This document shows, piece by piece, positions 1 to 64,000 of a DNA stretch of 64,000 nucleotides. The notes beneath the pieces were generated by a model. It worked only from the letters and a program-made list of their open reading frames with translations. It was not told the origin of the DNA and made no database searches. The DNA lies in IMG/VR virus record IMGVR_UViG_3300035698_005189, positions 34,095 to 98,094 of that record; one strand, given 5' to 3'. Position numbers and translations under genes: made by a program. Source of the stretch: a virus. Each line of letters begins with the position of its first letter. Within the stretch, counting starts at the first letter, position 1.

Positions 1-280
1 GTAGGGTGTATCGTCCTCCGGAGCCTTCGACGACCAGCCGGTCACCCTTGCGGGACAGGGTGGGCTCGTTCAGGGCCTTTACCATCTTGGCCAGGGTCGC
101 ACAGTCCACGGCGGCGCTGACGGTTGCTGCCTCGCACGGGATGCGGACGCCTGACTCCACGTTCTGGGCGACGATGTGACCGTCTCCCAATACCGCGCAG
201 TTCAGGCCGTTGTCGGGTCGGCTGGCGGCGTACTTGCCGGCCACACCGAGAGCAGAGTTGAGGTCCATGCAGATCTCCAT
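1..280 (-). CDS. DNA polymerase sliding clamp (beta-clamp-like), N-terminal part, cut by window edge
   Basis: Reading from the ATG at 280 gives an open frame that runs off the left edge (about 93 residues seen). It begins MEICMDLNSALGVAGKYAAS and continues with a pattern typical of beta-clamp domain 1: a short helix, strands, then a segment like VDCATLAKMVKAL followed by LVVEGSGGRYTL, which resembles the 'vdak.L..ivk.l....l.i.sG...f.l' stretch of DnaN. A clamp would tether the family A polymerase encoded at 33168-35231 to DNA. The frame is closed upstream by a TGA at about 323 and no better start exists; no clear ribosome site is seen. Only the first quarter is visible, so the family call rests on pattern resemblance. 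A stem-loop at 351-385 lies upstream. Confidence 0.55.
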   Translation of the reverse strand, partial: MEICMDLNSALGVAGKYAASRPDNGLNCAVLGDGHIVAQNVESGVRIPCEAATVSAAVDCATLAKMVKALNEPTLSRKGDRLVVEGSGGRYTL

Positions 281-350
281 GGAGTTGCCGGGGGCCTGTG
301 TCGTCGCGCGTGGGGTCGGCGGTCACCTCGTCACCATAACCCAGAACGAG

Positions 351-385
351 CCAAGGCCCGGGAGCGATGTGCTCCCGGGCCTTGG
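351..385. terminator. 15-bp perfect inverted repeat, likely terminator
   Basis: A perfect 15-bp stem (351-365 with 371-385, CCAAGGCCCGGGAGC type) has a 5-nt loop. It lies between the small ORF ending at 398 and the clamp gene starting at 280. No T-tract follows on either strand, so it may be a non-canonical terminator or an mRNA-stabilising hairpin. Confidence 0.6.
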
Positions 386-397
386 CGGTGGTCTGTG

Positions 398-550
398 CTA
401 TCCTTCCTCGTCATCATCCATGTCCTCGAACTCGTCGCGCTGCAGGTCGGTGCCAGCGATGATGTCGGCAAACACCCTGACTCTTGGGCGGCTCCCCGGC
501 GGTGTAACCCGTCGTGACGCGCACCCGACTCGTACGCGTCTCCAAAAGGT
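398..550 (-). pseudogene. Small acidic coding region with an apparent frame break
   Basis: Downstream of the stop at 551 the sequence keeps a coding-like third-position GC bias, but in two different frames. One frame reads ...VRVTTGYTAGEPPKSQ. The other, one base out, reads VFADIIAGTDLQRDEFEDMD and ends in DDDEEG at a TAG (398-400). Joining them by dropping one G near 476-478 gives a continuous acidic protein. In the sequence as given, only the short GTG ORF from 475 to 398 (25 aa) is intact. A sequencing indel in a GGG run is the simplest explanation; function is unknown. Confidence 0.35.
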
Positions 551-883
551 TTAGGCGGCGTGGACGTTGATGATCTTGCGGCCCTTCACGTCGACGAGGT
601 CGGTGATGGCGTTGACACTGGCCAGCGCGAGGTGGTCACTGTCCTGGTCGGCGTCCACGAGGCCGATGGTCAGGAGGATGTTCATGGCCACGAAGTCTAC
701 GAGGTCGCACTCTTCTTCGACGATGACCCACTCACCGAAGACACCCGTCTCGAGGTCGGCGCGGCGTACGCGGATGTAGCCAGACCACTCGTCGTCTTTG
801 TTGTCGTCGAAGCGCTCGATGAGGATGCGGGTGGCGTCAATTTCGAGGGTCTCGGTGGGCAGGGCGGCTGCGGTCTCTGGCAT
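551..883 (-). CDS. Hypothetical acidic protein (110 aa)
   Basis: No family recognised. The 110-aa protein is acidic, with alternating hydrophobic and charged stretches (for example YIRVRRADLETGVFGEWVIV) suggesting a beta-rich fold. It is the first gene after promoter module 1: the ATG at 883 sits about 45 nt after the TATAT element and the 5' stem-loop at 905-921, and is preceded by GGAGTCGTT, which serves as the ribosome site. It therefore heads a short transcript that would also reach the 398-550 region and possibly the clamp gene. Confidence 0.7.
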   Translation of the reverse strand: MPETAAALPTETLEIDATRILIERFDDNKDDEWSGYIRVRRADLETGVFGEWVIVEEECDLVDFVAMNILLTIGLVDADQDSDHLALASVNAITDLVDVKGRKIINVHAA

Positions 884-904
884 AACGACTCCGTGATGGT
901 TGGC

Positions 905-921
905 GGCGGGACACTCCCGCC
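905..921 (-). promoter_or_regulatory. 5'-leader stem-loop after promoter module 1
   Basis: On the minus strand GGCGGGA-GTG-TCCCGCC forms a 7-bp stem with a 3-nt loop. It starts 7 nt after the TATAT element, so it would lie at the very 5' end of the transcript. Equivalent stem-loops with different sequences occur at the same place in modules 2 and 3. Confidence 0.65.
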
Positions 922-928
922 TTCACCA

Positions 929-961
929 ATATAGGGAGTGCGCCCAGCTACGCCGTGATCA
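929..961 (-). promoter_or_regulatory. Promoter module 1 (TGATC-N15-GCACTCCCTATAT)
   Basis: On the minus strand TGATC (961-957) is followed after exactly 15 nt by GCACTCCCTATAT (941-929). The same arrangement and spacing occur at 7180-7212 and 43082-43114. The upstream half overlaps the end of the preceding gene (stop at 948). TATAT is -10-like, but there is no normal -35 at 17 bp, so this is probably a phage-specific promoter. The flanks of modules 1 and 2 (921-968 and 7172-7219) are nearly identical over about 48 bp. Confidence 0.65.
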
Positions 962-1286
962 TTCGTCTCATGTTTTCTGCAGCGTGCCCAGCTATTCGTC
1001 TTAGGGCAGTCTCCAGGTCCATGTCCCCGGCCCGGACCTCGTCGGCCAGCACCTCGACCCAGGCATCCAGCGCACCCAGCTCCACGACAGGCGGGGGAGG
1101 GGGGACGCCCAGCCAGAGGGCGAGGCCGTTCGCTACCTCTACGTCGTCGGTGGCCTTGGCGTAGGCGCGGAGTGCGACGACGGCAGCGGGGTCCCTGCCC
1201 GGCACCAGCACGAAGGCCTCCCGATCACCCAGCGGGCCCCGGTGGTGGTGGACTACGCTGAACTTACCAGCGAGCCAGCCGCTCAA
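948..1286 (-). CDS. Hypothetical protein (112 aa)
   Basis: No family recognised. The TTG start at 1286 overlaps the TGA of the preceding gene (TTGA junction), implying translational coupling. The protein has a mid-protein polyproline stretch (GVPPPPPVVELG) and a helical C-terminus (LETALRRIAGHAAENMRRM). Its last codons lie inside promoter module 1, so the promoter is embedded in coding sequence. Confidence 0.65.
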   Translation of the reverse strand: MSGWLAGKFSVVHHHRGPLGDREAFVLVPGRDPAAVVALRAYAKATDDVEVANGLALWLGVPPPPPVVELGALDAWVEVLADEVRAGDMDLETALRRIAGHAAENMRRMITA

Positions 1287-1924
1287 GGGAGGACCTGTAC
1301 GAAGCCGGCTGCCTCAGCTGCAAAGAGGGCGCGGAGGATACCGGACTCGATGAGGTCCACGACCTCGGGCGGGTAGCCCAGCAGCGTGATCTGGGTGTTG
1401 GGTCCGACGGGCGTCACGATCGGCGGGGGCACAATGAGGGCCTCTGCCGGGGTGTCGTCGGCCAGGACCGCCACAGGCTCCGACTTCGAGGCGGCCTTGT
1501 GGGTCGTCTGCTTGGGGAGCCACTCCTGACGACGGATGGACTCGGGGAGGCGGGGCGGGGGCCAGTTGGCTGGCGTGGTCTGGCCCCAGCACTCGGCCGG
1601 TGTCTCGTCGTAGGGACCGTAGGCGTTGAAGAGGGCGATCCAGCGTACGCGAAGCCGAGCTTCGCCCGTGCCCACGGTACCCCACCACGTCGCCCCATCC
1701 GACTTCCGCTTCCTGAACAGGCGGAAGCGCCCGGGCGACGCGTCGGCCCGGGTGATGGCGCTCCGAAGGGTCTTGTGCCAGCGGTCGGCTGGGACGCGGG
1801 CCAGGTAGCGCATCGCTTCGGTGGCTTCCTCGGTCGTGGCGTCGTCACCCCTGACTGGGAGGCCCCGTACCTCAGCGAAGGTCAGGGCGACGTAGCGATC
1901 GGTTTCTACCTTCTTGCGGGCCAT
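1283..1924 (-). CDS. Hypothetical protein (213 aa)
   Basis: No family recognised. The ATG at 1924 is preceded by GAGGTGAGCC, a good ribosome site. The N-terminus is basic (MARKKVETDRYVALTF). The middle has many Trp and Arg residues (RKSDGATWWGTVGTGEARLR), which might bind nucleic acid, and the C-terminal part is hydrophobic and Pro-rich (IVPPPIVTPVG). It is co-transcribed with the genes on either side. Confidence 0.7.
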   Translation of the reverse strand: MARKKVETDRYVALTFAEVRGLPVRGDDATTEEATEAMRYLARVPADRWHKTLRSAITRADASPGRFRLFRKRKSDGATWWGTVGTGEARLRVRWIALFNAYGPYDETPAECWGQTTPANWPPPRLPESIRRQEWLPKQTTHKAASKSEPVAVLADDTPAEALIVPPPIVTPVGPNTQITLLGYPPEVVDLIESGILRALFAAEAAGFVQVLP

Positions 1925-1951
1925 GGCTCACCTCTGCAGTGTAGTCGCCGC

Positions 1952-2302
1952 TCAGCCGTCTGCTGGCTTCGTCATGTAGCCCCGGAGCATTTCCCGGGGG
2001 TCGGATAGTACAGATCCGCCCTCGCCTGTGGTAACGGTCACGATCGGCACACCAAGGGCAGCACCGGCTCCGTGCAGCGCCGCGATCCCGTCGGGTGAGC
2101 CATTGCCGATCTCTGGAACGAGCACGGCTCGCAGTTTACCCTTTTCCGCAGCCCGTCGGCATAGCTCCCCAGCCTCGGAGGCTGTCGTCAAGGTACAAGG
2201 GCTCTCCATGACCCACCCTGTGCTGTCCTTAGACAGCACAGAGGCGATGAGGCCGATGCGGGCGGGGATGGCTCCAATCCAAAAGTCAGTAGGGAGCGTC
2301 AT
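1952..2302 (-). CDS. Hypothetical protein with a deoxyribosyltransferase-like fold
   Basis: This 116-aa protein begins MTLPTDFWIGAIPARIGLIA and has a Rossmann-like pattern: a strand (LRAVLVPEIGNG), a small-residue helix (DGIAALHGAGAALGV) and another strand (PIVTVTT). This resembles nucleoside 2-deoxyribosyltransferase-like / DUF4406-type folds, in which a short helix before a 'G.PV' strand is typical. The upstream neighbour (2299-2802) shares this look, so the two may be paralogues or work together. The function is inferred from fold pattern only; no catalytic residue is assigned. Confidence 0.55.
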   Translation of the reverse strand: MTLPTDFWIGAIPARIGLIASVLSKDSTGWVMESPCTLTTASEAGELCRRAAEKGKLRAVLVPEIGNGSPDGIAALHGAGAALGVPIVTVTTGEGGSVLSDPREMLRGYMTKPADG

Positions 2303-2802
2303 GGCTTCCTCGGCTTTCGACCGCGTGGCTTGCGGTCGTACGGGCGTTCCCGATGGGGGTGGACCTTCTCACGGCGGAGGCGGGGAGCAAGCTCGGCGTC
2401 GGCTGTGTCCCAGCATCGCTGGCCTGCCGGTGCCTTGCACGTCGGGCAGTCGTAGGCTGACCGGCGGGCGTCCCACTGGAGATCGTGGGCCTCGAGGTAG
2501 CCCAGAGCCTCTGCGATAGCGGAGTGTATGTCCCGCACCACGAGGCTGCTGGCTGTGACGATCATCGGCTTCCACGGGGCCTCTGTGGTCACGACCACTG
2601 GAACCCCCGTCGCGTAGGCAGCAGCCGCAAGGCACTCGCCGTAGGCGTTCGTCGGGCCGACCAGGATCACCTGGGCTGCGCGCATGGCCAGGATCTGGTC
2701 GTCGAGGGTTGGCTCGCAGCAGGGGCGGCCCATATACCCGGCCAGCTCGAGTGCCTCGTGGGCTAAGTCAGGCACGTTGCCGATGTCGAGGAAGTGAGCC
2801 AT
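2299..2802 (-). CDS. Deoxyribosyltransferase-like protein with C-terminal zinc-binding tail
   Basis: The N-terminal two thirds (167 aa in all) contain AAQVILVGPTNAYGECLAAA followed by YATGVPVVVTTEAP, the Gly/Ala-rich helix and 'GVPV' strand seen in nucleoside-deoxyribosyltransferase-like proteins. The C-terminus carries CPTCKAPAGQRCW followed by HPHRERPYDRK, the CxxCxxxxGxxC...H pattern of a small zinc-binding tail common in actinobacteriophage proteins. The end is highly basic (RKPRGRKPRKP), suggesting nucleic-acid contact. It overlaps the next gene by ATGA. Confidence 0.6.
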   Translation of the reverse strand: MAHFLDIGNVPDLAHEALELAGYMGRPCCEPTLDDQILAMRAAQVILVGPTNAYGECLAAAAYATGVPVVVTTEAPWKPMIVTASSLVVRDIHSAIAEALGYLEAHDLQWDARRSAYDCPTCKAPAGQRCWDTADAELAPRLRREKVHPHRERPYDRKPRGRKPRKP

Positions 2803-3371
2803 TATCGTCTCCCGAGATACTTGAGCATCCGCGTCTGCAGGTCGACGGGGCGGAGGGTCGGCTCCGGGTGGCCGCAGACAGGGCAGCGACGGTCAGCGAT
2901 ACGGCCCGAGGGGGTGGAGTCGCTCTCGTCAGCGCGGGGGTAGGGGTGGGCTGGGCGGCTGCATACCGCGCAACGGGGGCCGAGAGCCTCCCGCTTTGGC
3001 TGTGCCGCCTTCTGGGGCGTAGCGGCTCCCGCCTGGGTGAAGACTCGGGCACCGTCCCAGGTCGCGGGGAGGCCCTGCGGGATATCGGTCGCAGCTGGGA
3101 CTACTGCCACGACGACGTCGGCCTTGGCTGGCTTCGTGGCCTCCAGGATAGCGACCTTCCAGTCATCCTCGGTGAACGGGTATGAGACGGAGACGACGCG
3201 CCCCCGCGTAGCCAGCTCGAGGCCGACATCGGTGGGCGTCACGGAGGCTGTCGGGTCCTCCACCTCGTCGCACACGATGAGGGTCAGGGCGGCCTCGGCA
3301 TCCTCGTGGTCCGACGGCTCTCCGCCGACCAGCCAGGCGAAGACCTCCAGGTAGTCGGTAATTGTCCTCAT
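2802..3371 (-). CDS. Hypothetical protein with C-terminal zinc ribbon
   Basis: This 189-aa protein has an acidic N-terminal half and a beta-type middle (RGRVVSVSYPFTEDDWKVAI). At the C-terminus are two Cys pairs (CAVCSRPAH and RRCPVCGHPEP) about 30 residues apart, the layout of a four-Cys zinc ribbon, then a basic end (MLKYLGRR). No family recognised; the ribbon suggests nucleic-acid or protein binding. Confidence 0.65.
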   Translation of the reverse strand: MRTITDYLEVFAWLVGGEPSDHEDAEAALTLIVCDEVEDPTASVTPTDVGLELATRGRVVSVSYPFTEDDWKVAILEATKPAKADVVVAVVPAATDIPQGLPATWDGARVFTQAGAATPQKAAQPKREALGPRCAVCSRPAHPYPRADESDSTPSGRIADRRCPVCGHPEPTLRPVDLQTRMLKYLGRR

Positions 3372-4072
3372 GATCGTCTCCCAAGAAGGTGCTCAATATC
3401 CATGATGCTGAGGCCTGAGCCTCTGAGTCGGGCTTCCGTGACCATACCAGACACCTGCAGCTCACGATTACCGAGGGTGACGTCCCACGCGAGGCCGACG
3501 TTGTGCCTAATCACGCACAGGGCGATAGTCGGGCGGCTGGCCGGTAGTCGCAGGCTGCGCTCAACGGACGGATGACTCGCACCGACCAGGGTGGCGTACA
3601 CCCGGATGGCCCGCAGGGCGTCTTCGTCTGTGAGCGAGACCAGGCGAACCGGGCGTGCGGCTGTGGGCTTCTCAGCGAGCTTCGCCTCCAGCTCCCGCTC
3701 CTTCTTACGAAAGGCAGCCATGACGACCTTCTGCTGGCTGTCCACCCGCGAGCGGTCCCGGGCGGCCTTGTCGAAGGCCTTGTTGGCGGCGCGCAGGGCG
3801 GTCCGGGAGTCCTCCAGCTCAACCTCGGTCTCGCGCCAGCCCTTGGCTACGTCGGCTGTGCGCTTCTTCTGGTCGTGTAGTTCGGTCCGGAGGGCTGTGA
3901 CGGCAGCCTCCCTGGTGGCGTCTGCGCTCGGAGGGAAGTCGGGAACATCCGTGTCGTCAGGGACCGGGTCCTCGTCGGCCCGCGGTGCTCGGTTCCTGCG
4001 GCGGGCCTCCATAAAGGCATCGTCGCCAGCGGTGGACCAGGGACGGGGGCCCGGGCGTGGAGGGTTGGTCAT
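3368..4072 (-). CDS. Coiled-coil hypothetical protein (234 aa)
   Basis: Residues about 50-140 form a long charged heptad-like segment (TALRTELHDQKKRTADVAKG ... RKKERELEAKLAEKP), which predicts a coiled coil. The N-terminus is Pro/Arg-rich and probably disordered. The C-terminal part (RVYATLVGASHPSVERSLRL onward) looks globular. No family recognised. It overlaps both neighbours by ATGA-type junctions and is probably a scaffold or DNA-associated protein. Confidence 0.65.
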   Translation of the reverse strand: MTNPPRPGPRPWSTAGDDAFMEARRRNRAPRADEDPVPDDTDVPDFPPSADATREAAVTALRTELHDQKKRTADVAKGWRETEVELEDSRTALRAANKAFDKAARDRSRVDSQQKVVMAAFRKKERELEAKLAEKPTAARPVRLVSLTDEDALRAIRVYATLVGASHPSVERSLRLPASRPTIALCVIRHNVGLAWDVTLGNRELQVSGMVTEARLRGSGLSIMDIEHLLGRRS

Positions 4073-4467
4073 GCGATCATCCCGGCCGCGATCATCCTGG
4101 CCACGGCGTAGGTGGTGTCGTCTTTCCAGGCAGCCCCGGAGGGCGCAAGGAGTTCGGGGTTAGGGAGGGCGGGGACGAGGTCGGACGCGTACCACCACTG
4201 GGTGAACGGCCGGCCGTTGGGGCTGACCAGGGGCCGGTGCTTTACGAGGTACTCCGTCTCGCCCGGGCCTATCGGGTGGCGGACACTGACGACCACTCCC
4301 GCCCGGGAATCGCCCAGGCCAGGTGCGTGGCCATCCCGACCGGCAAAGCGACGAATCCGCATGAGCTGAGACGCGGTCCCCTCTGTCGTGGCCTCTTCCC
4401 ACAGGGCGGCCCGGAGGCAGACTTTCTCGCCTTCTACGAACTTGCACATAGCGGAACGATCACCCAC
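4069..4467 (-). CDS. Hypothetical protein (132 aa)
   Basis: The GTG at 4467 is preceded by AGGAGGTGTCCT, a strong ribosome site. The protein contains MCKFVEGEKVCLRAALWEE near the start and a basic, aromatic middle (HPIGPGETEYLVKHRPLVSP). No family recognised. The stop overlaps the next start (ATGA). Confidence 0.65.
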   Translation of the reverse strand: MGDRSAMCKFVEGEKVCLRAALWEEATTEGTASQLMRIRRFAGRDGHAPGLGDSRAGVVVSVRHPIGPGETEYLVKHRPLVSPNGRPFTQWWYASDLVPALPNPELLAPSGAAWKDDTTYAVARMIAAGMIA

Positions 4468-4516
4468 AGGACACCTCCTGTCCGGTTAGTCGCTGGTAGA
4501 CGCCCTGGGCTGGTCG

Positions 4517-4777
4517 TCACCGACGGCGTTTACGAGGCCTCATGCAGGACATATCGGCTACCGTGTTGCCCCGCTCGGACTTGCCGGGGACGTTGATCCC
4601 GAGGTCGGCGCAGTGCTCCCGTGCCCACCAGCCCTGAACGAGTAGGCAGCTGGGGCCGTCGAAGCCGATGATGACCGAGCGGGGGACGAAGACGGCCTTC
4701 CCGTCGAGCAGGCGCATCTTGCGCGACTTGACTCGTTCCTCGAGGATAGGGGTATCGGGGTCGAGTTGAACTCTCAT
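4517..4777 (-). CDS. Hypothetical basic protein (86 aa)
   Basis: The start was set at the ATG at 4777 (MRVQLDPDTPILEERVKSRK), which follows AAGGATGCG and overlaps the stop of the upstream gene; a longer frame upstream is a shadow. The middle reads VFVPRSVIIGFDGPSCLLVQ and the end is strongly basic (CMRPRKRRR). No family recognised. Confidence 0.6.
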   Translation of the reverse strand: MRVQLDPDTPILEERVKSRKMRLLDGKAVFVPRSVIIGFDGPSCLLVQGWWAREHCADLGINVPGKSERGNTVADMSCMRPRKRRR

Positions 4778-5013
4778 CGCATCCTTCCATCTGTGCAGAT
4801 CCCGGGAGAGGCGCAGAGGCGTCGTGTCGTCAGGCAGCAGTCCCCGTTGACGTAGTAGACACACTCGGTCGCTGGGGCGCCGACGGGCTCGGCTTCAACG
4901 AGAACGCGCCCTACCTCGCAGATCTCGGTGAGATCGCAGGGTAAGGCGCGCAGGGCGGACCGGGAGCAGGCGCAGAGCCCGTTCGGTCGCCGATAGAGGC
5001 AGGCAGCCGTCAT
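4774..5013 (-). CDS. Small cysteine-rich protein (79 aa)
   Basis: It starts at the ATG at 5013 in a TGACATG junction with the upstream gene. Of 79 residues, nine are Cys, arranged as C-L-Y..., CAC, PC, IC, EC, DCC, LC and IC, so metal binding or disulfides are likely. No family recognised. Confidence 0.6.
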   Translation of the reverse strand: MTAACLYRRPNGLCACSRSALRALPCDLTEICEVGRVLVEAEPVGAPATECVYYVNGDCCLTTRRLCASPGICTDGRMR

Positions 5014-5014
5014 G

Positions 5015-5686
5015 TCAGCAGCCCACGACGTAAGCGATGAGCCACGCAGCGAGGGCCAGACAAGTGAAGACCAGGGCGGCTCCCGCTGACTGGAGCCGGG
5101 ACTCGGGGCTGCGGGGGTGGATAGGCTGGGGGTCGTCGTCAGGTCCCTCGGTCGGCCAGACTTCGCACAGGTCCACGACCTCCGGAGGGATGCGGTCGGG
5201 TACTGGGAGGTCGTCGGGACGCCCGACTCCCTTGTAGTTGTAGTTCCCATGCCGCACAGCCGAGTCGCAGGCTGCGTGGGCGGCGTTGAAGGCGGGGTGC
5301 TCGCGCTCGGCCTCAGCGCAGGGGGTGCAGATCTCGGACCCGTCGAAGAAGGAGCCGGTCGTGGTACGGGCGGCGTTGCGACAGGTCCCGCAGGTGCCGG
5401 TGTAGTCCATCGGCTCGATGGCGGGGGCGTTGAGCCCGAGCATCCAGGCTGCGGAGAGATGAGTCATGGTCTCGGGTCGGCCGCCTTGGGGATTCCAGAC
5501 CACGAGGCCCGGGTGCTCCGGGTCGTAGACCAGGAGCCCGGTGAGGCCGCCAAGCCGTACCACGATGCGGTCGGAACAGTCGGGGTCCACAGCCAGGCTG
5601 ACGGCGCGGAGGGCCATACCTTCGTAGACGGTCGAGCAGCCAGAGGACTGGACACGGAAGGAGTCGGCGAGGGAGCGTCGGTTCAT
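5015..5686 (-). CDS. Zinc-binding membrane-anchored hypothetical protein (223 aa)
   Basis: The central region holds CGTCRNAARTTTGSFFDG and ICTPCAEAEREHPAF, two CxxC pairs, followed by a His/Asn motif (RHGNYNYKG). This layout is seen in many uncharacterised phage zinc proteins. The C-terminus is one hydrophobic helix (GAALVFTCLALAAWLIAYVV), so it may be a tail-anchored membrane protein. It follows the hairpin at 5701-5724 and has a strong ribosome site (AGGAGATCCCGC before ATG). Confidence 0.65.
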   Translation of the reverse strand: MNRRSLADSFRVQSSGCSTVYEGMALRAVSLAVDPDCSDRIVVRLGGLTGLLVYDPEHPGLVVWNPQGGRPETMTHLSAAWMLGLNAPAIEPMDYTGTCGTCRNAARTTTGSFFDGSEICTPCAEAEREHPAFNAAHAACDSAVRHGNYNYKGVGRPDDLPVPDRIPPEVVDLCEVWPTEGPDDDPQPIHPRSPESRLQSAGAALVFTCLALAAWLIAYVVGC

Positions 5687-5700
5687 GCGGGATCTCCTGT

Positions 5701-5724
5701 GCCCCCTCCGTCGTCGGAGGGGGC
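5701..5724. terminator. 10-bp GC-rich hairpin, likely terminator or mRNA stabiliser
   Basis: GCCCCCTCCG (5701-5710) pairs perfectly with CGGAGGGGGC (5715-5724) around a TCGT loop. It lies in the 54-nt gap between two genes, just after the stop at 5741 and just before the ribosome site of the gene starting at 5686. No T-tract is present. Confidence 0.65.
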
Positions 5725-5740
5725 GGGGGTGTAGTCGTGG

Positions 5741-6229
5741 TTAGTACTCGCCGCTGTGGTGGCCGTACTCGTCGGGGTCTTCGATGCTGCAGCCCATCGT
5801 GTCGTTGTAGGCAGCGCAGCCGCCACCCATCCCCGCCATCATGGCGTTCTCGCGCCGGTCGTTGGCGTCGTCGATGCTGTCCTGCTCGTCATCGGTGAGC
5901 CAGAAGCCGAAGTCGGACCCGTCTCCCTCGTGGGTGCCGAAGCGGATGCCCTCGATCTCGTAGGTCCGTAGGATATCGTCGATGAGGTCGGACACCGTCT
6001 CCAGGTCCCACTCGGTATCGGTGGCCTTGGAGCGCTCCACGCCGCCGAGGATGGCCTGGCACGCGGCCTGGAAGCCGACGAGGTAGGGGGTGTCGGCCTT
6101 CGGGGTCCAGGTGCAGGCTTCGAGGAGGTTGGTGGCTCCCGTGACGTAGGCAGCCAGGACGGCCGCTTGGCGAAGGTCACCGTGCGACACGGTACCGATG
6201 ATGTTGAGGGTAGATCCGTGGGTGGTCAT
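5741..6229 (-). CDS. Hypothetical acidic protein (162 aa)
   Basis: Start taken at the ATG at 6229 (MTTHGSTLNIIGTVSHGDLR), in a TGACATG junction; the longer upstream frame is a shadow. Helical N-terminal half, then a very acidic segment (DGSDFGFWLTDDEQDSIDDA) and a Gly/Met/Cys stretch (MMAGMGGGCAAYNDTMGC). The end (DEYGHHSGEY) is acidic and His-rich. No family recognised. Confidence 0.6.
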   Translation of the reverse strand: MTTHGSTLNIIGTVSHGDLRQAAVLAAYVTGATNLLEACTWTPKADTPYLVGFQAACQAILGGVERSKATDTEWDLETVSDLIDDILRTYEIEGIRFGTHEGDGSDFGFWLTDDEQDSIDDANDRRENAMMAGMGGGCAAYNDTMGCSIEDPDEYGHHSGEY

Positions 6230-6230
6230 G

Positions 6231-6575
6231 TCAGGCTCCAGGCGCGGCTGGTGGGGTGTTTCGGAGGTCTTCGGGGAGGATGGCGCGGTAGGCGTCACGC
6301 GCCGACTCGTCGGGGCGGAGGTTGGCGGCTTCGCGGAGGGAGGGGATGTGGTCCCGTAGGTACGAAGCGACGGTAGCCGCCTCGATGAGCTTCAGCGACT
6401 CCGAAGACTGCGGCGCGTAGGCCCGACCCGTCTGCTCGGCCTGCTCGGCGGCCTTGCTCAGGCCGTCGGCCAGGTTGCGGGCGCAGTTGATGAAGTCGTT
6501 AACGGCGCGGGTGTGTGTCCGCTCGGCGGAGATGACTGCCTGCAGTAGGTAGGCTCGGGACTGAAAGGCGTTCAT
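6231..6575 (-). CDS. Hypothetical helical protein (114 aa)
   Basis: Mostly alpha-helical by composition (YLLQAVISAERTHTRAVNDF ... LADGLSKAAEQAEQT) with a Pro/Ala end. No family recognised. TGACATG junctions on both sides place it in the same transcript as 5741-7133. Confidence 0.6.
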   Translation of the reverse strand: MNAFQSRAYLLQAVISAERTHTRAVNDFINCARNLADGLSKAAEQAEQTGRAYAPQSSESLKLIEAATVASYLRDHIPSLREAANLRPDESARDAYRAILPEDLRNTPPAAPGA

Positions 6576-6576
6576 G

Positions 6577-6894
6577 TCAGGTTCCTTGAGAGTCGTAGGG
6601 GCGGGGGAAGTTGATGGCGTCTGCGGACCACGCGACGAGCTGGGCAGCCGTCATGCGGGGACCGTCAAAGGACAGGCGGAGGTCAGGGCCGACGTCGAGC
6701 TTGAAGGTGAAGTCGCTGGTGATTCCGCCGACGTTGCCCCGGGGCGGACCCCAGCGGAGGATGTGGACGGCTCCGTTGATCGTGCCCCGGGCGTACTCGC
6801 GACCCTCGGTGTCGTACGCCATGACCTCACGCTCCCGACCGCAGCGGTAGTGGCGGCCGACGGACGGGGAGACGAGGTGGTTGGTGGTGCCCAT
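6577..6894 (-). CDS. Hypothetical protein (105 aa)
   Basis: The ATG at 6894 overlaps the TAA of the upstream gene (TAATG). Sequence is beta-type (GTINGAVHILRWGPPRGNVG, DFTFKLDVGPDLRLSFDGP). No family recognised. Confidence 0.6.
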   Translation of the reverse strand: MGTTNHLVSPSVGRHYRCGREREVMAYDTEGREYARGTINGAVHILRWGPPRGNVGGITSDFTFKLDVGPDLRLSFDGPRMTAAQLVAWSADAINFPRPYDSQGT

Positions 6895-7133
6895 TAGACT
6901 GCCTGGGGGTTGACGGTGGTTTCGAGGGTGATCTTGTGGCTGGTCACGGAGGCCTCACCGGCTGCGGCGGGGCGAGCGTCCTGCAGTGCGATGGCTGCCT
7001 CGCAGTGCCCGATGAGGGTTCCGAGGTAGACGTCGGTGAAGACGAAGGCACCGTCGCCGTGGTCGTTGATGTCTTCAGAGACGGAGAGGCACTCGGCGGC
7101 GAGGGCGCGCATGGCGGCAGTGAGGTTGGACAC
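6894..7133 (-). CDS. Hypothetical protein, first gene after promoter module 2 (79 aa)
   Basis: The start is set at the GTG at 7133, which follows CTGGAGTCACC and lies just after promoter module 2 and its 5' stem-loop. A longer frame to 7244 would run through the promoter, so it is rejected. The protein reads MSNLTAAMRALAAECLSVSE onward and is helical then beta-type (GAFVFTDVYLGTLIGHCEAA). No family recognised. Confidence 0.65.
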   Translation of the reverse strand: MSNLTAAMRALAAECLSVSEDINDHGDGAFVFTDVYLGTLIGHCEAAIALQDARPAAAGEASVTSHKITLETTVNPQAV

Positions 7134-7153
7134 GGTGACTCCAGTCGGTTGGT

Positions 7154-7172
7154 GACGAGGAGAGTCCTCGTC
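7154..7172 (-). promoter_or_regulatory. 5'-leader stem-loop after promoter module 2
   Basis: On the minus strand GACGAGGA-CTC-TCCTCGTC is a perfect 8-bp stem with a 3-nt loop, starting 7 nt after the TATAT element, exactly as in module 1. It is followed by ACCAACC and the GGAGTC ribosome site. Confidence 0.65.
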
Positions 7173-7179
7173 TTCAACG

Positions 7180-7212
7180 ATATAGGGAGTGCGCCAGGCT
7201 ACGCCGTGATCA
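7180..7212 (-). promoter_or_regulatory. Promoter module 2 (TGATC-N15-GCACTCCCTATAT)
   Basis: TGATC (7212-7208) and GCACTCCCTATAT (7192-7180) are separated by 15 nt. It drives the transcript beginning with 6894-7133. The upstream part overlaps the last codons of the DUF2786 gene (stop at 7210). Confidence 0.65.
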
Positions 7213-7986
7213 TTCGTCTTCGATAAGTCCCCGGACACCCCCACCTACGGCCTTTTTATCGCTGTGCAGGGCCAGGCTCCTTCCGGCCTCGTACGCGTCT
7301 TGATTCCACCCGTCTCCGGAGCCGAACCCACGACCTGAACCGGCGCTGAAGGTGTAGTTTGAGTCGACCCACTCGCTGACCTTTGCGCGGCGGTCGAGGA
7401 CGAGGGCGTAGTCTTCAGCGTGGTCGCGCTTGACTTCACGAGTCAGCTCCGTGAACTTCGACTCGAGGCCAACCACCGCTGTCTCACGGTACTCGTGGCT
7501 GGCGTCCCGTCTACGACTGGGATCAAAGAACCGCCCAGCGCGGAGGGTGTCTACTTCGAGGTCGAATACATACGAACGAGCCAGGGTATCGATCTGCGCG
7601 GCACAGATCCCGTACAGCTCCTTAGCCATATGGGTATCGGACTGGTGGCCGTGAAACTTCCAGATCGGGGTCCCTTCGTGGTACGACGCCCGTAGGCCGA
7701 CGTAGTCCGATACCGCCTGGGCGAGGGAACGCTTCCACCCTGACGTAGTGCGATACCGCTTCCTGCGCTCTTCTCGCGTGGACAGACACAGCCCGTCAAA
7801 CCTAAGGGTCAGGCTGATCAGCGGGTCGGTGGAGAGATCCAACGAGTCGACGTCGTGCTGCGATACCGCGTGCTCCAGCATCATCTCCATGGCCCGGCGG
7901 GCAGCCTGCTCCGCTTCGTTACCCTCGGAGCCGCCAGCGAGTGCCTGCAGCTTCTTGATCCGAGTCAATACCTTCTGCGACTTCAT
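7210..7986 (-). CDS. DUF2786-domain protein
   Basis: The N-terminus matches the DUF2786 pattern: KVLTRIKKLQALAGGSEGNE followed by AEQAARRAMEMMLEHAVS, a helix with 'NEaEaAaa.A..l...h'. These domains occur in phage and plasmid proteins of unknown function, often near DNA-metabolism genes. The rest (to residue 258) is basic and helical; the end is Gly-rich then acidic (GRGFGSGDGW ... LIEDE). It sits directly after the Spo11-like gene and was probably transcribed with it; its end is embedded in promoter module 2. Confidence 0.75.
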   Translation of the reverse strand: MKSQKVLTRIKKLQALAGGSEGNEAEQAARRAMEMMLEHAVSQHDVDSLDLSTDPLISLTLRFDGLCLSTREERRKRYRTTSGWKRSLAQAVSDYVGLRASYHEGTPIWKFHGHQSDTHMAKELYGICAAQIDTLARSYVFDLEVDTLRAGRFFDPSRRRDASHEYRETAVVGLESKFTELTREVKRDHAEDYALVLDRRAKVSEWVDSNYTFSAGSGRGFGSGDGWNQDAYEAGRSLALHSDKKAVGGGVRGLIEDE

Positions 7987-7987
7987 A

Positions 7988-8974
7988 TCAGTCCTCCTCG
8001 CCGATTGCTGTGGCGGCGTCGAACCAGTCGCGCGTCCGCATGAGCTGCCTCATCGTCGCACGCCTCTTGTTGATCTGTTTATGGAGCCTCGCGTACAGTG
8101 TCGCGTCGAAGTATTCGCCGACGCTGCTCCGTACCATGTCAACGGTGTCGTCTGGTGAGAGGGCGTCAAGCTCCCACGCGTCCTCGACGCCGAACCGCTC
8201 GCAGTACTTGTCGAAGTCGGCCGACGTCTGCTTTGCTGGGAACGGAGGGAGGTCGCGCTCGAGCGCCTGCTCCAGCGTGATGCCGATCCGCCTGAACTCC
8301 AGGGGGAAGGGTCGCTCACTGAGGCCCATGAACGTCCTGACGGTCCGCTCCGCTGTCTCCGGGATTCTGATCCCTGTCGGGTCGTGGTCGCCGAAGTACA
8401 AGACGACGGAACGCTTCGCCATGCCCCGATGGAAGGCACCGGCTGAGTCCCGCCATCCGGCTTCGTTGTCGATCCCATGTATGCGACCAGCCCCGACGAG
8501 CCACTCGTATAGCGAGGCATGGGACGGGTCCCCTCGGCACGAGAAGCACGACACACCCAGTTCACGACATACGGGCTCAAAGACCCCGGCCAAAGCGTCT
8601 TTCTCGAACCAGACAGAGACGTGAACCGGCTGACCGAACCACATATCGCGGTGAAGGTACTTATCTGGGAGTCGCTTCACGGCTTCAGCTGCACGGATCA
8701 GGGCGTTGTCTACCTTCGTGTCGCAGCGCGTAGCCACGCCGGGGCGGACGTATCGTGTCCTGTCTACGAGGGCGTTGAGCGGGAACCCGCCACGGAGCCT
8801 CTCCCGGGACAGGACGACCTTGAAGCGTTCGTACACTGCCCCGTCGGAGGGTACGAGCTTCCTGACCACAGCCTGGTAGTATAGGCCTCGAAGGGTGAGA
8901 CTCCATCCGCGTGCCCGGTACTCCGCGCAGACGCGGTGAGCTATCTCAAGGACGCGTTCAGTCGGGATCGTCAT
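7988..8974 (-). CDS. Spo11 / topoisomerase VI subunit A-like protein with TOPRIM motifs
   Basis: The N-terminal part has SLTLRGLYYQAVVRKLVP (Tyr32/33), the winged-helix 'lT.RqlyYq.v..' signature of a phage and bacterial family related to the TopoVI-A/Spo11 N-domain. The C-terminal part has TOPRIM-like elements: Glu124 in VWFEKDALAG and the DxD pair Asp196/Asp198 in YFGDHDPTGIRI. Spo11 and TopoVI-A cut DNA through such a Tyr and a metal-binding TOPRIM site. No partner GHKL ATPase (TopoVI-B) was seen in the window, so it may act as a stand-alone nuclease or DNA-binding factor. Length 328 aa. Function is inferred; the fold call is moderately firm. Confidence 0.7.
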   Translation of the reverse strand: MTIPTERVLEIAHRVCAEYRARGWSLTLRGLYYQAVVRKLVPSDGAVYERFKVVLSRERLRGGFPLNALVDRTRYVRPGVATRCDTKVDNALIRAAEAVKRLPDKYLHRDMWFGQPVHVSVWFEKDALAGVFEPVCRELGVSCFSCRGDPSHASLYEWLVGAGRIHGIDNEAGWRDSAGAFHRGMAKRSVVLYFGDHDPTGIRIPETAERTVRTFMGLSERPFPLEFRRIGITLEQALERDLPPFPAKQTSADFDKYCERFGVEDAWELDALSPDDTVDMVRSSVGEYFDATLYARLHKQINKRRATMRQLMRTRDWFDAATAIGEED

Positions 8975-9893
8975 CTTTGGTGACCTCGGCTACGACGCGA
9001 GCGGCGGCCTCATCGGCTGCAGCCTCCAGCATCGCGGAGAGGCGCTTGGCGTCCTCACTCAGTCGCTGAGCCCAGTTCTGGGCTCGTTGTACTACAGGAA
9101 TAGCTACGGCTGAGTCACCAGCGGCTCGTGTTTCGAGCCAGCGACGGAAGGCCCAGGCCTCAGGTTGTGCCTGCCCCATGGCTTCAGCGACGGCTTCAAC
9201 CAGGAGGGCGGTGCGCTCGTGTTCCCGGCTGGACCGGTCCCGGCGATTGTCTACCGCATCTTGAACAGCCCGACCCAAGACCTTCTCAGCGAAGGCTACC
9301 AGTCCGTCCTCGTCAATCGCCGCCCCAGCCAGGAGCCAGGAGGCCTTGCGCGGCACTGGCTTCGTCTCGCCGTGCAGGCCTGACCAGCCGGAAGCACGAC
9401 GGGCCACCGCGGCCAGGGTCTCACGGGGGACGGTGGAGCCGACGTCCCGCTGGGTGGCGTGCTTCTTGATGACGAGGCCACCACGGTTGAGCACCAGGAG
9501 CCCCCAGCCCTCTGGGACCTCGGAGATGTCGTTGACGACGCCCGGACCTACGGCGAACCAGCACTCGTCGCACATCTCCCTCATGAGGGCGCGCTTCTCG
9601 GGCTGGCGCAGCTCCCTGGTGAAGTCGCCACGCGATCTCTTGATCTCGTAGCCGATCATGCGGCCTCGGACAGCGCTCCAGCAGTGGATGGCCAGCACAT
9701 CCCACGACCGACTGGTCAGGCGGCCTTGGCCGGTGCCCGGAACGAACTCATCGAAGACGGCCCACTCACCGCGCTCCTGAGGGTGCCTGCCCCGTAGGAG
9801 GCCCCGTATGGCTCCCGTGCAGTCCACGGGCGGCCAGGGGTTTTTTGGGAGGCTCTTGTTTTTGACTGGGGGAGGGGGGACGGCCTTACCCAT
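8958..9893 (-). CDS. MmcB-like DNA-repair nuclease-family protein
   Basis: The start is set at the ATG at 9893 (MGKAVPPPPVKNKSLPKNPW). The core reads SWDVLAIHCW ... MIGYEIKRSRGDFTRELRQP then EKRALMREMCDECWFAV and VPEGWGLLVLN, matching the MmcB pattern (a PD-(D/E)XK-related fold with 'E.K.sr.DF..d.qp.K' and 'P.g.GLl'). MmcB proteins are linked to DNA repair. The C-terminal 130 residues are helical. The N-terminus carries a polyproline motif (VPPPPVK). It overlaps the cytosine methyltransferase gene by 8 nt, so a modification-linked role is possible. Confidence 0.65.
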   Translation of the reverse strand: MGKAVPPPPVKNKSLPKNPWPPVDCTGAIRGLLRGRHPQERGEWAVFDEFVPGTGQGRLTSRSWDVLAIHCWSAVRGRMIGYEIKRSRGDFTRELRQPEKRALMREMCDECWFAVGPGVVNDISEVPEGWGLLVLNRGGLVIKKHATQRDVGSTVPRETLAAVARRASGWSGLHGETKPVPRKASWLLAGAAIDEDGLVAFAEKVLGRAVQDAVDNRRDRSSREHERTALLVEAVAEAMGQAQPEAWAFRRWLETRAAGDSAVAIPVVQRAQNWAQRLSEDAKRLSAMLEAAADEAAARVVAEVTKDDDPD

Positions 9894-11166
9894 GGAGATC
9901 TCCCCACCAGCTGACCACGTCGCCTGCGATAGCCTCGCCGACCTGGACACAGACAGCGTTGCCGGTCCCAGCGAGTCGGTCCTGGCGGTCGAGGGTGTCC
10001 TCGGGTCCGCCCCAGGTGGACAGGCTGGGAATGTCAGCCCAGGCCCGGGAGGGCGCATCGGCCATCGACTCGCCCTCGGCGGCGGTCCAGCCTTGCGGGA
10101 ACCCCATGAGCCACTCGTTGTAGGAGGGCTGCATGATCCCGCCGTCGTCTGGGAGCTTCGAGGGCTTGCGCTGGGCCTCCAGAAGCTGAGGGCCGGCTCC
10201 GCCGAGTCGTGGGTCCAGGTAGACGCCCCGCTCAGCGATCTTGCGGGCCGTCCGGTGACAGGTCTCGGTCATCACGAATGACCACAGACGACGGGCCTCA
10301 GCGAGCATGGCCGGGTAGTCCGGGAGCTTGGCCTTGCGGACGGCCTCAGCGATCTTCTGGACGTGGTAGGCATGGCCTGCCGTCGTCAGGCTCAGGTAGT
10401 TGTAGGCCTCGAAGCTGAATCGTCCGAAGGCGGTCGGCGTCGGGATGCCGTTGTGGTACGCGACGACGGAGGCAGCCTCGTGGGCCGGGAGTGAGGTCAG
10501 GGCTCCCTTCTCCCGGATCAGCCACCACGGATCGCACGCGTGCTTCGGGGTCGGGTGGAGTACTCGGCAGGTCGTCAGGACCCCCGACTCCCAGCGACCA
10601 GCCAGGGGCCAGTTGCCGTGGCGGCCCGGGATGGCTGATGTCTGGTGAGACACCTCCCAGACGGGAGGGAGGCCACGCTGGCGACCGATGAGGAAGATCC
10701 TGACCCGCTGGTGGGGTCCGCCCACAGCCGACACGGACAGGGGCTGCCATTCTACATCGTAGCCGTTGTCGTCGAAGGTGGTGAGGACGGCCTCGAGGGT
10801 CCGGCCCGAGTCATGCGCCACGATGGCGAACGGGTTCTCAGCCACAATAGCTGTCGCGCCCAGGGACCGGCCCAGTCGGATGTAGTCCCCCCAGAGCCAG
10901 CGCTCGTCATCCTGGCCCTTGCGGGGCCCGGCGTTGCTGACGGGCTGACACGGTGGGCCGCCTGAGAGGATGTCGCACTCCCCAAGGTCGGCTGCCGTGA
11001 CCTTGGTCACGTCGGGGAAGCGGACCACATCGGGCCAGTGCCGTCCGAGCACACGACGAGGGTAGTCGCCCAGCTCGATAAAGGCCGTATGCGACCCGCC
11101 TGCGCGATGCCAGCCCAGGGCGAGGCCACCGACGCCAGCGAACGACTCTACTACGCGGGGCTTCAT
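9886..11166 (-). CDS. DNA (cytosine-5) methyltransferase
   Basis: The start is the ATG at 11166 (MKPRVVESFAGVGGLALGWH), which overlaps the upstream stop by ATGA; the longer Arg-rich N-terminus in that frame is a shadow. Conserved motifs are in order: I ESFAGVGGL (SAM binding), IV GGPPCQPVS with catalytic Cys73, VI ENP (111-113) and VIII HQRVRIFLIG. The 426-aa length is normal for the family. It would methylate C5 of cytosine in a specific site of phage DNA, either to evade host restriction or for regulation. No cognate restriction enzyme is seen nearby. Confidence 0.9.
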   Translation of the reverse strand: MKPRVVESFAGVGGLALGWHRAGGSHTAFIELGDYPRRVLGRHWPDVVRFPDVTKVTAADLGECDILSGGPPCQPVSNAGPRKGQDDERWLWGDYIRLGRSLGATAIVAENPFAIVAHDSGRTLEAVLTTFDDNGYDVEWQPLSVSAVGGPHQRVRIFLIGRQRGLPPVWEVSHQTSAIPGRHGNWPLAGRWESGVLTTCRVLHPTPKHACDPWWLIREKGALTSLPAHEAASVVAYHNGIPTPTAFGRFSFEAYNYLSLTTAGHAYHVQKIAEAVRKAKLPDYPAMLAEARRLWSFVMTETCHRTARKIAERGVYLDPRLGGAGPQLLEAQRKPSKLPDDGGIMQPSYNEWLMGFPQGWTAAEGESMADAPSRAWADIPSLSTWGGPEDTLDRQDRLAGTGNAVCVQVGEAIAGDVVSWWGDLHG

Positions 11167-11444
11167 GCGACAGCGTGCATGTCGAAGTCGAGAAGGGCCT
11201 CTCCCGGGACATCCTCTGCCATGCGGTCGGGCCCGATCCAGGCCTCCACAGCGACGAGGGTCTCTTCGCTGCCGCCAGTAGCTCCGGAGGTGGGGAGGGC
11301 GCCGTCGCCCGACTCCCCACCACGCAGCCACCAGCGGGAGTCGCCCTTGGCCTGCGCGTGACCGAGCATGAGCCGCTGTGGGCCTGGCTCCACGCCGAGG
11401 GAGCGTGCGATACGTCGGAGGCGGAGTTGATAGTCGTTGAGCAT
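11163..11444 (-). CDS. Hypothetical protein (93 aa)
   Basis: Starts MLNDYQLRLRRIARSLGVEP, a helical opening, then a Gly-rich middle and an acidic end (MAEDVPGEALLDFDMHAVA). It precedes and is translationally coupled to the cytosine methyltransferase. No family recognised. Confidence 0.6.
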   Translation of the reverse strand: MLNDYQLRLRRIARSLGVEPGPQRLMLGHAQAKGDSRWWLRGGESGDGALPTSGATGGSEETLVAVEAWIGPDRMAEDVPGEALLDFDMHAVA

Positions 11445-11452
11445 GGAGTCTC

Positions 11453-12064
11453 CTACCAGAATACGAGGCGGCCGGGCGGGCTGATCCAGGAGGCGCTGAC
11501 CTCACCCGGGTACGGGAGCAGCAGTCGCGCTGCGTGAACAAGGTCCAGTCGGTGGCGGTGCCTGAGTTCCTCTGGGTGGTAGCAGAGCACGGGGCTCTCG
11601 CCTACAACCGCAGACCGGCTTTCGCTCACGTAGAGGTGCTGGACCTGTGCGGGGTCCTGGCCAATATCGCGCTGGGTGGTCCGGGCGGTGGAGTGAGCGA
11701 TCAGGGTAGTGTCGGCGTCAATTCGGGCGGCGGCGAAGTTGGCAGCGCACGTCAACGGAGCGAAGGTCTCACATACGAGCACCGTGAGGCCACGGCGAAG
11801 GCACCGGACCCCCATCTCCCAGGCCGTCCGACCGGCCATACAGGCAGCGAAGGGTAGCTTGCCAAGGTCGCCTTCCTGCGGGGAGGCACCAATCGGCCAG
11901 TCTGTGCGAATACCGATAGGCCCAGGGCAGCGATACCGGTTGGCCTCACGCCAAATCTCCTGCACAAGGTCGCCCTCGTCGGTCACCTCGTGCTGGCGGG
12001 CGCACAGGCGCGGGCCCATGGCAGCGACGTTGGCCCGGTGGCGGTCGATCTTGCGCCAGATCAT
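11453..12064 (-). CDS. Hypothetical protein (203 aa)
   Basis: Starts at the ATG at 12064 (MIWRKIDRHRANVAAMGPRL), overlapping the TGA of the YkgJ-like gene. It contains several Cys (CMAGRTAWEMGVRCLRRG, LVCETFAPLTCAANFAAAR) and alternating strands and helices. No family recognised. Confidence 0.6.
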   Translation of the reverse strand: MIWRKIDRHRANVAAMGPRLCARQHEVTDEGDLVQEIWREANRYRCPGPIGIRTDWPIGASPQEGDLGKLPFAACMAGRTAWEMGVRCLRRGLTVLVCETFAPLTCAANFAAARIDADTTLIAHSTARTTQRDIGQDPAQVQHLYVSESRSAVVGESPVLCYHPEELRHRHRLDLVHAARLLLPYPGEVSASWISPPGRLVFW

Positions 12065-12768
12065 GGCTTCTTCGGGTTGACGTACTCGTCTACCTGGAGC
12101 CACATTCCCTCCTGGGCCGTGTCGACAGGCGGAGAATCGACAGGCTTTGTATCGTCGTAGAGCTTGTCCGTGAGGTCCTTAGCAAAGGCCGCCGATGGCT
12201 CTTCGTGCTTGCAGCCCGGGTACAGGCACTCATCCCCATACGGGTAGGCGGAGCACATCGATGGGCGGTCATCGTAGATGGTGCAGAGGCTACCGTCGTG
12301 GTGGCGACAGGTGTACCAGTGCCGATGGGGGGCCGCAGCCTTCCCGTCGGACTGGACGTCCGACCACTCGAGGTAGATGACCATCTCAGCGATCTGGTGG
12401 ATGTCCCGCCGTGGCCGGAAGGGGTGGTCGATGCCGGCTACACTCGTCCAGGTGTCGGGGTAGTCCGTGCCATCGCCATGGGCTGCAGCGAAGGCAGCCA
12501 GGTCGTCGGGGCTGAGTTCGAGGTTGAACCGCTTGCAGCAGGCACCGTTGCAGCCACCCGTAGGCGACGGCGCGGGTGTGGCCTCCGGGACCAGCTGGAT
12601 GAGGCCAAGGGGGTCGTCTGGGTCGAGCTTGGCCAGCCCGGCTGTCGTGTCCGGGTCGGTGCAGACGACCATGGCTTCGCCGGCCATCACAGCTCGGCTG
12701 TCCTCGTCGTTCAGAACCACCGTGTCGCCCTCAACACCTTCAAACGATACTTCGATGGTGCGGGTCAT
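12061..12768 (-). CDS. YkgJ-like zinc/iron-chelating domain protein (235 aa)
   Basis: The middle and C-terminal part show the YkgJ (PF03692-type) layout: CNGACCKRFNLELS, then YTCRHHDGSLCTIYDDRP with CSAYPYGDECLYPGC. The eight Cys in 'C..aCC...., C...l.C.iY..RP..C..yP' match the metal-chelating cluster of this family. The N-terminal 70 residues are a separate acidic beta-type region. A second YkgJ-like gene lies at 45633-46097, so the phage carries two. The biological role of YkgJ proteins is poorly known. Confidence 0.75.
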   Translation of the reverse strand: MTRTIEVSFEGVEGDTVVLNDEDSRAVMAGEAMVVCTDPDTTAGLAKLDPDDPLGLIQLVPEATPAPSPTGGCNGACCKRFNLELSPDDLAAFAAAHGDGTDYPDTWTSVAGIDHPFRPRRDIHQIAEMVIYLEWSDVQSDGKAAAPHRHWYTCRHHDGSLCTIYDDRPSMCSAYPYGDECLYPGCKHEEPSAAFAKDLTDKLYDDTKPVDSPPVDTAQEGMWLQVDEYVNPKKP

Positions 12769-13112
12769 TCGCCGACCCTCTGGGCGGAGTACTCGGGGAC
12801 AGACCGGCCTGCTACGGCGTACTCGATCCAGGGACCTTCCTCGTCGTCTTCGGACAGCTTCCGGAGTCGGATGTGGGCGTCGCTGCCGCCTACGATGTCG
12901 TAGTCCCCTTGGGCGTCCTCTTCCTCAGCCCACCGTTCGGCGACTGCAGACGGGTCGCTCCCGTGGACCGTAGTACAGTCCTCCCACTCGGGATCGGGGG
13001 TGGGCTTACGATCTGGGTCGTAGTTCCAGTCGCGCTGGATCTCCCAGACGATACAGGGGCAGGCAGTGAGGCCCTTGTACTGGCCACAGCGACCGCAGAA
13101 ATTGTCACTCAT
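12765..13112 (-). CDS. Hypothetical protein with N-terminal Cys motif (115 aa)
   Basis: Starts MSDNFCGRCGQYKGLTACPC, a CxxC...CPC zinc-type cluster, followed by an acidic, helix-poor region (WAEEEDAQGDYDIVGG). No family recognised. Overlaps both neighbours by ATGA. Confidence 0.6.
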   Translation of the reverse strand: MSDNFCGRCGQYKGLTACPCIVWEIQRDWNYDPDRKPTPDPEWEDCTTVHGSDPSAVAERWAEEEDAQGDYDIVGGSDAHIRLRKLSEDDEEGPWIEYAVAGRSVPEYSAQRVGE

Positions 13113-13324
13113 GGAGCACTCCTAATAGCGAGTGGTGCGTGTCTTACTGCGTGGACGTAGATGGCAGCCACCCAGACGACCCCGGACTTATTGGGGATGG
13201 CCGGGGCGTTGAGGTCAGGCACGACCACGAACGAGCAACCAAAGGCGAACCCACCGCCACCCAGCCAGCCGTACCAGGCCTCTTGGTCCGATACGCCGCG
13301 CGAGATCTTGACCCGGATTCGCAT
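13109..13324 (-). CDS. Hypothetical protein (71 aa)
   Basis: Start set at the ATG at 13324, overlapping the TAA of the upstream gene (TAATG). Reads MRIRVKISRGVSDQEAWYGW then a Gly-rich hydrophobic stretch (GGGGFAFGCSFVVVPDL). Possibly membrane-associated; no family recognised. Confidence 0.55.
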   Translation of the reverse strand: MRIRVKISRGVSDQEAWYGWLGGGGFAFGCSFVVVPDLNAPAIPNKSGVVWVAAIYVHAVRHAPLAIRSAP

Positions 13325-13893
13325 TAGATGCGGGCCTGGCGGCGGACGCAAGGGACACCAGCCTTCTTGACGAGGTCGAGGACTTCGTCGGGTGTTTCGT
13401 GGACCCGCCAGACGTGGTCGTCAACGGGGTACGCCTCTCGGAACAAGTCGTTGTCTCCGGGTTCGGCTACCTGTAGCCAGCGCGGTCCCTGCCAGACGAA
13501 GGTGGAGCCGTGGTGGAGGTCGTCGTGCTCAGCCTTGGCGGAGGCGATGACGTCCTCCATGAGGGCATCCCACGCAGTCTGCTCGGACTCGAGGCAGTCG
13601 TGGGCGTAGGCCCGGACGGCAGCCTCGTGCGCCCTATGGGAGTTGGCTATGGCGTCGTATTCGTCCCGCGTGACCGTCTGCTCAGGGGAGCGGCTCAGAC
13701 GGTCGTCTGGGACTTCGGTATTAGCCCGATCAAAGTGCTTCGCGCTGGGGTGAGTCGGTCGTACCCCGTGCTTCGGGTGCTTGATCGGCACCACGAACCG
13801 GACTGGGTCGGCCGGCTCGAAGGAGATCGTGCCCGCCTGGACATGGAAGGCGACAGGACCTGTGCGCGGGCCTCGGTGGAGTTCGATCAGCAT
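13324..13893 (-). CDS. Hypothetical protein (189 aa)
   Basis: Beta-type N-terminal third (GTISFEPADPVRFVVPIKHP), then a helical, His-rich region (VIASAKAEHDDLHHGSTFVW) and a basic end. No family recognised. It follows the hairpin at 13908-13946 and may start a separate transcript. Confidence 0.6.
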   Translation of the reverse strand: MLIELHRGPRTGPVAFHVQAGTISFEPADPVRFVVPIKHPKHGVRPTHPSAKHFDRANTEVPDDRLSRSPEQTVTRDEYDAIANSHRAHEAAVRAYAHDCLESEQTAWDALMEDVIASAKAEHDDLHHGSTFVWQGPRWLQVAEPGDNDLFREAYPVDDHVWRVHETPDEVLDLVKKAGVPCVRRQARI

Positions 13894-13907
13894 GACAGCC
13901 TTGGGGT

Positions 13908-13946
13908 CGGGGTCGGGCCCCCTGATCGTCGCCCCTCCCGACCCCG
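13908..13946. terminator. 10-bp inverted repeat, likely terminator after the endolysin gene
   Basis: CGGGGTCGGG (13908-13917) pairs with CCCGACCCCG (13937-13946) across a 19-nt loop. It fills most of the 63-nt gap between the endolysin stop (13957) and the next start (13893). No T-tract is present. Confidence 0.55.
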
Positions 13947-13956
13947 GTCCTGTCGC

Positions 13957-14697
13957 CTACAGTGCGTTGGCTCGCGCCTCGAGACGTTCCCTCGTGATGG
14001 GCCCGACGATACCGTCTACCTGCAGTCCCTCGTGTCTCTGGAAGGCTTGGACGTTCGCATAGCCGAGGGCGGTGAGGGCAGCCGTCACCTGGGCCTGGGT
14101 GACCAGGGCGACGCCGATCTCACGGTGAGAGTCGGCTGCCTCGACCATGGCGCGGAGGGTGTCGCCTGGGCAGGCGGGCTTGCCGAGGGCGTAGTGGCCG
14201 GTGTACTCGAACTCCGGGCCCCACAGCTCTCGCACAGCCAGGAACACAGAGGCGACGGCGCGCATCTGGGCTGCGGTGGGCTCCGAGGCGGGGTGGTTGT
14301 CGCTCGTGAAGTCACCGACGACGAGCACAGCCAGGAAGTCTGCGTTCTCATCCCCGGCCCGGGTGCGAGTGCCCTGGCTCCAGGTGGCTACGTCCAGGTC
14401 GTGGCAGAGGACGACCTGACCTTCGTCGGTGACAGCCAGGGTGTAGAGGATGCCGGGGGCTCCACCCCCGCTCGTGGGGACGTGGCACTCGTCGCTGACG
14501 TGGTAGTCAGCGATGGCCTGGACCCGACTGACTCCGCCGGACCGCCCTGCGCTGTGGTGCAGGCACAGGCCTGCGATGGCGTCGGGGGCGCGCTCTGCGA
14601 AGCGCCTGGTGGGATGAGTCGGGAAGCTGCCCCGACGATCGAGGACAGCGAGACCCTGACGGACCAGAGCCTCAGCGAGCTGGATGGTGGTGGGCAT
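13957..14697 (-). CDS. Endolysin: N-acetylmuramoyl-L-alanine amidase with peptidoglycan-binding domain
   Basis: The ATG at 14697 is preceded by AGGAGGCTCCCC, a near-perfect ribosome site; the longer Arg-rich frame upstream is a shadow. The catalytic domain shows the amidase_2 layout: LCLHHSAGRSGG (first zinc His), ADYHVSDECH, VVLCHDLDVATWSQG and VGDFTSDNHP, then EYTGHYALGKPACPGDTLRA with the final His and Cys zinc ligands. The C-terminal 55 residues (VQAFQRHEGLQVDGIVGPIT) are a PG_binding_1-type cell-wall-binding domain. It cleaves the amide link between MurNAc and the stem peptide to release phage. Two tiny ORFs upstream may be lysis partners. Confidence 0.9.
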   Translation of the reverse strand: MPTTIQLAEALVRQGLAVLDRRGSFPTHPTRRFAERAPDAIAGLCLHHSAGRSGGVSRVQAIADYHVSDECHVPTSGGGAPGILYTLAVTDEGQVVLCHDLDVATWSQGTRTRAGDENADFLAVLVVGDFTSDNHPASEPTAAQMRAVASVFLAVRELWGPEFEYTGHYALGKPACPGDTLRAMVEAADSHREIGVALVTQAQVTAALTALGYANVQAFQRHEGLQVDGIVGPITRERLEARANAL

Positions 14698-14768
14698 GGG
14701 GAGCCTCCTGTCTGGGGTTCGGTCGTAGGTTACCACGGCAGCCACCGATCGTGCCAGTGGCCTGACGT

Positions 14769-14808
14769 ACGAACGCCCCCTTCGAGGCAGGGGGCTAACG
14801 GCGTTCGT
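14769..14808. terminator. Nested inverted repeat upstream of the endolysin gene
   Basis: GCCCCCT (14775-14781) pairs with AGGGGGC (14789-14795); an outer, competing repeat ACGAACGC/GCGTTCGT (14769-14776 with 14801-14808) encloses it. The two stems share bases, so alternative structures are possible (terminator/antiterminator-like). The region 14698-14922 otherwise holds no recognised gene and probably carries the endolysin promoter, though no promoter motif could be assigned. Confidence 0.5.
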
Positions 14809-14922
14809 CGCCGACGCGATGCTGTGCGGTCTGTACATGCGGGAGCGTCTGCCCCCGGAGGGCCGACCAACCGGCTCCCAGGATTACTGGTCAGGGGTCG
14901 CGTGCCCCGTCAAGGATGGCCC

Positions 14923-15078
14923 TCAGTCGTAAAATGGGTCGTAGCTGCCGCCGACAAGGGCCTCTCGCTTGGCGGTGGCCTCGTGCTTCTGGGCGATCCG
15001 GGCCAGGGTCTCGGCGACTGCCTCGACACGATCGAGTTTCTCTTGTACTTCGCGGAGGCGATCGTGGTGGTCACTCAT
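14923..15078 (-). CDS. Small coiled-coil protein, possible lysis-cassette member (51 aa)
   Basis: Reads MSDHHDRLREVQEKLDRVEA onward, with a heptad-like amphipathic helix to about residue 38, then SYDPFYD at the C-terminus. Its ATG overlaps the stop of the hydrophobic 26-aa ORF upstream. Position just before the endolysin suggests a spanin- or antiholin-like role, but no signal peptide is seen, so this is speculative. Confidence 0.6.
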   Translation of the reverse strand: MSDHHDRLREVQEKLDRVEAVAETLARIAQKHEATAKREALVGGSYDPFYD

Positions 15079-15151
15079 CGGGGTTGTCCTTGGACTCGAA
15101 TAGGCTGAAGAGGTTGAGGGCGATGATCAGGATGACGAGGACAGTCTTCAT
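15071..15151 (-). CDS. Tiny single-TM peptide (26 aa), possible holin-like or spanin-like
   Basis: Begins MKTVLVILIIALNLFSLFES and ends KDNPDE: one short hydrophobic helix after Lys2 and an acidic tail. It overlaps the 51-aa coiled-coil gene (8 nt) and lies 374 nt upstream of the endolysin start. Pinhole-type holins can be small, but 26 aa is very short; the call rests on hydrophobicity and position only. Confidence 0.5.
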   Translation of the reverse strand: MKTVLVILIIALNLFSLFESKDNPDE

Positions 15152-15162
15152 CGCTCGGTCCC

Positions 15163-15519
15163 TCACAGGGCCCACGCGGTAAACATGCGTCGCTCGCGTG
15201 GAGTCAGGGTGAGGGCCTTGCGCTCCGCGTGGGAGGGGTGGTAGGCGTCGAAGTCGGTCACCGACCTGTCGAGGGCCTCCCGGCAGGCGCGGGCTGCGTG
15301 GGCCGCCGCGATACGGACCTCCGCCTCACGGAGGGCGCGGTTGGTGGCTTCGTCGGCGAACACGGCCTCATCGACATGCTCAGCCAGCACCTTGTCGGGG
15401 TCGGCCTTGGGCTTGGGCCGGCGGATGCCACAGCGCTGCGCGTAGGCCTGTCGCTTGCGAATGGGTGCCAGGGCTGCCTCACGGCGGGCCTTGGAGCGAC
15501 GTCGGCTGGTCTTACCCAC
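15163..15519 (-). CDS. Basic helical hypothetical protein (118 aa)
   Basis: Arg/Lys-rich N-terminus (MGKTSRRRSKARREAALAPI) and a helical remainder (ATNRALREAEVRIAAAHAAR). Likely nucleic-acid binding; no family recognised. Overlaps the upstream gene by 8 nt. Confidence 0.6.
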   Translation of the reverse strand: MGKTSRRRSKARREAALAPIRKRQAYAQRCGIRRPKPKADPDKVLAEHVDEAVFADEATNRALREAEVRIAAAHAARACREALDRSVTDFDAYHPSHAERKALTLTPRERRMFTAWAL

Positions 15520-15955
15520 GAGGCACCGCCGGGGCGGGGTACTCGCCCAGCTTCAGCGACACAGCCCAGAGGATGTACTCCCCGCGCAGTGGGATGCCCT
15601 TCGCCGACTTCTCCCCGGTGAGGGCGCGGCGGTTGCCGACCAGCCAGTACTCGAAGCGATCACGGTAGACAGCGACGTCTACCGACCCCATCTCGCTTTC
15701 GAGTTGGGCCGGACCCACGAGCGTCCCCAGTGGGAGGCTGTTCATGTCGGCTACGGTCTTACGAGTGTTTACGGCGCGGCGCTCGTCGACTCCACGCCTG
15801 AAGGGACCCATCCGCATTTCTACGACGCGGCCATCGTGGCGACCCCAGACTTCCTTCGTGGGGCTGGAGAGCTGGGTGTCCATGGTGGGGCGTCGCACTG
15901 GTGCAGGGGGAGGTGCGGAACGGGCGGGCGGGGGCGGGGGAGGTGGATGGTTCAC
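15512..15955 (-). CDS. Hypothetical protein with polyproline N-terminus (147 aa)
   Basis: The first 24 residues are MNHPPPPPPPARS then APPPAPVRRP, a disordered proline-rich tail. The rest looks globular and beta-type (SVDVAVYRDRFEYWLVGNRR). No family recognised. It is one of many proline-tailed proteins in this window that could bind the GYF-like domains of the SSB at 30950-32494. Confidence 0.6.
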   Translation of the reverse strand: MNHPPPPPPPARSAPPPAPVRRPTMDTQLSSPTKEVWGRHDGRVVEMRMGPFRRGVDERRAVNTRKTVADMNSLPLGTLVGPAQLESEMGSVDVAVYRDRFEYWLVGNRRALTGEKSAKGIPLRGEYILWAVSLKLGEYPAPAVPRG

Positions 15956-15963
15956 GATTCGTC

Positions 15964-16539
15964 CTATACGGTGAGGGAGAGGCCCTTACGACGAAGGAGG
16001 CCGAGGCGGGCGTTGCAGGCTGCGCGACCGCACCCAGGGACTCCGATCAGGCCACCATCGGCAGGCGGGTCGCAAGGGAGGGTCTGCTGTGGCGGCCCCT
16101 CGAGGATGACGTCTTCGGCGGCGGTCCACCGGGCACGAGGGGCGGGGACCGGCACACCAGCGAGGGCGGCATCCATGGCGCACACGATAGACGCCGTCTC
16201 GGTAACGAGGTCAGCAAAGTCGGCCTCGGTCTTCACCGTCCAAATTTGCTTGACCGTGGTGGAGAGGCCGCGCACCTTCACGGTCATGGACACCGAGTCG
16301 CCATTGATGGACCGGACTCCGTCGACCCCCACGACGTACCAGCCCCAGGGGAGGCGCTTGACGATCTGGCTCGAGGCCCGGCTCGCCAGGTCAGCGACGG
16401 CGTGGCGGTAGCGTCGGCCCGTGTCCTGGTTGGAGTACTCGGCCTCCCTGAGCTGCCGACGGAGGTCAGCGACATTCGGGGACTGCGGGGACTGCTGCGG
16501 GGCACTGATGAGGGCCAGGGCGGCGACGAGGCTGAGCAT
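15964..16539 (-). CDS. Hypothetical protein with a possible signal peptide (191 aa)
   Basis: Start set at the ATG at 16539. It opens MLSLVAALALISAPQQSPQS, a short hydrophobic segment ending in small residues, which could be a signal peptide although it lacks a positive N-region. The body includes WGWYVVGVDGVRSINGDSVS and a C-terminal Cys-containing tail. No family recognised. Confidence 0.55.
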   Translation of the reverse strand: MLSLVAALALISAPQQSPQSPNVADLRRQLREAEYSNQDTGRRYRHAVADLASRASSQIVKRLPWGWYVVGVDGVRSINGDSVSMTVKVRGLSTTVKQIWTVKTEADFADLVTETASIVCAMDAALAGVPVPAPRARWTAAEDVILEGPPQQTLPCDPPADGGLIGVPGCGRAACNARLGLLRRKGLSLTV

Positions 16540-16592
16540 GGTTTCTCCGTGCTGGCCTGAGTAGTCGCCCGGAGCCCCGTGCGTCCTGTCGT

Positions 16593-16841
16593 CTACTCGA
16601 ACCACTTGAGCGCCAGGGACTCTTCGCTGAGCTGTGAGCACACCAGGCACAGCCGATGGCCGTCTCCCCAGCAGTCGCCGTGGCCAGCGACCCCGGCCTC
16701 GTACCGGGAGCACTCGTCCTCAGCCGTGGGATTGGCGACGTGGTGCTCTCGCCCGGGCTTTCCTGGGGGCGGCTCCACGCGTGCCTTGGCCTTGGCGACG
16801 AGATCGGTCGCCCGGGCGCGGATACGGTCACGCAGACCCAC
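16593..16841 (-). CDS. Hypothetical basic protein with C-terminal Cys/His (82 aa)
   Basis: Starts GTG at 16841, overlapping the upstream stop. N-terminus MGLRDRIRARATDLVAKAKA is basic and helical; the C-terminal half has CSRYEAGVAGHGDCWGDGHR and LCLVCSQLS, a His/Cys cluster that may bind metal. No family recognised. Confidence 0.55.
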   Translation of the reverse strand: MGLRDRIRARATDLVAKAKARVEPPPGKPGREHHVANPTAEDECSRYEAGVAGHGDCWGDGHRLCLVCSQLSEESLALKWFE

Positions 16842-17235
16842 TACACCCTCGCCTTGCGGTAGCCCGCGTCGTCATCCCATGCGGCTCCGATGGGTGTGCC
16901 TTCGCCTTCCTGTGCAGCGTCGTACGCGGCGAAGATCTTGGCGGCAGCCTTCTCGACAGAGACCTCCGTGATTGCCTGGTGTTGGGTGACGTAGCAGCAT
17001 TTACCGTCGACGCGTCGTGTCACCGTGTATATCGCTGCCACAGGGCCGAACGAAGCCGAGTAGGCGTGGTCAACACCGATCCAGACCTGACCACGAGGCG
17101 GGGTGTCCCCGTAGCCGGTCCCGAGTGTCGGGTCGGGCCCGGGCTCACCCATAGCTGGGACGATGTCGGGGGTAGTCTCCATCATCCGTCGGATGTCTTC
17201 GGGGTCGAAGAAAGGACCTTGGTCAGCCAGCTCAT
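16841..17235 (-). CDS. Hypothetical protein with an apparent frame break near its start
   Basis: The main frame (to about 17208) reads ...FFDPEDIRRMMETTPDIVPA and contains PPRGQVWIGVDHAYSASFGP, a RNase-H- or nuclease-like 'GvD.a.s' strand. The best start is the ATG at 17235 (MSWLTKVL, preceded by GGGGAGTCGCTC), but it is in another frame and stops after 17 codons. A one-base gain near 17208 would join them as MSWLTKVLSFFDPEDIRRMM. As given, the longest intact ORF starts at 17185 (114 aa). Function unknown. Confidence 0.55.
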
Positions 17236-17482
17236 GAGCGACTCCCCGGCAGTGCGAGCTTCATGCGGAGGATATGGGCCTGAGCCAGCAGGTCACCAAG
17301 CTCCAGCATGACGACGGGATTGGCCCGGTTGGGGATCGTGCCGCCGCCGGGCAGGGTGTGGCTGTAGATGCTGGCTCGCTTGGCCTTTGACAGCTGGCCG
17401 TCCCGTGCGATCTGGGCAAGGGCCTCGGCGCGGAGTGTCTCGGTCGGGACTGCTGACAGGTCATGTCTGCGATAGGAGTCAT
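17232..17482 (-). CDS. Hypothetical protein with no canonical start (frame break near 5' end)
   Basis: An open frame from 17489 to the TGA at 17232 reads ...LSAVPTETLRAEALAQIARD then GQLSKAKRASIYSHTLPGGG and ends ILRMKLALPGSRS. Its codon use is coding-like, but it has no ATG, GTG or TTG near its beginning. The ATG at 17482 (MTPIADMT) is in another frame; adding one base near 17459 (CC to CCC) would join it as MTPIADMTLSAVPTETLRAE. No family recognised. Confidence 0.45.
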
Positions 17483-17484
17483 GG

Positions 17485-18675
17485 TCACCTCACGCTACCA
17501 TCGTCGCGCTCCCAAGACCGCTTGCGGGCCGACTCGAACCTCTGTCGCACGAGCGCCATGAGGTCCAGACCTTCCGCCTCTGCCATCCCCAGCAGGACGA
17601 TTGCTACGTCGGCCAGTTCGTCGGGCAGGTGCCCACGGGTGGACGGGCGGATATCCTGGTCGGTCTTGAGCACCACACGAGCAACCTCGCCGCACTCCTC
17701 GGCCAGGCACAACGCCTGCTGCAGCCTGGTCGGCTTGCCGAAGGTGGTGTCGCGCCACATCATGATCTCATGCTGGAGGGATACATTGTCGCTGACTGGG
17801 GGAGTTGGTACGAGCGTAGTCTCAGCCACCACAGCGATACAGCCATCCGGTATCTCTACAACCGGGATCTGCGGCGGAGCGACCACGACTACGCAGCCTC
17901 CGCTGTCCCCAGCGACCTCCCTCGGGGCGGGGCGGTGAGCGACAGGCCGGTTGAGCCAGACGACTTCGACCTTGTCGGGCGGGGGCCCGGGCTTCTCTCC
18001 GATACCAGCCGCCAGCCGCATCTTGTGCCACACCGGCCAGTCGACCTTGATCCGGGTGATACCAGACCGCAGCCCGCGCCGGACGATACCGCAGGCACCG
18101 GCCTCTTCGGCCACGACACGCCGGATGGTGCTGTCTCCGATACCGAATCGCTCCCGCAGGGCTACACGGCTTCCGGCGGTCAGAGCAGCGGGGTCGCGCA
18201 GGAGCACGGCACGCACTCGGCCCCGGGCTGCCTTGGTGGCGGGGGCCTCCCCTCGGGTGCCTCTGGGCTTCCCGCGCTTGGGGGTGGCGCGTGGGGCAGG
18301 CTTGGCCTTCCGGGCGGCCTTGGGCTTTACAGGAGCCTCCTGCTTTGCCTTCTTGGCGCGTGGGGCGCGTGGCTGGACGGGTGGAGCCCGCTTGGGACCG
18401 ACCAGGACCCGCTCACAGGCGGCGTTGAAGCGACCGACGTCATACGACAGCACCTCGACTGGGACGTAGGCCTTCTTGGCTGCCTGGCTCCAGCGCTCCA
18501 TCGTGGTCTGTGGGAGGTCGGGCGAGATCAAGACAGCCCGTAGTCCCTTGGTGACACCGACTGGAGCCATGCGGCCACGGATCAAGTCGGGCTTGACCTG
18601 TCGCTCAGCCAGCTTCGGCATCCACTCCCAGGGGACGTGGGAAACAAGCAGGACACGGGTCGGCTGGGCGCTCAT
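17485..18675 (-). CDS. Multidomain protein with C-terminal MazG-like NTP pyrophosphohydrolase domain (396 aa)
   Basis: Three parts are visible. Residues 1-95 form an alpha/beta domain (RVLLVSHVPWEWMPKLAERQ ... GLRAVLISPDLPQTTMERWS). Residues about 96-150 are a Lys/Ala/Pro-rich linker like a histone-H1 tail (RAKKAKQEAPVKPKAARKAK). Then comes a winged-helix-like segment (VALRERFGIGDSTIRRVVAE), and residues about 315-395 form a MazG fold with EECGE (326-330) and DELAD (352-356), which bind the metal. MazG enzymes hydrolyse NTPs or (p)ppGpp. The fusion to a DNA-binding-like region is unusual. The stop overlaps the next start region. Confidence 0.75.
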   Translation of the reverse strand: MSAQPTRVLLVSHVPWEWMPKLAERQVKPDLIRGRMAPVGVTKGLRAVLISPDLPQTTMERWSQAAKKAYVPVEVLSYDVGRFNAACERVLVGPKRAPPVQPRAPRAKKAKQEAPVKPKAARKAKPAPRATPKRGKPRGTRGEAPATKAARGRVRAVLLRDPAALTAGSRVALRERFGIGDSTIRRVVAEEAGACGIVRRGLRSGITRIKVDWPVWHKMRLAAGIGEKPGPPPDKVEVVWLNRPVAHRPAPREVAGDSGGCVVVVAPPQIPVVEIPDGCIAVVAETTLVPTPPVSDNVSLQHEIMMWRDTTFGKPTRLQQALCLAEECGEVARVVLKTDQDIRPSTRGHLPDELADVAIVLLGMAEAEGLDLMALVRQRFESARKRSWERDDGSVR

Positions 18676-19181
18676 CGCTGCCTCCGGAGGGCGCGACGGA
18701 GTCGGGTCATCCCACGGGCGATGGTTTGGTGTAGGGCGAGCCGAGCCTCGAGGTCGGCTACGCGGGTCCGGCAGGCATACTCGGACACGACCAGCCGCGG
18801 GACAGCCGCCTCGGCCACCTTGGCTCGTGCGACTGCCGTGTCTACAATAGTTTCGGCGGCATCGAACCGGGTTGCGTCTTGCGCCTCCAATGCCGCGATA
18901 TCAGCCACGAACCTATCCGAAGCGGCTCGGCTTTCAGCAAGCTCGGTCGTCAGCTCCTCCACCAGAAGCGCAGCCTCGGTAGCCCGCATGTTGGCAGCGA
19001 CCCGCAACCGCTCGAGGGACTGGAGGCAACCATCGTCCGGGTCCGGTGCGCCGGCTTTGACGAACCAGACGACTGCGGTGTCGGTGAAGCCGACAGCGTC
19101 ACTCAGTCGCCCGGCGGTGGCAGCGGTCAGCGCTGACTGCAGGAAGCCGATGGCCTCCCGGATGGGCTCGTCTGCTGCCAT
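18672..19181 (-). CDS. Coiled-coil hypothetical protein (169 aa)
   Basis: Almost wholly helical, with heptads in LLVEELTTELAESRAASDRF and ARAKVAEAAVPRLVVSEYAC, and a basic end (RGMTRLRRALRRQR). It overlaps the MazG-fusion gene by ATGA. No family recognised. Confidence 0.6.
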   Translation of the reverse strand: MAADEPIREAIGFLQSALTAATAGRLSDAVGFTDTAVVWFVKAGAPDPDDGCLQSLERLRVAANMRATEAALLVEELTTELAESRAASDRFVADIAALEAQDATRFDAAETIVDTAVARAKVAEAAVPRLVVSEYACRTRVADLEARLALHQTIARGMTRLRRALRRQR

Positions 19182-19189
19182 ATCGGCTC

Positions 19190-19630
19190 CTACTGGCCGT
19201 AGCCGGTGTCGGGCTGGCCGTGGGGGTAGAGGTCGGGCTCGAGGCCCATAGGTGCTGCGTCGCCGCTGGCGGGCCCGGTGTCCTCGGGGACGTGGGGCGG
19301 TGGCTCGTGGAGAGGGCCGCCGATGATGAGAGGCACCGGACCCGTGCGGACGGGCGCACCACCGACCGGAGCGATGGGCTGGTCTGCGAGGGTACGGGGC
19401 TCCACGAGGTCTTCGAGTTCAGGCAGGACACCTGCGTCGCCCAGGCTGGTCACGAACGAAGCGATGGCCTGGCCAGGTGTGGTCTGTCCACCGACGCCAC
19501 CGACACCGGTTCCGATCAGGAAGGTGATGAGCAGCTGAATGAGCCGCATCCACCAGTCGCGCTTGGCGCGTCGGTCGGCGTACTCCAGCCGGGCGATGTC
19601 GAGGTCTTCGTGGTCGTGGGTCTTGGTCAT
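19190..19630 (-). CDS. Single-TM hypothetical protein (146 aa), possible holin-like
   Basis: Start set at the ATG at 19630 (after GGAGGACAGC). The N-terminal 28 residues are charged (MTKTHDHEDLDIARLEYADR), then one hydrophobic helix (LIQLLITFLIGTGVGGVGG), then a long Pro/Gly-rich tail with no fold. A one-TM protein with a cytoplasmic acidic/basic start could be a holin or membrane anchor, but it lies about 4.5 kb from the endolysin. Confidence 0.6.
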   Translation of the reverse strand: MTKTHDHEDLDIARLEYADRRAKRDWWMRLIQLLITFLIGTGVGGVGGQTTPGQAIASFVTSLGDAGVLPELEDLVEPRTLADQPIAPVGGAPVRTGPVPLIIGGPLHEPPPHVPEDTGPASGDAAPMGLEPDLYPHGQPDTGYGQ

Positions 19631-19694
19631 GCTGTCCTCCAGGGGCGGCAGGATCACTCCGCCGCCGTGGCTCATATGGCTCCAGACCATAGTA

Positions 19695-20183
19695 TCACGA
19701 CCCCGACGGTCGGGCCCCGACTGGGAGGTTGCTGGGGGCGGGAGCGACCGGCAGCTCTTCGAAGGGGCTCGGGCAGGGCGGGTTGGTATGGGCTGGGCCG
19801 GGAGGCGGGGCGAGCACAACCAGCTGGTTGTCGTCCCCGACCGTCCGGACCTCCCGCGTCCCGGTGAGTAGGGACGCGATGACCAGCAAGAGCGCACCTT
19901 CGATGTCGGCCGCCGTAGCGTGCGCGGTCGTGTCGGCCAAGCCGGACTCGAGCCTCTTCCAGCTCTCGGCCCCGATGCCGTCCAGGCCGACCATCTTCTC
20001 GATGATTACGCCGTTGCCTCGGACGGAGGTACCTGTGACCACGCGGTAGCGGTCGTCGTCGCCGTAGGACCGCTCGACCGCGATCTCGAGGACTGCTTGG
20101 GGTCTGCGTAGGTCGCGCCCGTGGTATCGCTGGTTCGTAGCGAATCGGATGGTGGTAGGCGTACTTTGGGGGTGGCGAGGCAT
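19695..20183 (-). CDS. Hypothetical protein with Pro-rich C-terminus (162 aa)
   Basis: Beta-type first half (LEIAVERSYGDDDRYRVVTG), helical middle (ADIEGALLLVIASLLTGTRE) and a proline-rich tail (APPPGPAHTNPPCPSPF). No family recognised. Confidence 0.6.
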   Translation of the reverse strand: MPRHPQSTPTTIRFATNQRYHGRDLRRPQAVLEIAVERSYGDDDRYRVVTGTSVRGNGVIIEKMVGLDGIGAESWKRLESGLADTTAHATAADIEGALLLVIASLLTGTREVRTVGDDNQLVVLAPPPGPAHTNPPCPSPFEELPVAPAPSNLPVGARPSGS

Positions 20184-20192
20184 GTCGGCTCC

Positions 20193-20381
20193 CTACAGGC
20201 AGTCGCGGTCGGGACAGGGGATGGCGATCTGGGGGTCTTCGGTGATGTCCACGACCACATCATCCTCGATGAGGTCCCAGTGCGGGACGAAGCCGGTGTC
20301 GGCGGTGTCGGTCGTGGTGCCTGTGTCGGTGTCGCCGCAGGCGACCACGAGGGACAGGGTGAGGGCGATGATGCGGGTCAT
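20193..20381 (-). CDS. Small lipoprotein (62 aa)
   Basis: Start set at the ATG at 20381. MTRIIALTLSLVVAC is a lipoprotein signal peptide: Arg3, hydrophobic core, and a lipobox VVAC with the lipidated Cys15. It is followed by a Thr/Asp run (GDTDTGTTTDTADTG) and an acidic domain ending CPDRDCL. Phage lipoproteins often block superinfection. The Thr/Asp run after the Cys is a style frequent in Myxococcota lipoproteins. Confidence 0.7.
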   Translation of the reverse strand: MTRIIALTLSLVVACGDTDTGTTTDTADTGFVPHWDLIEDDVVVDITEDPQIAIPCPDRDCL

Positions 20382-20429
20382 GTCGGCTCCTGGGAAAAGG
20401 GCGATCGGTCCCGCACCCAAGGCGCACCA

Positions 20430-20564
20430 TCAGGAGTCGTTTACCGACGCCGGGCGGGCGGGGGACCTCTCACACAGGGTCTGTCGCTTGTCGCCGTGGA
20501 GGTCTGCTCGCGCGTGAGGGGCTGCGGGGGACTCGCCCCAGACCCGCCCCCTCGTGCATCGCAT
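20430..20564 (-). CDS. Small hypothetical protein (44 aa)
   Basis: The ORF MRCTRGRVWGESPAAPHARA ... DKRQTLCERSPARPASVNDS has strongly GC-biased third positions, as real genes here do, and fills the gap between 20382 and 20611. Two Cys and one His could bind metal. No clear ribosome site precedes the ATG, so the start is unsure. No family recognised. Confidence 0.4.
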   Translation of the reverse strand: MRCTRGRVWGESPAAPHARADLHGDKRQTLCERSPARPASVNDS

Positions 20565-20611
20565 TCCGATAACACGAGTCGCTGGCCTACGACCCCCTCC
20601 CAGTCATCCCC

Positions 20612-21265
20612 TCAGAACGGGTCGCCATCGGGTCCCACTGGCGGGGCCAGCCATCGCTCGCCATTGCCCCCAGCCGACGCCGACTCCCGTCGGTCCTGCT
20701 CCAGCAGCCACCGACCCACTGGGGACGCCGCTGTAGCGAATCGCGTTAGGTCCACGACCCAACCCGATCGGAATGTGGCGCTCACGCGGCCACTCGGCAA
20801 CGTCCTGCCGACTCGTACCCCAAAGGGGCACGCGGCTGGGCTGCACTCCAGGCGATCCAGTGCAGCACGAACACGGGGGGCGACCGAGTCCCACAGCCCG
20901 TCAGGGTCCCTGCCCTCATCATCCAGGTCCAGCATGAGCCTGACGTTGGATGAAGTGAGGGCCTGCATGGTTATCGCAGCCGCAGCTCGTGCTACGCCTG
21001 TCGTGCTCTGGGGTCTGCTGGGGGTACTCATCTGCGTGTCCTCGAGGGAAGGGGCGCGTATTTCGCGGACCACTACCGGGTATTTCCACATCGGTCGTTC
21101 GTATGGTGGGCCGCCGTGCTCGACGACGTCGGCGAATAGCCTGGCTTCCACGTCGTCACCCACCTCACAGGCCCCGGGCGGGATCGGGTCGGTGGGCCTG
21201 GCCAGGAACATGATGCCGGAGTAGTCGTCATACCACCAGCGAGGGCGCGGCCGAACGGCACCCAT
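20612..21265 (-). CDS. Hypothetical protein (217 aa)
   Basis: Start taken at the ATG at 21265 (MGAVRPRPRWWYDDYSGIMF) to avoid overlapping the upstream gene; an in-frame start at 21325 is possible. N-terminal acidic/aromatic region, then a helical, Arg-rich domain (DSVAPRVRAALDRLECSPAA). No family recognised. Confidence 0.55.
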   Translation of the reverse strand: MGAVRPRPRWWYDDYSGIMFLARPTDPIPPGACEVGDDVEARLFADVVEHGGPPYERPMWKYPVVVREIRAPSLEDTQMSTPSRPQSTTGVARAAAAITMQALTSSNVRLMLDLDDEGRDPDGLWDSVAPRVRAALDRLECSPAACPFGVRVGRTLPSGRVSATFRSGWVVDLTRFATAASPVGRWLLEQDRRESASAGGNGERWLAPPVGPDGDPF

Positions 21266-21297
21266 CGGCACAGCCCGGTCGTGCGACTCAAAACGCC

Positions 21298-21639
21298 TCA
21301 CCCGTGCTCCGCCTGCCACTTCCAAAGGCGATCATATGCCTCGGTCACGGCTGGGCCGCACGGGATGGCCTTGTGGGTCGTGGCGGGGGCGTCGTCGAGT
21401 AACTTCGCGTCGCCGACCTTCTGGGTCGTCTGGAGGGCGGACCACAGCTGCCGGGCGACTACGACGCTGCGGCTGCCGTTGCCAGCCGATAGCGTGAGAA
21501 CCCAGGTACCCGGCCGACCCGACTCGAACCAACCTGGACCGCAGACCAGGAAGGTCGCCTTGGTCCCCTGGTACCAGCGACCTGGGATCAGCACGACACC
21601 CTTGTAGGATGTGGGGTGCTTGGGGGTCCGGTACCTCAT
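21298..21639 (-). CDS. Hypothetical protein (113 aa)
   Basis: Start at the ATG at 21639 in an ATGA junction. Beta-rich and aromatic (YKGVVLIPGRWYQGTKATFL, WFESGRPGTWVLTLSAGNGS). No family recognised. Confidence 0.6.
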   Translation of the reverse strand: MRYRTPKHPTSYKGVVLIPGRWYQGTKATFLVCGPGWFESGRPGTWVLTLSAGNGSRSVVVARQLWSALQTTQKVGDAKLLDDAPATTHKAIPCGPAVTEAYDRLWKWQAEHG

Positions 21640-21941
21640 GCTGACATTCCTGCAAGGATATAGCGGAGGATGACTGCCTTCGCCGTCGCTATGTCGGTAT
21701 CGCCTGTCTCGGCCAGTCGGTATCCGAGTCGGGCGTGGGTGATAGCCAAGGTGTCGCTGTCCCACGGGCGGCGGTGGTCTACACAGGCGACAGCCTTATG
21801 TAGGCGACCAGCCCTGCCCTGCTGTGGGGCAGGGATGCTGCCTGAGTAGACCGCGTAGGCGGAGTCGGACACCAGCGCTGCTCGCACGACCTTCTCCAGT
21901 GCGGGGGTGAGGTGTGGTGGTGGTGCTACGGCTTTCGCCAT
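21636..21941 (-). CDS. Hypothetical helical protein (101 aa)
   Basis: Starts MAKAVAPPPHLTPALEKVVR and is helical throughout, with DHRRPWDSDTLAITHARLGY in the middle. No family recognised. Overlaps the upstream gene by 16 nt. Confidence 0.6.
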   Translation of the reverse strand: MAKAVAPPPHLTPALEKVVRAALVSDSAYAVYSGSIPAPQQGRAGRLHKAVACVDHRRPWDSDTLAITHARLGYRLAETGDTDIATAKAVILRYILAGMSA

Positions 21942-22351
21942 GGGTGCCTCCAGTCGACTGTCGGGTTGCAGTACTTCGGCCAGTCGTCGTACATCGACTC
22001 GGTGCCGGGGCCGATCGTGGGTAGGTCCAGTCCAAACTTAGGCAGGGGACGTCGCAGGTTCCCGTCGAGCAGCGACAGGATGGTTGAGGCGACGACGTTG
22101 GTGGCGGCCAGCCTGCGCTCTTCCTCGGTGTCCCCGGGTGGCGGTTCGTCTACTGCGTAATGATGGGCGATCATGGCCACGAGACGAAGGAAGTCCTCCC
22201 GAGGCGTGACGACCTCCGGGAGGACTGGTAGGGTAGGCTTGGCGACCGGTAGGGGCGGCGGGCTTGGTGGGGCGGGCGCTGCCCATACCGGAGGCGGAGG
22301 ACCTACGCTGGGTCGGGATCGGGAAGGTGGGGGCGGAGGTGCGCTACGCAT
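21926..22351 (-). CDS. Hypothetical protein with long polyproline N-terminus (141 aa)
   Basis: The first 45 residues are almost only Pro, Ala, Ser and Arg (MRSAPPPPPSRSRPSVGPPP ...). The rest is helical (EDFLRLVAMIAHHYAVDEPP, LAATNVVASTILSLLDG). It overlaps the end of the gene at 22303-23145 by 49 nt. No family recognised; a candidate ligand for GYF-like domains. Confidence 0.55.
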   Translation of the reverse strand: MRSAPPPPPSRSRPSVGPPPPVWAAPAPPSPPPLPVAKPTLPVLPEVVTPREDFLRLVAMIAHHYAVDEPPPGDTEEERRLAATNVVASTILSLLDGNLRRPLPKFGLDLPTIGPGTESMYDDWPKYCNPTVDWRHPWRKP

Positions 22352-23145
22352 GGGGGCTCCTGGGGCTCACCCTCTTCGTCGCCGCCGGGGGCTGGGGGCG
22401 TGTCGCCCCATCCCGTCTTCAGGGGCTGGTGATGGAAGCACATCGGCGGCGGCGGGTCGTCGGATGCGTGGGCCGCCACGACGAGGCCCGTACCCTTGGC
22501 GTCCAATTCGACCGTTGACCACGAATACTGCGGCAGACGGAACCGCGTCTCGAGGAAGGCGATCACGGCCTTCTCTTCGGCCTCCAGCATGGTGGTCGCG
22601 GTGTCACCCACGAGGGCATCCATCGCTCCCGGCGTCAGGAGGGATGGGTCCACGGCCAGGCCGATCTGCCGGTAGGCAGCTCTCGCGTACGACTCCACCA
22701 GGCGATGGCCAGTGAGCGGGTCCCGGTAGGGGTCATCCCACTCGGCCAGGTGCAGGACGGGGACGCCGACGCTCGTGGCGTAGGCTACCTCGTGCTGCAG
22801 GCCTTCGCTCGAGTGTAGAGGCGCTCCCTGCCAGAACTGATCGGCCAGGCCGATGAGGACTTCGTCATCCTTGAGCCAGTCGATGGCGGGGCGATCTGGG
22901 ATGAGTCCACCTTCGACCACGAGGTCGGTGTGAATCCACGACAAGACGACGTAGCCGGCGTTGATGGCCAGGCCGACGAGGCTCAGGTAGCGACCGACGT
23001 TCCGGTCATGATCCCCCCACTCCGGGATGCCGTCGCCGCGCAGGGGGTGGCCGATGTACACGGTCGGCTTGCGGAGCCGCTTGCGTAGGGTCTTGGGCTC
23101 TTCGTCTTCGGCGGTGGTCGGGTCGGGGATGACTTCGGTCTGCAT
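22303..23145 (-). CDS. DUF4406/nucleoside-deoxyribosyltransferase-like protein (280 aa)
   Basis: Start set at the ATG at 23145 (after GAGGTAGCCCCC). Residues about 30-140 read TVYIGHPLRGDG ... DRNVGRYLSLVGLAINAGYV then VLIGLADQFWQG and SSEGLQHEVAYATSVGVPVL, the layout of nucleoside-deoxyribosyltransferase-like proteins (strand with 'gHPlrg', 'D.fw...SeG...E...A...g.PV'). Such proteins act on nucleosides, nucleotide sugars or NAD-like molecules. The last 100 residues are a separate region ending in a Pro-rich tail. Related-looking genes lie at 1952-2802. Confidence 0.65.
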   Translation of the reverse strand: MQTEVIPDPTTAEDEEPKTLRKRLRKPTVYIGHPLRGDGIPEWGDHDRNVGRYLSLVGLAINAGYVVLSWIHTDLVVEGGLIPDRPAIDWLKDDEVLIGLADQFWQGAPLHSSEGLQHEVAYATSVGVPVLHLAEWDDPYRDPLTGHRLVESYARAAYRQIGLAVDPSLLTPGAMDALVGDTATTMLEAEEKAVIAFLETRFRLPQYSWSTVELDAKGTGLVVAAHASDDPPPPMCFHHQPLKTGWGDTPPAPGGDEEGEPQEPPCVAHLRPHLPDPDPA

Positions 23146-23150
23146 GGGGG

Positions 23151-24014
23151 CTACCTCGGGGGTGGTCCGGATCTGGTGGGGGTCACTGACTCTGTCGCTT
23201 CGAACCACGTTGGTCTCATCGATGGGCGGTTCGTGGTGAGCCATTCGGTCTGCTGCTTCGAGAAAGTTCGCTTTTGTCCACGTCGCTCACTGTCGAGGTT
23301 GGTCTCGTACCAGCCCGGACCCATGAGGGAGGCCAGGGGTCGCGCTTCCGATATCAGCACGACAGCCCCGCGTGAGGACCACACCAGGAGGCACTCCCGG
23401 AGGTCCTCGGCGTAGATGTTATTCGCGTAGCCGGTCGTGTCCCGGTAGCTGGGGTCGGCGAATACCACGAAGCCACTGCAGTCGGCTGGGATCGGGACGT
23501 CAATACCCGATGTATGGAAGGCGCGCACAGGCACCGACCACTTACGAAGCCGAGTGACCAGCTTCCGTGCTGTCGGGCCGTGGGCGTTGAACCCGCTCTC
23601 GGGCTGCCCGGCCCTGAACGACCTGGAGGCGCACAGGAGCCACCGGGCGGCTGCCTCCGTACGCAGGTCGAGGTCGGGCGAGGTCAGGTCGTCGTATCCG
23701 ATGGTGTTGAGGCGCAGCCAGAGGGGCTTTGGTTCCTCATCGCCCCAGGAGCGGATCAGGGTAGCGACCGCGTCGACTCCGCCGGCTGTGCCGAGGATGT
23801 CGTGGACTGCGCCCCAAGGGCCGGGGTCGCTCAGCCAGATCTCGTCGGCCCCGAGGCCGGACCGTAGGCCTGCGACGGCGAAGATGGGGTCGGCGTAGCT
23901 GCGCTTCCCGCCCATATACGAGATGGGCGGGTTGGCTTTGCCTCCGCCGTCGAGTCGCTCAGCCAGGGCGGCACTGCCGGCGCACATCTCAAACCATACG
24001 AGAGGGCGCTTCAT
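23151..24014 (-). CDS. D12-class (Dam-like) DNA N6-adenine methyltransferase
   Basis: The N-terminal SAM-binding motif is ISYMGGKRSYADPI, the 'PFiGGK' element of D12-class enzymes. The catalytic motif IV is FADPSYRDTTGY (DPSY, a variant of DPPY). A recognition domain lies between them. The family methylates N6 of adenine. The DPSY change keeps the Asp and Tyr needed for catalysis, so it may be active. The C-terminus ends in a short Pro-rich tail (TRSGPPPR). It lies 6 nt from the deoxyribosyltransferase-like gene and overlaps a second methyltransferase gene. Confidence 0.8.
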   Translation of the reverse strand: MKRPLVWFEMCAGSAALAERLDGGGKANPPISYMGGKRSYADPIFAVAGLRSGLGADEIWLSDPGPWGAVHDILGTAGGVDAVATLIRSWGDEEPKPLWLRLNTIGYDDLTSPDLDLRTEAAARWLLCASRSFRAGQPESGFNAHGPTARKLVTRLRKWSVPVRAFHTSGIDVPIPADCSGFVVFADPSYRDTTGYANNIYAEDLRECLLVWSSRGAVVLISEARPLASLMGPGWYETNLDSERRGQKRTFSKQQTEWLTTNRPSMRPTWFEATESVTPTRSGPPPR

Positions 24015-24883
24015 CGCTTCTTCCTGTGGGTCATGTCTACGACCGTGGGACGGGGCGGGGGACCGACGGGAGCCCCAGCACCAGGCTCAGCGAAGCGAGC
24101 CACGATGGACGAGTCGGCTACGGCAGATACGCGGGCGTTGGCACGATCGGCCCACCACGGGCGGATCTCGGAGCCCAGCACCGACATACCACAGCGACTG
24201 GCTCCCGCGAGTAGGGCACCCGTCCCGCTATGCGGGTCGATGCAGAGGGCCCCAGGCGTCCCGTACCGGGTCGCAACCCACTCCGCGAGCCAGACCGGCT
24301 TCTCCCCTGAGAGGCGGTCCTCACCGTCTGGGGCACCCGGGCAGCGCAGTCTGGCTGAGGGTGGCGCGGTGGGTCCCTCGAGGAAGTTGTGGCCCTCACG
24401 ATGCATCCCCATCCAGTTGAACTTGGACTTCGCCCCGTCACGCCTGACCACGATGGCGATCTGCACACCTGACAGGGGGCGGGCCCGGCGGAGGGTTGGG
24501 GCTGGGTTGGTGACGTGCCACGCCAGGAAGTAGGCGTCGGTCGTACGGGGGTCGGCCTTGGCTACGGCGATAATCTGGGAGAACTGGACGTCGGAGCACC
24601 AGATCACGGCATGGCCTCCCGGCGTCAGGACGCGCAGCCACTCGTTGAGGTGAGGCCGGAAGTCGTACGGGGCTACGTCGTAGCACCCTCCGCCCATTAC
24701 GGCCTTCCCGCCGTGAGTCGACTTCGCCTTCGCTGAGGCTGTGTTGGAGCCGAAGGCATCGATGACCAAGGCGGACGTGTCGAGGTTGTAGGGGACGTCC
24801 ACGCTCACGAGATGGACCGAGCCATCGTCGAGGGTCGGGTACAGCACCTCGAGTGCATCACCAGCCAGGATTCGACGACTCAT
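24011..24883 (-). CDS. Site-specific DNA methyltransferase (N4/N6 amino type, beta class)
   Basis: The order of motifs is that of beta-class enzymes: RILAGDALEVLYPTLDDGSV, motif IV VDVPYNLD (a DPPY variant), later SGEKPVWLAEWV (the 'h.KP..L.e..' motif) and IDPHSGTGALLAGASRCG (SAM motif, FxGxG variant) near residue 215. It would transfer a methyl group to an exocyclic amino group of adenine or cytosine. The substitution of DPPY by DVPY is unusual, so activity is uncertain. The end is Pro-rich. It is coupled to the Dam-like gene by ATGA. Confidence 0.8.
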   Translation of the reverse strand: MSRRILAGDALEVLYPTLDDGSVHLVSVDVPYNLDTSALVIDAFGSNTASAKAKSTHGGKAVMGGGCYDVAPYDFRPHLNEWLRVLTPGGHAVIWCSDVQFSQIIAVAKADPRTTDAYFLAWHVTNPAPTLRRARPLSGVQIAIVVRRDGAKSKFNWMGMHREGHNFLEGPTAPPSARLRCPGAPDGEDRLSGEKPVWLAEWVATRYGTPGALCIDPHSGTGALLAGASRCGMSVLGSEIRPWWADRANARVSAVADSSIVARFAEPGAGAPVGPPPRPTVVDMTHRKKR

Positions 24884-25110
24884 GCTGGACTCCCGAAGCG
24901 GGCGGCGGTGCAGGCCTTGGCCGCCAGCTCGACGGTGACGACGTCGGCAGGAGACCCTTCGCGCTTGGCGACACGGGCCTGGGCGGCCAAGACTCTACGG
25001 ACTCGCCAGGGCAGTGAGGCGGCTGCCTCACCGACAAGGTCGTCGGCGTGGGACTCTGACGGTAGGGCCCTCAACGCGACACAGACAGGGCAGGTACACT
25101 GGGGGCTCAT
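24880..25110 (-). CDS. Small protein with CxCPxC motif (76 aa)
   Basis: Starts MSPQCTCPVCVALRALPSES, a compact Cys cluster, then helices rich in Ala and Arg. No family recognised; it overlaps both neighbours and may accompany the methyltransferases. Confidence 0.6.
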   Translation of the reverse strand: MSPQCTCPVCVALRALPSESHADDLVGEAAASLPWRVRRVLAAQARVAKREGSPADVVTVELAAKACTAARFGSPA

Positions 25111-25802
25111 TTTTCCTCCACGGCGACAGCGGTCGCCACGGTAACGGGGGCTGCGACGGCTCGCTTGGCGGCAATCTGGCGGGCGAGGGCTGTGTACTCG
25201 GCCTCCTCGAGAAGGTCGGGGACGGCGGGGCCCAGGGACCCTGTACCTGTCGCGGTTGCCGCCGCAGGTGCTGCCGCCTGCGCGGCGGTAGCGGCGGCTG
25301 CGGTGGCATCCGAGATCCGCTGTCGCTTGTCCGACCGATGCTTGTCCAGCCGGATCATAGCCGAAGCCATGCCCTCGAAGGTATTCGCCCCGACGGCGTC
25401 TTCGCCGGTCATCCTCTTCAGGCCCTCAGCCCAAATCGTATTCAGCTTGTCCAGCTCATCCAGCTCACGACCGACCGCGTCGCTGGCGGCGTAGGCGAGG
25501 ACGCGCCCCTGGATGTGCCTCCAGTGCGCTGCCCGGCGGTCAGGCCATCCGTCCCGGGTCGCCCTCTCAGCCGTACGGGGCAGGCTGATGACGTCCTTAG
25601 CTAATGCCGACTCGGGCCCGTCGATGCGGGTGGACTCCCACGCCTGCCGGATCGTTATGTCCGGGTCCTGCATGTAGGCCAAGAAGACAGCCATCACGGC
25701 TCGCTGTCCTGGCTTGCCTCCCCGCATGTCGATGACCGCGACCCCGCGCTCGAGTACTGTACGCGGGGGTGGGGGCGGGGGCGGGGTATGTCGCCGCCCC
25801 AC
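25107..25802 (-). CDS. Hypothetical helical protein with polyproline N-terminus (231 aa)
   Basis: The GTG at 25802 is used because GGAGG lies 4 nt upstream, overlapping the stop of the RuvC-like gene. It starts MGRRHTPPPPPPPRTVLERG. The body is helical (AVMAVFLAYMQDPDITIRQA, LDKHRSDKRQRISDATAAAA) with an Ala/Thr-rich linker near residue 175. It superficially resembles small terminase-like proteins but has no firm match. Confidence 0.6.
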   Translation of the reverse strand: MGRRHTPPPPPPPRTVLERGVAVIDMRGGKPGQRAVMAVFLAYMQDPDITIRQAWESTRIDGPESALAKDVISLPRTAERATRDGWPDRRAAHWRHIQGRVLAYAASDAVGRELDELDKLNTIWAEGLKRMTGEDAVGANTFEGMASAMIRLDKHRSDKRQRISDATAAAATAAQAAAPAAATATGTGSLGPAVPDLLEEAEYTALARQIAAKRAVAAPVTVATAVAVEEK

Positions 25803-25803
25803 G

Positions 25804-26493
25804 CTACCTCCGGACCGGGGGCGGGGGTGCGCGGTGTCGCTTGGGTCCGGTGAGCCACTCACGACCGAGGACGTTGATGGGGTTGCCCTTGGTGACTCGG
25901 TTGAACACCTGGCGCTGCTTCTCGCGGAGGTCGGTGAGGCGGAGGGTCCCGGCCCTGAGCTTGGCTTCGTCTATGACGACGGCCGCCACAGCCACGGCAT
26001 CGCAGAGGTCCTCTGCGACCGAGGGGTGGAGGTCAGCCAGGAGTGTCCGATCTGGGAAGTAGCGCACGGTCGCCTCCCGCATGTCGGGCTTGTCCGCGTT
26101 GGCGTTGTCGGCGACGTACATCTTGACTGATGAGGGGTCGATCGTCCTGAAGGGCCTGGAGGCCTTGTGGAGTGCCAGGCGACCGGCTCCGCCAATCTCA
26201 CCAGACTCGTGACCACGACCCGAGCCGAAGGAGTAGCCCTCCAGCCCGTAGAAGTCGGCCTCGGCGGCGGGGACCGCCACAGCCAGCCACGTCTCCACAC
26301 CCAGCAGTCGGTCCACGCCCCACTGCTCCTTGTCCTTTGTCGTACGCAGGAGGCGAGTTACCCTCCCGCCTCCCTTCTTCACAGCCGCCTGCGTCAGCGA
26401 GTAGGCCCACCAGTCAACCAGTAGGCCTGTGTGATAGTCCACGACAGCGATGGCTCCGTGGTTGGGGGATACGTCGAGTCCAGCTACCCTCAT
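25804..26493 (-). CDS. RuvC-like Holliday-junction resolvase
   Basis: Residue 7 is the first catalytic Asp in VAGLDVSPNHGAIAVVD. The second acidic strand is FYGLEGYSFGSGRGHESGEI, and the C-terminal Asp lies in SVAEDLCDAVAVAAVVID, together giving the D-E-D/E RNase-H layout of phage RuvC-like nucleases. It would resolve branched DNA before packaging. It sits next to SbcC/SbcD and RecA genes. The C-terminus ends in a polyproline tag (APPPPVRR). Confidence 0.75.
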   Translation of the reverse strand: MRVAGLDVSPNHGAIAVVDYHTGLLVDWWAYSLTQAAVKKGGGRVTRLLRTTKDKEQWGVDRLLGVETWLAVAVPAAEADFYGLEGYSFGSGRGHESGEIGGAGRLALHKASRPFRTIDPSSVKMYVADNANADKPDMREATVRYFPDRTLLADLHPSVAEDLCDAVAVAAVVIDEAKLRAGTLRLTDLREKQRQVFNRVTKGNPINVLGREWLTGPKRHRAPPPPVRR

Positions 26494-28355
26494 GAGACAG
26501 TCTCCTCGACGACGGTAGAGTCGTCTTCTCCACGGGTCACTCTCACCGACCTGGGCATGGAGGCCGACAGTCGGGGGTCATGGTCTACGACAACGACGTC
26601 GGCCACACCGACCGCTGCGATAGCAGCGGCTACGGAGGACTTACCGGCCTCATCGAGCCCGGAGAATACTTCCTCGTCAAGGACAAGAAGCGAAAGGGGC
26701 GACGCCCCGAGGGCTGAGAAGGCCCCGGCCACGGCCAGGTCGGCAGCCAGGTTGACCCGCCGCCGCTCGCCGCCGGACAGCGCCATGAGGGCGCACTCTT
26801 CCGGCTTCCCGCTCCTGAGATCAGTGACCACAGTCCGGATCTCGTCTTTCTGGGCTCCGCGTGCGGTCTTGCGGGTGGCGGGGAATGCGATCTCGAAGGC
26901 CCCATCGGACAGGGCGACGAGCCATCGGTTGGCGTCCGTAGCGATGGCCGACAAGGCGGCCTCGGACAGGTGAGCCCTGACGCCCTTAGGGCCCAAGGCA
27001 GCTTCCCATCCGGCGGCAGTGTCGCGTGCGCGTCTGGCCTGGCTGGCGGCGTAGGCGACCTGAACCAGGAGGCGCTCATCTCCGCGCAGCTTGGCCTCGG
27101 CGTCGCTAACCAGGCCGGTGTACGGGTTCTCGGCTACCTCGGCGTCAGCCAGGGTCCTGCGGGCTGTCGTCAGGGCGGCGTCGGCCAGGGCGACGGTGGA
27201 GGCTTCCGGGCGGGAGAGGGCCCGCAGCTGGGTGCTGTGGGCGACTGTCTCAACGCGCAGCCACTCGAGCGCGGAGTCCCGGGTGGCGACTGCGTCGGTG
27301 TGATAGGCCTTCAGGGCAAGGCACGCTTCGGCCTGGGTCGCCTGGGCGGTGCGCTCGGTGGCGAGTTCGGTAGCCAGGTGGCCATCGGCCCGGACCGACT
27401 CACCGCAGGTCGGGCACGGGTCCCCGACCTTGACGGCAGCCAGCTTCGCCACGGCAGCGACGTGGGCCCGGGAGGTGGCGGCTGCGATCCCGTGAGCCCG
27501 GGAGGCTTCGTTAACTGCGTCGTCGTAGGGTTGCCGGTTCAGTGACGGGGCCTCGGCCTCCTTGGCGAGAATCGCCGCAGCCAGGGTCTTGCCGGCTGCG
27601 TCGGTCGCGTGGGCAGCTGCCAGGACAGCCTCGCAGGCAAGGACAGCAGAGAGGGCTTCGGCTACCCTGGTGTCCCGTCCCTCGGCCCACGAATCGGCTC
27701 TGGCACGGATGGCGTTGACATCGGACGCCTCCACGCGGGCCCGTACGCCTCTCTCGCGCTCACCCAGGATGGCTGCCTGGCCTTCGTGCGACTTGCGGGC
27801 CTTGGAAGCTGCAGCCCGGTAGGGCTCCAGGCGCTCGGCCCCGCTGACGGCATCCACGATCTCGCGCTTCTTGGCGTCGGTCGCCTCAGCAAACGACCAC
27901 GGATCTCCCTGACCACGGAGGACGGTCCTGCAGAAGACTTCGTGTGTCCCGATCATGGCGATAAGCCCAGCCTCACCACCAGGCATCGGCTCCCATGTCT
28001 TGCCGTCCTGAGAGGCCTCGTAGATCGCTTCCTCGGCCTTCCGACCACGGCCCCGGGTCCTGGTCACCTGCAGCAACCAGTCGCCGTCGCGCATGATGAC
28101 TGCGACACAGCAAGACTTGGACCCACGACGAATCACGGAGGCACCCGACGCGCAGGACGTACCAGACCCCATCCGCTCAGGCGCTGCCTTGCCGTAAAGG
28201 CACCAGGCGAGGGCCTTGCTCGCCATCGTTGACTTGCCGGCCCCGTTCGGGCCTGTGACGGCCACCGGACCACGACCCCCGAGGGTCAGGGTCTGCGTAC
28301 CGGCTACAGGTCCGAAGTCGGTAACCTCTACGCTTTCCAGGGTCAGTCGCTTCAT
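26490..28355 (-). CDS. SbcC/Rad50-like (T4 gp46-like) recombination ATPase
   Basis: Start set at the ATG at 28355 in an ATGA junction with the SbcD gene. The Walker A is GPNGAGKST (35-43); a CxxC zinc hook (PCPTCGESV) lies in the middle of two long coiled coils; the ABC signature LSGGERRRVN begins near residue 526; Walker B is LLVLDEEVFSGLDE (Asp560) and the H-loop is VVVDHDP. At 621 aa it is a short Rad50, as in phages. With the SbcD-like nuclease next door it would resect DNA ends for recombination-dependent replication. Confidence 0.9.
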   Translation of the reverse strand: MKRLTLESVEVTDFGPVAGTQTLTLGGRGPVAVTGPNGAGKSTMASKALAWCLYGKAAPERMGSGTSCASGASVIRRGSKSCCVAVIMRDGDWLLQVTRTRGRGRKAEEAIYEASQDGKTWEPMPGGEAGLIAMIGTHEVFCRTVLRGQGDPWSFAEATDAKKREIVDAVSGAERLEPYRAAASKARKSHEGQAAILGERERGVRARVEASDVNAIRARADSWAEGRDTRVAEALSAVLACEAVLAAAHATDAAGKTLAAAILAKEAEAPSLNRQPYDDAVNEASRAHGIAAATSRAHVAAVAKLAAVKVGDPCPTCGESVRADGHLATELATERTAQATQAEACLALKAYHTDAVATRDSALEWLRVETVAHSTQLRALSRPEASTVALADAALTTARRTLADAEVAENPYTGLVSDAEAKLRGDERLLVQVAYAASQARRARDTAAGWEAALGPKGVRAHLSEAALSAIATDANRWLVALSDGAFEIAFPATRKTARGAQKDEIRTVVTDLRSGKPEECALMALSGGERRRVNLAADLAVAGAFSALGASPLSLLVLDEEVFSGLDEAGKSSVAAAIAAVGVADVVVVDHDPRLSASMPRSVRVTRGEDDSTVVEETVS

Positions 28356-29350
28356 GGTCCGGCCTCCGTCATCCCGAGTTCGTCTGCGGCGTAGGCGAGC
28401 ATGTCTGCCGGGTCGACCTGCAGCGGGTCGGGGCCGTGGGTCCTGAGCACCCATCGGATGGCAGCCTCTTCGGGGGTGTCGCCGCGCTCGACGACGCCCC
28501 GGCTGGAGCCGGTGGCGGCTGCGGTGAGGATTGGGACCCCAGCCAGGCCGGCATCGGCTATGGTCTTCGCGTGGACGTCGGCCTCCTTCCGGGTGGCCGT
28601 GGTCACTACCCTGACCTTGTCGCCCTCGCGCACCCAGTCTGGTCGCACGGGGGCTCCGTCATCCGGGTTCCATCGGATCGTGCAGTGCCTTGGGGCTCCG
28701 ATATCACCGAAGGCGACACGGCTGGGGGCGGACCCGAGGGCGGTGTCCGGCGTCACGACCAGGAACCCCTTGGTGTGGCCCTCTTCGGCAAAGGTCCGCT
28801 CGTAGGGTGAGCCGCAGTAGACGACGCGACCGACATTCTGGGGGGCGTGGTAGTGGCCAGCGATAACAACGCCCTTGGGGACGACGTCGCCCGTAGTGTC
28901 CCGCCGAGCCGAGTTCTGGTAGGCACCCCTGAAGGCTGCGTGGGTCCAGGTCAGCGGGTGAGGTGAGAGGGGTAGGGAGTCGCGGGCGGCAGCGAAGCCG
29001 CCAGCACCGGGCCACGGAACCATCGCCCCGACCTCCGTCTCTACGGGCGCGGTTACGACCGTGACTCTGGGACCGGAGAGCAAGGTCAGCGGGGTACCCC
29101 CGCAGGGAGCGATGTCGTGGTTCCCGGTCACGAGCCAGACGTGCCCAGGCCAGTCCCGCAGGCACTCGACAAGGGCGAAGACCGTGGGAACGTGCAGGGT
29201 GTCGGCCTGGTCGAAGATGTCGCCGCAGACCACGAGGTCGGCCCCGTCGAATGTCTGGGCGTGGGCCCGCATGACGCGGAAGGCCTCGACGACCCAGCCG
29301 ATAGTCATCGGGGTGACGTGAAGGTCGGCTGTGCCGAATACGTGGCGCAT
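28352..29350 (-). CDS. SbcD/Mre11-like (T4 gp47-like) metallophosphoesterase
   Basis: Start set at the ATG at 29350 (MRHVFGTADLHV). Phosphoesterase motifs are in order: ADLH (Asp9, His11), GDIFD (Asp44), GNHD (86-89) and later AGHYH. These bind two metal ions. The C-terminal part (about 200-332) is a capping/accessory region. It forms a complex with the Rad50-like protein encoded immediately downstream. Confidence 0.9.
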   Translation of the reverse strand: MRHVFGTADLHVTPMTIGWVVEAFRVMRAHAQTFDGADLVVCGDIFDQADTLHVPTVFALVECLRDWPGHVWLVTGNHDIAPCGGTPLTLLSGPRVTVVTAPVETEVGAMVPWPGAGGFAAARDSLPLSPHPLTWTHAAFRGAYQNSARRDTTGDVVPKGVVIAGHYHAPQNVGRVVYCGSPYERTFAEEGHTKGFLVVTPDTALGSAPSRVAFGDIGAPRHCTIRWNPDDGAPVRPDWVREGDKVRVVTTATRKEADVHAKTIADAGLAGVPILTAAATGSSRGVVERGDTPEEAAIRWVLRTHGPDPLQVDPADMLAYAADELGMTEAGP

Positions 29351-29352
29351 AG

Positions 29353-30798
29353 TCACCTCGCCTCGAGGTAGAGGCCCCGGAGGGTCAGCCACAGCCGGGG
29401 GTCCTCAGACATGAGATTCGAGAGGGCGGTCCAGCCTCGGAATGACCGATTCGCTGCGCCCAGGATGGAGGGGTCTGTGAAGCTCGACCAGCCACCGCCG
29501 ACCCGGATGATTCCGCGCATCTTGAGGTCTTCGTATACAGCCCAGGCGTTGTCGGCACCACGACCGAAGATCAGGCCATACTTTTCGGTATGGAATGGCG
29601 ACTCGACCTTGTTCTTGGGAATCCTGATACGGACGATCTGCCCCATAGGTACGGGGTGGCTATCCTTGGCCGAGCCGGGAGGCAGGACTTCGCCGATCTT
29701 GTCAACCTCGATCCGGACGGTCGAGTGATACTTGATGCCGCCTCCGCCGTAGGTCTCGGACGAAGGCCCGTAGGTGTTGCGGCCCATCTTGATCGTCTCA
29801 TAGCGCTGGTTGACGAGCACAAAGGCGATAGCCTCATCATCGATCAGCTGGATGAGGCGTCGCAGGTTGGATCGGATGACCTTGGCAGCGGCTGCCGGGT
29901 GGACGTCGCGCGCCGAGCCCTCCAGCTCCTTCTCCGTGGGGGTGCCAGCGACAGAGTCCCAGGTGATGACCACCGGACGGTCGGCGGCTACAGCGAGTTC
30001 ATTCTCCCGCCCAGAGTTCCAATCCGACAGCGCGTCGGCCTTGTCTGCGGCGGTGTCGCCATACAGGATGACGGGGCGCAGCATCTCCCGGGTCAGGTTG
30101 TCCCTGATCCCGGATACCTGCATCCCTTCGTTTCGCTGAAACTGGACAAGGGCGGCAGACTGCTCACGACTCCACTTGGCGAAGGTGAACGAGGCGACCG
30201 TCTTGGGCTTGCCCTTGGGGTCGGCCGGGGGCTCGATGATCTTGTGTATGTAGGTCTGGGGCTTGCCTGGCTTGAGGCCTGCCCTCGCCATGGCAGCGAT
30301 CCAGGCGCGACAGTTGAGGTCGGCCAGCTGACGGGCCAGGACCTCGACCTCGTCAAACATCGACTCGACGGTGCGACCACCGACCCAGATCATCGAGTGA
30401 TCGAGGATGCCAAGGGTCCTCATGTAGGGGCGGGAGCGACCACGCTCACAGTCGGCCAGGACCGCCAGACCGCCGTCGGCCTGACACTGAGCCATAATCT
30501 GGTCGGCCATCGTGGACTTGCCTGCCCCGAACCAGCCAGAGATCTCGGTCACACGACCGAGGGGGATACCGGGGACCCCGAGAGCCCGGTCCAGTGCGAT
30601 GTTCCGGGTACCGACGAACCCACGCGGAGAGCCCAGGGTCTCGGACATATCCAGAGTTGTCGCCTGGTCCTCACCAAAGGCCTCCCGGAGGCTGGCAGCG
30701 ATGGACCTTGCCAGGGGGTCTACCCGCCGCTTGGGGGCAGCTGGTCGTGCTGCCTTAGATGGGCGCGGCGGGGCTGGCGGGGGTGGCGGTCGGGTCAA
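29353..30798 (-). CDS. RecA/UvsX-like recombinase with an internal insertion (481 aa)
   Basis: A TTG start at 30798 (overlapping an upstream stop, TTGA) gives a polyproline N-terminus (MTRPPPPPAPPRPSKAARPA). The Walker A is SGWFGAGKST (88-96) and Walker B is VVITWDSVAG (Asp281), followed by AFVLVNQRYETIKMG and a Gly-rich loop (ETYGGGGIKYHSTVR) as in RecA L2. The Walker A-to-B distance is about 187 residues against about 72 in E. coli RecA, so an insertion of about 110 residues, rich in Lys and Arg, is present. It would catalyse strand exchange with the SSB and SbcCD neighbours. Confidence 0.85.
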   Translation of the reverse strand: MTRPPPPPAPPRPSKAARPAAPKRRVDPLARSIAASLREAFGEDQATTLDMSETLGSPRGFVGTRNIALDRALGVPGIPLGRVTEISGWFGAGKSTMADQIMAQCQADGGLAVLADCERGRSRPYMRTLGILDHSMIWVGGRTVESMFDEVEVLARQLADLNCRAWIAAMARAGLKPGKPQTYIHKIIEPPADPKGKPKTVASFTFAKWSREQSAALVQFQRNEGMQVSGIRDNLTREMLRPVILYGDTAADKADALSDWNSGRENELAVAADRPVVITWDSVAGTPTEKELEGSARDVHPAAAAKVIRSNLRRLIQLIDDEAIAFVLVNQRYETIKMGRNTYGPSSETYGGGGIKYHSTVRIEVDKIGEVLPPGSAKDSHPVPMGQIVRIRIPKNKVESPFHTEKYGLIFGRGADNAWAVYEDLKMRGIIRVGGGWSSFTDPSILGAANRSFRGWTALSNLMSEDPRLWLTLRGLYLEAR

Positions 30799-30953
30799 GC
30801 ATCACCTCTGATCTCTGCGATAAGGACCTCACGCTCGGCTTCCGTGAGGGCTGGAGGTCCTGGCCTCTCTGGCGACACGGCCTGGCAGGCGGTGGCCTCC
30901 GGACAGGGCCCGCAGGCTCTGTCGTCGGGCCACCACCTACCGAAGCACCTCAG
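30795..30953 (-). CDS. Small Cys-rich ORF between SSB and RecA genes, start unclear
   Basis: A coding-like frame reads RCFGRWWPDDRACGPCPEAT then ACQ and ends EREVLIAEIRGDA at a TGA that overlaps the TTG start of the RecA-like gene. The Cys spacing (RACGPCPEATAC) suggests a metal site. No ATG, GTG or TTG lies in frame; CTG at 30953 is the first possible start. Either a rare start or a frame break is needed, so this is tentative. Confidence 0.4.
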   Translation of the reverse strand: MRCFGRWWPDDRACGPCPEATACQAVSPERPGPPALTEAEREVLIAEIRGDA

Positions 30954-32494
30954 AAGGGCATGTCGCCGCCCGGAGGGACCGGGGGGCCGCTCGCACCTCC
31001 CGCAGCCGGCGGGGCGGGCGGACCGGGTCGCGCTGGGGCGGCGGGTGGACCCGACGACGGAGCGGCTGGCGGTCCTGGGGGAGCCGCCCGGGCGGGCGGG
31101 GCGGGAGGCCCGGCGGGAGCCACGGGCGGCGTGGGGGGACCGGCTGCCACGGGAGGCGGGGTCGGGGGCGGGGCTGGCTTGCTCCGGGCCACGAGCGCGT
31201 CGATGGCGGCCTTGACGTTCGGCACGCTGGCGGCGGGAGCCCAGTCGGCCATCCCATCGGCCCAGACGAGGTTGGGGGCGTCGGGGGCGTCGAGCACCTG
31301 GGCTGCGATAGCGCCGGCCGACTGGTCGGTCTGCGCGTCACCCAGCCCAGCGAAGTGGTAGAGCTGCTCGGTCTCGGCGGGGGCAGGGGGACCCTCTGGT
31401 GCGTAGCCACCGCCTGGCGCGTAGCCCGGGGGACCGTTGGCGAGGGGAGCCGTGGGCGCGGGTCGCTGAGCATTGACAGCGGCAGCGATCTCGGGCACGG
31501 TACCGGCGTCGACCCAGCCAGCCATCCCATCCGTCCAGACGGTGTGGGTCGCTCCCTCGGCCGAGCCCAGGACGATGCGCGCCACACCGACGGGGTCGAG
31601 GCCGTCGAACTTGCCTCCGGTGCCGTTGTAGTGGTAGGTCACGACCGATGCCGGGGGCGCGGCTGCGGGCGGTGGGCCTGCGGCGGGACGATGGGGCGTG
31701 GCGGGCGGGGGTGCCCCGGCGTCACCCATGCTGGGGCCGGTGCCTCTGGGGTCGAGCTTCCGGGCGGCGGTGGTCAGCGCGGTTGGGTCGGCCGCCTTGA
31801 CCAGCGACGACAGCTCGAGGGCTGCCTGCAGGATGGGCAGGTAGGCGTCGTCGAGGCGGCTGGAGTCGCTGCCTTCGGTGACCGCGTATTTGACGTCCAT
31901 CGCACGAGCACCGGTCTTCTCGACCTCGATCAGGATGTCGCGTCCGCTCTGGTAGTCCTCGATAGGTCCCTTGGCGACACAGATCCGGATCAGCCCGGCC
32001 TGGACGGTGGGCGAGTAGCCCATCACCTTGGGAGCCACGACCCAGCCGCCCTGCCCGTCTTCGGTCCAGTGAGACTGCGGGTTGTCGAGGTCGATGACGT
32101 TGCAGTACAGGCGACCGCGTGCTCCGATCTCCTTGGCGACGGCTTCGTAGTCGGTCCGCTTGGCCGCGAAAAGCTCACGGCGGAGGGCGCAGATAGGGCA
32201 GACCTTGGGGGCGGCGCGGTTGTCGTGGTCATCGGGGCAGGGCAGGTTCTGGAGGGCCCCGTCGATCTTGACCTTGTGGACGTAGGTACTCACCCAGAAC
32301 TTCGCCTCCGGGTTCGCTGTGTCGGGTGCTCCGTCGGACCCCTGCGGGAGGCGGGGGATGACGCGGACGCGGTTCGTGGTTCGCTGTCCCTTGCTGGCGG
32401 GGCGCTTGAACTCGAACCACGAGAAGTCGCCTCCGCCGCCTCCGCCGCCTCGCTGGGCAAGGCGCTCTTGTTCCTGTTCGTAGACACTGGACAT
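30950..32494 (-). CDS. Single-stranded DNA-binding protein (gp32-like) fused to two GYF-like domains and a proline-rich tail (514 aa)
   Basis: Residues about 25-240 form a T4 gp32-like core: FSWFEFKRP, NRVRVIPRLP, KFWVSTYVHK, with zinc-type Cys at CPDD (86) and CPIC (99, 102). Two tandem GYF_2/DUF4339-like repeats follow: about 286-340 (TYHYNGTGGKFDGLD ... HTVWTDGMAGW) and about 378-434 (LYHFAGLG ... NLVWADGMADW). Each has the 'y.y...g... VW.dGM..W' hallmark. The rest (about 440-514) is almost only Pro, Ala and Gly. The core coats ssDNA; GYF domains elsewhere bind proline-rich peptides, so this protein may recruit proline-tailed partners. The normal gp32-type acidic tail is replaced. Confidence 0.8.
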   Translation of the reverse strand: MSSVYEQEQERLAQRGGGGGGGDFSWFEFKRPASKGQRTTNRVRVIPRLPQGSDGAPDTANPEAKFWVSTYVHKVKIDGALQNLPCPDDHDNRAAPKVCPICALRRELFAAKRTDYEAVAKEIGARGRLYCNVIDLDNPQSHWTEDGQGGWVVAPKVMGYSPTVQAGLIRICVAKGPIEDYQSGRDILIEVEKTGARAMDVKYAVTEGSDSSRLDDAYLPILQAALELSSLVKAADPTALTTAARKLDPRGTGPSMGDAGAPPPATPHRPAAGPPPAAAPPASVVTYHYNGTGGKFDGLDPVGVARIVLGSAEGATHTVWTDGMAGWVDAGTVPEIAAAVNAQRPAPTAPLANGPPGYAPGGGYAPEGPPAPAETEQLYHFAGLGDAQTDQSAGAIAAQVLDAPDAPNLVWADGMADWAPAASVPNVKAAIDALVARSKPAPPPTPPPVAAGPPTPPVAPAGPPAPPARAAPPGPPAAPSSGPPAAPARPGPPAPPAAGGASGPPVPPGGDMPF

Positions 32495-32496
32495 CG

Positions 32497-33171
32497 TTAG
32501 CTCCTGGGCTTCGGGGTTGGGGGTGGCGGCGGGCCGCCGGAAGTGCGGGCGGGGATGGGGGACCGGGGCTTCGCAGCCACCTCGTCCTCGAGGTCCGGCA
32601 GGGTGTCTGTTGTCCCGCCGTGGTAGGTGGCATCCTCGTCGCCACCGGGGGCGGGGGTGTCATCGCGGGGGGCCGCTCCACCTGAGCCGCCGGTACCCGA
32701 CCAGGACTGGATCGCCCAGCGCCGAGCGCGGGCGGCCTCGAGGGCACCGTACACGACCTCCCAGGCCTCCGTGGTCTTCGCCTTGAGGCCATAGTGGGTG
32801 CGATACTCGGGCAGGGAGCGAACGTACTTCTCCGAGGCCGATACCGCTGGGCACTTCGCCTTCGGCCCGGTGGCGCAGTCGAAGCCAGCGTTGACCGCCA
32901 TCTCGATGTCGTTGGTCAGGTCGTGGATGAGCGAGTCGCGCCAGATCCGGTAGTCGACGTCAGCCATCTCCTTGTCGCGGGCGGCGGCAGCCACCAGCCG
33001 GGCCAGTTCGCTGACCAGTTGTGGGGTCCGGTCGCCCTCGTGGTCGTGCAGCTCCGGGCTGATAGCGACCAGGGTAGCCAGGTAGGCTCCGGTGTACTCC
33101 CGCTCGCGCACGACGACGGGGGGCATTTCGATGAGGCCTGCAACCAGCAGACGGTGTGGGACTCGGCTCAT
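32497..33171 (-). CDS. Hypothetical protein with polyproline C-terminus (224 aa)
   Basis: Start at the ATG at 33171 (ATGA overlap with the polymerase gene). Helical body (TPQLVSELARLVAAAARDKE, WRDSLIHDLTNDIEMAVNAG) with a Lys/Cys pair (GPKAKCPAVSAS), then a disordered acidic and Pro-rich tail (GGPPPPPTPKPRS). It lies between polymerase and SSB genes, so a replisome role is likely. No family recognised. Confidence 0.65.
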   Translation of the reverse strand: MSRVPHRLLVAGLIEMPPVVVREREYTGAYLATLVAISPELHDHEGDRTPQLVSELARLVAAAARDKEMADVDYRIWRDSLIHDLTNDIEMAVNAGFDCATGPKAKCPAVSASEKYVRSLPEYRTHYGLKAKTTEAWEVVYGALEAARARRWAIQSWSGTGGSGGAAPRDDTPAPGGDEDATYHGGTTDTLPDLEDEVAAKPRSPIPARTSGGPPPPPTPKPRS

Positions 33172-35231
33172 AGGGCGATCTCCTTCTTGTCGGCCCACGA
33201 AGTTGTAGTGACCGACGGCTTAGCGATAATCGGGGTACGGCCAAAGCGACCCACGAAGGGCTCTTCCATATGACGCATAGTCCCGTAGGCGACTGTCTTT
33301 ACGTCCTCGAGGGCGCAGTCAACGTGAATCTCATCGTGAACGGTGCCCGTCGGCTTGCCCCGGAGGGTCCCGGCCTTGTTGGCGAGCCACATCCCGACGA
33401 TAGCATAGCGGGTCAGCTCACCGGCGGCTCCCTGGATTAGGGACGCGAAGGCCTCCCGGATGGCTGCCCCAGCGGCTCCGCGTGGGGGCCAGCCGACGTT
33501 AGCGACATGCCGCTTGCGGCCAGTCCAGTTGACGAAGAAGGGGCCCTTGCCGTCGCCACGGTCCATCCTGAGCATGGACTCCACCAGGCGCTTCTTGGTC
33601 GCGTGGACCTCGGGATTCGCCCTCTCGTACCTGTCGAGGTAGTCGCGGGCCTGGGCCTCGGTCAGCATGAGGTCGGGGTTGGCCTGCAGTCCTGGGGGAC
33701 CCATCCCGTATGGGACGCCGAAGTTGATCGGCTTGGCGCAGGGTCGCTTGGCCTTCATCACAGCCGGGTCCCGCAGGGCCTCTGGCCACATCGCCCCAGC
33801 AACGTCCCGATGGATATCGGCTTCCGTCTCACCGGCCCTCATGAGGATGTAGCCGTCGTAGTCCACACCATTCGCGCAGTAGTAGTCGTAGGCAGGCGAG
33901 GCGTAGGCCTGCTGGAGGATCTTGCCGTCGGTATGATGCCCAAGGACCCGCAGCTCCACCTGGGAGTAGTCGCACAGGACGCGAGCACGACCGGGCTCGA
34001 TGTAGAAGGCTCGCCTGACGGCAGGACCCATGACAGGATGGCGGTTCGGTAGGTTGTGGAGTGTCGGGTCGGCTTCAGCGAAGCGACCCGTACGGGTACC
34101 AGCCTGCCTGACTGTGGTATGGACACGACCGTCAGCCCCTGCGTACCAGGCCAGCCCCTTGGTGTAGGTGGTCCTGACTCGCTGTCGGATCTTCCATTCA
34201 GCCAGCTCAGCGATGCTGGGGTGTACGTCCCGCATCATGAGAAGAGCGCCCTTGTCGACCGACGGGAGCTTCGCCTTGCCCTTGGTGCGCTTCTTGACGG
34301 GGGCCTTCAGATGGTTGTAGAGCAAGTCGCGGATGGCGTTGTCGTTCGACCAGTCGAGGTTGACCCCGAATCCCTGCCGCAGGAGGGCACCCCGGCGGGC
34401 GAGGTCGTCGTCAAGTTCATTAGCGAAGCGGTGCAGGTAGTCGACGTCCAGCGCCTGGCCCTCGTATTCGAGGTCGGCCAGCGCCCGTACCAGCAGCATT
34501 TCGTTGGCGTACAGAATGAGTCGCTTACGCTCCCAGGACTCACCGAGACCCATGGCCTCCCGGCGCTGGTGTCGGTCGAGTAGCAGGGCGTGGGCGACGT
34601 CCCGGCAGGCGTACTCAGCCTCGATGCCGACTGGTACCTCGGAGTGACCGAAGGCTGACAGGTACGACTGGATGCCGCGCTCGGTGTCATCCTTGTAGAG
34701 GGTCATTCGTCTCGACTTGGCCAGGTCTCGCAGGACACCCTCGACGCCCGACTTCGACTCGTAGGGGTCCCATGGGGAGATCTGCGCCTGGGCCGCCAGC
34801 GATTCGAGGTTGATTAGGCGCTCTTCGTAGATCAGGTGCCCCTGGATCATCGAGTCGTGGATAGCGGCTTCGTCGGGCATTGGGTGGCCAGCGGCCCGGG
34901 CCATGTTGAGGTCGAACTTGATGTTCTGGCCGACCAGCTCTTCGGCTCCCTCGAGGGCGTCGTCGAATGCCTCCCAGGCGGTTGTCGGGTTGGCCTGGAC
35001 GTCGCAGGTACGGTGCCCGAAGGGGACGTACCACGCCCGATGTGAGCCGTCGTCTTCAAGGAACCCGAGGGAGTAGCCGATTGGGCGGTCGCCGTTGGCG
35101 TACCGGAGGCCGGTGGTCTCGAAGTCGACTCCGCGCTTCCGGTGGCGAACGAGAGAAGCCACCATCGTAGCCAGTTGGGCTCCGGTGGTGGCGAGTTGAT
35201 GCCTCTGGTCGAGGTGGGCAGGGATGATCAC
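33168..35231 (-). CDS. Family A DNA polymerase with 3'-5' exonuclease domain
   Basis: The GTG at 35231 overlaps the upstream TGA (GTGA); an Arg-rich longer frame is a shadow. The exonuclease motifs are VDFETTGL (Asp36, Glu38) and NIKFDLNMA. Polymerase motifs are RTGRFAEADPTLHNLPNR, motif A LCDYSQVELRVLGHH, motif B AKPINFGVPYGM and motif C VHDEIHVD (His632-Asp633-Glu634). At 687 aa it is a normal phage polymerase without a 5'-3' nuclease domain. It would be the replicative enzyme, working with the clamp at 1-280, the primase and DnaB-like helicase. Confidence 0.92.
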   Translation of the reverse strand: MIIPAHLDQRHQLATTGAQLATMVASLVRHRKRGVDFETTGLRYANGDRPIGYSLGFLEDDGSHRAWYVPFGHRTCDVQANPTTAWEAFDDALEGAEELVGQNIKFDLNMARAAGHPMPDEAAIHDSMIQGHLIYEERLINLESLAAQAQISPWDPYESKSGVEGVLRDLAKSRRMTLYKDDTERGIQSYLSAFGHSEVPVGIEAEYACRDVAHALLLDRHQRREAMGLGESWERKRLILYANEMLLVRALADLEYEGQALDVDYLHRFANELDDDLARRGALLRQGFGVNLDWSNDNAIRDLLYNHLKAPVKKRTKGKAKLPSVDKGALLMMRDVHPSIAELAEWKIRQRVRTTYTKGLAWYAGADGRVHTTVRQAGTRTGRFAEADPTLHNLPNRHPVMGPAVRRAFYIEPGRARVLCDYSQVELRVLGHHTDGKILQQAYASPAYDYYCANGVDYDGYILMRAGETEADIHRDVAGAMWPEALRDPAVMKAKRPCAKPINFGVPYGMGPPGLQANPDLMLTEAQARDYLDRYERANPEVHATKKRLVESMLRMDRGDGKGPFFVNWTGRKRHVANVGWPPRGAAGAAIREAFASLIQGAAGELTRYAIVGMWLANKAGTLRGKPTGTVHDEIHVDCALEDVKTVAYGTMRHMEEPFVGRFGRTPIIAKPSVTTTSWADKKEIAL

Positions 35232-35593
35232 GCTGCGCCAGAAGCAGCGACACCCGCCCACGCGGCGAGCTGCCGACCGTAGGCGGGATCTGTCAGGGCT
35301 GAGGCGAGGTGGTCTGGCGTGACCTCCACGATACCAGCCCTCCCAGTGAGCGCTCCGACAAGGTGGACTGTCACTCCGTTGGCCACGAGCAAGACCTCTG
35401 CGACCGGCTCCCATCCGTCGCCGACGTCACCGAAGACGGAGAGGCTGAAGCCGTGGGGGGCCGGCAGGACTCGCGTCGTGTCGGGGGTCCGGGGGTCGCC
35501 CGTCTCCCGTCGCAGGTCAACCACAGTCACAGGTCGCGCCCTGACGTCAACACGATCAGGGGGGACTTCTCCGTAGCGGGTTTCACCGAACAC
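35228..35593 (-). CDS. Hypothetical protein (121 aa)
   Basis: The GTG at 35593 is chosen because AGGAGG lies 4 nt upstream. Reads MFGETRYGEVPPDRVDVRAR; beta-type throughout (GFSLSVFGDVGDGWEPVAEV). No family recognised. Coupled to the polymerase gene. Confidence 0.55.
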   Translation of the reverse strand: MFGETRYGEVPPDRVDVRARPVTVVDLRRETGDPRTPDTTRVLPAPHGFSLSVFGDVGDGWEPVAEVLLVANGVTVHLVGALTGRAGIVEVTPDHLASALTDPAYGRQLAAWAGVAASGAA

Positions 35594-35876
35594 GACGCCT
35601 CCTCGCTCGCAGCCCAAAGAAACGGCTGCCGCTGAGATACCTGTCGCCGGTGACTGCGTAGGTCACCTCGGATAGAGTCCGTACTCGACGACCCTCCCAC
35701 TGAAACCGCCACCAGCCATTTTTAACGACTGCGGCGGCGGTGTACTTGCCCTGGGTCCGGGGAGGCCTGATGATCGTCACCTCAACGAGGCGGCCCTTCC
35801 AGACGCGGCGGAGGACGGTTCCGAACGGGAGGTCTCGGGGGCGCAGGTCGACTGGGGGGCGCAGGGGGCCTGACAT
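35583..35876 (-). CDS. DUF2924-like protein (97 aa)
   Basis: Start at the ATG at 35876 (after GGAAAGGAGTACGA). DLPFGTVLRRVWKGRLVEVT ... WRFQWEGRRVRTLSEVTYAV then TGDRYLSGSRFFGLR matches the DUF2924 layout ('GT.L.R.wkGr...V ... w.G..y.SLs.vA..iTG ... G..FFGL'). DUF2924 proteins are often phage-linked and of unknown function. Confidence 0.75.
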   Translation of the reverse strand: MSGPLRPPVDLRPRDLPFGTVLRRVWKGRLVEVTIIRPPRTQGKYTAAAVVKNGWWRFQWEGRRVRTLSEVTYAVTGDRYLSGSRFFGLRARRRRVR

Positions 35877-36186
35877 TCGTACTCCTTTCCGGGCAGGTCG
35901 CACCACGGCGGCTACGCCACGACCCAGCGATGTAGTCCTGGTTCGCGTCCGACCACGCAGCCACAGCCTCCGAGTGAGAGCGACACAGGTAGGCTCCACT
36001 CTTATCGTGATACCCACAGCCGGCGCAGGTCGACTCCGCCTTCGGCCAGGAGGTCGAGGACGGGGTGGCCTTACGATAGCATGGCGGGGCGGGGACTGAC
36101 CTCTTAGCCGATGACCTACGGGGGGCCGGTGGCGGCGGCGTGGCGGGCGGAGCCCTGCGGGGCGGGGGAGGCGGGGGAGGCCTCAC
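35782..36186 (-). CDS. Hypothetical protein with polyproline N-terminus and zinc-type motif (134 aa)
   Basis: The GTG at 36186 overlaps the upstream TGA (GTGA). It starts MRPPPPPPPRRAPPATPPPP and the centre reads ESTCAGCGYHDKSGAYLCRS then HSEAVAAWSDANQDYIAGSW, a Cys/His zinc-type cluster. Its last 30 residues (from about 35876) overlap the DUF2924 gene in another frame and may not be real; a frame break before that point is possible. Confidence 0.5.
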   Translation of the reverse strand: MRPPPPPPPRRAPPATPPPPAPRRSSAKRSVPAPPCYRKATPSSTSWPKAESTCAGCGYHDKSGAYLCRSHSEAVAAWSDANQDYIAGSWRSRRGATCPERSTNVRPPAPPSRPAPPRPPVRNRPPPRLEGPPR

Positions 36187-36617
36187 GAGCCACGCGTCGG
36201 GGGAGGCGGGGGCCTCCGGACAGGGGATGGCGGGGCCTTCCGGGCGGGCGGGGCTGGTGGTGTCCGCTCGGGGTCGCCAAGGCGGGCCTCGACGACGTGG
36301 GCGGGGACTCCGCAGGGCGGACCTGCCTTGCCACTCCGGAGCAATCCAACGTAGCGACCGTCGCCGGACCAGCACGAGGGAGAATGGACGCAGCCTCCGC
36401 AGAAGTCATCCGCCGGGTCGTAGTCCTGTCGGTAGCAGGACGGGAGCCCCTCGACCCCGGACTCGCGCCCACGGATCAGGAGGATGTTTCGCGCACCCAG
36501 CTCGGACATTCCCTCGTAGTCGGCTTCGTCGATGCCGGCTTCGTCGAGTTCGGCGCGGGTCCCGTCGGTGATGGGTACGGCGGCCAGAGATGACAGATCA
36601 GCCTTCGAGTTCTTCAC
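36183..36617 (-). CDS. Hypothetical protein with Cys cluster and Pro-rich tail (144 aa)
   Basis: GTG start at 36617, overlapping the end of the sigma-like gene by 20 nt. Helical start (MKNSKADLSSLAAVPITDGT), then CYRQDYDPADDFCGGCVHSP with SCW, and a disordered Pro-rich end (RRPPPPPTRGS). The DFCGGC motif resembles that of several other small proteins here. No family recognised. Confidence 0.6.
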   Translation of the reverse strand: MKNSKADLSSLAAVPITDGTRAELDEAGIDEADYEGMSELGARNILLIRGRESGVEGLPSCYRQDYDPADDFCGGCVHSPSCWSGDGRYVGLLRSGKAGPPCGVPAHVVEARLGDPERTPPAPPARKAPPSPVRRPPPPPTRGS

Positions 36618-37272
36618 GGTCGTAATCCTCCACGCCTACTTCGGCGGCCTGGGTGATGGAAGCGATCCCGAGGGACCGCAGATGGGAGACGGCGGCTTCC
36701 TTGGCGTGGGTGAGCCGCGCCGAGACCCGCCGGTAAGCGGGGGAGCTGGGCCGGTCGTGTATGCCGACCATCCGAGCGATGGCGGTGGCAGGCACTTCTT
36801 CAACGTAGCGCAGGTGGAGCAAGGCGAAGGCAGCGGGCGGGAGGTTGCGGCGGAGGGCGTAGACGAGACCCTCGCAGGCGGCCTCAAACTCAGACTCTTC
36901 AGCCGTCTCGTCGCCACGGGCAGGGGTCGGGTCCACAACGTCGACCGGAGTCTCGGTCCCGTCGGGGGCTTTCTGCGTGGTCCCACGGTCGGACTCGGGT
37001 CGGCCTGCGGCCTGAGTCGCCCGGACGATGGTCAAGAAGCGCCGTTTGGCCACGGTCGCCAAGAGGGCGTCGGTGGGGAGCCTGCCGACGGCGGCGTACT
37101 CACGCCGGGACGCCACCAGGATCGCTTCCATGATCTCGGCCTCGACGTCTGTCGCGTCCATCCCGACGCGATGGGGGTGCCACACGCGCCGGGAGAGGAT
37201 GCGGGCCGACGACTGCCACGCCACCAGGACCTCTGTCTCGCCTGGGGCGGGGTTCCTGTCTTCTGGCCTCAT
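36598..37272 (-). CDS. Sigma-70-family (ECF-like) RNA polymerase sigma factor, probable
   Basis: Start at the ATG at 37272 (ATGA overlap with the VWA gene). Residues about 20-90 look like sigma region 2 (ARILSRRVWHPHRVGMDATD ... VEAEIMEAILVASRREYAAV), and residues about 130-200 like region 4 (LPPAAFALLHLRYVEEVPAT then AIARMVGIHD ... VSARLTHAKEAAVSHL), with 'LRYvEe' leading into a helix-turn-helix. The 224-aa size fits an ECF-type factor. It could redirect host RNA polymerase to the three promoter modules found here. The match is by pattern; a transcription-associated HTH protein is the alternative. Confidence 0.6.
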   Translation of the reverse strand: MRPEDRNPAPGETEVLVAWQSSARILSRRVWHPHRVGMDATDVEAEIMEAILVASRREYAAVGRLPTDALLATVAKRRFLTIVRATQAAGRPESDRGTTQKAPDGTETPVDVVDPTPARGDETAEESEFEAACEGLVYALRRNLPPAAFALLHLRYVEEVPATAIARMVGIHDRPSSPAYRRVSARLTHAKEAAVSHLRSLGIASITQAAEVGVEDYDREELEG

Positions 37273-39671
37273 CGCTGCCTCCTTCCACCTGTGAGCAATT
37301 CCACCACGCGACCAAGCAGGCATCCGGTCAGGTCGCCTGCGTTGGGGATTCCGATGTAGCCAGTCGTGGCCCGCGTCCCGTCGCCTTCGACTTCCGGGTA
37401 CAGCTCCGCAAACTTCGCTGCGTTGCTCGGGTGGCCGGCGTCGCCGACGCCAAAGCCATAGACCTCGATCCCGGCCTCGGACACCTGCCTGACGACTTCG
37501 GGGAGGTACCAGTTCTCTGCGATGTGATCGTCTGCGCCACACGGCTCTCCGTCTGAGATGACGATCAGGACAACGCGACGGTTGTGACCTCCCGCCACGG
37601 CGGCTGCCTTGGCTGCCCAGAGGACAGCCTCGCCGTCGAGGTTCTGACAGTAACCCGTGGCTGAGCCGATGGCGTCTCCGTTGTCGGTACGACCTGGGGC
37701 GGCGACATGCACGCTCATACGAAGGGGCCAGGTCTGGCGACTCCACCGCAGCCGCCCGTTCTCCTTGGGGTTGGACCCCAAGCCGACCCCTAACTCGGTC
37801 GTGTGCCCGAGCACCATATGGTCGATGTTGGCGGCACGCAGGGCGTCGTGCAGCTGCTTGGCGGTCCAGACGGCATGACTCATGGGGGTGTCAGGGCTAC
37901 TGCAGTCGCCCATGGAGCCAGAGCAGTCGATGAGGATACCCACGAACGCAGTCTCGCCGCGTGCGGTGGTCGTCTCGGTGTACTCAGCCAGCCCACCGGA
38001 CGCAAGGCTACCAAGGGACTCAACGTCGAGTTCGTCTCCGTCGTTGAGTCCACGCAGGGTGATGGTCCGGCGGGAGTCGACCAGGGCGGATCGGACGCGA
38101 TCAGTCAGCTGACGCGACCCGGCCCCGAAGAAGTCACTCAGAACGGACAGCACCTTCGCCCCGGCGGTCCTGGCGTCGAGATCCTTGTGTGGCTCCACGA
38201 CGACGTCGAGGGCGGCCGACTTGGGGTCAATGGTGTAGATCATAGCGCCTTGCTCTTCGGCCATTTTGCCCAGGATGATCTCGTCATCTTCCTTGGGGGG
38301 CTGTGGGGTCTCGGTCAGAGCCTCCTTGGCGGCCTCACGGGTTTCGTCTGAGACGGGCTCATCGGACTCGTCCTCTGCGTCGTCACCGGCCTCGGACTCA
38401 TCGGACTCATCCTCTGCTTCGTCACCGTCCTCGGACTCATCGGAGCCTTCGGATTCGTCACCGTCAGCTTCCTCGGAGCCTTCGCCTTCTTCAGATGTGC
38501 CGGTGTCCTCGGACACACCTTGCTCGTCGCCCTCAACGGGGTCGCCGTCTTCGTCACTGGCCTCGGACTCGTCGGGGTCCCCGGCCTCGTCACCAGCCTC
38601 GGACTCATCGGAGTCTTCGGACTCTTCGCCTTCCTCGGGCTCGCCGTCCTCACCACCATCCTCGGACTCATCGGAGTCTTCGGACTCTTCGCCTTCCTCG
38701 GGCTCGCCGTCCTCACCACCATCCTCGGACTCACCGGGCTCGCCGTCCTCGTCCTCGGCGTCGTCACCAGCCTCGGGCTCATCGGACTCATCCTCTGCTT
38801 CGTCACCGTCCTCGGACTCATCGGAGCCTTCGGATTCGTCACCCTCGGGGTCGGCGTCTTCTTCGGACTCATCGGACTCGTCCTGCTCATCTCCCTCGTC
38901 GGAGGCCTCGGACTCGTCACCGTCCTCGGAGTCTTCGCCCTCACCTTCTTCGTCCTCATCGGACTCGGCGGAGTCTTCGTCTTCTTCGGGCTCTTCGTCT
39001 TCTTCGGGCTCGGGGGGAGGGGGCGGCTCGGCCAGCTCTTCGAGGCGGATGTAGGTCGCCAGGGCAGCGCTGTAGGCGTCGTGGACCGTGACAGCCGCCA
39101 GGCCTCGAGCGACCTCAGGCTGGATGGCATCCCAGATGGGCCTGATATCCTGGTGGACTCCGTCATCGCTCAGCTGACCACGACCCACGCGGGTCACGCA
39201 CTGCACCAGGGCAGCGATCTGGCCGGCGCGACCTGGGTCGGTCGGGGCCCCGCGTCCGGTCTTCTCGAAGATGTAGGCGTTCTTGTCGTCGAGGTGAGGG
39301 GCTGCGCCCGGGTACTCGAGGACCCACAGGCGTTCGATGCGGAGGTCTTCGTACCCGTTGAAGATCATATGGACGGCGTTAGCGACCTTGACGCCACGCT
39401 CGGCTGCCAGATCCTTGCTGCGGGACACACAGGCGTCGCCTGTGAGCTTGGCGTGGGCAGTCTCGTGGTCGAGAAGGCCGCGCCAGGCGTTGACCACACG
39501 GGGGTCGGACGGCTCACCGACGAAGGTCGGCAGGGCGATCTGGTTGGTGGTCGGGTTGTACTTGGCCCGGGTACCGCCGACAGCGACAGTGACGTCCGAG
39601 CGACCCAGGAGGGTTCGGACGGTGCGCTCGGCGGCATTCTCGAGGAGGTAGGTGCGTCGGTTGGTTCTCAC
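37269..39671 (-). CDS. VWA-domain protein (CobT-like) with long acidic repeat region (800 aa)
   Basis: Residues 1-210 form a helical domain with an HExxH-like motif (LLDHETAHAKLT, His69-His73), typical of CobT-type VWA proteins. Residues about 215-440 are almost only Glu, Asp, Ser and Gly, with internal repeats. The C-terminal third is a VWA fold with a complete MIDAS: DCSGSM (582-587), Thr662 and Asp707 (VISDGE). CobT-type proteins pair with MoxR/CobS AAA+ ATPases in metal chelatase or chaperone machines; the partner is encoded at 40267-41256. It would act as a metal-dependent adaptor. Its target in a phage is unknown. Confidence 0.85.
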   Translation of the reverse strand: MRTNRRTYLLENAAERTVRTLLGRSDVTVAVGGTRAKYNPTTNQIALPTFVGEPSDPRVVNAWRGLLDHETAHAKLTGDACVSRSKDLAAERGVKVANAVHMIFNGYEDLRIERLWVLEYPGAAPHLDDKNAYIFEKTGRGAPTDPGRAGQIAALVQCVTRVGRGQLSDDGVHQDIRPIWDAIQPEVARGLAAVTVHDAYSAALATYIRLEELAEPPPPPEPEEDEEPEEDEDSAESDEDEEGEGEDSEDGDESEASDEGDEQDESDESEEDADPEGDESEGSDESEDGDEAEDESDEPEAGDDAEDEDGEPGESEDGGEDGEPEEGEESEDSDESEDGGEDGEPEEGEESEDSDESEAGDEAGDPDESEASDEDGDPVEGDEQGVSEDTGTSEEGEGSEEADGDESEGSDESEDGDEAEDESDESEAGDDAEDESDEPVSDETREAAKEALTETPQPPKEDDEIILGKMAEEQGAMIYTIDPKSAALDVVVEPHKDLDARTAGAKVLSVLSDFFGAGSRQLTDRVRSALVDSRRTITLRGLNDGDELDVESLGSLASGGLAEYTETTTARGETAFVGILIDCSGSMGDCSSPDTPMSHAVWTAKQLHDALRAANIDHMVLGHTTELGVGLGSNPKENGRLRWSRQTWPLRMSVHVAAPGRTDNGDAIGSATGYCQNLDGEAVLWAAKAAAVAGGHNRRVVLIVISDGEPCGADDHIAENWYLPEVVRQVSEAGIEVYGFGVGDAGHPSNAAKFAELYPEVEGDGTRATTGYIGIPNAGDLTGCLLGRVVELLTGGRRQR
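38400..38843. repeat. Tandem and dispersed repeats encoding the acidic region
   Basis: A 63-nt unit occurs twice in tandem (38598-38660 and 38661-38723), encoding an EDGGEDGEPEEGEESEDSDE-type block. A separate stretch of about 62 nt at 38400-38462 recurs at about 38781-38843. Copy number may vary between isolates through recombination. Confidence 0.8.
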
Positions 39672-39674
39672 AAG

Positions 39675-40265
39675 TCACTTCCTGGCTGCGTTGCGGCGGC
39701 GGAGGTAGGCGGCGTCATCGTCTTCGAAGGCTGGGACGTCGAGGTCGGGGGGCGGGGGGCCACCCTCGACCATGGGCGGCCGGTCGAAGGCATCGCACTT
39801 GCCGGAGGTGTGGGGGCCACCGCAGATCGAGCAGATGGGGCGAGGCGGGTTGCGCGACTTAGGCCCAACCGGCTCCACGCGGCTGCCGCCGATACCGTCG
39901 CTGACCTTGGCGTCGACCATCTTGGCAGCCTCGGCCCGGGCGAACTTGATGGCGGACTGACGGAGCAGGAAGTCGTGGTCGTGGCGAGCCCAGGTACCGG
40001 CGTAGCAGCCCGGATCACTGTAGCCGGCACCATCGGCGTCGTCGCTACAACCCGACCCGGTGAAGATCCAGTCAGCGACCTGAGCGAAGGTGCAGGGCTG
40101 GGTGGGCGTGGTGCCGTAGCTCTTCTCTTCGCCGGCGAACCAGTAGACCAGATAGGCCGACTCACGCTCGAGGACGACGGAAACCACGACCTGATTATCG
40201 AGGCCGATCACACGGTTGACGAAACACACAGCGGTAGCGTCAAGGGGTAGCCGAGTGACTCTCAT
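39675..40265 (-). CDS. Hypothetical protein with zinc-knuckle-like motif between AAA+ and VWA genes (196 aa)
   Basis: Beta-type N-terminus (VVVSVVLERESAYLVYWFAG), a His/Asp-rich middle, and CSICGGPHTSGKC, a CCHC-type knuckle, near residue 143; then a Pro/Asp-rich tail and basic end. It lies between the two genes of the chelatase-like pair with gaps of 1-3 nt, so it is probably a third component. No family recognised. Confidence 0.65.
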   Translation of the reverse strand: MRVTRLPLDATAVCFVNRVIGLDNQVVVSVVLERESAYLVYWFAGEEKSYGTTPTQPCTFAQVADWIFTGSGCSDDADGAGYSDPGCYAGTWARHDHDFLLRQSAIKFARAEAAKMVDAKVSDGIGGSRVEPVGPKSRNPPRPICSICGGPHTSGKCDAFDRPPMVEGGPPPPDLDVPAFEDDDAAYLRRRNAARK

Positions 40266-40266
40266 A

Positions 40267-41256
40267 TCATCCTCCAGCGAACAGGCGGCGGATCACTTCC
40301 GACGCGGCGGTACGCTCCTGCTCGGAGCGAATACGGTTGAGAAAGGCGTACTGTGCGGACTCGAGGACCCAAGCGGCCGAGGCCGTGTAGGTCCCGCCAC
40401 TGACGACGCCGATGGTGGCGGGCCCAGAAGCGACCCGGCGGCCCCAGTCAATGAGGGTACGGAACGACACACCACCAGACACCTGACCGCCACCTCGGAT
40501 GCGTTGGGCGACACGAATGAGGCCCTCCGCGTCCAGGTTGTGGAGGGCCGGCACTACGCCGGTAAGGGCGACAAGCTCGGAGTCGTTGTCGAGGTAGTCG
40601 ACCTGGAGGGTGGTCCCGAAGCGGTCGAGCATCGCTTCATTCGCGTCGGGGCTGGTCCCGGAGTACAGGTAGCGGTCGTTCTCCTGCCCCGCGCCGAGCA
40701 CGTTGTCGGTAGCGAATACCCGGAAGTCAGGATGACGATTGGCGTAGCGGACGGGGTCGGCATCCTCGAGCAGGACAGCACCGTCGGCCTCGAGGATGGG
40801 GAAAAGGCTCAGGGCGACATGCGGGGTCGCACCAGACAGCTCGTCGAGGACAAGCCACGCTCCCTCTTCCATCGCACGGGTGACGGGCCCGGGGACGAAC
40901 GTCGTGGCTCCGTCGGCGGCTGCCCGCTGGCCCTTGAGCTGCCGAACCGTCGTACCTACGTTCAGGTTCACGCGGTATACTGGGATATCGCAGCGAGCGG
41001 CAATCTGGAGGACGAGGGAGGTCTTACCCGACCCCTTGGGTCCAGCCAGCAGGACCGGCATGGGGGAGCCGTTGTCGTGTGGCCACGCGGACCATGCGAT
41101 CTCACGAACCAGCTTCTCACGAAAGACGTAGCCGGGGTCGATGGTCGGTACCTGGGGCGTGCGACCACCGGGGCGGCGGTGGAGGATGACGTCGATGTCT
41201 GGGATGGTGACGTGCGACGAGCGAGCCGGTGGAGGCGGGGGAGGTGTTCGGGTCAT
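40267..41256 (-). CDS. MoxR/CobS-type AAA+ ATPase
   Basis: Starts MTRTPPPPPPARSS, a polyproline tail. The Walker A is AGPKGSGKTS (71-80), Walker B WLVLDELSGA (Asp138, Glu139), sensor 1 RVFATDNVLGAGQEN and an arginine-rich LDRF motif. The order and insertions fit MoxR-family ATPases such as CobS, which form rings that work with VWA partners. The VWA gene lies just downstream. CobS-like genes are known in several phages, where their role is unresolved. Confidence 0.85.
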   Translation of the reverse strand: MTRTPPPPPPARSSHVTIPDIDVILHRRPGGRTPQVPTIDPGYVFREKLVREIAWSAWPHDNGSPMPVLLAGPKGSGKTSLVLQIAARCDIPVYRVNLNVGTTVRQLKGQRAAADGATTFVPGPVTRAMEEGAWLVLDELSGATPHVALSLFPILEADGAVLLEDADPVRYANRHPDFRVFATDNVLGAGQENDRYLYSGTSPDANEAMLDRFGTTLQVDYLDNDSELVALTGVVPALHNLDAEGLIRVAQRIRGGGQVSGGVSFRTLIDWGRRVASGPATIGVVSGGTYTASAAWVLESAQYAFLNRIRSEQERTAASEVIRRLFAGG

Positions 41257-41297
41257 AGGTGGCTCCTGATGGTGAGCGGGTTCGTACTGTCACGAAG

Positions 41298-41319
41298 GCC
41301 CCGGGGACAGCCCCGGGGC
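41298..41319. terminator. 9-bp GC hairpin, likely terminator
   Basis: GCCCCGGGG (41298-41306) pairs with CCCCGGGGC (41311-41319) around an ACAG loop. It lies just after the stop of the gene at 41336-42091 and before the AAA+ gene, so it may separate two transcripts or protect an mRNA end. Confidence 0.6.
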
Positions 41320-41335
41320 TAACGTCACAAGACGA

Positions 41336-42091
41336 CTACGCGGCGTCGAACTCGGCGTTGAGGGCGGCGGCCTTGGCGATGAGGCCACCAGGCCCGTAGA
41401 CGCGGTTGCTGGCGGCCTTCCGGAGCCAGCCTTCCTTCTCGTAGAAGCGGATGGGTCCCTTCGCGGATGCGACGAAGGCGTCCAGGCGCTTGAAGAACTC
41501 CCAGCCGCCGAGTGCCTCCCACTTCGCCGTCGAGACGGACCGCAGACGAAGCCGGACACCGTCGCAGACGTGGTCGAGGTCCTGGGCGTGGTCGGGGTGC
41601 TCCTGCAGCCAGTCCACGCGAGCGGCACGGGCGCGGGCCTTGGTGATGGCGCGGCGGAGGGCCGTCAGGGCTTCCTCAGCCGTGCCGGCCCCACGCACCA
41701 CGATGCCGTAGGTTTCGATGCAGTGGCTGCCGGTCCAGTGGTCACGACCGCCAGCGATATTGGCCAGCTTGAACTCGAAGCGGATGTGCGCATGGCCACA
41801 CAGCTGGCAGGAGACGTCTTCGCCACGGTGATCGTTGATGCACTCGGGGTCGGCCTCGTATTCGGACAGTGCCTGGGCGGCCAGGTCCTCATCCACGGTC
41901 GCGTAGATGTATTCGAGGTGAGCTGGCTCCAGGCGGTCGAGCTGCCAGTCCACGTCGGCCAAGCCGTCGATGACGATCCGCAGCTCGTCGGAGCAGCAGG
42001 CCGCGTAGCGGATCAGGTTGAGGGTGACGCGCCGGTGATGGGCGGGGGCCGTGTCGCTGACGACTGGGGGCACGGGGGGAACTGAGGTCAT
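41336..42091 (-). CDS. Hypothetical zinc-binding protein (251 aa)
   Basis: Start set at the ATG at 42091 (after AGGAGTACCC). A Pro-rich start (MTSVPPVPPVV) precedes VSCQLCGHAHIRFEFKLANI and HWTGSHCIETYGIVV, a Cys/His set also found in other phage proteins ('C.lCGh....f.l.n ... GshCi..y'). The C-terminal half is helical and basic. No named family. Confidence 0.65.
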   Translation of the reverse strand: MTSVPPVPPVVSDTAPAHHRRVTLNLIRYAACCSDELRIVIDGLADVDWQLDRLEPAHLEYIYATVDEDLAAQALSEYEADPECINDHRGEDVSCQLCGHAHIRFEFKLANIAGGRDHWTGSHCIETYGIVVRGAGTAEEALTALRRAITKARARAARVDWLQEHPDHAQDLDHVCDGVRLRLRSVSTAKWEALGGWEFFKRLDAFVASAKGPIRFYEKEGWLRKAASNRVYGPGGLIAKAAALNAEFDAA

Positions 42092-42176
42092 GGGTACTCC
42101 TGACAAAGAGGCCCCGGGGAGCGATCCACGAGGCCTCCGGATGGCGGCTGGTTGACGATGGGCTGGGCGGTAGGGC

Positions 42177-42997
42177 CTAGGGCACCTCGGGGGCTGCGGG
42201 GGCGTCACCGGCGACGGCGGCGGCGAGGCAGGTCGCACCGAACCAGCGGGTGATGACGGTTCGATGGCCTGCGGTGCCGACCAGCTCGGTGAACATGGCG
42301 TTGCTGTTCGCCCAGACGGTGCCGACCTTCAGCGCGGGGCGGTTGCCCTCGAACTCGACCAGGGTGAAGGTGTAGTCTTCGTTGATCTGGATGGCGTAGC
42401 TGCACTTACCCCACTCACCACGATGGTTCTTGGTGGCGCGCAGGATGGAGCCGGCGGGCGGGGTGCCCTTGGGGATGCGCGGGGTCTTGGGCTCGAGGGC
42501 CTTGGCAGCCTTGGCGGCGTCGCGTTCGGCCTTCTTGGCGGCGGCGGCGGCTGCCTTCTCGGCCTTCAGGGCGGCGACCTTCTTGGCCTTGGCCTCGGCC
42601 TTCTCGGCGACCTTGGCAGCCTTGGCGGCGGCGGCGTCGACGACGGGGGCTTCGGGCCCGGTGGCGGCGGGGGTGGCGTTGGCGACGGGGGCTTCGGGTT
42701 CGATGAGGCCGCCGTGGGGGATGGAGACGAAGTTCTTCAGCCAGGTGAGGTAGTCGGCGTCGGCGTCGAGGTGCTCGACCGTGCCGGTCATGTCGATCTT
42801 CTCACCGAGGAGGAAGAGGTCGTCGTTGCGGCCTTCGGCGTCGATCTGGACGATGCGAGTGCCCTTATTGCCGGCGCTGTGCTCTACGGACTTGGGGACG
42901 AGGCTGGCAGGCCCCTTGAGGGTCAGCTTGACCTGGGTGCGTCGTCGACGATGACGGTGGCGAAGGCGATGAGGGTGAGGGTAGTGGCTCGCGCCAT
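42177..42997 (-). CDS. Lys/Ala-rich protein after promoter module 3, with an apparent frame break
   Basis: The ATG at 42997 has a strong ribosome site (AAGGAGTCCATC). It reads MARATTLTLIAFATVIVDDA with strongly GC-biased third positions, then stops at 42923. From about 42938 the -1 frame continues TQVKLTLKGPASLVPKSVEH ... and on into MTGTVEHLDADADYLTW and the rest to 42177. A missing base at 42938 is the simplest explanation. Otherwise the intact ORF is 42177-42791 (204 aa). The middle is a Lys/Ala/Glu-rich helical stretch (KAEKAAAAAAKKAERDAAKA), histone-H1-like. As the first gene of its transcript it is probably highly expressed. Confidence 0.65.
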
Positions 42998-43043
42998 GAT
43001 GGACTCCTTAGAGTGCCTGGGGTTGGGGGTCGGTCGTACGGGG

Positions 43044-43071
43044 GGACTGTCGCCACTGCGGCGACTGGTCC
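43044..43071 (-). promoter_or_regulatory. 5'-leader stem-loop after promoter module 3
   Basis: On the minus strand GTCGCC (43065-43060) pairs with GGCGAC (43054-43049), extended by GGAC/GTCC outside a small internal mismatch. It begins about 10 nt after TATAT, as in modules 1 and 2 but with a different sequence. CCAACC and GGAGTC follow before the start codon. Confidence 0.55.
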
Positions 43072-43081
43072 TCTCTCGTAG

Positions 43082-43114
43082 ATATAGGGAGTGCGGTGAG
43101 ATTGTCCGCGATCA
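43082..43114 (-). promoter_or_regulatory. Promoter module 3 (TGATC-N15-GCACTCCCTATAT)
   Basis: TGATC (43114-43110) and GCACTCCCTATAT (43094-43082) are 15 nt apart, matching modules 1 and 2. The flanking bases differ, so the two blocks and their spacing are what is conserved. TGATC overlaps the TGA stop of the primase gene. It drives the Lys/Ala-rich gene and probably the genes below it. Confidence 0.65.
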
Positions 43115-44263
43115 AGTCGTATTAGGGCGAATATTCCCGAGAGGTAGGACTACAGGGGGTGAAGGCCTCCGGGCAGGGCCTGATCGTGGGCGGGGAGGAA
43201 CCCGTAACCCGACCTCACCGGTCTCGGCCTCCCCCGCAAGACGCCGTGCGACAGCCTCACCCAGAGAGGCAGGGTCGTCTCCGTCCTGAAGGTGAGCGAC
43301 CCGGACAGCCACGAGACCCTCCAGGGTAGCGGCGGCGAGCTTGGCTCCAGCGCGACCAGCCGCGTCTCCGTCGAACATGACGACCACCTCCGCCACGCCG
43401 GACCCAGCAATGAGGCCCGCCTGGGCTTCCGACAGACGACCACCCTGGACGGGGACGAACCCGGGCCCACCGACTACAGCGTCGAGAGGACCCTCGACGA
43501 CGATAGCCATACCGCCCGGCTCGAGAAGGTGGAGGCCCGGGAGGACCGACTCCGACCCGGCGCAGCCCAACGTGGGAGGCAGGCCCCACTTATCATGCAG
43601 ACAGGTGCAGTCATCCTGGTGTGAGTCGTCGCGGCAGGGCCGGGGGAGGTTCACGATCTTCGCCTTGGCCTCGGTCGTGGCCCGGGCAGCCCAGAAGACA
43701 AAGCGCCTGGTCGGGTCCCACGCAGGCACCACGATGCGGGAGCGCAGGAGGGCGTCGGCCAGGGTGCCGGACCCGTCGCCCAGGCAGGCGCCGACACCGA
43801 AAGCCTCGGCATTCGCGCGCGACACACCCCTGAAGGTGAGATATGCGATGGCCCACGAGGGTAGATTGTCCCAGCCCCAGACCATGCCGGGCGGCTGAGG
43901 TGCTTCCGGGAGCCTCCAGAATCTCCCCTGGCCGCGTGCGGGTCCCTCGAGCGGGGACTGCGGGCCCAGGTCCGCCCCGGTACCCCAGGAGGCTACTACG
44001 GCCTCCGCCGCAGATCCGCCCAGCCCGAGGGTGACAGCGACGAGCACCGTCGGCCGCCATCCCCTCAGTCCGCAGGCGACACTCCAGCACTGCCACGCTC
44101 GTCTGGAGACGTTTACAGCCAGCTTGTCCCGTCCACACGACGGGCAGACGCACGTCCACTCGGACCCGGACCGGGACACCACGACAAGCTCAGCCGAGAC
44201 CCAGTCCTCGAATCGCATGGCGCGCTCGGCGGTGGACATATCGACCGGGCGGGCCTTCCTCAC
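43112..44263 (-). CDS. DnaG-like DNA primase with zinc and TOPRIM domains
   Basis: The GTG at 44263 overlaps the helicase stop (GTGA). The N-terminal zinc-binding domain is CVCPSCGRDKLAVNVSRR with WQCWSVACGLRG (Cys40, 43, 59, 64). TOPRIM motifs are VVEGPLDAV (Glu257) and VMFDGDAAGR (Asp298, Asp300). At 383 aa it lacks the C-terminal helicase-binding domain of bacterial DnaG. It would make RNA primers, coupled to the DnaB-like helicase encoded just upstream. The C-terminus is Pro-rich. Confidence 0.85.
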   Translation of the reverse strand: MRKARPVDMSTAERAMRFEDWVSAELVVVSRSGSEWTCVCPSCGRDKLAVNVSRRAWQCWSVACGLRGWRPTVLVAVTLGLGGSAAEAVVASWGTGADLGPQSPLEGPARGQGRFWRLPEAPQPPGMVWGWDNLPSWAIAYLTFRGVSRANAEAFGVGACLGDGSGTLADALLRSRIVVPAWDPTRRFVFWAARATTEAKAKIVNLPRPCRDDSHQDDCTCLHDKWGLPPTLGCAGSESVLPGLHLLEPGGMAIVVEGPLDAVVGGPGFVPVQGGRLSEAQAGLIAGSGVAEVVVMFDGDAAGRAGAKLAAATLEGLVAVRVAHLQDGDDPASLGEAVARRLAGEAETGEVGLRVPPRPRSGPARRPSPPVVLPLGNIRPNTT

Positions 44264-45636
44264 GCGTAGGCTCCTGGGTCGTCTGGGTCATCTCGCTTGG
44301 TGCCTGGCATGGAGGCCTCTTCGCACGGCACACCGAAGTCGGAGAAGGCTCCGCGCTCGTAGCCTGTGCGGACCTTGATGAGACGACCGTCCTCTGAGTC
44401 GCGGTACTTCCCAAGGTAGACACGGGCCTCTTGTCGCTGCTTTTCCTCGATGGTCCGGTTGATCGTCACGATGGCGTCAGCCACGCGGACCTTCTCATAG
44501 CAGTCGGCTACGTCACGCGGGCGGAGGACGTGTTCGCGGTCGTCTGCGCCCTTGTCGGGTCGGACGGCCTGGGACGGGGAGCAGACGGCGTAGCCACGAT
44601 GGCCCCGGTACTCGACCCGATCGGACAGGGCCTTCAGCTGCCTAAACCCATTCTTCTGGATCTCGACGGGTCGCTCGCCTGGGGCGTGGAGTAGGTCCCC
44701 ATAGTCCACGACGATAAGCTCCGGGACCCAGCCGAAGGATTGGCGTAGGTCCGATAGCTCACCCAGAAGGTCATCATAGGTGACGCGCCAGGCGTCACGG
44801 TCACCGAAGCCACGAGTGACGAGGTTCGTCCTCAGGATCTGGTACTCACGGCGCATCCGAGCCACGACGTCGTCTTCGAAGTGCCCGCGTCGGACCTCCT
44901 GATACATCGAGTCAGCGAATCGGGCCTCGTAGCGGTCCTCAGTCTTGCTGCGGCCACCCTCGAGGACGAAGTGGAGCACCCGACGCCGCAGGCGGGCCCC
45001 GACGAAGCCGCGCTGGACACACCAGAACGTCTTGCCGATACCTGAGTAGGCCAGGGGGACTTCCAGCTCGCCCCGGTGGAGGCCCCCGTTCATGGCGTCG
45101 TCGAGCAGTGACACACCAGACGGGAATGTATCGCCGCCTGTGTCGGTGTAGACGCGTCGCTCCTGGCGGTCGTCAAACTCCTCGAAGAACCAGCCACGGT
45201 CAGCCGTCTCCAGCTGGATATTCGTCATCTCGGATATTCGGGTCTGCATGGTGGCGGCTGCGGCATCGACCTCGCCACGGTTCCAGGCGGTCCGTGCCTC
45301 TTCGAACCCCATGGCGAACACCTGTCGTCGTGCCCACTCGAGCACCTGGGCCCCAGCGTAGGCGTCCTCACGCACATCGGCTGCCGTCAGGATGGCGGCG
45401 GCTCCCGCCCGGGCGGGGTCGCCATCGGCGAGGCGGGCCGCCTCTGTCTCGAGGGCGACAGGCCCAAGCTCAGCCGTCACGATGACCCGCCAGGCCCAGG
45501 CACTGGACGGGTCGGTGAACCCGAGCTGACCGGCGTCGTGGAAGCGACGCACAATCCCTCTCAGGCCTGGATCGTCCATGCAGGCCCTCACGAGGACCCG
45601 CTGGAACGACGTGCCGAACTCGGGGGCCCCGATCAC
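44260..45636 (-). CDS. DnaB-like replicative helicase
   Basis: The RecA-like C-terminal domain has Walker A AYSGIGKT (196-203), TGGDTFPSGVSLLDDAMNGG upstream of it (the usual 'tG...LD...GGl'), Walker B ELIVVDYGDLL and an Arg-containing C-terminal segment with VADAIVTINRT. The N-terminal 130 residues are helical. GTG start at 45636, overlapping the YkgJ-like stop. It would unwind DNA at the fork with the primase. Confidence 0.85.
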   Translation of the reverse strand: MIGAPEFGTSFQRVLVRACMDDPGLRGIVRRFHDAGQLGFTDPSSAWAWRVIVTAELGPVALETEAARLADGDPARAGAAAILTAADVREDAYAGAQVLEWARRQVFAMGFEEARTAWNRGEVDAAAATMQTRISEMTNIQLETADRGWFFEEFDDRQERRVYTDTGGDTFPSGVSLLDDAMNGGLHRGELEVPLAYSGIGKTFWCVQRGFVGARLRRRVLHFVLEGGRSKTEDRYEARFADSMYQEVRRGHFEDDVVARMRREYQILRTNLVTRGFGDRDAWRVTYDDLLGELSDLRQSFGWVPELIVVDYGDLLHAPGERPVEIQKNGFRQLKALSDRVEYRGHRGYAVCSPSQAVRPDKGADDREHVLRPRDVADCYEKVRVADAIVTINRTIEEKQRQEARVYLGKYRDSEDGRLIKVRTGYERGAFSDFGVPCEEASMPGTKRDDPDDPGAYA

Positions 45637-46097
45637 ACGTCGACGCGGGGCGCGAAGAATCTGCGGACAGCGACTGTAGCGGCGTCTTCTTCGGGACCGA
45701 AGACTTCGATCTCACCATCCCGGTCGTAGGGGATGGTGACGACAATCGCCCTGGAAGCCATCTCCGTGATCATGGCTGCGGCTGCCGCCATGACAGCCTC
45801 CTGCGTCGGGGGGCGGGCGATCTCGCTCATCACTACGATGGGGACGTTGGCCACCTGTGACGGCCAGACCACGAGGCCGAAGTGGTCGGGGCGGTCGTTG
45901 TCCCCTCCGAGGCCGTCCAGCCACGCGCAGCGGAAGGTGGAGCACGGGGCCGTCCTGGTGGAGTAGCTGCGACACTTGCCGCCGGCACTCTTGGGATGGG
46001 CTGCCAGGGGGCAGGGCTCTCGTCCTGACTTCACGCCGGGCACTGTGATCACATCGCAGCAGGCACCGCAGCCGCCACAGGTTCTGATCTCTGACAT
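45633..46097 (-). CDS. YkgJ-like zinc/iron-chelating domain protein, second copy (154 aa)
   Basis: Begins MSEIRTCGGCGACCDVITVP and continues PCPLAAHPKSAGGKCRSYST with APCSTFRCAW: the Cys cluster of the YkgJ family ('C..CgaCC ... C......gC..Y..RP..C..f.C.w'). The remainder is an alpha/beta region. It is embedded between a hypothetical gene and the DnaB-like gene. With the copy at 12061-12768, the phage has two such proteins with little overall similarity. Confidence 0.75.
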   Translation of the reverse strand: MSEIRTCGGCGACCDVITVPGVKSGREPCPLAAHPKSAGGKCRSYSTRTAPCSTFRCAWLDGLGGDNDRPDHFGLVVWPSQVANVPIVVMSEIARPPTQEAVMAAAAAMITEMASRAIVVTIPYDRDGEIEVFGPEEDAATVAVRRFFAPRVDV

Positions 46098-46108
46098 ACT
46101 CGTCTCCG

Positions 46109-46576
46109 TTACCGGCAGCGGGCCCTTTCAGGGCACGATCGGCAGTGTTTGCTCAGCGGGTTGAATCCGAGGGTGAGCGTGACGGCTGACAGCCGACATA
46201 GGGTCCGGTCGCTGACGTAGGCAGCCTTGGCTGCCTCAGCCAGAGGCCTGAGCTTGCCGCCGGGACCGGTGGGCTCGATCTCCACCGTCTCGCCGAGGGC
46301 TTCGTCGCCAGCGGTGCGTGCCTGCTTGTCGTCTCCGAAGGTCCTGAACTTCTCGAGGAACTTCGGAGACCACAGGGTCTTGACCGGTATCCTGAAGCGA
46401 TAACCGATCGCGTCGTGACGAGCCATGACCCAGCGCACAGGGTCGACCCCAGCCGCCTCGGCCTTGGTCAGGAACGTAGAGACGAACCTGGACAGGCCTG
46501 CCGTCAAGCGAGCCGGGCGGACGCCGCAGCGCGACGTCACCCGGTTGTACTCCTTGACGAAGGCGGCTGGTGTCAC
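46109..46576 (-). CDS. Hypothetical protein with C-terminal Cys cluster (155 aa)
   Basis: Starts GTG at 46576 (GTGA overlap). Helical, basic (FVKEYNRVTSRCGVRPARLT), ending KHCRSCPERARCR, a compact Cys set. No family recognised; a replication-region neighbour. Confidence 0.6.
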   Translation of the reverse strand: MTPAAFVKEYNRVTSRCGVRPARLTAGLSRFVSTFLTKAEAAGVDPVRWVMARHDAIGYRFRIPVKTLWSPKFLEKFRTFGDDKQARTAGDEALGETVEIEPTGPGGKLRPLAEAAKAAYVSDRTLCRLSAVTLTLGFNPLSKHCRSCPERARCR

Positions 46577-47115
46577 GACTGGCTGGCCTGGCCTGCGTGG
46601 GTGGCCTGGCCTTCAGGGGGCTGCGGGCGGGGGCTGTCTTCGGTGAGCCCTTTCATGAGGGCGACCTCGGCCTCATAGTCCTCGACCTCAACACTGCCGC
46701 CGACGAACAAGGTCAGGTCGGCATACTCCGGGAGGGGCGTGACGTTCAGACCAACACAGGCGGCCTCGTACGAGGCCAGGATGGTCTGCAGGGTCCCGAG
46801 AAGCGGACCACGGCAGCCGATAAGGAGCGGGCGGAGGCGAAGCAGAAGGAACCCGTGCCCACGACGAGCCCAGTAGTCGGCCAGACCGTCGGCCGTCAGC
46901 TCTGGGCCGCCGTCCCAGACGATGACGTTGTCGCCGCTGGAGGGACGGGGGAGGCCCCTGCTCTCGATGGGCGGGATCACTCCGACCTCCACGGCTGCGT
47001 CGAGGATGTCGGACAGAGCCTGATCCATCGTGTTTCCGGTGGTCTTCTGCACGGCGACTCTCAGGTGAGCCATCCCGTCTTCGCCAAGTTTCGCCTTCCA
47101 GTATTCTACGGACAC
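46573..47115 (-). CDS. Hypothetical protein (180 aa)
   Basis: The GTG at 47115 is chosen because GGAGG lies 5 nt upstream (TGGAGGCCGAC); a longer frame overlaps the helicase gene. Reads MSVEYWKAKLGEDGMAHLRV, with an alpha/beta pattern (DNVIVWDGGPELTADGLADY). Acidic, Pro/Gln-rich C-terminus. No family recognised. Confidence 0.6.
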   Translation of the reverse strand: MSVEYWKAKLGEDGMAHLRVAVQKTTGNTMDQALSDILDAAVEVGVIPPIESRGLPRPSSGDNVIVWDGGPELTADGLADYWARRGHGFLLLRLRPLLIGCRGPLLGTLQTILASYEAACVGLNVTPLPEYADLTLFVGGSVEVEDYEAEVALMKGLTEDSPRPQPPEGQATHAGQASQS

Positions 47116-47159
47116 GTCGGCCTCCAGGCCTTGGGGGAAGTGGTACGTCGCCGTCGGCC

Positions 47160-48761
47160 CTACTGCGCTGCCTTCTCCAACCAGCCAAGCATGTCGCCAC
47201 CGTTGATGACCTCGGACTCGAAGCACTTCTCCTGGCGGTACAGGCTGAGTCGCTCAGCCGCGTGCCGGGTCAGTTGATCGTGGTGGTCATCCGCAAAGTC
47301 GACCACGATCCCAGCCTCCTTGCCTTCCGACACGGTGAGCACCCGGAAGTAGTCCTGTACGACCCGAATCCGACTGCGACCGCCAGCAGCGTAGACCATC
47401 CCATCGGCGGCTGGGATGTCCCGGCCCTCACCGATCACTGAGGTTCCGATCACGACTGAGACCTTATGGGCCTGGAGGTCCAGGAGCGCCTGGGTAGCTG
47501 CTTTGTTGTCGCGTCCATCCACAGCCACCGCCCCGGGGATGGCTCGCGCCAGCGCCTCGGCATGGAGGACCTCCCGGCACAGGACCAGGACTCGTCGCCC
47601 GGCCTTGGACATGGCGTAGGCTGCGTCAGCGATGAGGCCGTTTCGCCCAGCATGGTTGACCACGCCGAGCCGGTAGGCCTCGTTGCCGCTGGCATCGGAC
47701 CAGCCGCCGACCCGGACCATGGCTACCTTGGCTGGCGTGACGAAGCCGAGGTCGACCATGTCGGACACAGAGCGCCGGTAGGCAGTGCGCCCGATAACGC
47801 TCCGCATGAGAAGGTCGAGGCCGTCGTCTCTGTAGTTGGTCCCTGTGAGGCCAAGCCGATACCGGGCGGTGGCGGCTGCCATGGCGACGTCGCGCCAGGT
47901 GTTCGACGCGCCGTGGTGGAACTCGTCAAACACCAGGACCTGGCGGGCCCTGATCCCGGCCATCCCGGGACATGCGATGCGGCGGCCTCGCTTGTCCTTG
48001 CCCGGGCGTCGGCCAGCTGCCGTCTGGGGTGTGGCGACCCAGATATCGGCTGCGTCGAGCTTCCGCTGAGCCACGGCGCTCTTCGCTCCGCCGCCGGTGA
48101 CCCTTACGATCTTAGCGTCTGGGAGCACCTCGGACAAGGCGATGACGGTCTGGCCTGCCAGGCCCACCGTGGGTGCGATCCAGAGGGTCGGGAGGCCGAG
48201 CCTACCGACGAAGGCCGCGCCGATACGAGTCTTGCCTGACCTGGGTGGGAGGTCCACCGTCCCGCGTCCTGTGATCATCACTGAGTCAACGGCTTCGGCC
48301 TGGTACGGTCGGAGGGGGACCGGGGGGCCGTACTGACCCGGACGGAGGGCGACGTCTTCTCGCTCGTCGATGATCTGGGTGGTCGAGTACATCTGATGGT
48401 CAATCGCCCTGACAACGTGCTTGAGTAGCCCTGTGGGGAACACACCGTCTACGCCGACCATCGTTTTCCAGCCGTCCCACAGGCCTGGGGAGCGCAGGAC
48501 CGATTCGAGCTGCGCGGGTGTGAGACCCTCAAACTGTGTATCGTGCATGATGGCTGCAACGTCTGGATCGCCTTCCAAGGCCAGGATGTCCTGGGCGGTG
48601 CCGTGGCGGCGATGCGTAGAGAAGAAACCCTTGATGGCGGCCTGGACCTGGCGGGGTGGCCGATCCTCCGCCCGGTACGACACAAACTCCCTGACGACGT
48701 CCAGGGTTGCCCGGGTACACTCCAGCCGGCTGGTGGCGTTGCCGACCCTGACGGTAGTCAT
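47160..48761 (-). CDS. SF2 DNA helicase (UvsW/ResIII-type)
   Basis: Start set at the ATG at 48761 (TGACATG junction). Motif I is VDLPPRSGKTRIG, Ia TLWIAPTVGLAGQT, II VFDEFHH (DEFH), III LGLTGTNYR, IV VLVLCREVLHAE, V VVIGTSVIGEGRDIP and VI YAAGGRSRIRVVQDYFRVLT. The 533-aa size suits a UvsW-like enzyme, which remodels branched DNA and switches replication mode. It is next to the winged-helix genes. Confidence 0.85.
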   Translation of the reverse strand: MTTVRVGNATSRLECTRATLDVVREFVSYRAEDRPPRQVQAAIKGFFSTHRRHGTAQDILALEGDPDVAAIMHDTQFEGLTPAQLESVLRSPGLWDGWKTMVGVDGVFPTGLLKHVVRAIDHQMYSTTQIIDEREDVALRPGQYGPPVPLRPYQAEAVDSVMITGRGTVDLPPRSGKTRIGAAFVGRLGLPTLWIAPTVGLAGQTVIALSEVLPDAKIVRVTGGGAKSAVAQRKLDAADIWVATPQTAAGRRPGKDKRGRRIACPGMAGIRARQVLVFDEFHHGASNTWRDVAMAAATARYRLGLTGTNYRDDGLDLLMRSVIGRTAYRRSVSDMVDLGFVTPAKVAMVRVGGWSDASGNEAYRLGVVNHAGRNGLIADAAYAMSKAGRRVLVLCREVLHAEALARAIPGAVAVDGRDNKAATQALLDLQAHKVSVVIGTSVIGEGRDIPAADGMVYAAGGRSRIRVVQDYFRVLTVSEGKEAGIVVDFADDHHDQLTRHAAERLSLYRQEKCFESEVINGGDMLGWLEKAAQ

Positions 48762-48762
48762 G

Positions 48763-49218
48763 TCAGATCCTGGGGGTCGTGTCAGCGACACGGCCCTCGG
48801 GGATAAGACTTGTCTTATCCCGGTTGTCTGTTCCTCTTGTCTGTTCCCACCTGACAGCGCTGTCCCTCGTACGAATGTCAGGACTGTCCCCTATACGACG
48901 TGAGATGGGGGTCAGGATCGCATATTGCTGCCTGATCTGGCTAACATGGTGGGCCTCTTTTAGGATGAGGTCGGCTGCCTCGAGTTCAGCCAGGGCACGC
49001 GACACCGACCGTTCTGAGATGCGGGCATCCTTGGCCAGGGTGGTCCGCTTTGGGTCGCATCGTCCAGTCTTCCAGTTGAAGTGCCCCATGAGTGCGATCA
49101 GGGTGAGGATGCCGCTACGACTGAGGGCGGAGAACTCGGGGGAGCCGGTGACGCACTGACGTAGGATGGCGAAGCGGTCATCTGGCGGAAGGTCGCGCCT
49201 GATATCGAACTGGTGCAT
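48763..49218 (-). CDS. Winged-helix DNA-binding protein (HTH_36-like; 151 aa)
   Basis: Residues about 30-95 read SGILTLIALMGHFNWKTGRC, DPKRTTLAKDARISERSVSR and ALAELEAADLILKEAHHVSQ: a helix-turn-helix of the type in phage replication organisers ('LL.La.h.n..G.c.ps...La....iS.rsv.R.l..Le..gli'). The C-terminal tail is basic and disordered. Its place before the SF2 helicase and DnaB/primase suggests a role in replication initiation; a transcription regulator is the alternative. Confidence 0.7.
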   Translation of the reverse strand: MHQFDIRRDLPPDDRFAILRQCVTGSPEFSALSRSGILTLIALMGHFNWKTGRCDPKRTTLAKDARISERSVSRALAELEAADLILKEAHHVSQIRQQYAILTPISRRIGDSPDIRTRDSAVRWEQTRGTDNRDKTSLIPEGRVADTTPRI

Positions 49219-49503
49219 TTACGCCTCTACAACCAGGGAGGTCATCTCGGTGCTTCTGATGAGTCCGACTGCTGTCGCCTCAGTCATGCCGGCTACGGTC
49301 TCTTCGGGGGTCAGCCCAGTCTCACGAGCCAGGTCGGTCCAGGTCGTCTGGATCTCACCTGTGCCCGGGTCCACCGCCCAGCGGACGAAGATGTAGACGA
49401 GCAGTCCCTCGCGGGACAGCCCGATAAACGCTTGCGACTCGAGCACTTCGGCGTAGATCAAGACGAAGCGCATACCCGGGAGGACGTTCTGGGCAGCGGA
49501 CAT
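49219..49503 (-). CDS. Small winged-helix-like protein (94 aa)
   Basis: Residues about 15-75 (YAEVLESQAFIGLSREGLLV, WTDLARETGLTPEETVAGMT) resemble a winged helix like that of the next gene. It abuts that gene with no gap. A stem-loop at 49510-49544 covers its ribosome site, so its translation may be controlled. Confidence 0.6.
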   Translation of the reverse strand: MSAAQNVLPGMRFVLIYAEVLESQAFIGLSREGLLVYIFVRWAVDPGTGEIQTTWTDLARETGLTPEETVAGMTEATAVGLIRSTEMTSLVVEA

Positions 49504-49509
49504 GGCTCA

Positions 49510-49544
49510 CCTCCAGGCCGGTCTGTCGCCAGCCGTCCTGGAGG
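49510..49544 (-). promoter_or_regulatory. Stem-loop sequestering a ribosome-binding site
   Basis: On the minus strand CCTCCAGG (49544-49537) pairs with CCTGGAGG (49517-49510); the second arm contains the GGAGG ribosome site of the gene starting at 49503. Pairing would hide it, suggesting translational control by an RNA-binding protein or by transcription timing. Confidence 0.5.
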
Positions 49545-49554
49545 TTGCCTCGTC

Positions 49555-49797
49555 TCAGTCCTCGTCGAACAAGTCGACGGCGGTCGCCAGGCCGATGCGG
49601 AAGCCGGTCTGAGCCAGGCGATGCATCTCTTCGGCAGTCACCTGCAGGTCGGACACGGCCACCAAGATCTCTTCGGCGTAGGCCTTGAGGGCTTCGCGGA
49701 GGTCGACGCGCTCGGCTTCGGAGAGCTGCGGGCGGCGGATGCGGATGCGCTTCAGGAGGTTGCGGATCGGGGTCTTGCGATTCTTGTCTTTCGACAT
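49555..49797 (-). CDS. Small helical protein with basic N-terminus (80 aa)
   Basis: Reads MSKDKNRKTPIRNLLKRIRI, then SEAERVDLREALKAYAEEIL and VTAEEMHRLAQTGFRIGLAT, ending DLFDED. The acidic/basic helical layout suggests a DNA- or protein-binding role. No family recognised. It lies at the border of tail and replication genes. Confidence 0.6.
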   Translation of the reverse strand: MSKDKNRKTPIRNLLKRIRIRRPQLSEAERVDLREALKAYAEEILVAVSDLQVTAEEMHRLAQTGFRIGLATAVDLFDED

Positions 49798-49830
49798 GGA
49801 GGCTCCATGGGTTGGGTGGTCGGTCAGGGG

Positions 49831-51201
49831 TCAGGCGGGGCCAAGCTCGGCAGTAGCGAATACCACGATGCCGCCATAGATGACAGGCCCGTTTCCGTCG
49901 ACGGTGCCTTCGGACCGGAGGATCAGGCGGTGGTCGTAGGTGTTGTCAGGGCTCTCGTGGCTGATGATCAGGGTATCGAGGTCAGGTAGGACAGCAGGCC
50001 CCAGCTGGTTCCCGCCGTTGATGATCCCGGTCGCGTGCGTCACCCAGACACCCGCGAAGGCGGTGTTGCCGACCCGGTACTGGTAGGACCAGACGATTCG
50101 GTTAGCCGCGTTGATCTCGGCGGCTACTGTCTGCTGGTTCCAGGCAATAACGATAGCCGTAACGTAGGCGTCGGAGTCGTCGAACGAATACTGCCCGAAG
50201 ATGGTGTTGAAGTCGAGGATCAGGTCAGGCCCGGCGGCGTCACCAGCCTCGTAGCCGAGGTAGGCTGGGGCGGTCCCGTCGTTATTCGGCCCGAAGCGAA
50301 CCGTGTGGCCGTTGGTGGAGTAGCGGTCCCACTGGAGCTGAGCGAAGGTCCAGCGCTTGGGAACCGCCTTGTCGACGTCGAACTCCGGGAAGTCGCCGAT
50401 GATGCAGCCTGCACTGAAGGTCGGCTGGGAGCCGTGCGGGTCTACGGTGTCGGCGGCGTGCACGGCGTAATCTTGCAGCGTGTAGAGAGGCAGCTCGTAC
50501 CACTGATGTCCTGAGCCGATAATCGCAGCCAGCTGGGTGCGGACGGCCTGCACCCAGGTATGGAGGTCCTTGACTCCGTTCAGCGTACGAGTGAAGGAGC
50601 GGTCGGTGCCTCCGCCCCACTCCGCTGGGTAGCCGGCGGTGGAGTCGCCCTCGAAGAACAAGTAGCCGCCTGGGACGATGGCCGAGACTGCGGCCCCGTT
50701 CCAGGTGAAAGTGCCAGTCGCAATCCACTCAGCGCCGGGCGTGGCGACTTCGGCCCGCACATCCCACGCAGCGACGTACCTGGTGTCCGTGGACGTCGGC
50801 ACCTCAGCGCTGAGGGTGTCATTCCATACGACCCGGCTGCCGACATCGCCAGCGGTGAACGACGGGCGGACCCAGACGCTATAGGCGGCAGCCGGCCGAC
50901 CAGTCATGTCGACGATCTGGCTGGCCTGGCCCTCAAGGCCGAACAAGGTCCCGCGCTCGATGGTGCCGTCATCGAGGACATCCGACGTGCAGCCGACTCC
51001 CGCTGTGACCTGGACCTCGGCTGGGTTGGCCGTGGCGGCGCAGACGAAGACACCCATGAGTCGGGAGTTGTCGCCTCCATACAGGAAGGCGCGAATAGCC
51101 GACCTCGTCTCGGACCTGGCTCCTGACTGGATGGCCAGGACGTCTGGGCGGTCGAGGCGCTCGCCAGGGATGAGTCGGACGCGATCTCTTGGGGTAGCCA
51201 C
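49831..51201 (-). CDS. Probable tail fibre or baseplate-attached protein (456 aa)
   Basis: Last gene of the tail block. It has no helical or enzyme motif; the sequence is beta-rich with many Gly, Thr, Asp and aromatic residues (SGHQWYELPLYTLQDYAVHA, HTVRFGPNNDGTAPAYLGYE), as in phage fibres and receptor-binding proteins. A GTG start lies at 51201. Position after the baseplate I-like gene fits a fibre. No family assigned. Confidence 0.55.
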   Translation of the reverse strand: MATPRDRVRLIPGERLDRPDVLAIQSGARSETRSAIRAFLYGGDNSRLMGVFVCAATANPAEVQVTAGVGCTSDVLDDGTIERGTLFGLEGQASQIVDMTGRPAAAYSVWVRPSFTAGDVGSRVVWNDTLSAEVPTSTDTRYVAAWDVRAEVATPGAEWIATGTFTWNGAAVSAIVPGGYLFFEGDSTAGYPAEWGGGTDRSFTRTLNGVKDLHTWVQAVRTQLAAIIGSGHQWYELPLYTLQDYAVHAADTVDPHGSQPTFSAGCIIGDFPEFDVDKAVPKRWTFAQLQWDRYSTNGHTVRFGPNNDGTAPAYLGYEAGDAAGPDLILDFNTIFGQYSFDDSDAYVTAIVIAWNQQTVAAEINAANRIVWSYQYRVGNTAFAGVWVTHATGIINGGNQLGPAVLPDLDTLIISHESPDNTYDHRLILRSEGTVDGNGPVIYGGIVVFATAELGPA

Positions 51202-51210
51202 TGTGGACTC

Positions 51211-53031
51211 CTACGGCATGACGATGGCGAGCACACCGGCGACAGTGAGAAGGTCAAGGACCTCCTGCACTCCAGCGGCGGGATCGTACAGGTAGAGAGG
51301 ACCCGGGTCGGCCCCGGCCTCACCGGCGTCGGCCATGATCTCGGCTGACGGGGTGGTCGTGTAGTCGACCAGGACGTTGACAGGGAGAGGGACCTTGGTC
51401 GTGAGTGTCAGTCCAGCGACAGAGACCCTTAGCACGGCGGCTGTGCTCGACGCACTCGGGAAGTCCGGGCGCAGGGTCCAGCCGACACCAGGACTGGACG
51501 AGAATACCGCGCCGGTCAGCCTGACTTCGTAGTCGGAGATGACCTCAGCGACAGGGTAGGTACCGGCACCGGGGCCTGTTAGGATTACGACGGTGTGGCC
51601 TACCATCCAGCTTCTGAATATGTCGTATTCCGCCGTCAGGACGTCCGGATCGCCTACGTTGGTGCTCCCGGTCTCTACAGGCCGACCAAGGTAGGCATCC
51701 GTGAGGCCGTATACCTCCAAGATCTCCCACGTCTGGACCCCGCCGATGGTCACCCAGCCACCGACGTCGCTGGCTACCCACTCGCCTGTAGGCGAGATGA
51801 GGACTGTCGGCCGGATGGCGAGTGTATAGACGGTGAAGCCGTAGGATGTGTAGTTGGTGGCGGCCCGGGTAGGGTCGGCCGCGTCCCAGATCCCGTAGAC
51901 CACAGAAGGCGCATGAGCGATATCGACTGTGACTATGGATGTGCGGGGCTGGGATTCGCCGCCGACGAGGTAGCCCCGACCCGACGGGGCTGCGCCACTC
52001 GAGGCGGTGGAGCGGACGAAGACCCTGGAGGGGTAGGTGACTGGATCTTCGTAGAGTTCGTAATTTCCTACCCCCAGAAGGGCGTCGAGAACCTTCGTAA
52101 TCCCGTACACGGTGCCTGCGTCGGCGAAGGCCATCGCCATGATGATGAGCCGGTAGGTTGGGTCACCAACCCCTGCTGGGCGATTCAGGCCGTAGTTGCG
52201 GCCGATGACGTCCAGGTCTACGCCTTCGGCGTGAGCGACGAGGAACGACAGCCGGACAAGGTCGAGATCTGTCCGGGTGCGGGACACGTCCAAGCACGAC
52301 GCACCAGCCACGATGGCGATAGGGAACCCAGCAAGCCCTGTCTCTGAGTCCACCAGCCCCGTGAGGGTGGTTGCGGTGCGCCCGGAGTAGGCTCCCACGC
52401 GCCCAGAGACTGCCACCAGCCCAGAGTTGGGCCATCGGTGGGTACCGAGGACCGGGAGCGTTGAGACGCCAGCCAGGAGGTCTGAGGACGTTATCGTCAT
52501 CATCGCGCCCGAGGTCGCGTCGATCTCGTCTGCGATGGCTGACAGGAGGCTACCCAGTAGTCCCACCTCACCGACCGTAGCCACTTCGTCTTCTACGCGG
52601 TACGGACCAGCTGCCCGGGGAGGTGGATGGGCGGATCGCATACCATACAGGCGGGAAGCCCAGGCCCGGGGCACGACGGTAACGGCGGCTGTCGCTGTGA
52701 AGGTGGAGCCGTCTGAGCCGTCTACCCGCAGGTCGTAGGTCCCGGGAGCCACCGGGGGCGACACGAAGTCAGCCTCGAGGCCGTCGGACGTGTAGGCGAC
52801 GTTGCCGGACCCGACCACGCCCGAGTAGCAGGCTACGTCCACGCCCCCGACGATCAAGAAGAACTCGAGGCCAATCCCGGTAGGGAACGACCCCACAGCC
52901 GTAAGTTCCCAGCCTCCGTCGTCGGCGGGCTCACCATCGATGTGGTCGATGGCCAGCGGAGCGGTAGTCGGTCCAGACAGGATGGCGTCCGACAGAAGCT
53001 CTACCGCGTGGAGGGGCGGGAGGGTGAGCAC
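51211..53031 (-). CDS. Baseplate protein I-like (tail protein I-type), with N-terminal Ig-like region (606 aa)
   Basis: The N-terminal 120 residues look like an IPT/TIG or Ig-like fold (TYDLRVDGSDGSTFTATAAV). The middle reads SLLSAIADEIDATSGA ... LVRLSFLVAHAEGVDLDVIG then RNYGLNRPAGVGDPTYRLII, the pattern of P2 gpI/DUF2313-like baseplate proteins ('...D.lG..ygl.R..g.sD..YR.li'). It follows the J-like gene and one further gene in the usual J-then-I order. The C-terminal part is beta-rich. Confidence 0.65.
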   Translation of the reverse strand: MLTLPPLHAVELLSDAILSGPTTAPLAIDHIDGEPADDGGWELTAVGSFPTGIGLEFFLIVGGVDVACYSGVVGSGNVAYTSDGLEADFVSPPVAPGTYDLRVDGSDGSTFTATAAVTVVPRAWASRLYGMRSAHPPPRAAGPYRVEDEVATVGEVGLLGSLLSAIADEIDATSGAMMTITSSDLLAGVSTLPVLGTHRWPNSGLVAVSGRVGAYSGRTATTLTGLVDSETGLAGFPIAIVAGASCLDVSRTRTDLDLVRLSFLVAHAEGVDLDVIGRNYGLNRPAGVGDPTYRLIIMAMAFADAGTVYGITKVLDALLGVGNYELYEDPVTYPSRVFVRSTASSGAAPSGRGYLVGGESQPRTSIVTVDIAHAPSVVYGIWDAADPTRAATNYTSYGFTVYTLAIRPTVLISPTGEWVASDVGGWVTIGGVQTWEILEVYGLTDAYLGRPVETGSTNVGDPDVLTAEYDIFRSWMVGHTVVILTGPGAGTYPVAEVISDYEVRLTGAVFSSSPGVGWTLRPDFPSASSTAAVLRVSVAGLTLTTKVPLPVNVLVDYTTTPSAEIMADAGEAGADPGPLYLYDPAAGVQEVLDLLTVAGVLAIVMP

Positions 53032-54018
53032 TTAGATCTCCTTGGTGGAGGTGTAGTCGGTGAGACGAAGGCTCCCGTCATAGGTGCCGGTGACGGCATA
53101 CTTCCCGACCGCCAGTGCCCAGGGGGCGGAGTCGGCCAGGAGGTCGGCCTTGGAGTCGTACACCAGGACGATCCCTGCGGTGGGCTGGCCGTCGGCGTTC
53201 CAGGCCGAGTTGACGGCGCGCACGTTCGACTGACGGAGCCCAAGCATCCGCTTGAGGTCGTCACCCAGCGAGCCGCCGGTGTGACCAGCGACCGACTCTT
53301 CCAACATCTCGAACGCGGTCGGGTCGGACCCACTCTGGATGTACAGGAGATCGCCGATGGCGATGCCGCCGGAGATGGCGGCTCCGGTGAGGGTCCTGAT
53401 CTCGAACCCGTTCGGGCCGGCGCTAATGGTCTGGACTCGTACCGGAGTCAGGCGGGGTCCTGGCTGCGACAGGATACCGAAGCGGCCCTCATGGACTGCG
53501 GCCCGGGCGGGGGTGGCGGTGGCGGCGGCGAACTTGAGCCCAGGCACATCGTTGGCGGTGCAGACGTGTTGGTCGGTCACCTCGGAGAACGAGGTTAGGA
53601 GGTGGACTGCGCCCCACTGATCCGAGAAGGTGCTGGCCCCGAGGGTGTAGTCGGCTGGCTTCGCGGAGAAGACCTCATGGGCGGGGTCAAAGGCCAGCTC
53701 GATCGTGATGTACTGGAGGATGGGGGTCACAGCTTCTACGACGTGGAACGTGTAGCCGTCGGCGAAGGAACCAGTGTAGCCCAGCGACCCGCTTGGGATC
53801 AGGTACTCGTACACCCCAGGCAGGTTGACAGCGTCGGGCTCGGTCAGGGCGTTTACGACATAGGCGTTGGCCCAGGAGGCTCCACCAACCGCCAGATACT
53901 TTCCATCGGCGTTGCGGCGGATGGCGACCGTAGGGGCCAGGGCAGGAACTCCAGCGCCTGCTACGACGATGGCAAGTGAGACCTTGATCTTTTTCCATCG
54001 CTGGACTTCGGTAAGCAT
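53032..54018 (-). CDS. Hypothetical structural protein in baseplate operon (328 aa)
   Basis: TAAATG and TAAGTG junctions join it to its neighbours. The sequence is beta-rich (LGYTGSFADGYTFHVVEAVT, GDLLYIQSGSDPTAFEMLEE). Position between baseplate J and I-like genes suggests a baseplate or fibre-connector protein. No family recognised. Confidence 0.55.
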   Translation of the reverse strand: MLTEVQRWKKIKVSLAIVVAGAGVPALAPTVAIRRNADGKYLAVGGASWANAYVVNALTEPDAVNLPGVYEYLIPSGSLGYTGSFADGYTFHVVEAVTPILQYITIELAFDPAHEVFSAKPADYTLGASTFSDQWGAVHLLTSFSEVTDQHVCTANDVPGLKFAAATATPARAAVHEGRFGILSQPGPRLTPVRVQTISAGPNGFEIRTLTGAAISGGIAIGDLLYIQSGSDPTAFEMLEESVAGHTGGSLGDDLKRMLGLRQSNVRAVNSAWNADGQPTAGIVLVYDSKADLLADSAPWALAVGKYAVTGTYDGSLRLTDYTSTKEI

Positions 54019-55383
54019 TTAGATGACCTCGATGTTAGCGAGCGTGATGCGCGCCAGTTCGCCGTCACCGATGGTCACGTTGGCGGCTGGGGTTGCGAAG
54101 GTGACGTCGTAGACACCAGGGACGGCCTTAGCGAGTCGGATCAGCTCCGACAGGACGATATCGCCGTTGATCCCGAGGCCGTTGATATACCTCGAGATGG
54201 CAGCCGCGACGGCGACCTGAAGGGCGGACAGGTAGTAACCTGTGAGGGGGACAATGGTACACGATACTACCTGCTGGAGGACCACGGGCGGGAGCACGGC
54301 GCAGGCGATGCCGGCGGCCCGGTATCCGGGGTAGTTGGTCGGGTCGGACGGGTCGCCGTCCTCGATCTTCTGGACCTCAGCCAGCAAGCCGACCCACCAG
54401 GAGTATTCGACGTCGACGGCGTCGAGTGCCGTGAGGCCGGCTGGGTAGATCGTGGGGTCGAGCGTGATGAGTGAGCGCGGGCGATAGAGGGTGTAGTCTA
54501 CACCCTCGACCAGAGTCACAGCGTTCACGCGGAAGGTGACCACGGTTCCCGGGACGGTTGGCTTGTTGGCGAATGACATGCGGACCTCGCCGCCGCCGGC
54601 AGCTGCCAGGATCACCTCTGGGGAGCCGTAGTTGTCCTCGACATGCTCGATGGTCCCGGCCCCGTCGTCGACGTAGATATCGAACGACCCGACATACTCG
54701 ACCACCTCAGCCGACACTACCCGCCCGTATCCGTCCAGGCTGGCGAGGAAGGCGGCGTACTTGACGGCTTCGACGACACCCCGGGGGAGGGAGCGCACAT
54801 AGGCCCGGATACGGGATCTGAAGTCGGGGTCCGACTCTTCGTCGAGCCCACCAGTGGCGGCGGTCGGGTTTGTCCCGCCGGTGATACCTGAGATGGGGTC
54901 GATCTCGGTGATGGTGCCAGCGTCGGCGTTGGAGGCCAGCCCTGCCTCTGACGCCACGATACCGACAGGCGCGGTGACAGAGAGACCGGCTACCATGGTG
55001 GCGATAGCCGTCGTTACGAACTCGGCCCCGTCATCCGGAACGCGAACCTTCCAGCCGGCGGGGATATTGATGGTCCCGACGATGCCTGGTCGCGTGAAGG
55101 TGTAGGTGGCGGACGACTCCACAGCCCCAATCCGCTCCACTTCGTCTGGGTTGTAGTCCATCCCACGCTCGTCGAGGTCGTCTCCGACAGCCGTGTCGAT
55201 ATCCCAAGTCCTCTGGAGGCGACCGGCCTGGAAGTTGACGTCGTCGAGTTCTCGGGCAGTAGCGGTGAGGGCGGTGTGAATGCCACCACCTGGCTCGAGG
55301 TCGGTGAGGGTTGACCGGGCCACCACGCGGGAGGCCATTCGTCTGAGGATGCCTGCGTAGGTCTTGGGTTCGAATCGCGACAT
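54019..55383 (-). CDS. Baseplate J-like protein
   Basis: Start at the ATG at 55383 (overlap with the upstream stop). It shows the Baseplate_J layout: TWDIDTAVGDDLDERGMDYN (the 'a.g..LD..a...g..R' motif), IPAGWKVRVPDDGAEFVTTA, then TGGLDEESDPDFRSRIRAYV and LPRGVVEAVKYAAFLASLDG. The family forms the wedge of contractile-tail baseplates. Length 454 aa is normal. Confidence 0.85.
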   Translation of the reverse strand: MSRFEPKTYAGILRRMASRVVARSTLTDLEPGGGIHTALTATARELDDVNFQAGRLQRTWDIDTAVGDDLDERGMDYNPDEVERIGAVESSATYTFTRPGIVGTINIPAGWKVRVPDDGAEFVTTAIATMVAGLSVTAPVGIVASEAGLASNADAGTITEIDPISGITGGTNPTAATGGLDEESDPDFRSRIRAYVRSLPRGVVEAVKYAAFLASLDGYGRVVSAEVVEYVGSFDIYVDDGAGTIEHVEDNYGSPEVILAAAGGGEVRMSFANKPTVPGTVVTFRVNAVTLVEGVDYTLYRPRSLITLDPTIYPAGLTALDAVDVEYSWWVGLLAEVQKIEDGDPSDPTNYPGYRAAGIACAVLPPVVLQQVVSCTIVPLTGYYLSALQVAVAAAISRYINGLGINGDIVLSELIRLAKAVPGVYDVTFATPAANVTIGDGELARITLANIEVI

Positions 55384-55384
55384 A

Positions 55385-57151
55385 CTAAACCACCGCTGCA
55401 GTGAGGGGAATGGCCACCGCAGACCCGATGGGTATAACGTCCACATCGATGGCGAAGGAGTCAGCGTCGTCGGCCACTGTCACAAGGCCGATCCTCGCTA
55501 CGCGGGGGTCGCCAAGTATGGCCGTTCTGACGTCGAGGGAGAGAGTCGTCCAGAAGGCCTGGCTGGCGATGGCTCCCACCGCTCGGCGGACCCCGAAGGC
55601 TGGAGCCAGCGGCATCGCACCGCGCTCCGTCCAGAGGCGCATCTGGAGGGCCTGGGCCAGGTTGTCGACTCCGGTTGAGAAGGCGACATCCCGGTGGGTC
55701 TTGGGGTCCACCTTGAGGTCGACCTCCGGGCGGCCTGGCCTCGAGCGATGCGTCTCGACGTAGGAGAAGTCCACACCGAGCTGGTCCTGGTCCGGCCCAC
55801 CAGCCCAGGCAACGGAGGCGGCTGGCGTGTCGGAGGTCTTCGGGATGGACAGGGTACTGCCGGGGCCCAGCGTACCGGGTGCGCCGGTGCTGGATATGTA
55901 CGGATACTCGAGCCCGTTCACGATGACCAGCTCGTACCACCGGGCGGCCTCGCCCATCTGGCGGGCAGCTACCGACTGGAGGGTGTCGCCAGCGCGGAGG
56001 GTGTAGCGGAAGGTGGAGCCCCAGGCCGGGTAGTCTCGGCGGGTACCCACAGCCCCAGCCTCGAGCCGGTCGGCGTCGGTGGCGCGGGGCGCGGTGGACT
56101 CCATATCGGCCAGGCTGGTTGATGGACCCGAGAGGGCGGCGGCGGTGAGTTCGGAGGTTGGTGTGGAAGCCGGCCCAGCCTCCGCCCGGTCAAGGGACGC
56201 GATCTCTTCGTCTGTGTTGACCCGGAAGGCTGAGGCTGAGATGATCGCGTCTACCCCGTCTCCCGCGTCCAGGGCGAGCGCCCTGACAGAGGCGAAGGCT
56301 TCGTCATCATCGAGTAGGGCAACGAAGGCGTCGAGGGCGACCTGGGCGTCGGCCAGGAGGTCGCGGATCGAGTCGAGGGTGGAGACGCCGCCGTCGATGA
56401 AGTCCTGCGCCGACGATACGACCTGCTGGCAGAGGGTGAAGACCGTATCCACGGTCGCTACCGCGTATCGGATCTCGCCGAGCACCGCGCTACACTCCTG
56501 TACGAATGAGGCCACCAGGGCGACCCCGAACTGGACCGCAGCCACGGCGTCGGACAGCCAACCCAGGAGAGACGACGCGGGCTCAGGGATCACGATCTTA
56601 TCGGCTTCCCCAATCCCCTTCATATGGAACTCGTACGGATACTGCATCCGACGCGCCGTCTGGCGGTCCACGTTGATGACCTCTGGCACTACGACCCAGT
56701 GATCGTCGGTCTTCAGGTCATGCCAGACAAGGTAGGTGCCGTCCGCTGTGAGCGGGTCGGACTTGAGGCCTGCGTAGGCAAGAAACACGTTGCGGATCAG
56801 GCGTCGGGTCCACCACGGCCCCGACAGGGCTGCGCCTGGTGCGGGCTCTGGCAGGTAGGTCGTGTCGTAGCCGGTCTTCGGCTGGAGACCAAACGTGCCG
56901 GCGACAGAGATCTCGGTCCAGAGCAGGCCGCGTTCCTCAGCAATGACTCCACCCAGCGTAGGGGTGAGGGACTGGCGGAGGACGTGGCTGATGTGGAGGG
57001 ACTCTGGGCCCACTGGGAGGACGAACACGCCTCCACCATCGAGCGGGTTCGGCGTCACGATCTCGAGGGCGTACGGGAACTCCCCGACATACCAGGAGTC
57101 ACCTGTGGCACGGCGTCTGGAGATCTCTCGTACTTGTTCGACGAATCCCAT
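55385..57151 (-). CDS. Tail/baseplate protein fusing a LysM domain to a gp25-like domain (588 aa)
   Basis: Start at the ATG at 57151. The N-terminal 200 residues (PYALEIVTPNPLDGGGVFVL and on) resemble LysM-carrying tail-tube-terminator proteins. Residues about 381-436 are a LysM (FRYTLRAGDTLQSVAARQMG ... GSTLSIP). Residues about 475-588 (DVAFSTGVDNLAQALQMRLW, VTVADDADSFAIDVDVIPIG) resemble the gp25/W baseplate wedge protein. These are separate genes in most myophages, so this is a fusion. The middle 200 residues are helical. Confidence 0.7.
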   Translation of the reverse strand: MGFVEQVREISRRRATGDSWYVGEFPYALEIVTPNPLDGGGVFVLPVGPESLHISHVLRQSLTPTLGGVIAEERGLLWTEISVAGTFGLQPKTGYDTTYLPEPAPGAALSGPWWTRRLIRNVFLAYAGLKSDPLTADGTYLVWHDLKTDDHWVVVPEVINVDRQTARRMQYPYEFHMKGIGEADKIVIPEPASSLLGWLSDAVAAVQFGVALVASFVQECSAVLGEIRYAVATVDTVFTLCQQVVSSAQDFIDGGVSTLDSIRDLLADAQVALDAFVALLDDDEAFASVRALALDAGDGVDAIISASAFRVNTDEEIASLDRAEAGPASTPTSELTAAALSGPSTSLADMESTAPRATDADRLEAGAVGTRRDYPAWGSTFRYTLRAGDTLQSVAARQMGEAARWYELVIVNGLEYPYISSTGAPGTLGPGSTLSIPKTSDTPAASVAWAGGPDQDQLGVDFSYVETHRSRPGRPEVDLKVDPKTHRDVAFSTGVDNLAQALQMRLWTERGAMPLAPAFGVRRAVGAIASQAFWTTLSLDVRTAILGDPRVARIGLVTVADDADSFAIDVDVIPIGSAVAIPLTAAVV

Positions 57152-57173
57152 GAGGTACCACCCGGGTATCGGG

Positions 57174-57808
57174 TCAGAAGCTGTCCATCCCAATATAGCA
57201 GACCCCAATCGACTGTGCGACGGCGTCCTGGCATACGGCATAGGCGATGACTGTCAGTGTATTGACAGTCGGGTAGTTGGCGGCGAGTGTCACCCACGGA
57301 CTCCAGGCACCAAGACCAGCAATACTCACCGGGAGGGCACGGAACCGATACGACGTCACAGCGTCTCCATCGATCTCGATCATGTAGGATGTATTGAAGG
57401 CGGGAGCGATGGAAAGGGCAGCCGTCAGTTGGGCGGCCCCGTCGCCTACGGACGCAGTCAGGTAGGTGTCCGTACCCGACACGAACCTGATGCAGGCGTG
57501 CTCCTGGGTGTACGCCGCTGCCTGTGTCGGGTCGTTGAGGTACCGACCGAACCCGACCCAGTAGGTCGTAACAGTGACATCCCAGAACTTGATCATAGCG
57601 TGGAGACGTGGCCTGACACGACCAGTCACCAGGGGCCAGCCCAGCCGCCAGAGCCCGTCGTGGTCTACCCCACCACCAGCCAGGACCTCTGCGATGGTAT
57701 TCCAGAGCTTCTCAGTCACGTCATCCGATATGAGCTTGTAGCCCGGACCCAGGAAGGTCAGGGCGGCGGTGTGGAGACGACCGGCTACGGTTGGCGAGAG
57801 GCAGCCAT
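57174..57808 (-). CDS. Hypothetical structural protein with frame break near its start
   Basis: The intact ORF starts GTG at 57719 (181 aa, MTEKLWNTIAEVLAGGGVDH). The coding-like frame goes further up (FLGPGYKLISDD before it) with no start. The ATG at 57808 (MAASRQP, preceded by GGAGTAGAC) is one frame off; adding one base near 57790 joins it to VAGRLHTAALTFLGPGYKLI. Beta-type sequence (TYLTASVGDGAAQLTAALSI). It lies between spike and LysM genes; probably a baseplate component. Confidence 0.55.
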
Positions 57809-58723
57809 GTCTACTCCGACTCTATGCGGTGGAGGCGTACGACGGGAGGCAGTCTGAAGGTCGGTCAGGGCTACGATTGGGAACCCGATAGAGCTGAGGG
57901 ACGGCCCAAGCTCAGCAAGGAAGGCGACCATGGTAGATAGGATATCGGCCTTGACCAGGGCGACCGGGGCTCCGCCTGCCGTCACGGACAACTTAGCAGT
58001 GTCACTGACTTCGATGGTCACAGCCCCCTTGTCGGTGACGGTGAACTGACCGCCATCCGTCTGGATGCCGACTGAGCCGCCGGGTCCTACTACTACGCTC
58101 AGGTGTCCACCGCCGACGGCGACCTCGTCCCCGTCAGCGCCAATCTCACCAGCCGACTGAGCGGACAGGTTGAGTGTGAGGGTGCTATCGTCGGCCACCG
58201 TGATGCGGTTGCCCCTGATCCAGCGCTCGAGGACCGGAAGGTCGGCATCGGTGGACGTCGGCCGCCGCTTGGTCTTGGGGTGTGGCAGCTGGCCCAGGAT
58301 CACAGGCAGCCGGAAGTCGCCTGCCACGAAGCCGACGAGTACGATATCACCGTCCAGATTCACAGCCTGACTGGCCGATGGGCCTGACAGCTCCATGTCA
58401 CGCCCAGACAGGTCGACGGTCGCTGCGCGCGGCTTCCAGGCGGTGTGGTCGTTCAGACCACCCGAACCAGACAGCAGGGGGACGTCGCGTAGGACGGTCC
58501 GGGTGTAGCCTGCTTCGAACACAAGGATGTCGCAGGTTATGCCGGGGTTCGCCGCCTCCGGGATGTCCTTTCGGTCTGGGCGGTCGTCAGGCAGGTAGAC
58601 TGCGATGACCACTCCCCGCAGCATGAGCCCTGTCACGTCACGGGAGCCTCCCTGTGCGGCTCGCCCCTTGGCGTGGTGCGAGAGCGCCTCTGGTGGAGGG
58701 TTGGGGGTGCGGCGGGCCCTCAT
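57785..58723 (-). CDS. Baseplate spike protein (gpV-like, OB-fold)
   Basis: The N-terminal half reads GLMLRGVVIAVYLPDDRPDR ... ITCDILVFEAGYTRTVLRDV then LDGDIVLVGFVAGDFRLPVI and LGQLPHP, an OB fold as in P2 gpV/gp5 spikes. A beta-helix-like repeat section follows (VGGGHLSVVVGPGGSVGIQT). The last 20 residues (from about 57840) have atypical codon use and may reflect a nearby frame break. An ATGA junction connects it to the hub gene. Confidence 0.7.
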   Translation of the reverse strand: MRARRTPNPPPEALSHHAKGRAAQGGSRDVTGLMLRGVVIAVYLPDDRPDRKDIPEAANPGITCDILVFEAGYTRTVLRDVPLLSGSGGLNDHTAWKPRAATVDLSGRDMELSGPSASQAVNLDGDIVLVGFVAGDFRLPVILGQLPHPKTKRRPTSTDADLPVLERWIRGNRITVADDSTLTLNLSAQSAGEIGADGDEVAVGGGHLSVVVGPGGSVGIQTDGGQFTVTDKGAVTIEVSDTAKLSVTAGGAPVALVKADILSTMVAFLAELGPSLSSIGFPIVALTDLQTASRRTPPPHRVGVDMAASRQP

Positions 58724-60246
58724 GTCGGCTCACCTTCTACGGCGTAGGTAATGGCCGCCTCGCCCCACTCGATGACGTCGTCTGGCGGCTGCGGGTCGCC
58801 ACCGGAGGACCCGGCGAGGGCGAGGTTGGAGAAGCCAGCCACCTTGGCGGCCAGGTCGCTCAGGAGCGCCACGTCAGGGTATCCCCGACTTACTGAGAGG
58901 GTAGTCGAGCACTCCGGGGTCGGACCGTCAATCATGCTGTGAGACACGCCTTCGACGTAGAAGGTCAGGGAGTACTCGCCTCGTACGCCGTCCTTTTCCG
59001 GGAACCCGGTGTAGCCTGCCGGGGTCGGACCGACGAAGCGGACCCGCTCGCCGATCTGAATGTCGGGCCTCAGCTCGCCTATGTTGATGGACCCGGCCCA
59101 CTGCCGATGGTTCAGTGCGTTCCAGCACACGACAAGGTCAAGCCAGCCCTTGTACTCGAGGCCGAAGCCGACGTTACCGTAGTCCCCGTCGATGTAGACG
59201 GTCTCTTCGACCAGCCGGTGGAGTCCGAAGCGCCTCACGTCGTCGAGGTGAGCGGTCGGGATGTAGATCATATTGGCATCGCCGGCCAGGGCTGTCGCCT
59301 GCGTGCCTGTCAGGGTGACGTGGTTCACGCGGTTGCGCCCCACAGCTACGGAGACGCCTGTCGTAGTCCGCCAGTCCACGACCCTGGTGGGGAGGTTGAA
59401 CCATGGGCCTCCGTCCGGGTCGGTCAGGTTCGGGAACGGCCGCTCGCGCATGACGAGATACAGCTTCCTGACGCGGGGGTCCCGGCTGTGTACGACAAAC
59501 ATCTCGTTGAGCACCGGGTTCCGCCAGGTGTCAGCCAGGGTCCAGAGGTTCGCGTCACCAGGCTCGAAGAGGCCTGGGTTGTCCACGAGCCCCTTGAGCG
59601 TCCCGACACCAGTCTCCCAGTCCATGAGCTGATGCCAGAACTCAACCGATTCGCCGACCAGGGTGGGCGGGATCTCCCACAGGCCGCCGAGGTTACGAAC
59701 ACTGGGGAGCCCTCCGGTGAGGCCCTTCATGAGGGCCACGACGAGGCAGTCGGGCGTGCCGGCGGGAGCCCCCAGGACGTCGATCATGTCACGCCCCGAG
59801 ATGTTATCGGCTACGGGGTCGGCGGGGTTGAAGTAGACTGGAGTATCCTCGAGGACCGCTGCACCATCACGTCCTGAGATCAGGACACCGGTCGTACCGG
59901 CGCCTGTCCCACCTGGGGCCAGGGTGACTGAGACGTCGTCGACCATGCCGATGGTGAGGCAAGTCTGATGGCCGTTCTTGTCGACGTCCACTGTCGCCCA
60001 ATCGCCCTGCTTTACGGCGTCCGACCAGGCCCCCCCTCGGGCGTCCCCAGCCGAGACCCGGGGGCCTTCCATCGTGACCGACCACTGGCCGGATGGGCTC
60101 AGTATCGACTTCGAGGCGGAGATGGCTGTCACGCCGGAGGACGGGGGCCTCCCGGCCTGACGCTCGTACGTCTTGATCCTCCTGGCGTCCCAGGTGTGGA
60201 ACTCCACGAGGGGGATGGTCGTATTTGACCGGCGGGAGCCGCTCAT
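58720..60246 (-). CDS. Baseplate hub protein (gpD/gp27-like)
   Basis: Start at the ATG at 60246, overlapping the tape-measure stop. A 508-aa beta-rich protein with ARRIKTYERQAGRPPSSGVT near the start and INIGELRPDIQIGERVRFVG then EYSLTFYVEGVSHSMIDGPT near the end, the latter like the 'v..Y.V..v.H.' element of phage late-control (gpD) hub proteins. Position between tape measure and spike supports a hub. No single catalytic site. Confidence 0.65.
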   Translation of the reverse strand: MSGSRRSNTTIPLVEFHTWDARRIKTYERQAGRPPSSGVTAISASKSILSPSGQWSVTMEGPRVSAGDARGGAWSDAVKQGDWATVDVDKNGHQTCLTIGMVDDVSVTLAPGGTGAGTTGVLISGRDGAAVLEDTPVYFNPADPVADNISGRDMIDVLGAPAGTPDCLVVALMKGLTGGLPSVRNLGGLWEIPPTLVGESVEFWHQLMDWETGVGTLKGLVDNPGLFEPGDANLWTLADTWRNPVLNEMFVVHSRDPRVRKLYLVMRERPFPNLTDPDGGPWFNLPTRVVDWRTTTGVSVAVGRNRVNHVTLTGTQATALAGDANMIYIPTAHLDDVRRFGLHRLVEETVYIDGDYGNVGFGLEYKGWLDLVVCWNALNHRQWAGSINIGELRPDIQIGERVRFVGPTPAGYTGFPEKDGVRGEYSLTFYVEGVSHSMIDGPTPECSTTLSVSRGYPDVALLSDLAAKVAGFSNLALAGSSGGDPQPPDDVIEWGEAAITYAVEGEPT

Positions 60247-62108
60247 TTCCCACGCTTCCAGTCCCACGCGCTGGCTGTCGCTGCGTCGAGGCCGGCTGTG
60301 AACTCGTCCAGGCTGTCTGTGACCTTACGAAGCACAGGCCCACCGAGGTTGTCGAAGGTGGCAGCCATGTTGTTAGTCGTACGCTCGAGGGCTTGCATGG
60401 ACCCGGCCATCTTGGCCCCGATCGCGGCCCGCTCGCCCTCGATCACGGCTTCAGCGACCTTGGACCCTCCCTCGGCTGCCTGGAGCCTACGACCGGCGTC
60501 AACCGTCTGCTGGCGGGTTAGCGATAGCGGCGCACCGATGTTCTGACCGAGGGCGGTACCCAGGTCGGCCCCTTCGACCTGACCCAGGTCGACACCAAGC
60601 TTGGAGTAGACTCGCTGCCGAACGTAGGACTGCTTCTCGCGCGACATACTGTCGAGCCCGAGGCCCTTGTCGAACTCACCCATGAGGCTGGCCGCGAAGC
60701 CAGGGTCCTGCAGGTCGTATGCTGCCTTGTAGTAGGACTCGGGGTCGGCGGGGTCCCAGCCTGCGGCCCGCATGAGGCGGAGTCGCATGGGGTCGGAGCC
60801 CCCTCCGCCTCGAGCCATGTCGCCGGCACCAGCCCCGAACTGCGATACGATAGTCCCGACCCGACGAGCCTGGATCACTCCGCCTGACAGCTTGTTTTCA
60901 GCCCCCAGGTACGCCTCGAGATCGAACGTACCACCACGAGCCGCCGTGGAGGCTACGGAGTCCGTGATAGACGAAAGGTAGTCTACGAGCACAGAACCGT
61001 TTAGGCCCCGCATAACGGCCCGACCGATGACATCGGCGGTTTCGTCTGCGTTGCCTTCGTTCCCGGCCCAACCCAGCTGACCCGAGAGCCTGGCGGTCGC
61101 GTCACCGCCGATCCCGAACACGTTCTTGGCTGCGAGGCCGTACTCAAAGGCCTGGGTACCGATCGGCCCGGCGTAAGCCTGCGACATGGAGGACGCCTGC
61201 GCCATCGCTTCGACAGGACTGAGGCCGAAGCCGGCCCCCATCTGGGTGTACGATCTCAGGTCAGCTGGGCGGGTATACTGCGCGGCCTTTCCCGGGTCCC
61301 ACTCGTACCCGGCCTGGGCGCTGGTGGCCTTGACCGTCAGCGGCCCGCCAGACGTCGGCGCTGCCCGTGGGGGCGCTCGCTTGGTCAGCTGGCCGAAGAT
61401 GAGTTCATCTATGACCTGTTCGGCGTGGGCGAGGCCGCCCAAGAATCCGGAGGCCTTGGGTCCTCCAGGCGACCACCTCTCCGGGGGTTTAGCTCCGAGG
61501 GCGTAGTACTCATCTGAGGTCAGCGACTCGCTGCCCCGGCGAAAGCTACCCGGGGTCGCCTCTGATAGCTGACGTCGTCTGAATCCTACGGTGTTGGTTC
61601 CCAGGAAGGGTACGGCGTCCATCGCTGCCGACTGGTAGCCCAGGTGCGACGAGTAGGTGCCGGCTGCCGCCAGCATGGACCCTGCCGCCGCAAGGCCGAT
61701 GACAGGGACGGCCCGCATGGACATAGCGACAGCGTCCATACCAGGCATCGGGGCCTGAGGCATCGGGCCACCACCGCCACCACCGCCACCGGCGCTGCCC
61801 CCGCCGCCACCGCCACGGCTACTACCCCCAGGACCGCCTGGGCTGCCGCCAGGACCCTCTCCAATTTTGCCAGCCTCCAGACCACCGACCCGGGACCACC
61901 CGGCAGCCACGCGATCGAGTGACAGGGCCAGCCGGTCGACCTCTGCGGTGAGGTCGCGCACGAAGGAGCGGAGGCCCCTGGCCTGGTCCTCGAAGTTCCG
62001 GACGGTATCGGGAGCGAGAGCCGACTTGACGGCTTGATCGAGGTCACCGACCTCCCGAGCGTTCACTCGGACGGTCATGGTGGTGTCGATATTCTGCTGT
62101 CCAGCCAC
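60243..62108 (-). CDS. Tape measure protein (621 aa)
   Basis: It has a helical N-terminus (DLDQAVKSALAPDTVRNFED), a Gly-rich flexible linker (SPGGPGGSSRGGGGGG), an Ala-rich hydrophobic helix (VIGLAAAGSMLAAAGTYSSH) and many Gly/Ala/Gln repeats. It follows the tail-assembly chaperones and precedes the hub, the normal place. At 621 aa it would set a tail of about 90 nm by the usual 1.5 Angstrom per residue rule, a moderate contractile tail. Confidence 0.75.
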   Translation of the reverse strand: MAGQQNIDTTMTVRVNAREVGDLDQAVKSALAPDTVRNFEDQARGLRSFVRDLTAEVDRLALSLDRVAAGWSRVGGLEAGKIGEGPGGSPGGPGGSSRGGGGGGSAGGGGGGGGPMPQAPMPGMDAVAMSMRAVPVIGLAAAGSMLAAAGTYSSHLGYQSAAMDAVPFLGTNTVGFRRRQLSEATPGSFRRGSESLTSDEYYALGAKPPERWSPGGPKASGFLGGLAHAEQVIDELIFGQLTKRAPPRAAPTSGGPLTVKATSAQAGYEWDPGKAAQYTRPADLRSYTQMGAGFGLSPVEAMAQASSMSQAYAGPIGTQAFEYGLAAKNVFGIGGDATARLSGQLGWAGNEGNADETADVIGRAVMRGLNGSVLVDYLSSITDSVASTAARGGTFDLEAYLGAENKLSGGVIQARRVGTIVSQFGAGAGDMARGGGGSDPMRLRLMRAAGWDPADPESYYKAAYDLQDPGFAASLMGEFDKGLGLDSMSREKQSYVRQRVYSKLGVDLGQVEGADLGTALGQNIGAPLSLTRQQTVDAGRRLQAAEGGSKVAEAVIEGERAAIGAKMAGSMQALERTTNNMAATFDNLGGPVLRKVTDSLDEFTAGLDAATASAWDWKRGK

Positions 62109-62111
62109 GGG

Positions 62112-62384
62112 TCACCTCGCGTCGAAGTCCGGGGTCTCGCCCCGGGCGATGGCTGCTTCCCACTCGTCTGCGATGGGATCTCCCGTAGCTACAGGCCCGT
62201 CGTCTACGTCGGCTGACTCATGCCTACTGGAGAAGGCGTCCAGGGCATCCCCGCCGTGAACGAGAAGGGCCGTGAGGACGTGTTGGGAGTAGTGCTCGGG
62301 AGGACGAGGCAGCTGGCCCGTCCTGGCGAGGACCATGGCGTCAGCCAGCCCCAGGGGCGTCTCCACCTCCGCTATCGCTATCAC
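62112..62384 (-). CDS. Tail assembly chaperone, second frame (possible frameshift product)
   Basis: As drawn it starts GTG at 62384 (MIAIAEVETPLGLADAMVLA). The frame stays open and coding-like upstream to about 62426 (GFTARPLR before it), overlapping the end of the first chaperone gene. This is the layout of a gpG/gpGT-type programmed frameshift, with a stem-loop (62406-62424) just upstream of the likely slip at TTTC (62406-62403). Helical, acidic protein. Confidence 0.6.
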   Translation of the reverse strand: MIAIAEVETPLGLADAMVLARTGQLPRPPEHYSQHVLTALLVHGGDALDAFSSRHESADVDDGPVATGDPIADEWEAAIARGETPDFDAR

Positions 62385-62850
62385 TCTTAGCGGGCGGGCT
62401 GTGAAACCGCTCTTCGTGAGCGGTCACCTCCTCGTAGACCGCGTAGACGAGTCCGACGTCCCTGAAGGTATGGAGGTCCTTGGCCCAGGGCGGTGCCTCA
62501 TCGACGGCGACAGCCAGGTGTGCCTGGATCTCGGCAAGCTGGACCGTGGCCGCGTCGAGAGCCGATACGGGGGTGTTCCCGAGCATACGAGCACGAGTGA
62601 GGCCGACCTTGACACGATCCTGGATCGTGAGGATGTGGCAGCGGAAGCGACCATCCCACCGGTGCCCACGAGGGTCGGTGTAGCTGAGGTCCCACGAGTG
62701 CGAACTCGTGATGTCGCTGCCTCCACTGGCATCGGCTTCGGGGCCCCAAGGAGCCTCGGCCGCCAAGGCGGCTGCGGCCGGGGCGACTGGTTCGACGACA
62801 ATAGCGCCTGTGGGGGATGCCTTGGAGGCTCCCGGTCCGATTCCTGACAT
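62341..62850 (-). CDS. Tail assembly chaperone, first frame (169 aa)
   Basis: Lies between tube and tape-measure genes, where tail assembly chaperones are always found. Ala-rich N-terminus, then GHRWDGRFRCHILTIQDRVK and VQLAEIQAHLAVAVDEAPPW, as in many gpG-type proteins. Its last 22 codons overlap the second frame and have poor third-position GC, so the normal product may be this protein alone with a minor fused form. Confidence 0.65.
   Translation of the reverse strand: MSGIGPGASKASPTGAIVVEPVAPAAAALAAEAPWGPEADASGGSDITSSHSWDLSYTDPRGHRWDGRFRCHILTIQDRVKVGLTRARMLGNTPVSALDAATVQLAEIQAHLAVAVDEAPPWAKDLHTFRDVGLVYAVYEEVTAHEERFHSPPAKSDSDSGGGDAPGAG
62406..62424 (-). promoter_or_regulatory. Stem-loop at the chaperone frame overlap
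   Basis: ACCGCTC-loop-GAGCGGT (7 bp, 5-nt loop) occurs in the chaperone gene just 5' of TTTC. In the mRNA it would lie immediately upstream of the possible +1 slip. Upstream stimulators are less usual than downstream ones, so its role is unclear. Confidence 0.45.
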
Positions 62851-62860
62851 AGGGACCTCC

Positions 62861-63304
62861 TTACGAGATGTCGGACTCGTCGCGCGCCCGGATGGCGACG
62901 AAGGTCACGTTCTGGCCGACGACACCACGGGCGTTGATCTGCACGCTCTGCTCGGAGATCCGGACGGCCTCGATGTTGGCAACGATCTTACCTGTGTGGC
63001 TGTCCTCGAGGGTGGCGGAAAGCTCACCCGTATTGAGGATATTCGTCAGGTGCGTCTCTGGGCTCGTGCCCTGCTTGGCCAGGAACCCCTGGCTCTTGAG
63101 GGTCGTGCCCACGATACGCACCAGCTGCGCGGTGAGGCTGACCCGGTATCCGACAGGTGCGTGCTCGAAGGTCTGGATATTGTCGAGGACATCGATCGGC
63201 TGGTAGTCGATGGACTCCTGCATCGTGACGCCAGTCGCGTAGCCACACTTGACTCCGTCGATCGAGAAGCGGGCACGACACCCGGTGAAGACGTTGCCGG
63301 CCAT
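62861..63304 (-). CDS. Tail tube protein
   Basis: 147-aa beta-rich protein: CRARFSIDGVKCGYATGVTM ... TFEHAPVGYRVSLTAQLVRI and LEDSHTGKIVANIEAVRISE then VGQNVTFVAIRA, the layout of XkdM-type tube proteins of contractile tails (around 150 aa). It is directly downstream of the sheath gene and is the inner tube on which the sheath assembles. Confidence 0.8.
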   Translation of the reverse strand: MAGNVFTGCRARFSIDGVKCGYATGVTMQESIDYQPIDVLDNIQTFEHAPVGYRVSLTAQLVRIVGTTLKSQGFLAKQGTSPETHLTNILNTGELSATLEDSHTGKIVANIEAVRISEQSVQINARGVVGQNVTFVAIRARDESDIS

Positions 63305-63319
63305 GGAGGCCTCCTACGA

Positions 63320-64000
63320 CTACGCGGCAGCGCTGAGGCTGACGGTGACGAGGTGAAGGGTGGTCTTGACGAAGTTGACGGGGGTCGCGGGTGCGATCTC
63401 CGCGTCCACGGTGAGGACATCGGCGTCGAGGGTGATGGTGATGTTCCGCCACGCGACGATGGCTCCGGAGTCGATCAGGAGGCCGAGCTTGGCGACAGCC
63501 ACACCAAGCGCCGCGTTCAGGGTGCCAGCGAAGCCGGTCTTGCCGACAGCGGATTCGAGGGCGGTCCTGAGTTCGAAGATGGCGAAGTTGGCTGCCTGGT
63601 TGGTCGACGCCTCGACGTAGGCGAGGTTGTCATCGATCAGGTGGGTCGTGATGTTGCGGAGCCACCTGTGGCCGACGTTCGGGACGTACTCGAGGACACA
63701 GAGCCCGGCCTGGATCAGGGCGTCGCCATCCTCTACGACAGTGTAGGACGAGTCGCCCTCTACGTCGACGAGATTCGGGTACTTGAAGGTCAGGGGCGTG
63801 CCGACCAGCGGAGCGCCTGCCTGCATACCTGCGGCGAGGCAGGCAGTGAAGGGAGGCGGGAACGACTCGGACACCCCATCGGTGTTGTAGCGGACCGTGT
63901 TCTGGATCAAGAGGCGGGCGTGCCTCGTGTTGAGCGCCTGCGCCAGGGTCTTCGCGTCTGCGAAGGTTGTGGCGGCGGGGGCTCCGAGAACGACGTCACG
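63320..64000 (-). CDS. Tail sheath protein, C-terminal part, cut by window edge
   Basis: The frame enters from the right edge (VLGAPAATTFADAKTLAQAL) and runs to 63320. It includes NTRHARLLIQNTVRYN, VGHRWLRNITTHLIDDN, LYASTN-like and the typical sheath ending (WRNITITLDADVLTVDAEIA then PATPVNFVKTTLHLVTVSL). Sheath C-domains carry an 'i.v.p..P.e.i...i' ending. It shows that the tail is contractile. An ORF start at 63910 is internal, not the true start. Confidence 0.8.
   Translation of the reverse strand, partial: RDVVLGAPAATTFADAKTLAQALNTRHARLLIQNTVRYNTDGVSESFPPPFTACLAAGMQAGAPLVGTPLTFKYPNLVDVEGDSSYTVVEDGDALIQAGLCVLEYVPNVGHRWLRNITTHLIDDNLAYVEASTNQAANFAIFELRTALESAVGKTGFAGTLNAALGVAVAKLGLLIDSGAIVAWRNITITLDADVLTVDAEIAPATPVNFVKTTLHLVTVSLSAAA

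Follow-up and report, generated by a model that had tools for sequence, protein, structure and literature searches.

The window analyzed here, a stretch of 64,000 nucleotides corresponding to positions 34095–98094 of a 98,094-base virus record (IMGVR_UViG_3300035698_005189), has a GC content of 66% and carries nearly all of its predicted genes on the minus strand. Among these is a tight minus-strand operon, with intergenic gaps of 1 and 3 bases, that encodes a MoxR/CobS-like AAA+ ATPase of 329 aa (41256–40267), an orphan middle protein of 196 aa (40265–39675) and an 800-aa CobT-like VWA protein (39671–37269). An earlier note on this DNA had described these as three adjacent genes spanning 37269–41256, which is correct for the genes but not for the end of the operon. 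The operon continues into a gene for a σ70-like protein of 224 aa (37272–36598), which overlaps the VWA gene by 4 bases, and a gene for a Cys-rich protein (36617–36183) with the motif P-x-C-[YF]...C-x2-C...C, followed by a small gene and a DNA polymerase I-type polymerase (35165–33168; phrog_17, 1.6e-82). The σ70-like protein has no Pfam match of its own; its assignment rests on a homolog in the related phage L099, which matches Sigma70_r4_2 at 1.3e-4, below the cut-off, and on an hhalign match (93.8%) to annotated σ-factors encoded beside Rhizobium phage CobS. The Cys-rich protein is kept in the relatives L017, L019, and L099 and weakly matches (hhalign, 62.7%) proteins that Rhizobium and Pseudomonas phages encode between CobS and the DNA polymerase. 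Downstream, past the polymerase, lie genes for an SSB-like protein, a UvsX-like recombinase, and an SMC/SbcC-like ATPase, while upstream are a primase and a DnaB-like helicase (45579–43112; phrog_47, 3.9e-21, and phrog_19, 1.5e-28). The surroundings of the AAA+/VWA pair are thus a replication–recombination block, and the baseplate genes (51211–57151) are located away from it.

By its sequence, the ATPase is MoxR/CobS-like, matching AAA_5 (E 1.9e-22) and phrog_249, which is annotated “porphyrin biosynthesis” (E 1.5e-45). It contains a Walker A motif, GPKGSGKT (residues 72–79; 41020–41043 on the minus strand), of which G72, G75, G77, and K78 are invariant in the ATPase alignment, a Walker B motif, WLVLDE, at residue 134, and the motifs ATDN at 182 and LDRF at 210, such that the Walker A, Walker B, sensor 1, and Arg finger residues of an AAA_5-type P-loop ATPase are all present. 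The VWA protein matches CobT_C (E 4.4e-10; 40 bits against a cut-off of 21) and phrog_1576 (E 4.7e-33), and falls just short for the CobT N-terminal family, with 25 bits where the cut-off is 26.1 (15.4 bits in the genome search). PDB profile matches for the pair include CobS, CobT, midasin, and NorQ. These family matches and the intact motifs bear out the assignment of the two genes to a MoxR/CobS ATPase and a CobT-like VWA partner, and the MIDAS of the latter is indeed intact, with the sequence DCSGS at residues 582–586 (about 37914–37928) in a VWA domain at 37440–37967. An acidic low-complexity linker of 260 residues (216–475; 38247–39026), 55% Glu plus Asp, joins this domain to an N-terminal domain (residues 1–215; 39027–39671) that is predicted with good confidence (AlphaFold mean pLDDT 89.8, pTM 0.87) to be zincin-like. 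One protein therefore carries both an HExxH metallopeptidase-like domain, at its N terminus, and a VWA domain with a MIDAS, and its gene is paired with a MoxR gene.

The HExxH motif is the key feature of the VWA protein, and the earlier note, which had mentioned an HExxH-like motif, underrated it. The sequence is HETAH at residues 69–73 (39453–39467), and it is accompanied by NGYED, an NxxED motif, at residues 105–109 (39345–39359), in which E108 is the candidate third zinc ligand. Across 42 aligned phage N-terminal domains, neither D68-H69-E70-x-x-H73 nor E108-D109 varies; because the loci of this alignment were retrieved with a pattern that itself contained HExxH, the count is biased for that motif but not for E108 and D109. 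When CobT partners were located via the ATPase, which introduces no motif bias, HExxH was present in 17 of 18 proteins with an available N-terminal domain (L113 and L114 counted as one and the fragment L111 left out), and NxxED in most, if not nearly all, of them. The HExxH carriers include proteins of Gordonia phages, cyanophages, and a Vibrio phage with barely any sequence similarity, such that the pairing of HETAH with N105xxE108D109 exceeds what chance would produce. The CobT partner of the Vibrio phage has HExxH and no NxxED, and that of Pseudomonas phage hairong (L008), an isolated lineage, has lost HExxH (DSEIAK/NPLES). A Foldseek search of the domain against the PDB gave no match under E 0.001, and the fold argument consequently rests on VIA-align, in which zincin peptidases occupy almost every one of the first 22 rows (Z 3.8–6.4), and on a viral structure library, in which the matches are phage CobT/VWA proteins. 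The VIA-align neighbors comprise BlaR1, an M48-like peptidase, ArdC, selecase/jannalysin/abylysin, IrrE/PprI, Wss1, and M1 peptidases. Z values of 4–6 are modest, and the fold alone shows no function; nevertheless, HExxH...NxxED within a predicted zincin-like fold constitutes a complete gluzincin signature and, apparently, an intact zinc-protease site. The phage CobT profile also picks up the anti-CRISPR entry AcrIIA26 (PDB 9zq6, chain B) at its NxxED helix (E 0.006), which may be chance.

Cellular CobT differs at precisely this site. Among 71 cellular cobalt-chelatase CobT proteins taken from genomes, mostly alphaproteobacterial, none contains HExxH in its first 250 residues, whereas all 71 have the MIDAS. 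The phage CobT profile aligns over the N-terminal domain of solved cellular CobT, which has no HExxH there, and, where inspected, cellular proteins carry RGLGDSMAL-type and DAVEQARVE-type sequences at the motif sites. With HETAH in place, the window protein does not fit the cellular N-terminal form. In a tree of 81 sequences, cellular CobTs form one long branch beside broad phage diversity, and the window protein clusters with L099, L017, and L019. Since HExxH occurs on both sides of the cellular branch, the most economical account is that the cellular line lost the motif. Given an unrooted tree with long branches, the view that cellular CobT descends from a peptidase is an argument from parsimony, not proof. 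One entry among the loci, L146, bears the title Bacillus subtilis SK6B4; its CobT shares 72% identity with the Brucella-type query, and the entry is therefore probably mislabeled or contaminated.

The middle protein had been described as an undescribed zinc-knuckle protein. The first half of this description holds, as no Pfam, PHROG, or phage match was obtained and the libraries searched contain no family for it. The second does not: the motif CX2CX3HX4C (residues 145–157; 39795–39833), a residue shorter than the classical knuckle CX2CX4HX4C, is private to the window phage and absent from the four homologs (in L101, L017, L019, and L099; 16–20% identity to the window copy in a weak alignment), and a zinc-knuckle identity was therefore rejected as misdescribing the family. 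What the middle proteins share is a C-terminal patch of the DD[FY]xxRR type, and the tail of the protein, which is acidic, is conserved. Thus, the gene keeps its position while its sequence diverges in all five clade phages, and it is absent from the other phages examined. A profile of the middle proteins found nothing convincing beyond the clade, which gives no support to conservation of this gene next to other phage CobS/CobT pairs and speaks against a homolog between cobT and cobS in cyanophages, an idea that was rejected. The AlphaFold model of the middle protein is poor (pLDDT 51.8), making any role assigned to it conjectural. The middle protein of L099 (L099:9975–11258) is longer, at 428 aa, and has a weak C-terminal match to a WGR domain (E 0.0039); WGR domains are known for nucleic-acid binding.

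Relatives of the operon were recovered from IMG/VR with a CobT alignment and with a narrow ATPase alignment; no matches were obtained when IMG/VR was scanned with single sequences of the ATPase, the middle protein, or the polymerase, and the narrow ATPase alignment retrieved no cellular relatives from genomes. A tblastn search with the full 800-aa VWA protein found no phage; its C-terminal part does find phages. The closer relatives are L017/L018, which are nearly identical, L019/L098, L099/L100, and L101, and the ATPase is 50–58% identical to those of L017, L019, L099, and L101. Each has the ATPase, middle, and VWA genes in the order of the window and, where the contigs extend, the σ-like gene, the Cys-rich gene, the small gene, and the polymerase come next. 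Co-occurrence in related phages had been set beforehand as one of the tests on which the earlier proposal would stand or fall, and the AAA–middle–VWA–σ–Cys-rich order recurs.

The association with replication genes extends beyond this clade. A gene for a polymerase, primase/helicase, clamp/loader, or ligase lies within 2.5 kb of 53 of the 64 nonredundant CobS/CobT pairs and within 5 kb of 55. The remaining nine have no replication gene within 5 kb by the query set used, although one of these, Vibrio phage L013, has an annotated helicase and polymerase about 2.6–4 kb away that the queries missed. Because 40 of the 53 replication-linked pairs belong to one Pol III α lineage, the independent cases are few, but they involve unrelated polymerases: the window clade (PolA-type), the Rhizobium/SSU5/Nickievirus phages (Pol III α), Zobellviridae, T4-like cyanophages and, more loosely, Gordonia phages. 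In the T4-like cyanophages the pair adjoins the sliding clamp and clamp loader, and in Rhizobium phages a σ70 gene directly follows cobS, matching the σ-like gene of the window. In L003 (AB571791.1), a genomic-island record, a CobS-like ATPase without a CobT match lies beside the ssb and bet recombination genes, and in L014, L015, and L016 (Herelleviridae and a mycobacteriophage), where there is likewise no CobT match, a protein of ~280 aa adjoins the CobS-like ATPase.

The earlier note considered the role of phage CobS/CobT pairs unresolved. That such pairs exist in phages is correct, but interpretations have been published, and they conflict. In group 2.2 jumbo phages, a MoxR gene is paired with a metallopeptidase–vWA gene, for which virion assembly with peptidolytic processing has been proposed (PMC7824862). 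Viral CobST has elsewhere been read as chelatase subunits that hijack the host CobN, with CobS/CobT-like genes core in cyanophages and the cyanophage “peptidase” label called a mis-annotation (PMC8651126). Compared by published description, the jumbo-phage pair resembles that of the window in having a MoxR ATPase and a vWA protein with an N-terminal metallopeptidase domain, whereas the window record is only 98 kb, has a third gene between the two, and presents a replication rather than a structural neighborhood. The phage and archaeal-virus CobST cluster (PMC8651126; phrog_249, phrog_1576) represents the same families by profile and predicted structure, but the motif data of the present analysis favor a peptidase over the chelatase reading. 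The cellular aerobic cobaltochelatase CobS–CobT (PDB 9uka, 9ujv) shares the AAA+ plus VWA composition and an alignable CobT N-terminal domain, yet it lacks HExxH and works with CobN. NorQ–NorD offers a mechanical model in which rotation of the VWA domain by the AAA+ ring stretches a linker (PMC13036017). That system likewise combines a MoxR hexamer (a hexamer being assumed for the window ATPase by analogy) with a VWA protein bearing an N-terminal domain and a linker; it differs in serving iron insertion into nitric oxide reductase, and in the account drawn on here no zincin domain is reported. Finally, the vWA–MoxR–VMAP ternary conflict systems (PMC7159879) also comprise a vWA protein, a MoxR protein, and a third protein. 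VMAP is distinguished by the domain at its C terminus and by its organization in three parts; Pfam searches found no family in the middle protein and none above the cut-off in its relatives, and the phage context is different.

Collectively, these data lead us to favor, with a probability of roughly one half, a model in which the operon encodes a MoxR-type motor, a metallopeptidase-like zincin/linker/VWA partner, and a lineage-specific accessory that together remodel or cut a target belonging to the replication program. By analogy with the solved NorQ–NorD complex, the ATPase would act as a hexamer that grips and turns the VWA domain of its CobT-like partner, and this turning would pull the linker and so move the N-terminal domain. 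A target might be captured by the VWA/MIDAS site or by the middle protein, which could serve as an adaptor or substrate-recruiting factor, and would then be remodeled and, since the HExxH...E site is intact, probably also cut, presumably with a bound zinc ion. The neighborhood suggests that the likeliest target would be a phage protein of the replication or transcription program, or a host protein on that DNA. Remodeling or cleavage in the replication program is preferred because the pair adjoins replication genes both here and in most relatives, and the motif and fold data favor a metallopeptidase reading for phage CobT at large. A remodeling machine, as the earlier note had suggested, is thus the likeliest reading.

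Several other functions can be envisaged. The pair might assemble and trim structural proteins as a virion-assembly chaperone with a processing peptidase. This is the role proposed for the MoxR–vWA pair with an N-terminal metallopeptidase in the group 2.2 jumbo phages, and an archaeal-virus MoxR–vWA system cited in the same work is required for tail assembly (PMC7824862). We nevertheless consider it unlikely, since the gene neighborhood favors replication: the genes lie among replication genes and away from the baseplate genes in the window and most relatives, and in cyanophage Syn33 the pair precedes the sliding clamp and clamp loader. A role in antagonizing the host, in which the machine would cleave or unfold host regulators or defense proteins during takeover, seems distinctly improbable; fold neighbors of the zincin-like domain include the antirestriction protein ArdC and IrrE/PprI, and host proteins have been put forward as targets of phage zincins with a limited distribution (PMC7824862), but a core position and a conserved order within a replication operon are unusual for a defense antagonist.

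A more conservative interpretation is that the machine only remodels, with the zincin domain binding a metal or a peptide without cutting. Protein cutting is not known for either NorQD (PMC13036017) or cellular CobST, cellular CobT retains the domain without the motif, and the motif loss in hairong indicates that catalysis is dispensable at least in that phage. On the other hand, HExxH and NxxED are kept across extremely divergent phage proteins, a retention that would be hard to explain other than by selection on catalysis or at least on metal binding, and we regard a purely noncatalytic chaperone as rather improbable. Auxiliary cobalamin synthesis, in which phage CobST would borrow the host CobN for cobalt insertion, has homology to CobS and CobT in its favor and has been proposed for viral CobST (PMC8651126). 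The earlier note had seen no cobalamin genes, and the 98-kb record, which may be a fragment, encodes neither CobN nor a ribonucleotide reductase. Moreover, the phage protein departs from cellular CobT exactly at the peptidase site, and its context is replication. We therefore consider this reading very unlikely; the phage set is probably not a cobalt chelatase, and “chelatase” probably a misnomer.

The operon is real and conserved and its architecture is already known, with a peptidase function that is putative on the evidence of motifs and a modeled fold. What is new here is that phage CobTs share the signature, that cellular CobTs lack it, that the replication-linked block includes a σ-like gene, and that the third gene is lineage-specific. 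Tailed phages commonly carry CobS/CobT-like genes, whose annotations refer to cobalamin or porphyrin biosynthesis; if the genes encode a true AAA+-driven metallopeptidase–VWA machine, these metabolic annotations are wrong. Such a machine would also suggest how a chelatase subunit could relate to a protease-like ancestor. Changing one residue, E70 of the window protein or its counterpart in a cultured phage, would tell the hypotheses apart. A bolder and doubtful extension would make phage CobST a zinc protease that is widespread, powered by ATP, targeted through its VWA domain, and active at the replication complex, with cellular CobT descended from it by loss of catalysis and the fast-evolving adaptor of this clade selecting the substrate.

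Three other genes of the window may be mentioned. The protein encoded at 41336–42091, adjoining the ATPase gene, has a segment resembling a zinc finger, with Cys pairs, and a W-T-G-S-x-C-I motif; it is conserved in the clade and belongs to no family. The SSB-type (gp32-like) protein (30950–32494) matches GYF_2 (E 5.7e-8) within the Pro-rich half at its C terminus, where such a domain is unusual, and a DNA methyltransferase (phrog_116, E 1.8e-48) is encoded elsewhere in the genome, at 9886–11166.
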